This document shows positions 1-26,251 of a stretch of DNA of 26,251 nt, piece by piece. Positions within the stretch are counted from its first letter, which is position 1. Each line of letters starts with the position of its first letter. Below the pieces are notes generated by a model that was given only the letters and a program-made list of their open reading frames with translations, did not search any database and was not told the DNA's origin. Made by a program: the position numbers and the translations under genes. The DNA is from a virus: positions 1-26,251 of the IMG/VR virus record IMGVR_UViG_3300042731_002286; one strand, 5' to 3'.

Positions 1-32
1 TCATATCTCTTTGGTATCCATGCGCTTATCAT
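1..32 (-). CDS. Start of next replication-operon gene (partial)
   Basis: An ATG at 32 overlaps the stop of the initiator gene by four bases (ATGA). The frame reads MISAWIPKRY and runs off the window. The position directly after an O-like initiator is where phages often carry a helicase loader or a DnaB-type helicase, but ten residues are too few to identify it. Confidence 0.55.
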   Translation of the reverse strand, partial: MISAWIPKRY

Positions 33-787
33 AGCTTCACCACCCTTCCGTTTTCGCCGTAGTCCTTATCTCCAAGATGTAGAGTTGGATGCTGTTTGTC
101 TTTTTTTTGTGTTGATCCGAACTTTTTATCGTTACGTTCCCATGTCCTGAATGCTGCGGACCAGTCTACAAAGCCTTTACCGTTTGACGAGTGATGATCT
201 ATCATTGCGCTTAATAGCTCGTTTGATCTGTTACCTACTCTTTCATCTGCATAAATGATCAAGTTATGTTTATACTCCTCTGATAGGTTTTCGTATTGAG
301 TTGATCTTTTTAGCTTGAAAGTGAAATCTTTTTTTATATTTTTAAAGTGATGGTTAGAAGAAATAAGTGACGGTTCACTTTCTAGTCCATCTCCCTGACT
401 TTGGGTGTCTACCCCTAGTCCATCTCCCTGACTTTGGGGAGGTAGTCCATCTCCCTGACTTTGGGTGTATAAATCTTCAAAAAAAAGATAATCTTCTTCA
501 TCTAAAAAGCCCTTGTTTTCTTGTGGATATATGAGGTATTTATTAGAGCTTCTGCCACCTTTTTTTCTGCTTCTATTTTTTTTAAACAAGTATCCGTCAT
601 CAACCAATTGTTTTAAATTGTCTTGAAGAGATTGTCTTGATAGCCCTGTTTTTTGTGCTATAGTATTCCATGATGGGAACGCAACTCCTGAGTCGTTTGC
701 ACTGTCTGAAATTGCTAACATTATGAGTTTTTTAGTCGGCTTTAGCGTATCATCATTGAATACTCTTGTCATTTGCTTAATGCTCAT
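29..787 (-). CDS. O-like phage replication initiator with winged-helix N-terminus
   Basis: 252 residues. Residues about 15-87 form a helix-turn-helix/winged-helix domain of the type found at the N-terminus of phage replication initiators (KLIMLAISDSAND, then FPSWNTIAQKTGLSRQSLQ, then a basic wing). This domain would bind the phage origin. The middle is low in complexity and repeats QSQGDGL three times (residues 109-115, 118-124, 129-135); the DNA beneath is three direct repeats, as in lambda O, where the origin lies inside the gene. The C-terminal part has the GFVDWSAAFRTW motif common at the end of such initiators, which may contact the helicase or loader. A good ribosome site (AAAGGG) precedes the ATG. 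The gene overlaps its upstream neighbour and the next gene by ATGA. The initiator class is fairly sure; the exact partner is unknown. Confidence 0.8.
   Translation of the reverse strand: MSIKQMTRVFNDDTLKPTKKLIMLAISDSANDSGVAFPSWNTIAQKTGLSRQSLQDNLKQLVDDGYLFKKNRSRKKGGRSSNKYLIYPQENKGFLDEEDYLFFEDLYTQSQGDGLPPQSQGDGLGVDTQSQGDGLESEPSLISSNHHFKNIKKDFTFKLKRSTQYENLSEEYKHNLIIYADERVGNRSNELLSAMIDHHSSNGKGFVDWSAAFRTWERNDKKFGSTQKKDKQHPTLHLGDKDYGENGRVVKL
383..465. repeat. Three iteron-like direct repeats inside the initiator gene (putative replication origin)
   Basis: Three identical 23-bp units begin at 383, 416 and 443. Each starts TAGTCCATCTCCC and ends GACTTTGGG. The start-to-start distances are 33 and 27 bp, both multiples of three, so the reading frame is kept and each unit encodes the same heptapeptide. 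Runs of A/T flank the block (about 305-350 and 466-500). Repeats inside an O-type initiator gene next to AT-rich DNA are the standard plan of lambdoid origins. The origin function is inferred. Confidence 0.7.
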
Positions 788-1110
788 AATGTACCCTTTA
801 ATTTTTCTTCATCATAAGCCCTTTTTACTTTTTTTAAGACATTCCTTCTTATAGCTTTAATGCTCTTATTGCTACCTCTAAAATATGTATAAGAAAAATA
901 TTGTGCTTTATCCCACAGTATTAAATATAAATTTTTATCTGACTCGCATAAACCGTATAGTACTTCTTTTGGTATTCTTGTATGAACGTTATCAATAAGA
1001 CCCATTACAACATATGGTATTCTTCGAAATTCTGCATACTCTAACCAAAGTTTTTCTTTCGGAAGCTTTACCTTTTCTGCATACTCTATAAAATCATCCT
1101 TAAATGACAT
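784..1110 (-). CDS. Hypothetical protein, first gene of the replication operon
   Basis: 108 residues, rich in Lys, Tyr and Glu, with no motif I recognise. The C-terminus (about 80-108) is strongly basic (SIKAIRRNVLKKVKRAYDEEK), which could suit nucleic-acid contact, but that is a guess. It starts at ATG 1110 after AAAGGTATATT and overlaps the initiator start by four bases (ATGA), so the two are probably translated together. It sits right behind the structured leader at 1127-1228, so any control exerted there would act first on this gene. Confidence 0.65.
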   Translation of the reverse strand: MSFKDDFIEYAEKVKLPKEKLWLEYAEFRRIPYVVMGLIDNVHTRIPKEVLYGLCESDKNLYLILWDKAQYFSYTYFRGSNKSIKAIRRNVLKKVKRAYDEEKLKGTL

Positions 1111-1126
1111 AATATACCTTTAGATA

Positions 1127-1228
1127 CCGCCATAATTAAATTTGTGAGAGTTGTTTTGGTGAAGATGGCGGGGTCTTCTAAGCTCTCAATAAGGTAGGCG
1201 ACCCCGCCAGAGGTTAGCTTACCTACCT
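1127..1228 (-). promoter_or_regulatory. Structured leader with interleaved (pseudoknot-type) helices
   Basis: Read on the minus strand, AGGTAGGT (1228-1221) can pair with GCCTACCT (1199-1192), and GGCGGGGTC (1208-1200) with GACCCCGCC (1175-1167). The order is S1, S2, S1', S2', which is the H-type pseudoknot arrangement, and S2 and S1' abut with no spacer. The S2' strand plus its next two bases (CCGCCAT, 1171-1165) can instead pair with ATGGCGG at 1133-1127, close to the ribosome site of the gene starting at 1110. A weak -10-like TATAAA lies at 1246-1241 and would put the transcript start just before S1. A leader switch is inferred; the complementarity is directly visible. Confidence 0.5.
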
Positions 1229-1248
1229 AATTCAAAGCTTTTTATAAA

Positions 1249-1276
1249 CTCAACAATAAACCCGACCGAAGCCGGG
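1249..1276 (-). terminator. Rho-independent terminator with UUCG tetraloop
   Basis: On the minus strand 1276-1261 reads CCCGGCTTCGGTCGGG: a six-pair stem (one G-U pair) closed by C(UUCG)G, followed by TTTATTGTTG. It lies about 60 bases beyond the stop of the 1338-1727 gene and would end the small operon that begins at 2578. The T-tract is interrupted, so efficiency may be moderate. Confidence 0.65.
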
Positions 1277-1337
1277 GAGTATGAAAAACCAGCTGATCGC
1301 TGTAGTTTTATTATAGCGTGTTTTGCTTAATGTTTTA

Positions 1338-1727
1338 CTACCAATGATCAAAATCAACTTCAATTGGATATCCTATATCTTTTCGTTGCAACAATGTTTC
1401 TATATGCGACTTGGCATACGTTCTAATAAAGTTATCGTTCCTAAATCTTCTTACCCATCGTTCATCACCATGAGAGTTTTCTATATATGAAGCCTCTGTT
1501 ACATATATTACATATTTATATTCCCTACACATTCCATCATTAAAAATCATAATATTGCTTTCACAATCTGTTTTATTGCTATCTCTCAATGAATAGTACG
1601 ATCCATATAGTCCTACAATATCAATAAAATCAAATTCAATATCTTTGTCATCAATAAAACTAAATATATTTTCACTATAATCAAACTTATACCCATATCC
1701 TTTCACTCTGCATACTTGTGTACTCAT
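1338..1727 (-). CDS. Hypothetical protein, last gene of the regulator operon
   Basis: 129 residues, mixed alpha/beta composition, many aromatic and acidic residues, no membrane segment or known motif. It lies six bases after the stop of the 71-aa gene at 1734, and is followed by the UUCG terminator. The DNA is AT-rich, more so than the late genes, as is typical for accessory phage genes. Function unknown; its place behind a ribbon-helix-helix regulator suggests an early accessory role such as host takeover, which is only a guess. Confidence 0.6.
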   Translation of the reverse strand: MSTQVCRVKGYGYKFDYSENIFSFIDDKDIEFDFIDIVGLYGSYYSLRDSNKTDCESNIMIFNDGMCREYKYVIYVTEASYIENSHGDERWVRRFRNDNFIRTYAKSHIETLLQRKDIGYPIEVDFDHW

Positions 1728-1733
1728 TTTTTA

Positions 1734-1949
1734 TCATTTGTTTTGTTGTGTGTTTGGCTTAAGGTTTTTTATATTGTTTTTTGAGAGATATGTGCATCTT
1801 GTTATCGCAAGAGATATATGTTGATATGCAGAATCACAAGTAGAATATGTTACACCAGGAACCCATACATGATAGGCTCCATTTTTTTCTAATGTTACAT
1901 AATGGCCGCTATCTAACTCGTGTTTAACAGTCTTATCAAATTCTTTCAT
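1734..1949 (-). CDS. Hypothetical small protein
   Basis: 71 residues, not recognised. The first half reads as short beta strands (HYVTLEKNGAYHVWVPG), and the second half is helical and ends in a basic, Asn-rich tail. It overlaps the end of the upstream gene by four bases and is spaced six bases from the downstream gene, so it belongs to the same transcript. Confidence 0.6.
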   Translation of the reverse strand: MKEFDKTVKHELDSGHYVTLEKNGAYHVWVPGVTYSTCDSAYQHISLAITRCTYLSKNNIKNLKPNTQQNK

Positions 1950-2341
1950 TTTGTTTCCTTCATATCCCTATAATTGAATCCAAAGGCTCCCCAATGCTCG
2001 CCGTTAACCACATCTACATAACTTTTTATTTTTTCAATAACCCACCCAGAAGTTAATTCGCCATCTTTATTTTCATGAGCAAGTTCTTTTTTAGTAACGT
2101 TCGCTATACCCATAACGAAACTATAATAATCATTATTTTCTAAAACAGTACCGTCTGAAAAAGTTTCAAACTTGTTATTAACTATAGCTGACATATATGC
2201 GCTATGGCAACCTAATCCGTATTCATTATATTGGACTAAAACAATATCTCCTATATATAATGGCTCATTTTTATAGTCATATAGGTCTGTTATTTCTCCA
2301 CATACTCCTTTTAGGCACTTCCCGCTAAAAATACCTAACAT
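1946..2341 (-). CDS. Hypothetical protein, loosely YopX-like
   Basis: 131 residues from ATG 2341. The stretch DYKNEPLYIGDIVLVQYNEYG resembles the conserved 'G-x-x-IYEGDIV' core of YopX-type phage proteins, but the rest does not let me confirm that family. I chose ATG 2341 because it overlaps the TAG of the upstream regulator gene (ATGTTAG), suggesting coupling; an in-frame ATG at 2371 would add ten residues but has no visible ribosome site. Function unknown. Confidence 0.55.
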   Translation of the reverse strand: MLGIFSGKCLKGVCGEITDLYDYKNEPLYIGDIVLVQYNEYGLGCHSAYMSAIVNNKFETFSDGTVLENNDYYSFVMGIANVTKKELAHENKDGELTSGWVIEKIKSYVDVVNGEHWGAFGFNYRDMKETK

Positions 2342-2526
2342 AATTGATTCTTTTTTGCCATTTTTTGCCATTTTTTATCATTTTTATTTACTTTCTCATT
2401 ATATTCATGTACCATTCTGATCACAGCCGATGTCATGCTAGCTTCAAGGTGATTCCCGTCAATGTTTTTTTTAAACTCATCATATAGATCTTTCGGCATT
2501 GCCACTGTTAAAAGTTTTCTTTTCAT
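2335..2526 (-). CDS. Ribbon-helix-helix (Arc/CopG-like) transcription regulator
   Basis: 63 residues. The N-terminus has the ribbon-helix-helix pattern: a short strand KLLTVAMP, helix LYDEFKKNI, then a second helix SMTSAVIRMVHEYNEK. The C-terminal 20 residues are basic and low in complexity. Such proteins are dimeric repressors that insert the paired strand into the DNA major groove. The gene starts at ATG 2526 after AAAAAGGAACAAA and reads away from the early promoter, the usual place for a phage control protein. A near-perfect palindrome lies over its own transcription start. Autoregulation, and possibly control of the early promoter, is inferred. Confidence 0.65.
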   Translation of the reverse strand: MKRKLLTVAMPKDLYDEFKKNIDGNHLEASMTSAVIRMVHEYNEKVNKNDKKWQKMAKKNQLC

Positions 2527-2551
2527 TTTGTTCCTTTTTTATTAATGTATT

Positions 2552-2573
2552 GCATAATGATATCATTTTATGC
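2552..2573. promoter_or_regulatory. Palindromic operator candidate
   Basis: A 12-bp perfect palindrome, AATGATATCATT (2556-2567), lies inside a longer dyad with GCAT and ATGC arms (2552-2573) that is off by one base. It sits just downstream of the minus-strand -10 box, at about +5 to +26 of the regulator transcript, where a bound dimer would block transcription. It could be the binding site of the ribbon-helix-helix protein. Confidence 0.5.
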
Positions 2574-2584
2574 TTAAAAAGTAA

Positions 2585-2613
2585 ATAGTAGAAAAATATT
2601 CAACAAATTTCAA
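2585..2613 (-). promoter_or_regulatory. Promoter of the regulator operon
   Basis: On the minus strand: -35 TTGAAA (2613-2608), 17-base spacer, -10 TACTAT (2590-2585), start expected near 2578. Each box has five of six consensus bases. It is divergent from the early promoter, with the two -35 boxes about 7 bp apart. Confidence 0.6.
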
Positions 2614-2620
2614 AAAACTA

Positions 2621-2649
2621 TTGACATTAAAATCTACTTAGGCTATAAT
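2621..2649 (+). promoter_or_regulatory. Early promoter with perfect sigma70 consensus
   Basis: TTGACA at 2621-2626, 17-base spacer, TATAAT at 2644-2649; transcription should start near 2656. Both hexamers match the sigma70 consensus exactly and the spacing is ideal, so it should be very strong unless repressed. A-tracts just upstream (2605-2618) could act as an UP-like element. It would drive the plus-strand early operon. Confidence 0.85.
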
Positions 2650-2659
2650 TCTCTCATGT

Positions 2660-2745
2660 AAGCGGTTAAACGCTTCAAGATTTTTAACTTATTTACCCGT
2701 GTCGCCAACGGGCTGAAAACTATCGAGGGAGACGTAGAGATAGTT
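2660..2745 (+). promoter_or_regulatory. Structured 5' leader of the early transcript (three hairpins)
   Basis: Three hairpins follow the early promoter: AAGCG/CGCTT (2660-2664 with 2671-2675, 6-nt loop); CCCGT/ACGGG (2696-2700 with 2708-2712, 7-nt loop GTCGCCA); and AACTATC/GATAGTT (2718-2724 with 2739-2745, 14-nt purine-rich loop). The first begins within about five bases of the expected transcript start. None is followed by a T-run, so they are not intrinsic terminators. By position they could be nut- or put-type antitermination elements, or mRNA-stabilising or regulatory structures. Confidence 0.5.
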
Positions 2746-2801
2746 AGAGCTTTTAAATAAATTCTCTGCGGAGGGTTTATAAAAAGTTTAAAGGATATGT
2801 T

Positions 2802-3254
2802 ATGCTTAACAGACGATTACGTGGCATATGGCATGGGTTAAGAAGTAGATGCGAGAATAAAAATCATGCTGCGTATAAATACTATGGAGCCAGAGGCATA
2901 CATGTATGCGACGAATGGAGCAAGTTTGAACTATTCTTGCAATGGTCTATTGACAACGGATATGAAGAAAATCTTGAAATTGATAGAATTGATAACGATT
3001 TAGGGTACTCACCCTCAAATTGTAGATGGACAACAAGATCAAGTAATGCTAGAAACACAAGAAAACTAAGGGAAGACAATACATCTGGGTTCAGGGGTGT
3101 TACATATGTATCTGATAAGAAAAAATGGATGTCATACATTAAGGTAAATAGCAAGCAGAAAACACTAGGATATTCAAAATGCAGAGCATGTGCAGCCTTA
3201 ATGTACGATATATATGTATTGGAAAATAACCTAGAGCATACTAGGAACTTCTAG
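2802..3254 (+). CDS. HNH homing-type endonuclease with AP2-like DNA-binding domain
   Basis: 150 residues. Residues about 24-80 carry the pattern YKYYGARGIHVCDEW, F..FLQWSIDNGY, then LEIDRIDNDLGYSPSNCRW, typical of a phage HNH-type nuclease family with the D-R-I-D-N core. Residues about 94-124 (TSGFRGVTY, KKKWMSYIKV, KTLGY) look like the AP2 DNA-binding fold often fused to HNH nucleases. Such proteins are usually selfish homing enzymes that cut one strand or both and spread by repair. It starts at ATG 2802 after AAAGGA. It lies between the early promoter and the first ordinary early gene, with structured RNA on both sides, which suggests a recent insertion. Whether it still cuts DNA is unknown. 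Confidence 0.8.
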   Translation: MLNRRLRGIWHGLRSRCENKNHAAYKYYGARGIHVCDEWSKFELFLQWSIDNGYEENLEIDRIDNDLGYSPSNCRWTTRSSNARNTRKLREDNTSGFRGVTYVSDKKKWMSYIKVNSKQKTLGYSKCRACAALMYDIYVLENNLEHTRNF

Positions 3255-3265
3255 TTGTTGCAACC

Positions 3266-3361
3266 ATAAGCTTTCTCTCCACCGCTCACATTCATATCTT
3301 TTCTCCTCCTTATTACAAATATGAACTTCCCCTTTTTACGAGCGGTGGGTAGAGAGCTTAT
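3266..3361 (+). ncRNA. Large hairpin A with CU-rich loop
   Basis: Arms 3266-3287 and 3340-3361 can form a 22-pair stem with 19 Watson-Crick pairs, two G-U pairs and one mismatch. An inner seven-pair helix joins TTCATAT (3291-3297) to ATATGAA (3319-3325), leaving a 21-nt loop that contains TCCTCCTT (3304-3311), the complement of a strong ribosome binding site. There is no T-run behind the stem. It may be a cis-acting early mRNA element, an RNase processing site, or a small RNA with an anti-Shine-Dalgarno loop. It is listed as RNA because no convincing gene overlaps it. Confidence 0.45.
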
Positions 3362-3372
3362 CTCTAAATGTA

Positions 3373-3387
3373 CGCGACATTATCGCG
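3373..3387 (+). other. Small GC-rich hairpin between the two large ones
   Basis: CGCGA (3373-3377) pairs with TCGCG (3383-3387) around a five-base loop. It separates hairpins A and B and would keep them apart as independent domains of one structured RNA. Confidence 0.35.
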
Positions 3388-3394
3388 CTGAAGT

Positions 3395-3465
3395 ATTTTA
3401 ATGAGGTGGCACTTCCTCCTTTCAAGTGGGCTGCCTCTTCATTAAAATTGTAAATCTTGAAAGGA
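3395..3465 (+). promoter_or_regulatory. Hairpin B with a segment complementary to the next gene's ribosome site
   Basis: ATTTTAATGA (3395-3404) pairs exactly with TCATTAAAAT (3439-3448); the upper stem adds GGC/GCC (3408-3410 with 3433-3435) and ACTT/AAGT (3411-3414 with 3424-3427) with bulges, exposing CCTCCTTTC. The segment TCCTTTCAAG (3417-3426) is the exact complement of CTTGAAAGGA (3456-3465), which holds the ribosome site of the gene at 3471. Loop-to-SD pairing would be a pseudoknot or an alternative fold that blocks translation. This is directly seen as complementarity; regulation is inferred. Confidence 0.5.
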
Positions 3466-3470
3466 TTAAA

Positions 3471-3668
3471 ATGAAAGACTTTGATGATATGCTAATCGAT
3501 ATAGCAATAGAAAAAAACATCGACATGGTAACCCAAGAAGGAAAGATTAAACTTATCGCCGAGATAGTGAAATACTGTGATGATCCGCATAAGTTTTTGT
3601 ACGACACTTTGACTATGCTTGAAGATGAGACTAAAAAAGCGTGGTCTGATATCGCTGAGGAGGTGTGA
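3471..3668 (+). CDS. Small acidic early protein
   Basis: 65 residues, predicted mostly helical and acidic (MKDFDDMLIDIAIEKNID and later MLEDETKKAWSDIAEEV). No family recognised. I chose ATG 3471, preceded by AAAGGA, over an upstream in-frame start at 3426 that lies inside hairpin B. Its ribosome site can pair with the hairpin B loop, so it is the most likely target of that element. The next gene begins two bases after its stop. Confidence 0.65.
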   Translation: MKDFDDMLIDIAIEKNIDMVTQEGKIKLIAEIVKYCDDPHKFLYDTLTMLEDETKKAWSDIAEEV

Positions 3669-3669
3669 A

Positions 3670-4056
3670 GTGATTAGCAAAGAGTTGTTGAGTGATGTTT
3701 TAGGTGTAAAAATAATAGATTGTGGTACTTCTAGCACTGGTCATTTTTACGTTCCAGAAAATCATATCGGATACGAAACTTCTCCATTCAATAGGAATGT
3801 AATAAACATCTACGAACTAGCACACAAGTGTAAAGAGTGGGCTATATCTTTTCAAGAACTACCTTTTGAAGTTACACAAGTATATCCTATCCATTATAGA
3901 AAAAATGAAAATCGAGAAGCATATGTTTCATTTTGTATACATTGGTTTTATGAAAAAGGTAAAGATGGTTGTATGAAATCATTTATAGCAGACACAGAAC
4001 CAGAAGCAATCTTCAAAGCTTGCCAATGGATACTAGAAAATAAGGATAAAAAATGA
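3670..4056 (+). CDS. Hypothetical early protein
   Basis: 128 residues from GTG 3670, which has an excellent ribosome site (AGGAGG six bases upstream) formed by the last codons of the previous gene. An ATG upstream would read through that gene in another frame and is less likely. The sequence is mixed alpha/beta with several aromatic residues. The C-terminus SFIADTEPEAIFKACQWILENK resembles the end of a small phage protein family in which a helix with 'A.W.....EK' closes the domain, but I cannot name it. Confidence 0.65.
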   Translation: MISKELLSDVLGVKIIDCGTSSTGHFYVPENHIGYETSPFNRNVINIYELAHKCKEWAISFQELPFEVTQVYPIHYRKNENREAYVSFCIHWFYEKGKDGCMKSFIADTEPEAIFKACQWILENKDKK

Positions 4057-4124
4057 AAACAATTGAAACACTATTCACATGGATTTTCACAGGCATTGCA
4101 GCGGTCATGATCGGTTATTGGTAG
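4053..4124 (+). CDS. 23-residue single-span membrane microprotein
   Basis: The ATG overlaps the stop of the upstream gene (ATGA). The product begins MKTIETLFTWIF and ends GIAAVMIGYW: almost entirely one hydrophobic helix. It is probably translated by coupling. It could be a small inner-membrane effector, or may simply be fortuitous. Confidence 0.4.
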   Translation: MKTIETLFTWIFTGIAAVMIGYW

Positions 4125-4163
4125 ATGTCCGGGCTTATTTATATATTTTCGTAGGAGGAAGAT

Positions 4164-4409
4164 ATGATTAGTGTACATGATTTAAACTCTATAAAAGAAA
4201 CTGCTAAATCAAGAAAAAATGGAGTATTTACAAAATGTGGATACGCATATGTAGTAATAGATAATGAGCCTAGATACTTGATGGACTTTCATGGTAATGT
4301 AGCAGAAATATACGGTGGCTTTACGGTTGCACTTGGGAAGGTGGATATATATCCTGGTAATTATTTAAAAGAGCTAAAAAAGCTTTCAAAAGAAAATAAG
4401 TGGGTATAA
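4164..4409 (+). CDS. Hypothetical early protein
   Basis: 81 residues with a strong ribosome site (GGAGG, then AAGAT before ATG 4164). The sequence alternates short strands (GYAYVVIDNEPRYLMDF, GGFTVALGKVDIYPG) and a basic C-terminal helix (LKELKKLSKENK). No known family. Next gene starts one base after its stop. Confidence 0.65.
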   Translation: MISVHDLNSIKETAKSRKNGVFTKCGYAYVVIDNEPRYLMDFHGNVAEIYGGFTVALGKVDIYPGNYLKELKKLSKENKWV

Positions 4410-4410
4410 A

Positions 4411-4638
4411 ATGAGAACAGATATAGAAATAAACTGCAAAGGCATATCTGACATAACACCAAGAGGATATGATATGGATGTATCAATTGAAGAATGTGAC
4501 TTATCTTTCATTGTAGATATTTCATCAAAAGATATCGTCATGAATTGCAATGATCCATCTGAACTACTAGAAGAGATTGACGAAGAGGTTATCCATGAGT
4601 ATTTGCGTTCTCGTGGGTATGTTTATAATAAAGCGTAG
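4411..4638 (+). CDS. Small acidic hypothetical protein
   Basis: 75 residues, very acidic, with strands at the N-terminus and a C-terminal helix (PSELLEEIDEEVIHEYLRSRGY). Acidic small phage proteins sometimes mimic DNA or bind host enzymes, but nothing here proves that. It lies one base after the preceding gene and 13 bases before the Rad52-like gene. Confidence 0.65.
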   Translation: MRTDIEINCKGISDITPRGYDMDVSIEECDLSFIVDISSKDIVMNCNDPSELLEEIDEEVIHEYLRSRGYVYNKA

Positions 4639-4651
4639 CGAGGAGAATGTA

Positions 4652-5371
4652 ATGAAAAAATCTCAACAAAGAATAATGAGGGAACTCACCCAGCCTTTCA
4701 GGCAAGAAGATATAGAGTTCCGCCCACAGCAGGTAGGATACAGAGGTGACCGACCATACGCGATGATAATGGCATACGTTACAAACAGAGCTATACAAAC
4801 AAGGCTCGATAAAACCGTAGGGTGCATGAATTGGAAGAATGAGTTTCATCCACTCCCGAATAGTGTTGGTGAAGGTGCGCTTTGTGGCCTATCAATAAAG
4901 TTCAATGGTGAATGGGTAACTAAATATGACGGCGCTGACAATACCGGCATGGAAGCTACAAAAGGCGGTCTTAGCGGTGCTATGAAGCGTGCTGCTGTTG
5001 AGTGGGGGATCGGACGATATCTGTACGACATTCCCACCATGTTCGCTGATTGTATCACTCCAGAGCAATACCAGAAGATGAAGCACGATGAGAGAGAAGC
5101 ATATACCTATGCTCAGACCAAAGACAAAAAAACGCTGTATTGGAAGCCGAAGCCGCTAGAGAAAAAGTTCCTGCCCCAAGCGTATGTATCTAAGTCAATT
5201 ATTGAGAACATCAAAAAGCTGATCGAAGAGACGAATACAAAAGAAAATGAGCTGCTTGAATACTACGGGATAGACGATATCCGAGATCTATTCTCACATG
5301 AGGCTGCAAGTGCGGTTAGATTGCTAGTAGAAAGGAAGAATAGACAGCAGGAGGACGACAATGAACAATGA
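4652..5371 (+). CDS. Rad52/Rad22-type single-strand annealing recombinase
   Basis: 239 residues. The pattern matches the Rad52/Rad22 superfamily: Y-x-x-x-x-AIQTRLDKTVG-x-MNW (about 42-61), a beta region LCGLSIKFNGEWVTKYDGAD (78-97), and the diagnostic helix GGLSGAMKRAAVEWGIGRYLYD (105-126). Such proteins coat single-stranded DNA and anneal complementary strands in phage recombination and concatemer formation. The C-terminal part (about 180-230) is helical, as in other phage annealing proteins, and may bind SSB. ATG 4652 follows GAGGAG; an upstream ATG at 4577 lies within the previous gene and is less likely. It overlaps the following Gp157-like gene by 11 bases. Confidence 0.85.
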   Translation: MKKSQQRIMRELTQPFRQEDIEFRPQQVGYRGDRPYAMIMAYVTNRAIQTRLDKTVGCMNWKNEFHPLPNSVGEGALCGLSIKFNGEWVTKYDGADNTGMEATKGGLSGAMKRAAVEWGIGRYLYDIPTMFADCITPEQYQKMKHDEREAYTYAQTKDKKTLYWKPKPLEKKFLPQAYVSKSIIENIKKLIEETNTKENELLEYYGIDDIRDLFSHEAASAVRLLVERKNRQQEDDNEQ

Positions 5372-5885
5372 TGAAATGATAAATACGAAGCATTCAAGCT
5401 TAGAGACATCAACCGACGTGAAAGACACATTAGGTTGGAAAATAGAGTCTCTAAAATCAGATAACCTGCCTACCGATACCGGGATGGCTGACTACATAGC
5501 TTTTTCTATGCAAAACCTTGAGGGACAGCTAAACCAATTCGAATCGGTAAAAAAAGAGATAGCAGATAGAGAAAAGTCAATTAAGGCTCAGATCGAAGCT
5601 ATCAAGGTAGATGGTGCAGCCTTCCTGCTTGATAACGGTATTGAAAAGATAGACGGTGCTATCTGCTCATCGGTATCTGTCACTAAAGCAAAAGAAGAGA
5701 AAACAGAGATTATAGAAGAGAAGGAAGTAAAACTTCTCGTAAGCGAGGAAGAGGTCGAAGAGTTACTGCTTGGTATGGGAATGGCTGAGACTGTAACGGT
5801 TAAGAAAGAAAAAGTAACTAAGGCGCAACCAGCTAAGCTCAAAGTGAACAAAAGGCGTGTTATCACCCCGGAGATAGATGAATGA
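5361..5885 (+). CDS. Gp157-like phage protein
   Basis: 174 residues. Residues about 50-80 are a charged coiled coil (NLEGQLNQFESVKKEIADREKS-type), followed by a beta part with GIEKIDGAICSSVSV, the layout of the siphovirus Gp157 family often found beside recombinases and SSB. After residue 110 the chain is highly charged (EEKTEIIEEKEVK, then VSEEEVEELL) and ends in a basic tail. Family assignment is by pattern only. A strong AGGAGG precedes ATG 5361. Role: accessory recombination or replication factor, inferred from context. Confidence 0.6.
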   Translation: MNNDEMINTKHSSLETSTDVKDTLGWKIESLKSDNLPTDTGMADYIAFSMQNLEGQLNQFESVKKEIADREKSIKAQIEAIKVDGAAFLLDNGIEKIDGAICSSVSVTKAKEEKTEIIEEKEVKLLVSEEEVEELLLGMGMAETVTVKKEKVTKAQPAKLKVNKRRVITPEIDE

Positions 5886-6415
5886 AAATAACACTGATAA
5901 AAGACGGCTCTACATTCCTCCCATACTCAGAAGAGGACGAAGAGAAAGCTAAAGCGTTCAGTAACGCTATCTATGAAGCCGACATAAAGAATATGGATAT
6001 CAGGACCATAAAACAGAATAGTTCCCTTCATAAGCTATTTGATCTAACTGCTGAGGCACTTAATGATGCCGGGATAACTGTCCAAGTTCTGCTTAACAAC
6101 AAACGTGAAGCGAAGGTAAAAAAAGCTTTTGCATGGGCGAAAGACAAACTGTCAATGGTACCAAAGGCTGACATTGTGCTTGATAAGTTGTATGACTTCA
6201 TAATTGGGGCTGAGTCAACTGACCTACCCTGGACTATGCTAAAAGTTAAAGATTTGTTGTGGCGAGAGCTTCAAATTCACGTTACGAACAAAGAAAGCAC
6301 AACGAAGCTAACAAAAAAAGAGATAGACGATGTGTACGAAGTATTCAACCTTGTATTGAGCAGGTATGGTGTGCATATACCGTTCCCAAGCCGTGAATTG
6401 TGGGAGGATAAATAA
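5882..6415 (+). CDS. NinB/Orf-like recombination accessory protein
   Basis: 177 residues. RTIKQNSSLHKLFDLTAEALNDAG near residue 40 resembles the 'RS..QN..LH..' start of NinB-type and related phage proteins. The later part (LPWTMLKVKDLLWRELQ, then NKESTTKLTKKEIDDVYEVFN, and the end YGVHIPFPS) is a conserved block I know from many phages beside annealing proteins. Lambda NinB (Orf) loads recombinases on SSB-coated DNA; the same job here is inferred. It overlaps the upstream gene by ATGA and the downstream gene by one base (TAATG). Confidence 0.6.
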   Translation: MKITLIKDGSTFLPYSEEDEEKAKAFSNAIYEADIKNMDIRTIKQNSSLHKLFDLTAEALNDAGITVQVLLNNKREAKVKKAFAWAKDKLSMVPKADIVLDKLYDFIIGAESTDLPWTMLKVKDLLWRELQIHVTNKESTTKLTKKEIDDVYEVFNLVLSRYGVHIPFPSRELWEDK

Positions 6416-6921
6416 TGATTGACTGGATAGTAGGATGCTACGGGTTCGCTCAAATTGAAATGACAAACGTTAAGCTTATTAATAAAGACGGTTCGCCAAA
6501 GTCGACAAAACATATGAGCTTCGATGAACAAGACGGGATAGCAATTTATAAATGGCTTTCGGAGAAAGTTAAAGGTATTGGTGTTAAAGAGTTGCATGAT
6601 AGAGCTGAAAGAATAAACGAGATGGTTAGGTCGCTTTTGAACGTAGAAGCATATGTTAATAACTATCTATTGTCTATGTTCATGCTTAACGAGTACATTA
6701 ATGAACATGGCACACACACAGAAAAGATGATGATACTGCCTAAAGTAATGAGGCAGATTAACGCTTACGATAGCCTAGAAGGAGAAAAATACCGCATTAT
6801 CGCACGTGATACGTTTAGAGCTTCAAATAACCTTTGGAGGCAATACAATAAACGTCCTCAGTTGTCTGACGAGGTTAGAGATGCTATGTTCTATAAAATC
6901 AAAAGAAAGGTAGCTTTGTGA
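6415..6921 (+). CDS. Hypothetical protein, possibly DNA metabolism
   Basis: 168 residues, mainly helical, basic at the C-terminus (YKIKRKVAL). No motif I can name. It starts within the stop of the NinB-like gene (TAATG) and its own stop overlaps a GTG start, so it is part of the recombination block. A shared job in recombination is plausible from context only. Confidence 0.65.
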   Translation: MIDWIVGCYGFAQIEMTNVKLINKDGSPKSTKHMSFDEQDGIAIYKWLSEKVKGIGVKELHDRAERINEMVRSLLNVEAYVNNYLLSMFMLNEYINEHGTHTEKMMILPKVMRQINAYDSLEGEKYRIIARDTFRASNNLWRQYNKRPQLSDEVRDAMFYKIKRKVAL

Positions 6922-7004
6922 AATACAGACCAATGACTATAATATCAATATGCTTCGAGTTTCCGAGTGTTGAAGCTATGATATTTGAACAAAAATTAAA
7001 GTAG
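6918..7004 (+). CDS. 28-residue microprotein
   Basis: GTG 6918 overlaps the previous stop (GTGA), with AAAGG upstream. The product begins MKYRPMTIISICFEFPSVEA and ends in a basic segment. It may be a real coupled microgene; short length limits confidence. Confidence 0.35.
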   Translation: MKYRPMTIISICFEFPSVEAMIFEQKLK

Positions 7005-7009
7005 AAGTG

Positions 7010-7303
7010 ATGGAAAAATTATATAACGAAAAAGGACAGGTGGCAGTTGCTGTTAGCTATGGATTCGGTGCTGGATGGTCTACATGGAATGATGTTAATC
7101 CTATGGACAAGAGATATAATGAACTCATACTTAATGAAGAGTGGGAAAAAGCAGAAGAACTTGCTGAAAAGGAAGGGCACTATGCCGGAGGATTGTGTAA
7201 ATGCGAAATAGAGTGGGTAAATGAAGGCGTTCAATTCGATATAACAGAATATGATGGTAGCGAATCATTGATGCCCTATAGTGACCTTAGATATAAGGCA
7301 TAA
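7010..7303 (+). CDS. Conserved phage protein with GFGAGWSTWN motif
   Basis: 97 residues. The pattern AVSYGFGAGWSTWN, ELILNEEWEKAEELAEKEG, YAGGLCKCEIEWV and FDITEYDGSESL is one I recognise from a widespread phage family of unknown function. ATG 7010 is used here, though a GTG at 7007 directly before it is also possible; the ribosome site is weak. It is followed two bases later by a basic small gene. Confidence 0.65.
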   Translation: MEKLYNEKGQVAVAVSYGFGAGWSTWNDVNPMDKRYNELILNEEWEKAEELAEKEGHYAGGLCKCEIEWVNEGVQFDITEYDGSESLMPYSDLRYKA

Positions 7304-7305
7304 AA

Positions 7306-7464
7306 ATGAAAGAACGACCAATAATAATAAGAGCAAGGCGCATAGATAATAAGCGCATAGAAGTAAGAGGTGTTATATTTTACGCCAAAGACGAGATCGA
7401 GGCGGTACGAAAGTATCTAAGGAGAAGAAAGCCACGGGAGGTAAAGAGTGAAAGCAACAGATAG
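7306..7464 (+). CDS. 52-residue basic protein
   Basis: Very Arg/Lys-rich (for example RKYLRRRKPREVKSE), with a short beta core IEVRGVIFYA. The composition suggests nucleic-acid binding. The start follows the upstream gene by two bases and the last 17 bases overlap the next gene, which uses a GTG start. Confidence 0.5.
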   Translation: MKERPIIIRARRIDNKRIEVRGVIFYAKDEIEAVRKYLRRRKPREVKSESNR

Positions 7465-7609
7465 AGTCAGAAAAAACAAAGTAGAGATCGCAAGTGAAAA
7501 TCTGTTCGGAGAGCATATCCCGGCAGAAACTCAAAGGCTCAATAAGGCAATAGTCGGGCTTGGCGTGGCGGTGGTTTTGTGCTTGTGGTGGGTTGGTGGT
7601 TCTGCATGA
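7448..7609 (+). CDS. 53-residue tail-anchored membrane protein
   Basis: GTG 7448 has a good ribosome site (GGGAGG). The first 30 residues are soluble and charged; residues about 34-50 (AIVGLGVAVVLCLWWVG) form one membrane helix at the C-terminus. It overlaps the preceding gene by 17 bases and the next by ATGA. Unknown function; its topology would suit a small inner-membrane effector. Confidence 0.5.
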   Translation: MKATDRVRKNKVEIASENLFGEHIPAETQRLNKAIVGLGVAVVLCLWWVGGSA

Positions 7610-7857
7610 AACAGAAATTCATCAGATTTTTAAAAGACAACCACGCGTTCGATGAGTTTAAAAGCGCGACAATGTTCGCAAACAATAGGGCGATATGCGC
7701 GGTATGGAACTTAGTCGAGTTGAAACATGAGATCCTCTCAGATGGTCATGTAATATTCTGGAAGAACGGACTTAGCGACGTGAACTGGGAGAGGCTTGAT
7801 AAAGAGTGGAGAAACTATCTTGACTCGATCGGATACATGAGAAACGTATACACATAG
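7606..7857 (+). CDS. Hypothetical small protein
   Basis: 83 residues from ATG 7606, which overlaps the preceding stop (ATGA). Aromatic- and charge-rich, with helices flanking a central strand. It looks like a small soluble domain (NRAICAVWNLVELKHEIL; FWKNGLSDVNWERLDKEW). No family recognised. An in-frame upstream start at 7579 would overlap the upstream gene further and has no better ribosome site. Confidence 0.6.
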   Translation: MKQKFIRFLKDNHAFDEFKSATMFANNRAICAVWNLVELKHEILSDGHVIFWKNGLSDVNWERLDKEWRNYLDSIGYMRNVYT

Positions 7858-7902
7858 CCGTGCCGGGATGGATTGGCTGAAGAGCATTATTAGGATGTGG
7901 TT

Positions 7903-8715
7903 ATGAAAAACAAATCAAAAAAAAGAAAAGCTCACAATAAGATTGATATAACAGGAAAAAGATTTGGTCATCTTGTTGTTAAATATGAAACCGATAGGGC
8001 ATCTTATTGGTTGTGCGAATGCGATTGTGGCGGTCAAAGGGTTTTGCATACAGGGAAGCTAAGGCACAGGGGTGTTGATAGGTGCAAGGGATGTATGTCA
8101 TTAAAAAAATCATTATCCGCTACAAAGCACGGATCGCGTGGAACAAAATTGTATGGTGTATGGAATACGATGAAGCAAAGGTGCAGCAACCCAAATGTTC
8201 AAATGTACTATAGGTACGGTGGGCGTGGTATTGAAGTTTGCGAAGAATGGAAGAATAGCTTTGAAGTATTCATGGATTTTGCTATAAATAATGGATACGC
8301 AGACGGAATGTCTATCGAAAGATTAGATAACAATAAAGGCTACACACCAGAAAACTGTACGTTTATACCAATATCAGAACAGCCAAAAAACAGAAGTGTT
8401 TGTAAAATATTTGATGAGGATAAGCCAGTAATAATTAAAAAATACAACAATGGTTATTCGCAGTCTCAAATTGCCAAGATGTACAATGTGCATCCAAGCA
8501 GAATAGGACAAATATTAAAAGAATTAGGCATAGAAAGGAGATCAAATGCTATTGCACTAAGAAAATTGTCAGATGAGACTGCACAAAGGATGTGTACAAT
8601 TAGGCAAAACACAGGTAAAAGCTTTAAAGAGATAGGAAAACTATTTAATGTTAGTGGAGAGACGGCAAGAAAAGAAATATTAAATTCACAAAGGACAAAT
8701 AATGGCATACAATAA
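7903..8715 (+). CDS. HNH-type homing endonuclease with zinc ribbon and C-terminal helix-turn-helix repeats
   Basis: 270 residues. The N-terminal domain has Cys at about 38, 40, 42 and 61, 64 (CECDCGG, later CKGC), a zinc-ribbon-like set. Residues about 82-155 (LYGVWNTMKQRC, YYRYGGRGIEVCEEW, MSIERLDNNKGYTPENCTF) match the nuclease core of the gene at 2802. Two helix-turn-helix units follow: GYSQSQIAKMYNVHPSRIGQIL (about 185-206) and SFKEIGKLFNVSGETARKEIL (about 240-260). They should give site recognition. ATG 7903 follows AGGA. Its last 14 bases overlap the start of ssb, in another frame. Likely a selfish homing gene with modular DNA binding; activity unproven. Confidence 0.75.
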   Translation: MKNKSKKRKAHNKIDITGKRFGHLVVKYETDRASYWLCECDCGGQRVLHTGKLRHRGVDRCKGCMSLKKSLSATKHGSRGTKLYGVWNTMKQRCSNPNVQMYYRYGGRGIEVCEEWKNSFEVFMDFAINNGYADGMSIERLDNNKGYTPENCTFIPISEQPKNRSVCKIFDEDKPVIIKKYNNGYSQSQIAKMYNVHPSRIGQILKELGIERRSNAIALRKLSDETAQRMCTIRQNTGKSFKEIGKLFNVSGETARKEILNSQRTNNGIQ

Positions 8716-9232
8716 AGTAATTTTGCAAGGCAATCTTGTACGGGATGTGGAAACCAGGTATTCAACAAGCGGCAGTGCGATAGGGAGCTCTGCAATCGCG
8801 GTAACAAAAAAGTTCAAAAAACAAGACGGCACACAGGCAGAGAAGACACTATTTGTTGATGTTGTTGCTTACGGACGCACAGCTGAGATTATGAACAACT
8901 ACTTACAAAAGGGCAGTAGCGTACTGATAGATGGTGAACTTGAACTTGATCAATGGACGGCACAAGATGGATCGAAGAGATCGAAACACAAAATTAAGAT
9001 TGAAAACCTACAAATGCTAGGCGGTAAAGATAAAACGCAAAACAGCAACGAGGCACCGTCACAAGGGCAATACAGCCAACCGCAACACTCAACAACTCAA
9101 AATCACTGGGATGAGTCAAGCGGGCAGCAGTCACAGCAAGCGGCAATACCTGAGATAGATATTGCTGAGAGCGAAATACCATTCGCACCGATCGGTAGAG
9201 CAGAGGGTGGACATTTCGTCCATATTATTTAG
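8702..9232 (+). CDS. ssb: Single-stranded DNA binding protein, Campylobacterota-like
   Basis: 176 residues. The OB-fold spans about 1-107 (NKVILQGNLVRDVETRY, KKQDGTQAEKTLFVDV, GRTAEIMNNYLQKGSSVLIDGEL, SKRSKHKIKIENLQML). A Gln/Ser-rich linker follows (about 110-148). The C-terminus has PEIDIAESEIPF, the acidic tip that binds partner proteins; it is very close to Campylobacterota SSB tips. Fifteen further residues follow (APIGRAEGGHFVHII), which is unusual because bacterial SSB normally ends at IPF. It protects single-stranded DNA in replication and recombination and probably works with the Rad52-like and NinB-like proteins. ATG 8702 has AAAGGA upstream. Confidence 0.9.
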   Translation: MAYNKVILQGNLVRDVETRYSTSGSAIGSSAIAVTKKFKKQDGTQAEKTLFVDVVAYGRTAEIMNNYLQKGSSVLIDGELELDQWTAQDGSKRSKHKIKIENLQMLGGKDKTQNSNEAPSQGQYSQPQHSTTQNHWDESSGQQSQQAAIPEIDIAESEIPFAPIGRAEGGHFVHII

Positions 9233-9234
9233 AC

Positions 9235-9303
9235 ATGACGCAAGCAAAACAAAACAGAAACAAAGAATCTTCTATATTTTACATAAAAAAGGATGCTTTA
9301 TGA
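9235..9303 (+). CDS. 22-residue possible microprotein
   Basis: ATG 9235, two bases after ssb; the product starts MTQAKQNRNKE and ends at a TGA that overlaps the next ATG (ATGA). The ribosome site is weak. The first 20 bases nearly repeat those of the reading frame at 9463. May be only a spacer. Confidence 0.25.
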   Translation: MTQAKQNRNKESSIFYIKKDAL

Positions 9304-9458
9304 AAAGAAGGATCTATATATTTTTGTTCTTAATGTCTCTACCAATCATTACTATTTCATTTATGGTAGGATGGGCATATAGGGCAATGTTGCACGGATT
9401 TTATGCCGGTGTATACCGCGTTGACGAAATGATTAAAACAGATTTCAATAAAAGGTGA
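9300..9458 (+). CDS. 52-residue membrane protein
   Basis: ATG 9300 follows AAAAAAGGA. An N-terminal MKRR is followed by a hydrophobic helix (about 5-25, IYIFLFLMSLPIITISFMVG) and a short soluble tail. This could be a signal-anchor inner-membrane protein. Unknown role. An upstream start at 9162 would lie in ssb and is not credible. Confidence 0.55.
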   Translation: MKRRIYIFLFLMSLPIITISFMVGWAYRAMLHGFYAGVYRVDEMIKTDFNKR

Positions 9459-9462
9459 GTAA

Positions 9463-9528
9463 ATGATGCAAGCAAAAGAAAACATCCTGCACTTTGCAGG
9501 TATAGGAGAGTTAAGATGGCAGGTATAG
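9463..9528 (+). CDS. 21-residue possible microprotein
   Basis: ATG 9463 (or ATG 9466) after AAGGTGAG. The frame reads MMQAKENILHFAGIGELRWQ and stops inside the next gene. It may serve to couple translation into the gene at 9516. Confidence 0.3.
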   Translation: MMQAKENILHFAGIGELRWQV

Positions 9529-9779
9529 TCATAGTTCCAGGAATGAACAATAAACATTTATACGATTCACTTATGGCTGCTATAGCTACTGACATATGTT
9601 CGGCTACATTTTCTAATAATATTGAGTTGCATAGAAGAAACACTATCCTTATAGATTCAATAGATAACCCTGATTATGCCGTAGAAGATTGTACTAAACC
9701 AAACAGTAACTCATTCCCGTTACATGGGAAAGACCCAAACAAAGTATTTGGTGGGAGAAAGAAAAGGAAGAGCAAATGA
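9516..9779 (+). CDS. Hypothetical protein with basic tail
   Basis: 87 residues. ATG 9516 follows AGGAGAG. The C-terminus (about 70-87) is basic (FGGRKKRKSK), which may bind nucleic acid. The N-terminal half is uncharged and possibly helical. No known family. The stop overlaps the next ATG (ATGA). Confidence 0.55.
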   Translation: MAGIVIVPGMNNKHLYDSLMAAIATDICSATFSNNIELHRRNTILIDSIDNPDYAVEDCTKPNSNSFPLHGKDPNKVFGGRKKRKSK

Positions 9780-9877
9780 AACTAACACTACAAGCAACAG
9801 CCTTCGTCCTCATCGCATCAGCCGTTAGCATCGTTCTCCTGTTCTGTGCTGTTGAGTGGCTGGGAGGTGTGGCGTGA
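9776..9877 (+). CDS. 33-residue membrane microprotein
   Basis: The ATG overlaps the previous stop (ATGA). The product, beginning MKLTLQATAFVLIASAVS, is nearly all one hydrophobic helix with a short polar end. Probable small inner-membrane protein. Confidence 0.45.
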   Translation: MKLTLQATAFVLIASAVSIVLLFCAVEWLGGVA

Positions 9878-9895
9878 CTATAGAAAGGAGTAAAA

Positions 9896-10222
9896 ATGTT
9901 TGGACTATTTAAAAAAGAAAAATGTTTTCCGAGGTTAAAAAGCGAATATAAAATAGGTGACAAGCTATACTATTATTATAAATTCCCAAATAGCGAACCC
10001 TACAATGGGAGGGAATCAGTAGTAACATTCATCGTTGAAAAGATTCACTTCCAAGTAGAACTCATGAGTGAAACTTCTTTTATAGCAAATGTGCAGTATG
10101 AGGGTGGTAAATTTGGGACAAACTACTACGGTATTGCCCCATCAAATTTAGTAGCTAAAAGCTATGAAGAACTCGCTGTAAAGTTATTATCTTCTGGTTA
10201 TTGTCTACCAAAACAAGAATAG
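9896..10222 (+). CDS. Hypothetical protein, last full early gene
   Basis: 108 residues with a strong ribosome site (AAAGGAG, then TAAAA before ATG 9896). The first part reads as a small beta barrel (YKIGDKLYYYYKF, ESVVTFIVEKIHFQVELM), the end is helical. The pattern 'IGDKLYY' at the start is common in small phage beta domains, but gives no function. Confidence 0.65.
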   Translation: MFGLFKKEKCFPRLKSEYKIGDKLYYYYKFPNSEPYNGRESVVTFIVEKIHFQVELMSETSFIANVQYEGGKFGTNYYGIAPSNLVAKSYEELAVKLLSSGYCLPKQE

Positions 10223-10244
10223 GTTTGAGAGAAAGGAGTAACCC

Positions 10245-10289
10245 ATGCAAACACTAACAACAGCAAAGATAGCACGGCGGTTTGGTTAG
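10245..10289 (+). pseudogene. 14-residue remnant of an HTH/excisionase-like gene
   Basis: A very good ribosome site (AAAGGAG) precedes ATG 10245. The frame reads MQTLTTAKIARRFG and stops at 10289. 'LTTAKIARRFG' is the classic opening of a MerR/excisionase-type helix-turn-helix. It stops exactly at the junction with the convergent late genes, so it may be the 5' scrap of a gene cut off by recombination. Short length keeps this tentative. Confidence 0.35.
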
Positions 10290-10300
10290 TTAAACCAACC
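10279..10300. other. Hairpin at the convergent junction
   Basis: GGTT and GGTT (10279-10282, 10284-10287) pair with AACC and AACC (10293-10296, 10297-10300) around a five-base loop, with one bulged T. It covers the stop codons of both converging reading frames. Neither strand has a T-run next to it, so I cannot call it an intrinsic terminator, though it may help to stop transcripts from both sides. Confidence 0.3.
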
Positions 10301-10850
10301 TCGCACGTCTCCTCCACCCATTAAGCGCCCATGCCAGCCGAGGCGCTATCTCCACAAGACTCTCATAGAATGACACCTCATACTTATCCCAGAGATCGCT
10401 GAATTTTTCATCCGGGAATGCGTTGAGTTTTGTGAGTGACTCTACTCCAATGATACCGTCAACTTTAGCGCCAACGATGCGCTGGATCGCTTTGACTGCT
10501 TTCTTTTTTCTACCCATGCCAACATTGATTATAAACACCATGATCTCCGCGGCTTTGTGGGTGCTCTCGACGTATTGAAGACCCATTGGGTTATAGAAGT
10601 TTGCGCGATACCATGCCAGCACGTCGGTATAGATTATCTGATTTTTAGCTATTATCCTGCTCGCCTGCTTTGTGCTTTTTGAACCTCTAATGATGTCGCG
10701 TGCGATCTTCCATGATGGGAGTTTTATATAGGGGTAGATCCCGTAGAGGGTGTAATTGCTCTCTTTTTTGTTGTAATGCAGCACCTTCTCCGGGTCGTTG
10801 TTATGCTCAGCTTCAAAAACAGTTTTCATCACTTCTCTGAAATTTGCCAT
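10290..10850 (-). CDS. Endolysin: GH108-type muramidase with peptidoglycan-binding C-terminus
   Basis: 186 residues from ATG 10850. The N-terminus MANFREVMKTVFEAEHNNDP resembles the start of glycoside hydrolase family 108 muramidases, with the Glu of EAEHNNDP in the place of the catalytic Glu of the usual 'HEGGY.NDP' motif; GG-Y is lost. A YGI motif follows near residue 40. The second half (IVGAKVDGIIGVESLTKLNAFPDEKFSDLW) matches the C-terminal peptidoglycan-binding domain of this family. It should cleave peptidoglycan in the periplasm at lysis; no signal peptide is visible, so a holin should be needed. I chose ATG 10850 for its spacing from GAGGGG; ATG 10853, overlapping the upstream stop, is nearly as good. 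Confidence 0.75.
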   Translation of the reverse strand: MANFREVMKTVFEAEHNNDPEKVLHYNKKESNYTLYGIYPYIKLPSWKIARDIIRGSKSTKQASRIIAKNQIIYTDVLAWYRANFYNPMGLQYVESTHKAAEIMVFIINVGMGRKKKAVKAIQRIVGAKVDGIIGVESLTKLNAFPDEKFSDLWDKYEVSFYESLVEIAPRLAWALNGWRRRARLV

Positions 10851-11035
10851 CATATCCCCTCGATGTTCACTATCGTTTCGCGCACGCCGTCGGTCTTGAA
10901 GTCCTTGACAATATCTATCTTTACCCCATCTACCCAGCAACAGTCTTTAGCATTTTCAAGTGCATTGATTATCTCATCCCTGATGTATATTTCAGTGATG
11001 TGTTTGCCGTGTTGATTTTTTATTTCATGGATCAC
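10850..11035 (-). CDS. Small hypothetical protein in the lysis region
   Basis: 61 residues, acidic and probably beta-alpha-beta (ITEIYIRDEIINALENAK; WVDGVKIDIVKDF). GTG 11035 is supported by AAGGAGG six bases upstream. It follows the upstream gene without a gap. No family recognised. Confidence 0.6.
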   Translation of the reverse strand: MIHEIKNQHGKHITEIYIRDEIINALENAKDCCWVDGVKIDIVKDFKTDGVRETIVNIEGI

Positions 11036-11365
11036 TTACGTCCTCCTTGTCATAATGCTTATGTCTAAGTATGCGCCATTTCCAACCTGTATAGAGTATG
11101 AATGTCTACCGTGAGGTTTTTCTTCAGGTCCGTCAATTTCTGCTTTTTTATGAAAAGATATACCCATTACAGACGCTACATATTTCGCGAGGCTTTGTAC
11201 CAATTCATCTTCTGTGTTAGCTTCATCTATCCACGGTATTGCCACTAGGTCAAAATCACGTTGGACCGATCCATGTATAGACAGTGAGTACCCATTATCT
11301 CTTGCTATTTCTGATAGCATAGGGTAAAAAGCTACATACCCTGGCGCGTGAGTAGAATTTTTCAT
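11036..11365 (-). CDS. Conserved phage protein with nucleotidyltransferase-like HGS-RDFD motif
   Basis: 109 residues. It belongs to a small protein family often seen near phage lysis or late genes: FYPMLSEIARDNGYSLSIHGS, RDFDLVAIPW, then PHGRHSYSIQV near the end. 'GS-x-x-RDFDL' looks like the metal-binding motif of nucleotidyltransferase folds (GS, D-x-D), but one cannot say whether it is active. The start overlaps the stop of the 45-aa gene (ATGA). Function unknown; nucleotide transfer is a hypothesis. Confidence 0.65.
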   Translation of the reverse strand: MKNSTHAPGYVAFYPMLSEIARDNGYSLSIHGSVQRDFDLVAIPWIDEANTEDELVQSLAKYVASVMGISFHKKAEIDGPEEKPHGRHSYSIQVGNGAYLDISIMTRRT

Positions 11366-11499
11366 TGTTTATTGTCCTTTGCAAATTTCTCGTTATACTC
11401 TCTGATCTGCTTATTGAGCGCGCGGTTTGCTCTCATGCACTCTTTGAGCTTTAATATCAGCTTCTTCCATGCTTCAAATTTGACTTTAACCATTTTCAT
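11362..11499 (-). CDS. 45-residue basic helical protein
   Basis: ATG 11499 after GAGGTG; a second ATG lies two codons later. The chain is one long basic helix (WKKLILKLKECMRANRALNKQIREYNEKF). It overlaps Rz1 by 14 bases and the next gene by ATGA. It may be a small lysis-region accessory protein. Confidence 0.5.
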   Translation of the reverse strand: MKMVKVKFEAWKKLILKLKECMRANRALNKQIREYNEKFAKDNKQ

Positions 11500-11653
11500 C
11501 GTACACCTCGTATGTCACATTTGCATCAAGAGGAGCAACCTTCCAGGTCTGCATCTCAGGGCATGGAGTCTTGATGTATCGCACCTCCGGCTCACCACAC
11601 CCGCTAATCAAAGATGATAGTATGCACGCCGATAGTATCAGGGACTTCTTCAT
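11486..11653 (-). CDS. Outer-membrane spanin lipoprotein (Rz1-like)
   Basis: 55 residues. It begins MKKSLILSACILSSLISG followed by C19: an N-terminal lipoprotein signal with a lipobox (LISG-C). The mature part is short (about 37 residues) and has the PCPEMQTW motif seen in Rz1-type o-spanins. Its start lies inside the 3' end of the Rz gene in a different frame (50-base overlap), as in many phages. The mature lipoprotein would be anchored in the outer membrane and pair with the inner-membrane spanin to fuse the membranes at lysis. GAGAAG upstream serves as ribosome site. Confidence 0.8.
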   Translation of the reverse strand: MKKSLILSACILSSLISGCGEPEVRYIKTPCPEMQTWKVAPLDANVTYEVYDENG

Positions 11654-11906
11654 AGCTCTTCTCCTTTTTTATTTTGAATGCAGTGGAGTTGTTGTTCTCG
11701 AATATGATCACAGGTATAGACTCCTTGATGATCTCTTTCTCTGTCTCTTTAATTTTGATCTCTTTGTTCTTCTCATATATCACGCCGTTTTTATATGCGA
11801 TCACTTTTGATGAGATGTAAAGTGCCATTGTTAGCAGTATTATGACTACAATTGCGCCTACCATGATTTTACTATTCATGAATGATCTGAAGTATTCCAT
11901 ATTCAT
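11604..11906 (-). CDS. Inner-membrane spanin (Rz-like)
   Basis: 100 residues. A membrane helix at about 14-31 (IMVGAIVVIILLTMALYI) is followed by a long charged helix (YEKNKEIKIKETEKEIIKE) and a short C-terminal domain. This is the normal i-spanin layout. The Rz1-type lipoprotein begins in its 3' end in another frame, which strongly supports the call. ATG 11906 overlaps the stop of the 29-aa frame; ATG 11900 is an alternative, with AAGGGATG upstream. Confidence 0.75.
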   Translation of the reverse strand: MNMEYFRSFMNSKIMVGAIVVIILLTMALYISSKVIAYKNGVIYEKNKEIKIKETEKEIIKESIPVIIFENNNSTAFKIKKEKSYEEVPDTIGVHTIIFD

Positions 11907-11992
11907 CCCTTGTTTATATTTTGCATCACATTATAGCTCCTGTACCAACAATTCCTACAAATCCTCCACAATTCATATAGTTTTTGAATCAT
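11903..11992 (-). CDS. 29-residue Cys/Trp-rich microprotein
   Basis: ATG 11992, 12 bases after the tailspike stop. The product starts MIQKLYELWRICRNCWYR and has the pattern C-x-x-C; the stop overlaps the Rz start (ATGA). It fills what would otherwise be the only gap between tailspike and spanins. Its ribosome site is weak. Confidence 0.4.
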   Translation of the reverse strand: MIQKLYELWRICRNCWYRSYNVMQNINKG

Positions 11993-12004
11993 TTGTCGCC
12001 AACT

Positions 12005-14143
12005 TTATTTAGTGTATGTTTTAGATGTAAAATAATTGAAAGCGTCAAGTGCATTATCAAAAACCATAGCTTGAACAGCGGACACTCTCCATGTAGCATC
12101 TTCGTTATTTCCTCTAAAATCCGCTGGGAAGAAACTCTGCAACCCGTCACTATAGAACATAGTAGAAACAAGTCTCCAACCATCGCCTGCGTTGTGTATT
12201 AAATTACCCATTACTTGCACAGTGCTCCTATTCCATGTTGCAGTAGTTAGTGACCCCGCGGTACACTTAATATAATAGCTTAGGACACAAAAGCCCTCAG
12301 GAGTAGTTATAGAAGCTAAAGCTGTGTACTCACTAGAACTAAACGCAGCCCTCGTATATTCGTTACAAGTAGGGAATATAGGGCTGTCATTTACAACTAC
12401 TCCTGTCAATCCAAAAGAGCCATAACCTGTGCTAACTGAAGCTTCTAAAGTATCAGAATAATACTTCTCTACAACTCTTCCCCCATCTAATATTTTTTGT
12501 TGCGCATAATCAACAAAAGATCTTGACTGTGCCCTAGTTGGGTTGCCATTCAGAGGTTGTTGATATAAGTCTTTGAATATAGGAGTGTTGAAATTTATAT
12601 TTAAGTTTTGATTTGGTGCTGGTCTCAGTCCTACTACTGTAAAATTATTATAGCTGATAGTTGAGCTCCCGCTTGTAGAAAAGCCCTCACCTCCGAATCC
12701 TTCCTGATATACTGCTGGAGCGTTAGATATCATAACTGTACAATTATCACCTATACAATGGATACCAGTAGGCCTCCCGCCTACGAAAGACACTTCCATT
12801 TTTCCATCAAAATATAATGTCCTATTATCCAATGTAGTTTCAGATAAGGTAGTATCACTCCATTGATCTATGTTAGTCGTACCTGCATTATACCCCTGAC
12901 CATTACCCTCAAACCAGCAATCATAATACGAAATCGGGAAATAAGGATAGGTGCTAGAATATATGTAGTTAGTTATATTGTTAGCTTCAAAGATAGTACC
13001 TCTAAATACAAAACCGCTAAACCCGTCAACAGTATTATGTACATAATTAGCACAGTCATTTAAACTAAACTCACCATCATAAAAATACATATTCCCAGCG
13101 TGCATCGTTTCCCCAAATTTATTGGATAGAGAATATACACCATATTTATTAGCTCTAAAACCACAAGAATAAAAGCTATTCCCAATGTTTCCGAAAGGTT
13201 TATATACACCTTTCCCGTTACCTTGGAAAAGACACTTATTAAACACCACATTTCGTTTTAACTCGTCGTTGGCTACGTAATCATTAACGTCGTCCTTACC
13301 AAAAGCAAAGCCTATCCCTGTTTTACCTGTTGAGTGAAAACCGACTCCTGTGATATTAGATGAATAATCCCATTTTGAGCTAATAACGCCGTAAATCATA
13401 GTAGCTTTATTTATATCATATGCGTAAAGCTTTGTTTGTTCCCCCCCATCTCCGATAATAACAATTCTGTTATGTAGCGTGATATTTATTTTATAACTAC
13501 CGGATGGTATGTATACTTTTGTATACCCATCTACTGCTGTTTGAAAGGGGATTGAGTCGTCCCCGTCTCCATTTGCCCCAAACCATTTAACATTCACAGT
13601 TCCACTATATTGCCTAACCCAACAACCTAGCCCACTACCAGTACCTTGATTTTCAAGCGAAACAGTTGGGTCAAATATTGTTCCACCATTTGCTGTGGAT
13701 TTGTCGATAGTTGAATCCCAGTTAAATAGCCCGCCTCCTCCATCATTCGCAGAATGATATCCAAGTATGTTGACTGTATACCCATCCGAATATGATGTTA
13801 GCCCGATAAGGCTACTGACAGTAGCAAATGAGTTTACGGACACTAATTTACTTGTGGCTACAGGAGCATAAAATACCATCTCCTTTTGTTTGTTTCTTAC
13901 AGTGATAGAATATTCGTCTTCTACATACAAAGTGCCAGGCGACCCGTTTCTGTAAGCATACCCGCCGGATGTTCTGATCGGCTGTGCCGCAGGAATTGAT
14001 AGCTCTACGTCCCAATATGCTTGCTTAGGTGATACCTCTGGGTTTAAGTTTGCTTCTCCTATGTATATGTACCCATCTTCTAATGGGTTGCCGTCTGTAT
14101 CGGTGAATATCTCATAAGGTTGTTGGATTAAATTTGATGACAT
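12005..14143 (-). CDS. Tailspike with P22-type head-binding domain and beta-helix body
   Basis: 712 residues. The N-terminal part (about 1-105; QPYEIFTDTDGNPLEDGYIYIGEAN-like start, then AQPIRTSGGYAYRNGSP and YSITVRNKQKEMVFYAP) is the domain that binds the P22-type tail machine. NVKWFGANGDGDDSIPFQTAVD (near 185) opens a right-handed beta-helix (about 185-500) typical of polysaccharide-binding or -cleaving spikes. The end (about 550-712) has strands and may be a trimerising or sugar-binding domain. The trimer should recognise a surface polysaccharide of the host. The substrate cannot be read from the sequence. It overlaps the previous gene's stop by one base. Confidence 0.85.
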   Translation of the reverse strand: MSSNLIQQPYEIFTDTDGNPLEDGYIYIGEANLNPEVSPKQAYWDVELSIPAAQPIRTSGGYAYRNGSPGTLYVEDEYSITVRNKQKEMVFYAPVATSKLVSVNSFATVSSLIGLTSYSDGYTVNILGYHSANDGGGGLFNWDSTIDKSTANGGTIFDPTVSLENQGTGSGLGCWVRQYSGTVNVKWFGANGDGDDSIPFQTAVDGYTKVYIPSGSYKINITLHNRIVIIGDGGEQTKLYAYDINKATMIYGVISSKWDYSSNITGVGFHSTGKTGIGFAFGKDDVNDYVANDELKRNVVFNKCLFQGNGKGVYKPFGNIGNSFYSCGFRANKYGVYSLSNKFGETMHAGNMYFYDGEFSLNDCANYVHNTVDGFSGFVFRGTIFEANNITNYIYSSTYPYFPISYYDCWFEGNGQGYNAGTTNIDQWSDTTLSETTLDNRTLYFDGKMEVSFVGGRPTGIHCIGDNCTVMISNAPAVYQEGFGGEGFSTSGSSTISYNNFTVVGLRPAPNQNLNINFNTPIFKDLYQQPLNGNPTRAQSRSFVDYAQQKILDGGRVVEKYYSDTLEASVSTGYGSFGLTGVVVNDSPIFPTCNEYTRAAFSSSEYTALASITTPEGFCVLSYYIKCTAGSLTTATWNRSTVQVMGNLIHNAGDGWRLVSTMFYSDGLQSFFPADFRGNNEDATWRVSAVQAMVFDNALDAFNYFTSKTYTK

Positions 14144-15918
14144 TATTTTTCCTTCAGTAAAGTTTCTATTGCTTTTATTGCGTTTTCTTCGTTGATACCT
14201 CTAGCCTTCTCCATCCCTTTTGCGGTTAAATCTATGGCGGTTTCAAGCATATTTCTTCTTGCGATATCAAGACCTTTCATTGTCGCTTCTTCGATCTGCC
14301 CCTTGAAGCTTGTTGGTGCTGCTGCTCCGAACATACGATCTATCTCGTTTGCGAAAATTACTTGTCTGAGTATATCATCATTGCTTTTTAACCCGTACTT
14401 TGTAGCGACGTTATCGGCTTTGGTGATAGAGTCCATCATGTTGACGCGGGATTTATTGTTGCTCAGCAAGCCACGTAATGATGTCCCGAATGACTTGGGC
14501 ACATTAGGGCTTTTCATGTTGATCGATGTACCTACTGCTTTTTGGATATCATTTAACACATCAAGTGTTTCTGAATACTTTGTATTTTGCGCTTTATACG
14601 CCGGGGAAAGCTCGCCCAAAGTTTCATTTATATTTCTTCTGAAGTCTTTTAGTACGCTTTCAGTGCTTTTACCTATTGCCTGCTTTCCTTTTCCATATGA
14701 CACCTGCGTATCTATCAGTCTTTTAAGCTTATGTAGCTTATACGCATCACCGCCTGATTCGTCTACTGATCTCAGTATGTTTTGCAGTATTTTCTTAGAT
14801 GTTCCCTCTAGTCTTATGTCTGACTTTGAAATATCTACTAATATATCTCCATCTTCGTTTCTGCCGATTGCTACTCCCATGTCATCGAGTTTCGTTTTTA
14901 GGCTGTTTAAAGGATCAGTGATGTTTACCGTTTTACCTTGTAGTTTCTTCGCTGCATTATCTATGGCAGTACCAGCTTTTCTATTTGCGTTAAATAGAAA
15001 ATTTACCCTTTCATTTAAAGAGTCACCGACTACATCAGTAGGTCTATTTTTCGCGGCATACACGGCATCTTCTTTGCCCTCTTTAAGGACATGAAGCATT
15101 TTTTTCATGTTCAACTTGTCTTTATTGCTTGCAGTTTTTACTGCCGAAATAACACTTGGTTGGAAACCTTGCTTTATTGACTCTATCGCCGGTTTGTCTT
15201 TAACCACCTCATTACCAACTACTTTGTATTCTGCTATTTCTGCGCTTGTAGGATTTGTTTTTATAGTCTCCTTGATCGCAGTCGTGTCAGGTTTTAACAT
15301 ACTTGGTATCTTTGCCGCACCTGCTCCTATCATCCCACCTGCCAAAGTTGATGCAAGCTGTACCCCTGGACCTGCACCCGATTCCTCTGCTATCTTTTGA
15401 CCTGCTCCGGCACCAGCAGCTCCGGCAAGTTGTTGCCCTGATTTTTCAGTGATAACTTCTAACCCTTTAGCCATAGTAGGAGCTTGTTTAGCAATTTGCT
15501 GTGCCGCACCTGTGAACGCACCAGCTCCAACCAATGCCTTCGAAGCTTGTTGTACTATTCTCTCAGTAGCAGTCTCCGGCTCAGGCACCCCTGCGTCTGT
15601 GAGTAGCTTGTTAACAGCTGGCTTGATCATGGCTATCTTCATATCATCTGGAAGAGCCAAGTTCATTACCTCTGCCAGTGGATCAGTAAATACACTGGCT
15701 ACCTCAGCAGTCCCTTCTGCCGCGGCTCTACTTGTAAGTCCTATCTGTCTTTTAAGTTCATCTATCCAATCACGTTCTTCGGGTTGGGATAGTTCTTCTA
15801 TCGGCGTTGCCGCTTCAAATTCAGATGCTAGATCTTCTTCTGGTTTTGGTACGGGTACTTCTGCCCCGATAGGTTGTGCTTGCTCAAAAAGTGCTTCCAA
15901 ATCTTCTTCTGGCATCAT
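14143..15918 (-). CDS. DNA ejection (internal virion) protein, gp16-like by position
   Basis: 591 residues. The N-terminus is acidic and Pro/Glu-rich, with the repeated EEDLEALFEQAQPIG and EEDLASEFEAATPIE. Residues about 110-200 are Ala/Gly-rich and could span membrane (GAGAFTGAAQQIAK, LAGAAGAGAGQKIAE, TLAGGMIGAGA). The rest is long helices. Ala/Gly-rich amphipathic stretches are typical of ejection proteins that leave the capsid and make a channel for DNA through the host envelope. Gene order (after the other two ejection proteins, before the tailspike) matches P22 gp16. ATG 15918 overlaps the previous stop (ATGA); ATG 15915 is also possible. Confidence 0.7.
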   Translation of the reverse strand: MMPEEDLEALFEQAQPIGAEVPVPKPEEDLASEFEAATPIEELSQPEERDWIDELKRQIGLTSRAAAEGTAEVASVFTDPLAEVMNLALPDDMKIAMIKPAVNKLLTDAGVPEPETATERIVQQASKALVGAGAFTGAAQQIAKQAPTMAKGLEVITEKSGQQLAGAAGAGAGQKIAEESGAGPGVQLASTLAGGMIGAGAAKIPSMLKPDTTAIKETIKTNPTSAEIAEYKVVGNEVVKDKPAIESIKQGFQPSVISAVKTASNKDKLNMKKMLHVLKEGKEDAVYAAKNRPTDVVGDSLNERVNFLFNANRKAGTAIDNAAKKLQGKTVNITDPLNSLKTKLDDMGVAIGRNEDGDILVDISKSDIRLEGTSKKILQNILRSVDESGGDAYKLHKLKRLIDTQVSYGKGKQAIGKSTESVLKDFRRNINETLGELSPAYKAQNTKYSETLDVLNDIQKAVGTSINMKSPNVPKSFGTSLRGLLSNNKSRVNMMDSITKADNVATKYGLKSNDDILRQVIFANEIDRMFGAAAPTSFKGQIEEATMKGLDIARRNMLETAIDLTAKGMEKARGINEENAIKAIETLLKEK

Positions 15919-17267
15919 TCTACTCCATATGTTCCATCACTATATTTTACTACGATCCTGCCGTCCGCTGTTCTCCGTCTTTCTAGGACTTTCTTTTCTC
16001 CGAGTTCAGCTTCTTCAACTTGACCAAATATATTATCTGTGTTGAGTTTATAGTTTTTTGCGACTGTAGTAAGCCCGCTCCTTACTTTTGTTTCATGTTT
16101 CTTTGCCGCTTTCATATATTCACCCGCGAGGTCAACGAAATTCTGCCTTTGTTTTGGGCTTAAGAACTGCCCATTTTGAATTTGTTCGGCTTTGTTCTTT
16201 AGCCCATCAAGTAGACCTACCGTGTCTCTTGCTGTAGCAAACTCAGTTTCCCGCACCACGGATCCAGGATCAAGCATCTTCATAAACGATGTAACAAGTG
16301 CAATATCTCCGGCACCACTATTGTCTCTGGCAGATGCTTTTATCGTTTCAAGGTTTGTTTCTGCTTGGGTGAAATTTGATATCCTGTCATTGTACTCTTT
16401 CCTTAACTTTTCTTCTTGGTTGAATTTTTGCTCAGGTGTAAGACCGCCGGATTCTATTTCTATATTCTCCATTTGCATTACATCGCCCAAGAGAGAAGAT
16501 GGAACGCCTTTATTGTCTTTAACTACCTTAGAAATTGCTTGTGGCGGCAAGCCTATTTCCTGCGCTTGCTTAAGTAATTCGCCCGGCTTTAGATCCTCTA
16601 TTTTTCTTGCTTCAGCTTCAAATTTTTCTAACTCTCCCATTGTCTTTCTATTCTCTGTATACTTTTCAGGCCCCAGTGCTTGCACCTGAAGTAATCTACT
16701 GATCCCCATAGCTGCATCAGGGTTCGCATTGATAAGTTTTTTTTGTGATTGAAGGGCTGCTACTTTGGCTTTATCCCCTACCGATTCTGCCGCAGCTATC
16801 TTTCTATCAAATTCTTCATTTGCTAGGTCTGTTCTCCCTGCCATTAGAGCAGCTTCTACTGTTGTTGCTGTTTGTAAGAAATCTTGCTTTTCTTCTTGTC
16901 CCATCATATCAAGCGCGTCACCGACTCTGCCCTTTAATTCAGGATATTTCAGCGTGACTTCATAGAGTTCTTTCCCTGACATATTTGGACGTTTTGCTAT
17001 ATCGTTGATAACATTTCCTATCTCTACTTGTCTGCGTCGCGCTGCTTCTGCTTGTCTTGCGGCGGCGGCTCTGTTAGCTTTGTCTATCTCAATTTGCCGT
17101 TCAAATTCCTGACGTTTTAGATTTGCAATTTCCATTTGTTGTGCATGAGATTCTTGAGACATTTGTCTTTTTTCCATCATGTTTCTCAGGGATAATGCTT
17201 GCCCTACATTCTGCATGACGTTCTGTGTTGGGTTTGGGATGTTAAGTAAGTAGTCTTTTGGTTCCAT
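15915..17267 (-). CDS. DNA ejection protein, gp20-like
   Basis: 450 residues from ATG 17267, seven bases after GGAG; a TTG in frame at 17279 is not needed. Mostly helical: a Gln/Arg-rich coiled coil at about 25-85 (RQEFERQIEIDKANRAAAARQAEAARRR pattern), then helices with GRTDLANEEFDRKI. The block FTQAETNLETIKASARDNSGAGDIALVTSFMKMLDPGSVVRETEF near residue 300 is a conserved part of phage internal or ejection proteins. Ends with a small basic strand region (LERRRTADGRIVVKYSDGTYGVE). By place it should correspond to P22 gp20. Confidence 0.7.
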   Translation of the reverse strand: MEPKDYLLNIPNPTQNVMQNVGQALSLRNMMEKRQMSQESHAQQMEIANLKRQEFERQIEIDKANRAAAARQAEAARRRQVEIGNVINDIAKRPNMSGKELYEVTLKYPELKGRVGDALDMMGQEEKQDFLQTATTVEAALMAGRTDLANEEFDRKIAAAESVGDKAKVAALQSQKKLINANPDAAMGISRLLQVQALGPEKYTENRKTMGELEKFEAEARKIEDLKPGELLKQAQEIGLPPQAISKVVKDNKGVPSSLLGDVMQMENIEIESGGLTPEQKFNQEEKLRKEYNDRISNFTQAETNLETIKASARDNSGAGDIALVTSFMKMLDPGSVVRETEFATARDTVGLLDGLKNKAEQIQNGQFLSPKQRQNFVDLAGEYMKAAKKHETKVRSGLTTVAKNYKLNTDNIFGQVEEAELGEKKVLERRRTADGRIVVKYSDGTYGVE

Positions 17268-17268
17268 G

Positions 17269-18177
17269 TTATACTCCAAATAATCTGCCGTAATTTACCG
17301 TAAGGTATCCGTCTCTATACCCTATACAGTCAGGGCGTATGGATAATACCTCTTGGGCAATTACCCCACTATCGTGACCACTCCCATCTACCCAGTCCCA
17401 TTCATATGTATTGATGCCGTTTTGTATGCCAGTTTTCGTAATGTTTGTTTTTAGCCTAGAATCAGAGAATGTACTTAGTGTAGCACCGGATAATGCTGCA
17501 GGTGCAGCCGTGCCAACTCCACCAGTCCCACCTAATAATCCAAGCTGATTCATTAGTGCATACTGCTGTAGTCCCCCAGTGATACCGCCGACCAAGTTAG
17601 TGGCCGCCTGCCCCTGTGCCAATGCCTGCCCCGCCTGAGCCGCGCCTATCTGCCCTGCTGCTTGTCCCATCTGCCCCGCTGCCTGCTGCCCCGCTGCTCC
17701 TACTCCAGCCGCAGAAGCCTGCCCAAGCCCGGCGAGCCCTCCGAGTTTTGCATATTGGGACTCTATCTCTCGTTGCAGCATAGCCGGTCTATACTGTGCC
17801 AATGCGCCTTGGATATTGCCTCCTCTTAGCCCTCCGGTTGCCGCCGCTTGTTGCAACATGGCCTCCTCCCCTTGCCTTACTTGTGCCTGGAAAAGTGGGG
17901 ATGTCTCTATCCCAGATATGGCTCTTTGTTGTGCCTCTTCACCGCCTTCTCCGATACCTAGCAGATCAAGTTGTTGTAGTAAAGCCTCATCACCAGCTTC
18001 AACGTATGGAGATAAAAGTTCTCTTGTTTCGGCGAGTGCTTCCCTTTGAAATTGTATCTGTTCATCTGCTGCTGCTTGTTGTGCCCGTGATGCAGATTCT
18101 GCGGCACTTGATTGTTCATGTGCAGAATACGCTGCACCTGCCGCGCCTAATACCAATGCTCCTGTCATTAATCCCAT
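17269..18177 (-). CDS. Ejection-type protein (gp7-like) with C-terminal S74 self-cleaving chaperone domain
   Basis: 302 residues. The first 236 residues are Ala/Gly/Gln-rich and helical (MTGALVLGAAGAAYSAHEQ, later repeats of GQAAGQMGQAAG type) like internal virion proteins of P22 and many podoviruses. Residues about 237-302 have FSDSRLKTNI, the start of an intramolecular chaperone (peptidase S74) domain; the Ser-Asp pair (238-239) matches the self-cleavage site of such domains, and GVIAQEV and VNYGRL lie where expected. S74 domains normally trimerise tail fibres and are then cut off. On an internal protein this is unusual for P22 but known from other phages. It overlaps nothing and lies one base before the gp20-like start. 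Confidence 0.75.
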   Translation of the reverse strand: MGLMTGALVLGAAGAAYSAHEQSSAAESASRAQQAAADEQIQFQREALAETRELLSPYVEAGDEALLQQLDLLGIGEGGEEAQQRAISGIETSPLFQAQVRQGEEAMLQQAAATGGLRGGNIQGALAQYRPAMLQREIESQYAKLGGLAGLGQASAAGVGAAGQQAAGQMGQAAGQIGAAQAGQALAQGQAATNLVGGITGGLQQYALMNQLGLLGGTGGVGTAAPAALSGATLSTFSDSRLKTNITKTGIQNGINTYEWDWVDGSGHDSGVIAQEVLSIRPDCIGYRDGYLTVNYGRLFGV

Positions 18178-18513
18178 TTATAATCCTTTTATATAAAGAT
18201 TTTTTTCTTCGTCATGACGATATCCCAGCTTATTCATAAATCTTTTTATCTCATGTCTTTCTGAGTATATTATACACTTTTTAAATGCCTTGCCTAGCCC
18301 TATGATGTCACGCTTCATTCCTATTGTAAAGCGCCCGTTATCGATAGTGCCGCTGTTTATAACACACACTTCCCCATCCATGCAATAATTCACTATCCCA
18401 TAGTCATCGTATACTTTTGTGTATCCGTTAGCCAGGGCATATAACCAGTTTGGGGTTATACCTGTTTTTTCAAATACTTTTTCTACTAAGGTAAAGTCTG
18501 CCAACTTCTCCAT
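18178..18513 (-). CDS. Hypothetical protein, possibly acetyltransferase-like
   Basis: 111 residues. The first part resembles a small alpha/beta fold with YCMDGEVCVINSGTI-DNGRFTIG, and the end IIYSERHEIKRFMNKLGYRHDEE is like the last helix and strand of GNAT proteins ('...F..KLGF..'). The acetyl-CoA loop is not visible. The start lies in the 3' end of the GNAT-like gene (44-base overlap, different frame) after GGAAGGT. The pair may have come as a unit. Function not proven. Confidence 0.5.
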   Translation of the reverse strand: MEKLADFTLVEKVFEKTGITPNWLYALANGYTKVYDDYGIVNYCMDGEVCVINSGTIDNGRFTIGMKRDIIGLGKAFKKCIIYSERHEIKRFMNKLGYRHDEEKNLYIKGL

Positions 18514-18832
18514 ATTTACCTTCCCCTGATATGACTATTTTTTCTTTTTCTGCTACTCTGTCAAGCATTTTTGATGTAATGCCCTTACCTCTGTGGGGTT
18601 TTGGTACATATATCCTTATTACGTTTGCACTTCTTAGCCCTAATGTCGGCATTTTTACCACTTCATAAACCAAGTGAGATTTGTATTCTGGGATATAAAT
18701 TGTATGATTGAAAATCAGATCGTATATTGTTACTTTTAGCGCCTGAAACATCGTAGGTGTATGATTAATATCATTTTTTTCTATATGTTCAAGTGCAGCG
18801 TTGTAGTGGTTTTTTGTTATCTGCCATATCAT
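18470..18832 (-). CDS. GNAT-type acetyltransferase-like protein
   Basis: 120 residues. IRIYVPKPHRGKGITSKMLDRVAEK (about 78-103) carries the R-G-K-G-I-T acetyl-CoA loop of GNAT proteins (motif R/Q-x-x-G-x-G/A) and the following helix. The sequence seems short for a full GNAT fold (usually 140-170 residues). It lies upstream of the ejection protein genes, where P22 has gp14 and several podoviruses have acetyltransferase-like internal proteins. It may modify a virion or host protein, or be structural. Confidence 0.6.
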   Translation of the reverse strand: MIWQITKNHYNAALEHIEKNDINHTPTMFQALKVTIYDLIFNHTIYIPEYKSHLVYEVVKMPTLGLRSANVIRIYVPKPHRGKGITSKMLDRVAEKEKIVISGEGKYGEVGRLYLSRKSI

Positions 18833-19164
18833 GTGATCTCGCGTCCACTTGACCTGATAGTAAGTGCCGAAGCTGTACCGGCTAAAGTACTGATGAACCC
18901 GCCTGACTCCAATGTTTGCCCTACAAGCTCTACTGCGTTATACGTTTCTCCAGGGGCGATGCCACGCGCATCTATAATGAGATTGCTATCTGATGCAGAC
19001 CCACTCAACGGGACAAGATTGCATGAGAATGTAACATTTGAAGAAGATGTATTCGTGATAGTGAATTTATCTATAATGGTTTTGCAGTTTGATGCGGTGT
19101 ATTGTGTCGTTTGTGCTGCTTCTGCTTGTTTCGATGGTATAATATTTACGACTGTGACTGCCAT
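18829..19164 (-). CDS. Small virion protein
   Basis: 111 residues of beta type. The pattern LIIDARGIAPGETYNAVELVGQTLESGGFISTLAG-ASALTIRSSGREIT near the C-terminus is one I recognise from a small family of minor structural proteins encoded with phage tail or head genes. No catalytic residues visible. It overlaps the GNAT-like gene by four bases and follows the needle candidate by eight bases. It probably sits on the capsid or tail, but the exact place is unknown. Confidence 0.55.
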   Translation of the reverse strand: MAVTVVNIIPSKQAEAAQTTQYTASNCKTIIDKFTITNTSSSNVTFSCNLVPLSGSASDSNLIIDARGIAPGETYNAVELVGQTLESGGFISTLAGTASALTIRSSGREIT

Positions 19165-19172
19165 AGCGTCTC

Positions 19173-20477
19173 CTATTTTGCGATTTGTTCTACTGTAAGT
19201 ATAGCAGAAGGTGAGGCAGGCGCGAACCCCGATGCAGCGGAATAATCCAATGTTACATTAACATCATCTGCCGCCCACATAGCCTCTATGTAATCTCCTG
19301 CGTTTAAGTTGAAGGTCATGTTCCTGGAAAGAGGTTTTGTCTCCGCGTTGCTGATTATGGTTATTACCATAGAAGAGTTTGCGACATCTACACCGTTTAT
19401 TCTGGGCCAGAACCATACATTTTTGGCACTAGAACTGCCGGATGTAAGTTGTGCTGAAAAAGAAACGCTGTAAAGCCCGCTTTCATTAACATATATTCTG
19501 CTTGTAGGCGAACCTATATATACCCCATTTGATGATTGCGTGTTGCTAAATGTAATCGCATATGCCGTGTTTGCTGCCGCCGGACTGTGGTCATTTAAAT
19601 CATAAAACGAACCATATAGTGAGTTGTCCTGAGGCTCCACTCTTGCAAACAATACTCCATCTGAAGAGTCATTGTCAATAACTATAGCCACAGGAATAAC
19701 ATAGTCTGGGGCTGTCGGTCTTATGTTGGTAAGATATCCGGCTGTATCTGCTGAAACATATAAGATATCACCATTCGCCCAGGTCTCGCCATATGGTGTG
19801 CCTGACGCATCTAAGCTATTCACATTGCCAAAGTTAGTCACAAATCCATCTTCGCCGCTTACTATGTCTTCAGTTGCTATGCCGAGGACATAAAGAGAAG
19901 ACTCAGAGCCATCGGCTATATAATATTTTCCTTTTATAGCCCCGGAAGTAGTGGCATCATCGTACCCTATTATTCTTCCATTCGACAAAGTAGCACCATT
20001 CCCGTTATTTACTCTTATAAAAGTTTCTAATCCTATTTGCTGCATAATACTGTTACCGTGATCTACCTCAAGGGTTCTATGAGTATCACACCATGCTACT
20101 CTGCCTTTTCTTTCTGCTCTTTTGCAATATTGCCTAAAATCTACATAATTAAATGCTGGGGTATTCGTTGTCTCGATGGGCGGTTTTTTAGACTCGGTGT
20201 CTATAAGTTTGCCGAGATGATCGAGTAAAGCCAGCGATGATTCTATCTTTGAAGATAACACCGCATCATTCGTTTTAGAATCTTGTTTGAGTGTTATCAT
20301 TTTTGAAAATACCGCATTTGCCAGTGATGTAGCCGTAGCGGACTCTATGGCTATTTCTTCTGATAGGTTAGGGGTGTCTGTACCTGATTGCCTAAACAAA
20401 TCTTCAAATGCTCTTATTAGTTCGTTAGTAGGGAGGAACCTAGCAAGATCGTTTCTGGTTGGTGTTTTTACTGCCAT
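19173..20477 (-). CDS. Tail needle/fibre candidate (gp26 position) with jelly-roll-like C-terminus
   Basis: 434 residues. The N-terminal 25 residues (RNDLARFLPTNELIRAFEDLF) are a helix found in several phage tail proteins. A helical section follows (45-85), then a middle domain with VAWCDTHRTLEVDHGN. The C-terminal about 135 residues are beta-rich: GVYIGSPTSRIYVNESGLYSVSFS, then FWPRINGVDV and LNAGDYIEAMWAADD, the pattern of C1q/TNF-like jelly rolls ('G.Y.....F' and 'L..GD.I.....'). The gene stands directly after gp10, where P22 has gp26. The Sf6 needle ends in a TNF-like knob, which fits. Needle versus fibre is not settled. Confidence 0.6.
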   Translation of the reverse strand: MAVKTPTRNDLARFLPTNELIRAFEDLFRQSGTDTPNLSEEIAIESATATSLANAVFSKMITLKQDSKTNDAVLSSKIESSLALLDHLGKLIDTESKKPPIETTNTPAFNYVDFRQYCKRAERKGRVAWCDTHRTLEVDHGNSIMQQIGLETFIRVNNGNGATLSNGRIIGYDDATTSGAIKGKYYIADGSESSLYVLGIATEDIVSGEDGFVTNFGNVNSLDASGTPYGETWANGDILYVSADTAGYLTNIRPTAPDYVIPVAIVIDNDSSDGVLFARVEPQDNSLYGSFYDLNDHSPAAANTAYAITFSNTQSSNGVYIGSPTSRIYVNESGLYSVSFSAQLTSGSSSAKNVWFWPRINGVDVANSSMVITIISNAETKPLSRNMTFNLNAGDYIEAMWAADDVNVTLDYSAASGFAPASPSAILTVEQIAK

Positions 20478-20479
20478 AT

Positions 20480-21877
20480 CTACTCCGCGAGAGGTTCTAT
20501 TTTTGCTTCAAGCCGTGCCATTGAGATAAAAGTATCGCTTGTACCTCTAAATTTTTGCACTCGCCAATTCCTCATTATTCCATTTCTAAACCATGCTAGA
20601 CGCTTTGTTCTATTCCCATTTTTGCCTGCACTTATAGGGCGCTCTTGACTCCAAGTTACCCCATCATCACTGTAGCTTGTCCATATAGTAGGATATTCTC
20701 CGAATTCTACCCTCCCTGTCAATGCTACAAGTTCAAGTTCGTTGAATATCGCGCCATTGCCTTCATTGTAAAGTATGGTTGTGCCGAATTCCCAATCTAT
20801 CATTTCACCATAGTGAGAAGATATGCTGTCATCCATGTACCCGTAATTTGTACTATTCGGGTCTGCTGTGATCCATTTGTCATAAGCAAACACAAAATTT
20901 CTAGCCTTATATGCCGAATACCCTGATAGTGAACTTGTCAAAGTAAACCATACCTGAGTATTTAGCTTTGCGGATGCGGATCCGTCATATACTAGTGATC
21001 TATTGGGTAGGTGAATAATTAAAAACTCATGATTTCTATGTGTCACTGTTTCTACCACTGCTTTTGATAATTGATCCTCTGTGTATTGCTGAAGTATGAT
21101 ATCTATTTCATGCGTGGCTATCTTACGGGTGGATCCATTCCCCCCTATCCATACTGATATGGGTTCGTTTAACTTAGACCCTAAAAATGCTATATTCTCA
21201 ACAAACACAGCGAATGCGTGCGTACCCACTGCACCTCTTTCTATATGGGCCCCATCTATTCTTTGGAATGGGAAAAGAGATCCTCCTACATTATCAAATA
21301 CCTCTATAGTGTATCTGTTCACAGCATAAACTTCGTTTCTTAACTTTTGTAGCCCGACTATTTCATCAGGGTTTATTTCAGATGATCCATATTTTAGTGG
21401 GCTGACATTAAACGGGCTGTTCAGTTCCGTCACCACTATGCTCGTCCCGTCTGTGGTCATGAAGTAGCCATCTATCCATATGACATCAATGACATTACCG
21501 AGGTCTGAATCTGTATTTTGTGCGAGTGCCCCATCGTACAGAAATAGTTTATTGTCTGATGCTATAGCTAGATAATCAAACGAATAAGCAAAAGAAACTT
21601 GTTCTGTCCCCCCAACATCTCCTAGCTCAGTATATGATCCATTTTCATTTATTTTGACTAATTTAGTCCCCATCACTCTATAGCATATCCCATTCCAGTT
21701 TATACCGCCTCTATCCTTGCCTGGGCCTTCTCCCATCTTGACGATACCGTCAGCAGGTCTTAGATACCCAACGGACATTCCTAGTTGTTTTGGTACCGGG
21801 ATTAAGTTTTTAGGGTAGGAGGTTCTAAAGTCTGCAACATCATCAGAATATATCCCGTTAAGTATTGGTATTTGCAC
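20480..21877 (-). CDS. P22 gp10-like tail accessory / DNA stabilisation protein
   Basis: 465 residues from GTG 21877 (AGGAAAGG upstream). The N-terminus with PKNLIPVPKQ-GMSVGYLRPADGI and the series GICYRVMGTKLVKINENGSY-ELGDVGG-EQVSFAYS-DYLAIASDNKLFLYDG is the pattern of P22 gp10, which has a beta-propeller and closes the portal after packaging. EIVGLQKLRNEVYAVNRYTIEVFDN also fits. It should bind gp4 and hold the needle and spikes. Length is close to P22 gp10 (472). TAGTG overlap with the previous microgene suggests coupling. Confidence 0.85.
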   Translation of the reverse strand: MQIPILNGIYSDDVADFRTSYPKNLIPVPKQLGMSVGYLRPADGIVKMGEGPGKDRGGINWNGICYRVMGTKLVKINENGSYTELGDVGGTEQVSFAYSFDYLAIASDNKLFLYDGALAQNTDSDLGNVIDVIWIDGYFMTTDGTSIVVTELNSPFNVSPLKYGSSEINPDEIVGLQKLRNEVYAVNRYTIEVFDNVGGSLFPFQRIDGAHIERGAVGTHAFAVFVENIAFLGSKLNEPISVWIGGNGSTRKIATHEIDIILQQYTEDQLSKAVVETVTHRNHEFLIIHLPNRSLVYDGSASAKLNTQVWFTLTSSLSGYSAYKARNFVFAYDKWITADPNSTNYGYMDDSISSHYGEMIDWEFGTTILYNEGNGAIFNELELVALTGRVEFGEYPTIWTSYSDDGVTWSQERPISAGKNGNRTKRLAWFRNGIMRNWRVQKFRGTSDTFISMARLEAKIEPLAE

Positions 21878-21990
21878 TATAAAGCCTTTCCTATTTCGTA
21901 TAATGCCACATGATCACATATCCATGATAAAGCCGCCGCCCCACAAGCAATAATCAATATTTTAATTATCTCTCTATTTAAAGTTTTCAT
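21877..21990 (-). CDS. 37-residue membrane microprotein between holin and gp10 genes
   Basis: ATG 21990 lies in the last codons of the upstream membrane protein gene (17-base overlap, other frame) and its stop overlaps the gp10 GTG by one base. The product has a charged start (MKTLNREIIK) and one hydrophobic stretch (ILIIACGAAALSWI). Might be an antiholin or membrane regulator, purely by position. Confidence 0.5.
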   Translation of the reverse strand: MKTLNREIIKILIIACGAAALSWICDHVALYEIGKAL

Positions 21991-22339
21991 TTTTTAAACC
22001 AAATTTCTGTATTACAATTTGCTTTAATGCACCGGGGAGAAATGATATCATAATAGAAAGTATTGGGACACTGATGACAGAACTTGTGGCGATAATTGCA
22101 TATGCCATATTGCTTCCATCTTCTATCTCTAGCGGTTCAATAATAAATGGCTTGACAAGTATCAATGCAACAAACATGGATGATGCGCCAATCATAAACA
22201 GCACTGACCATGACTTTTTCTCTGTAAACATAAATTGGATCATTGCCCCATACAGTACCACTATCCCTATTTTGACTTCATCATAATAAGACAGAGCCTT
22301 GACCGTCAATATGTTGACTATATGGAGCAAATATTCCAT
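21974..22339 (-). CDS. Three-span membrane protein, holin candidate
   Basis: 121 residues from ATG 22339, which overlaps the upstream stop (TAATG) and has AGGGTAGGA upstream. Hydrophobic helices at about 28-45 (VKIGIVVLYGAMIQFMF), 52-70 (VLFMIGASSMFVALILV) and 85-110 (YAIIATSSVISVPILSIMISFL). The end is basic. Size and three spans match class I holins, which make holes for the endolysin. It is far from the endolysin gene, so the call is tentative. Confidence 0.55.
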   Translation of the reverse strand: MEYLLHIVNILTVKALSYYDEVKIGIVVLYGAMIQFMFTEKKSWSVLFMIGASSMFVALILVKPFIIEPLEIEDGSNMAYAIIATSSVISVPILSIMISFLPGALKQIVIQKFGLKNENFK

Positions 22340-22806
22340 TATCCTACCCTGTACCATGTTTGTACTGTTCCATCGTATTTAAGCCTAAAGAAATCATTCG
22401 CTGATAGTGTTGTAGGCTCTCCCGTAACTGCTACTGCTCCGTTGCCATCCACCGTAAAAGATGTAACTTCTTGAGTTGTATTCACTAAAACTTCTTGCTT
22501 ATCTGATACTTTAGCTAGCGCCGGCAGAGTGATAGTCCCTGTCGCGAGTGTCCCGGTTGGGGTCAAGATAAGCCAAATGTTATCACTCCCATCTGTGATA
22601 TTTACGGTAAAGCCGGTGGAGGACGGTGCTGCATATTGAGTCGTGAACTCCTGCTTGCCTGATGCTGCTGTTTGCTGAGCTAAAACATACGCTGCAAGAG
22701 CGGATAGAGATAGTTTTCTTGTGTCGCTATTGCCTGAGCTGTATACCGGGAGTAGATCACTTCCAGATGGGTCGCTAAGTGTTGAATATTGGTTTATTGA
22801 TGGCAT
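22339..22806 (-). CDS. Phage structural protein of the SDTRKLSLSAL type
   Basis: 155 residues. The N-terminus INQYSTLSDPSGSDLLPVYSSGNSDTRKLSLSALAAYV is found in many phage tail or head-tail genes. The second half is beta-rich and may form a sandwich (GFTVNITDGSDNIWLILTPTGTLATGTITLP). It lies between gp4 and the holin candidate, suggesting a small tail or head decoration protein. No enzymatic motif. Confidence 0.6.
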   Translation of the reverse strand: MPSINQYSTLSDPSGSDLLPVYSSGNSDTRKLSLSALAAYVLAQQTAASGKQEFTTQYAAPSSTGFTVNITDGSDNIWLILTPTGTLATGTITLPALAKVSDKQEVLVNTTQEVTSFTVDGNGAVAVTGEPTTLSANDFFRLKYDGTVQTWYRVG

Positions 22807-22815
22807 TTTTTACTC

Positions 22816-23295
22816 CTAATAAAAATCTAATGTGTCGTTGGACCCATCCGTTAAAGGCTGGTCTTGTTCCGGTATAAATACTCCATCGGAATATCTCCAT
22901 GATTTCGAGCCTTGACCTTTTGGCACCCCTGATACCTGGTACTCCGGTGGTGTAGATAATCTTTGCATCATTGAATCATATGCTTCTTTTGATGATGCTT
23001 TTACGTCCGGATGTATCATTTTACCGAATGATGGCGCTATCCTAATCGCAAGGTTTAGATAGATAGCTTCTAGTGACCAATCAGGGACAAACGAATCATC
23101 AGAGATATCACTTGAATTTGGGCCTGAAGGGATAGGATAGCCAAGCCTGATTCCTTTCCCGTTCCATGTAGCCATCATAGTATCAAGCTTTCTTAGCGCA
23201 GATTCATACTCCTCCGGCTGCAAGTCAAAACTATGCCCGGATAATCCTATGGAATCAAATGCTGATTCTATGATATCCTTTTTAGTCCAGCTCAT
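22816..23295 (-). CDS. P22 gp4-like tail accessory factor
   Basis: 159 residues. The order of motifs matches P22 gp4: TKKDIIESAFDSIGLSGHSFDLQPEEYESALRKLDTMMATWNGKGIRLGYPIP, then WSLEAIYLNLAIRIAPSFGK and the helical end. P22 gp4 adds to the portal first, and also has muramidase activity. The Cys/Glu details for that activity cannot be judged here. It overlaps the upstream gene by 14 bases. Length is similar to P22 gp4 (166). Confidence 0.85.
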   Translation of the reverse strand: MSWTKKDIIESAFDSIGLSGHSFDLQPEEYESALRKLDTMMATWNGKGIRLGYPIPSGPNSSDISDDSFVPDWSLEAIYLNLAIRIAPSFGKMIHPDVKASSKEAYDSMMQRLSTPPEYQVSGVPKGQGSKSWRYSDGVFIPEQDQPLTDGSNDTLDFY

Positions 23296-23560
23296 CGTTT
23301 GCCTTTTTTACTCTTTCAAGAAGAACTTTATCGCTTGTTCTCGCGTTGAATTTGACCCCTAATTCTTTAGCCATTGCTTCCAGTTCTTCTCTTGCGTTTT
23401 CATCGGGCGGGTGTTTAGCCTCTCTTAGTGTCGGATACCACCCATTACTGGTTAGATCATCAAATTCTTTTTGTGTTTTAACGCCTTTGAAGTCATAGGT
23501 TTGTTTATTACCTGCGTTATGACGACCGGGGCATCTGTATACCATAGTTGGGAACTTCAT
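23282..23560 (-). CDS. Small protein with HeH/LEM-like C-terminal helix pair
   Basis: 92 residues from ATG 23560. Residues about 5-20 (MVYRCPGRHNAG) hold a Cys and His that might be a partial zinc site. The C-terminal 35 residues (ELEAMAKELGVKFNARTSDKVLLERVKKA) are typical of the HeH/LEM-like domain found near head-tail genes. I reject an upstream TTG start because ATG 23560 overlaps the stop of a tiny upstream gene (ATGA). It probably has a head-completion or connector-assisting role, given the adjacent gp4. Confidence 0.65.
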   Translation of the reverse strand: MKFPTMVYRCPGRHNAGNKQTYDFKGVKTQKEFDDLTSNGWYPTLREAKHPPDENAREELEAMAKELGVKFNARTSDKVLLERVKKANDELD

Positions 23561-23601
23561 TTTCTTTTCCCGCCGCCGCGTCTTTTCTTTTTGCAAGCCA
23601 T
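23557..23601 (-). CDS. 14-residue strongly basic microprotein
   Basis: ATG 23601 with a good ribosome site (AAAAAGG). The product is MACKKKRRGGGKRK: nine of 14 residues are Lys or Arg. Its stop overlaps the next ATG (ATGA), so the two are coupled. It may be a real RNA- or DNA-binding peptide or just a leader. Confidence 0.5.
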   Translation of the reverse strand: MACKKKRRGGGKRK

Positions 23602-23619
23602 GATAATTCCTTTTTGTTT

Positions 23620-23625
23620 ATTATA
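23620..23625 (-). promoter_or_regulatory. Possible internal -10 box
   Basis: TATAAT on the minus strand, 19 bases before the ATG of the basic microprotein, in an AT-rich gap between genes. There is no good -35 box, which is usual for Campylobacterota promoters. It may boost expression of the tail genes. Confidence 0.3.
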
Positions 23626-23641
23626 CCTTATTAATTAGAAG

Positions 23642-23920
23642 CTAAATTCCTAGTAGTTCAAGAGTAACTACTGCTCCGACAAATATTCCTGCAATAGTTG
23701 CAAACATATCAAAGAAGTCAAAATATGTTTTTTTTATGTATTTATCGTATAGTTCTTTACCAATAGCGATTAATATAGCAACAAAGATAGGAATGATGCT
23801 TCTAGGCACGGATAGTTGCGAAACTGCACCCATAAACATTCCTGCAATCACATGGAGCACTTTATCTTGGTATCTTGTAATGCCTACTTTAGTCATTATC
23901 TCATATAGTTTCTGGATCAT
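23642..23920 (-). CDS. Small membrane protein, VanZ/holin-like
   Basis: 92 residues with hydrophobic stretches at about 21-39 (VLHVIAGMFMGAVSQLSV), 43-55 (IIPIFVAILIAIG) and 72-90 (MFATIAGIFVGAVVTLELL). 'DKVLHVIAG' followed by 'KELYDKY' and 'DFFDMFA' resembles VanZ-like/YfiM-like small membrane proteins that also occur in phages. Could be a second holin candidate or a superinfection-related protein. It overlaps the upstream gene by 20 bases. Confidence 0.6.
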   Translation of the reverse strand: MIQKLYEIMTKVGITRYQDKVLHVIAGMFMGAVSQLSVPRSIIPIFVAILIAIGKELYDKYIKKTYFDFFDMFATIAGIFVGAVVTLELLGI

Positions 23921-24335
23921 CTACTGTCTCCTTATTCAGATTACTTGTGCTCATGAAATATTTTAATAACCCGTACTCTAATAGCCAAAATGCCAACGGG
24001 TCAGAATTGTTAAAATCTTCTCCTCCTAGAACGTAACCGTATGCCTGAAGAAGAGACTTTATCTTAGAAATGTGATTGTAGATGTCAAATACCTCTACAG
24101 GGAATGTAAAGTGCGTACCTCCTGCCAGTGGTAGCCACTGTTTATCCGTTACCTCACATATACTTCTAATCGTATGTGCTCCAATCCTATTACCATCTTC
24201 ATCCAAGATATGGAGCTCCGAGAAAGCAGAGGGGTCGTTCGGGTCTTCTATGGGTATATCCAGTGCTGGTAAAGGTAGCACCACATTGATAGATGGGTAT
24301 TGCTTTGCTCCTGTTAGTTGTTCTGATGTTGTCAT
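23901..24335 (-). CDS. Hypothetical protein in the head-tail region
   Basis: 144 residues, acidic, with mixed strands (INVVLPLPALDIPIEDPND, FSELHILDEDGNRIG) and helices. No family recognised. Between the coat gene and gp4, where P22 has little, so these genes may be phage-specific capsid accessory genes. Ten bases separate it from the upstream gene. Confidence 0.55.
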   Translation of the reverse strand: MTTSEQLTGAKQYPSINVVLPLPALDIPIEDPNDPSAFSELHILDEDGNRIGAHTIRSICEVTDKQWLPLAGGTHFTFPVEVFDIYNHISKIKSLLQAYGYVLGGEDFNNSDPLAFWLLEYGLLKYFMSTSNLNKETVDDPETI

Positions 24336-24345
24336 GTTATGCTCC

Positions 24346-24741
24346 TCATGATGTTTTCACGTATCGCATAGTAACCAACCCACCTACAATAGCATTATCC
24401 CCAGTATAGGCACTTCCAACCCATCCCACAATATTGGTCGAGTCTGTCATATACACAGATACCACTTCTGATGTAGTTCCTGAATAAGTTGCCGGGTTTG
24501 GTATGGTTCTTGTCCTGCCATCACTTTGGGTAGCATCCCCCCAAATAGGTTCGATGTGTTTGTCAAAGTTTGCTATCCCGTGCGCCATTATATTGTTCTG
24601 CCCTGCCGCAAGTGTAGAAAGATGAAAAGATTTTTGGTATATAGGTCTATTATCTACATATGTACCTACAACTTGTTCGTCTGTGCTATATGCTACCACG
24701 TCTACAGCGTTATACCCTCTATAGCTAGTAAATTGATACAT
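24346..24741 (-). CDS. Beta-rich structural protein with YQKSFHL motif
   Basis: 131 residues. YSTDEQVVGTYVDNRPIYQKSFHL matches a widespread module in phage and prophage minor structural proteins ('YSTEE..VG..IDGKPLYQKT'). The rest is beta-rich. Here it is a stand-alone gene close to coat, so a capsid or fibre decoration role is likely. It overlaps the upstream gene by 17 bases. Confidence 0.6.
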   Translation of the reverse strand: MYQFTSYRGYNAVDVVAYSTDEQVVGTYVDNRPIYQKSFHLSTLAAGQNNIMAHGIANFDKHIEPIWGDATQSDGRTRTIPNPATYSGTTSEVVSVYMTDSTNIVGWVGSAYTGDNAIVGGLVTMRYVKTS

Positions 24742-24985
24742 TGTCTTTTACCCCGTATACCATCGTTGTGTTTTTGTCTGATGTGATAGTTTCCCAATCT
24801 CTCCCAAATCTAGTCGGCTCATATGCGTGTAATGGCAGCGTAATGCTATCTGCCCCTCTTGTTACAGTAAGAGTTATATTGTCATAAAACATTGCACCGA
24901 CAATATCTCTTTTTAATTGCTCTGTTATATCTATAGCTGCTTCAGCTGTTACAGGAATTTCTTTAGGTACAGGTACAAAATCCAT
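24725..24985 (-). CDS. Small hypothetical protein next to coat
   Basis: 86 residues. A Pro-rich start (MDFVPVPKEIPVTAEAA) is followed by strands (NITLTVTRGADSITLPLHAYE). It might be a head decoration or assembly protein. ATG 24985 follows AAAAAGGA. First gene after the hairpin that ends the coat gene. Confidence 0.55.
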   Translation of the reverse strand: MDFVPVPKEIPVTAEAAIDITEQLKRDIVGAMFYDNITLTVTRGADSITLPLHAYEPTRFGRDWETITSDKNTTMVYGVKDNVSIY

Positions 24986-25028
24986 TTTATTTCCTTTTTG
25001 CAGTATGTTTAATATAACTAATTATACT

Positions 25029-25056
25029 AAAAATACGGCAAAGGGCTGGAAGCCCT
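25029..25056 (-). terminator. Weak terminator or attenuator after coat
   Basis: On the minus strand AGGGCT (25056-25051) pairs with AGCCCT (25047-25042) around a three-base loop, followed by TTTGCCGTATTTTT. It lies 6 bases after the coat stop. The T-tract is interrupted, so it may let much transcription pass, lowering expression of the later genes relative to coat. Confidence 0.5.
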
Positions 25057-25061
25057 AAGCG

Positions 25062-26251
25062 TTATACCCACATGAGGATACCGTTCATTTCTGGGTTTGT
25101 GTTGACAACCCCGTACAGCACATCCAGCGTGTATAGTGACTGGAATGTTTTGTTATTGAATTGCTTTGTCATAACAACCTCGATACCTTGGTCGGTAGTA
25201 CCTCTCATGATTGCAGCACCTTGTCCATCTGGAACTGCATATCTACCTGGAAGGATCTCGATAGAGTCTTTATGCCAGAATGGGTTCACGTTTGATGCTT
25301 GATCGTTCAGGAATGTTACCGCTGCTGTAGCTGATGTTGATTCCACCTCTACGTTTTTGTATTGATTTTCTGCATCTGTTGCAGTACCTACAGCACCAAC
25401 GATCGCCGGAGAGATCTTAAGAGTAGTACCATCTACAACTTCAACAACACGGAATGTTTTTAGCTGCCCTGTGCTTTCTTTTGTGATTTGGTGTACCGAG
25501 TAAACACCTGCGATTGTAAACGCATCTCCGGCTGCAACATCTGTTGAGTCTGTTACGGTAATGTTTTGATATCTGTTGTCCACGTTGATCTGACCACCGA
25601 CACTTGTGCTTGTAGCTGTCGGGACATATTTAACAGTATCTCCTGCTGTTGTACCCGTTGTATCTACAGTACAAGTACCTGCTGCTGCGGCAAGTCTATA
25701 CCCAGCATCCATTTTGAACGTTTCAAATCCTGCATTCTGTCCGATGTATGCTTTTTCGTATGCAGTAAGTGTCTTACCGTTGATAGTCTCTTTACCCGCG
25801 AGAAGTCCGGCCATACCGTTATAGTCTCTTGAGTTGAGTGCCAAGTAGCGATCTTCCATCATGATACCTTGCTCATTCATGATCGTGTCACAGTCTGCAA
25901 CGTTTGAGTATGAGTAAGTCCCTGATGTTCCGGTTACGACCAATGTCCCCTGCGTGGATACAACATCTCTAACAGAAGTGTTGATGTCTGATGCAAGTCT
26001 TTGATATGCAGACTGTCCTAGTCTTCCTTCTTGAAGCGCGTCTCTAAGCTCAGCAGCATCCATATTCCAGGATACGTTTTTCTTGTATCCAAGTGAAGCC
26101 GGTACTGAAAGTTGATTCGCTGCCTGAGCTGTTACGTCAGACCCAAGAGTTCTATCTTGTGATGTCATGATGTACGGCATTGGTCTCCAGATCGTGTCAT
26201 TCGCTCTTTCCATGAGCTGACCATCTGTTCCATACTTACTTACATTGCGAG
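25062..26251 (-). CDS. P22-type major coat protein (gp5-like), N-terminus outside the window
   Basis: About 396 residues are visible and the frame stays open to the window edge (…RNVSKYGTDGQL before MERANDTIW), so an internal ATG at 26213 is not the start. The order ERANDTIWRPM, VSWNMDAAELRD, DCDTIMNEQGIMMEDRYLALNSRDYNGMAGLL matches P22 coat (RSSNTIWMPV, ...). The part NVDNRYQNITVTDSTDVAAGDAFTIAGV then KTFRVVEVVDGTTLKISPAIV fits the insertion (I) domain of P22 coat, which stabilises the HK97-fold subunit. The stop is TAA at 25062. It forms the procapsid shell with a scaffold protein not in view. Confidence 0.85.
   Translation of the reverse strand, partial: RNVSKYGTDGQLMERANDTIWRPMPYIMTSQDRTLGSDVTAQAANQLSVPASLGYKKNVSWNMDAAELRDALQEGRLGQSAYQRLASDINTSVRDVVSTQGTLVVTGTSGTYSYSNVADCDTIMNEQGIMMEDRYLALNSRDYNGMAGLLAGKETINGKTLTAYEKAYIGQNAGFETFKMDAGYRLAAAAGTCTVDTTGTTAGDTVKYVPTATSTSVGGQINVDNRYQNITVTDSTDVAAGDAFTIAGVYSVHQITKESTGQLKTFRVVEVVDGTTLKISPAIVGAVGTATDAENQYKNVEVESTSATAAVTFLNDQASNVNPFWHKDSIEILPGRYAVPDGQGAAIMRGTTDQGIEVVMTKQFNNKTFQSLYTLDVLYGVVNTNPEMNGILMWV

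Follow-up and report, generated by a model that had tools for sequence, protein, structure and literature searches.

The leader of the replication operon of a P22-like phage contains two long helices whose arms interleave on the minus strand and that are predicted to form an H-type pseudoknot. The sequence feature is real and statistically outstanding, and its putative regulatory role is plausible. We tentatively propose that the leader could be a cis-acting RNA that tunes translation of the phage's leftward, lambda-O-like replication operon; the steps of this proposal, from transcription of the leader and formation of the pseudoknot to the effect on translation and any effector, are predictions from the sequence.

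Genome context and the replication operon

The window, meaning the whole stretch of DNA analysed here, is a 26,251-base record, an IMG/VR viral contig of an uncultured, short-tailed P22-like phage. Its P22-like gene set includes a P22-family coat protein, head-closure and DNA-ejection proteins, an Erf/Rad52-type annealing protein, a Gam-like protein and a single-strand binding protein (SSB, plus strand, 8702-9232). The minus-strand genes (29-2526) are separated by a divergent control region from a plus-strand operon that runs from 2802 onward. A perfect TTGACA-17-TATAAT promoter lies on the plus strand in 2621-2805, ahead of an HNH-endonuclease gene, and a second strongly structured leader (2656-2805, plus strand; z -2.8, 1/200 shuffles as stable), for which no Rfam match was found, precedes the same gene. 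Two large open reading frames (ORFs) in the structural region, of 591 aa and 434 aa (14143-15918 and 19173-20477, minus strand), had no PHROG match at E 0.001. Another IMG/VR contig (IMGVR_UViG_3300035128_000001, L002) is identical to window positions 15065-26251 (11.2 kb) and adds ~0.77 kb of phage beyond the right end of the window; the leader is absent from it.

The last two minus-strand genes encode a 108-aa protein (784-1110), the first gene of the replication operon, and a 252-aa lambda-O-like replication initiator of the HTH/DnaD type (29-787). The two genes overlap as ATGA, and translational coupling between them is therefore plausible. No family match was found for the 108-aa protein, and its AlphaFold model (pLDDT 52) is too poor to be informative. 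The Shine-Dalgarno sequence of this gene, AAAGG, is at 1117-1121 on the minus strand, and the interleaved-helix leader lies 56-118 nt before the start codon. Within the initiator gene, three near-identical direct repeats (TAGTCCATCTCCCTGACTTTGGG, 383-471) resemble the lambda origin iterons inside O, and in a distant initiator homologue, L089, the corresponding position in the gene is occupied by three repeats of a different sequence (AGTAAAGAGGCTTTACC).

Interleaved helices in the leader

On the minus strand, the core of helix S1 is formed by a 5´ arm, AGGUAGGU (1221-1228), and the S1´ arm, GCCUACCU (1192-1199), which pair without interruption over 8 bp (1228-1221/1199-1192), seven of them Watson-Crick and the last a closing U-G. 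The 5´ arm of S2, UGGCGGGGUC (1200-1209), lies within the S1 hairpin loop and pairs with the S2´ arm, GACCCCGCCA (1166-1175), in an uninterrupted helix of 10 bp, all Watson-Crick (1209-1200/1175-1166). An earlier note on this DNA had described the arms as interleaved in the order S1-S2-S1´-S2´ with no spacer between S2 and S1´. We found the arms in this order at these minus-strand positions, with loops of 11 (L1), 0 and 16 (L3) nt, where the spacer is zero only if the U-G pair is counted and is otherwise one base. Given interleaved helices and loops of feasible length, the predicted topology is that of an H-type pseudoknot, as the earlier note had also proposed, and the arrangement is far beyond chance in shuffled sequences.

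The chance comparison was made by scoring each H-type arrangement by its summed stacking energy. S1 and S2 in the leader sum to -42.3 kcal/mol, a value that 1000 dinucleotide shuffles of the 161-nt region never reached (best shuffle, -33.65). The next-strongest H-type arrangement in the window scored -31.5 kcal/mol, leaving none elsewhere within 10 kcal/mol, and the leader arrangement also ranked first across 292 kb of phage loci with a GC content of at most 45%, both strands included. It is therefore unlikely that the interleaving arose by chance. The folding of 1105-1240 as a whole was likewise more stable than that of shuffles (z -2.8, 2/200), and 1111-1165 alone was unstructured (MFE -1.8, z +0.9).

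S1 extends well beyond the core, a feature missed in the earlier note: 17 pairs over 19 positions connect 1240-1222 with 1198-1180, including one G-U pair and interrupted by G-G and U-U mismatches. The extended S1´ arm (1180-1198) leaves 4 nt (AGAA) before S2´. Because this linker is too short to span the stem, the geometry implies that full S1 and full S2 cannot coexist, and the pseudoknot needs the lower S1 stem to open. Two wobble pairs, U1235-G1185 and U1221-G1199, are possible on the minus strand only, the plus strand having A-C mismatches at these positions. These G-U pairs, together with the direction of the genes, favor an element that would act as minus-strand RNA. The plus strand can make the same knot at -40.5 kcal/mol.

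Transcript start and predicted folds

Just upstream of the leader, the minus strand has a terminator-like hairpin (1261-1276) whose loop is C(UUCG)G and whose U tract is weak. This suggests that the replication genes are either reached by partial read-through or have a promoter of their own. No convincing local promoter for the leader was found; the nearest -10-like sequence, TATAAT (1315-1310), has no good -35, and better promoter sites are located at 2613-2557.

In nested folding, full S1 was favored for transcripts with 5´ ends at 1240 or upstream, and S2 for those with 5´ ends at 1234 or later. For the pseudoknot, a rough estimate gave -28.2 kcal/mol for 1228-1166, with an initiation penalty of 9.6 kcal/mol. 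By this estimate, when the leader is long (5´ end at 1240 or upstream), the best nested fold is more stable than the pseudoknot by 2-6 kcal/mol, depending on the credit given to coaxial stacking; with 5´ ends at 1234 or 1228, the pseudoknot is level with that fold or lower in energy. These gaps fall inside the error of such estimates. Competing pairings are thus present, with the best states within a few kcal/mol of one another. In these models the transcript start decides the fold, full S1 being predicted for starts at 1240 or upstream and S2 or the pseudoknot for starts at 1234 or later.

A possible alternative pairing next to the ribosome site

S2´ has an alternative partner on the minus strand, AUGGCGGUAUCU (1122-1133), directly 5´ of the Shine-Dalgarno sequence. 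The predicted duplex (S2´:1133-1122) has 10/12 positions paired at -14.9 kcal/mol. It was equaled in 60/2000 dinucleotide shuffles of the downstream leader (~3%) and in 0/2000 mononucleotide shuffles. The pairing of S2´ just before the ribosome site put forward in the earlier note was therefore found, but it is only marginally above chance and suggestive only. The same note had counted three mutually exclusive pairings near the start codon. S2 and S2´:1133-1122 do exclude each other, but core S1 is compatible with both, and the only other exclusive pair is full S1 versus full S2.

The accessibility of the ribosome site did not follow these helices in a simple manner. The AAA of the Shine-Dalgarno sequence (1121-1119) was unpaired at a probability of at least 0.77 in every nested ensemble state modelled. 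The GG (1118-1117) ranged from 0.02 to 0.96 unpaired as a result of weak local helices, one of which pairs it with GUAUC (1127-1123), and this variation did not consistently follow S1 or S2. In none of the modelled states was the whole Shine-Dalgarno sequence sequestered. A classical sequestration switch is not supported by these models, because the AAA is always free and the pairing of the GG has no consistent connection to S1 or S2. The sign of any effect on translation is unpredictable, because the S2´:1133-1122 helix would lie within the 30S footprint yet competes with the weak helix covering the GG.

Searches for related leaders

Searches of the leader against Rfam at gathering and relaxed thresholds identified no family; the two hits at E ≤10 were chance hits on the other strand. 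Using the first gene, the initiator, the neighboring genes and the arm patterns as queries, we found no homologous leader in IMG/VR, GTDB genomes, or phage and plasmid records. The single-protein searches were seeded by exact 8-residue words, which limits their sensitivity for relatives. These word-seeded searches detected no relatives of the 108-aa protein in IMG/VR, GTDB, phages or plasmids, and searches with the initiator returned distant homologues only, the nearest being L089 (42% over 148 aa). In L089, a different gene is directly upstream of the initiator gene, whose start follows that gene with no intervening leader. P22-like relatives were chosen by coat protein, and 80 loci were kept, all with 52-66% identity except for one contig of the same phage with 100%. 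The 108-aa gene was present in 0/48 of the P22-like records searched, and the initiator had one weak partial match among the same 48. Close relatives of the neighboring genes were not found.

A nucleotide search of the leader gave chance hits only, and the exact S2-S1´ arm pattern did not occur in IMG/VR. The S1´-S2´ pattern was present in 65 IMG/VR stretches, which were set aside as chance matches given that no matching 5´ arms were found in the 60 bases upstream. An HDV-like ribozyme was also considered and dropped, as there is no room between S2 and S1´ for the P3 hairpin of that fold.

Comparison with known leader pseudoknots

By analogy, the phage leader resembles the IncI repZ leader most in its logic and the T4 gene 32 operator most in its layout. 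In repZ there is a competing structure, as one arm can also pair with another partner close to the ribosome site. In the repZ leader of the IncI-alpha plasmid ColIb-P9, UGGCG in a hairpin loop pairs with a downstream CGCCA to form a pseudoknot before the replication-initiator operon, and formation of the IncI pseudoknot, in which the loop UUGGCG pairs downstream, permits translation (PMC8383071, PMC7646527). To judge from titles cited in PMC10724649, the rep leaders of IncB and IncL/M plasmids are related to the repZ type. The phage leader likewise has a loop with CUGGCG, an S2´ arm with CGCCA, a competing arm near the ribosome site and an initiator operon downstream. However, the phage loop is CUGGCG rather than UUGGCG, S2´ is 45 nt before the ribosome site whereas the repZ partner CGCCAA is beside it, the phage initiator is encoded by the second gene, and there is no sequence kinship with repZ. 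No repZ-like leader peptide was found in the phage leader, where the ORFs have 2-4 codons only, apart from a 15-codon ORF at 1133 without a Shine-Dalgarno sequence.

In the gene 32 operator of T4 and RB69, a pseudoknot in the leader precedes an unstructured stretch of RNA in which the ribosome site lies (PMC535899, PMC3014915). The phage leader is predicted to have a similar arrangement, with the ribosome site of a replication gene in the unstructured part after the pseudoknot, but the T4 pseudoknot is ~28 nt with short stems and this one would be 63 nt with 8 + 10 pairs. The downstream gene also differs in not encoding an SSB, and UUAAA/UAAA repeats are not prominent. The E. coli rpsO leader can adopt either a hairpin or a pseudoknot state, a choice that controls translation of the gene that follows, and the pseudoknot overlaps the ribosome site. 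This leader pseudoknot, of the gene for S15, is mentioned in PMC3014915; the gene is different here, and the phage leader has no Rfam sequence match.

Proposed mechanism and alternative explanations

In the mechanism we propose, S1 would form first during transcription, exposing UGGCGGGGUC in its loop, and S2´ would then have two possible partners, UGGCGGGGUC in the S1 loop or AUGGCGGUAUCU (1133-1122). Docking of S2´ in the S1 loop would give the H-type pseudoknot, with the lower S1 stem open and 1165-1111 single-stranded. If S2´ paired instead with AUGGCGGUAUCU, immediately 5´ of the Shine-Dalgarno sequence, the resulting helix would fall within the 30S footprint. The balance between the two S2´ states would determine how strongly the first gene and, via the ATGA overlap, the initiator gene are translated, and hence the dose of replication protein; we guess that the permissive state is the pseudoknot. 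This balance could be shifted by a trans-acting factor, with the 108-aa protein, the initiator and SSB as candidates. The most novel version of the proposal, a new class of leader RNA in phages whose pseudoknot and ribosome-site helix compete for S2´ to set the initiator dose, possibly sensed by the 108-aa protein, and thus a plasmid-style copy-control switch in a tailed phage, appears unlikely.

The main rival is a stability or processing hairpin, whereby the stems protect the replication message or RNase III cuts them after read-through and the interleaving has no function. This is conceivable, if rather doubtful: full S1, with its 17 pairs, is the favored nested fold of long transcripts, and the leader comes after a terminator-like hairpin, so that read-through RNA would need processing or protection, but a hairpin of this kind has no need of interleaved arms with zero spacer, and the combined arrangement is unique in the window. 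A repression operator of the T4 gene 32 kind, in which a nucleic-acid-binding protein of the phage starts binding at the pseudoknot and then coats the unstructured ribosome-site stretch, is unlikely even though the layout, a pseudoknot and then ~55 nt of A+U/C-rich, unstructured RNA that includes the ribosome site, matches. The SSB of this phage is encoded on the other strand (8702-9232), the 108-aa first gene has no family match, and just one UAAA overlaps the ribosome site.

Both readings in which the minus-strand RNA is not the active molecule seem to us improbable. A short antisense RNA from the plus strand that ends at the S1 hairpin and regulates the replication message, like those of IncI or R1 plasmids, is consistent with the ability of the plus strand to make the same knot and with the T tract that follows S1 on that strand (UUUUUAUA). 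However, no good site for a repZ-like antisense promoter was found on the plus strand in 1095-1180, the best nearby candidate (TTTACC-16-TAAAAT, 1067-1094) ranks 51st in the window, and the minus-only G-U pairs point to the other strand. The same pairs, along with a position exactly within the untranslated leader of the operon, argue against inverted repeats that function at the DNA level, such as by binding a protein or by serving in replication as a single-strand initiation site, although the arms are symmetric in DNA and lie ~0.7 kb from the iteron-like repeats in the initiator gene. A metabolite-sensing riboswitch is very improbable. A compact pseudoknot with competing pairings in a leader speaks for it, and the earlier note saw a riboswitch-like design in three mutually exclusive pairings near a start codon, a description we have not kept: the Rfam covariance-model search had no match, no relatives were found, a phage replication gene is downstream, and the whole Shine-Dalgarno sequence is occluded in no modelled state.

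Plasmids already provide examples of leader pseudoknots through which the dose of a replication protein is set. Among viruses, according to a 2010 review, the T4-type gene 32 pseudoknot was possibly still the sole one for translational autoregulation (PMC3014915). The finding is a minor one if the leader described here does no more than act as a stability hairpin. If translational tuning by the leader is true, this would be a second, unrelated phage case, located before a lambda-O-like initiator, and would indicate that such control arises independently.
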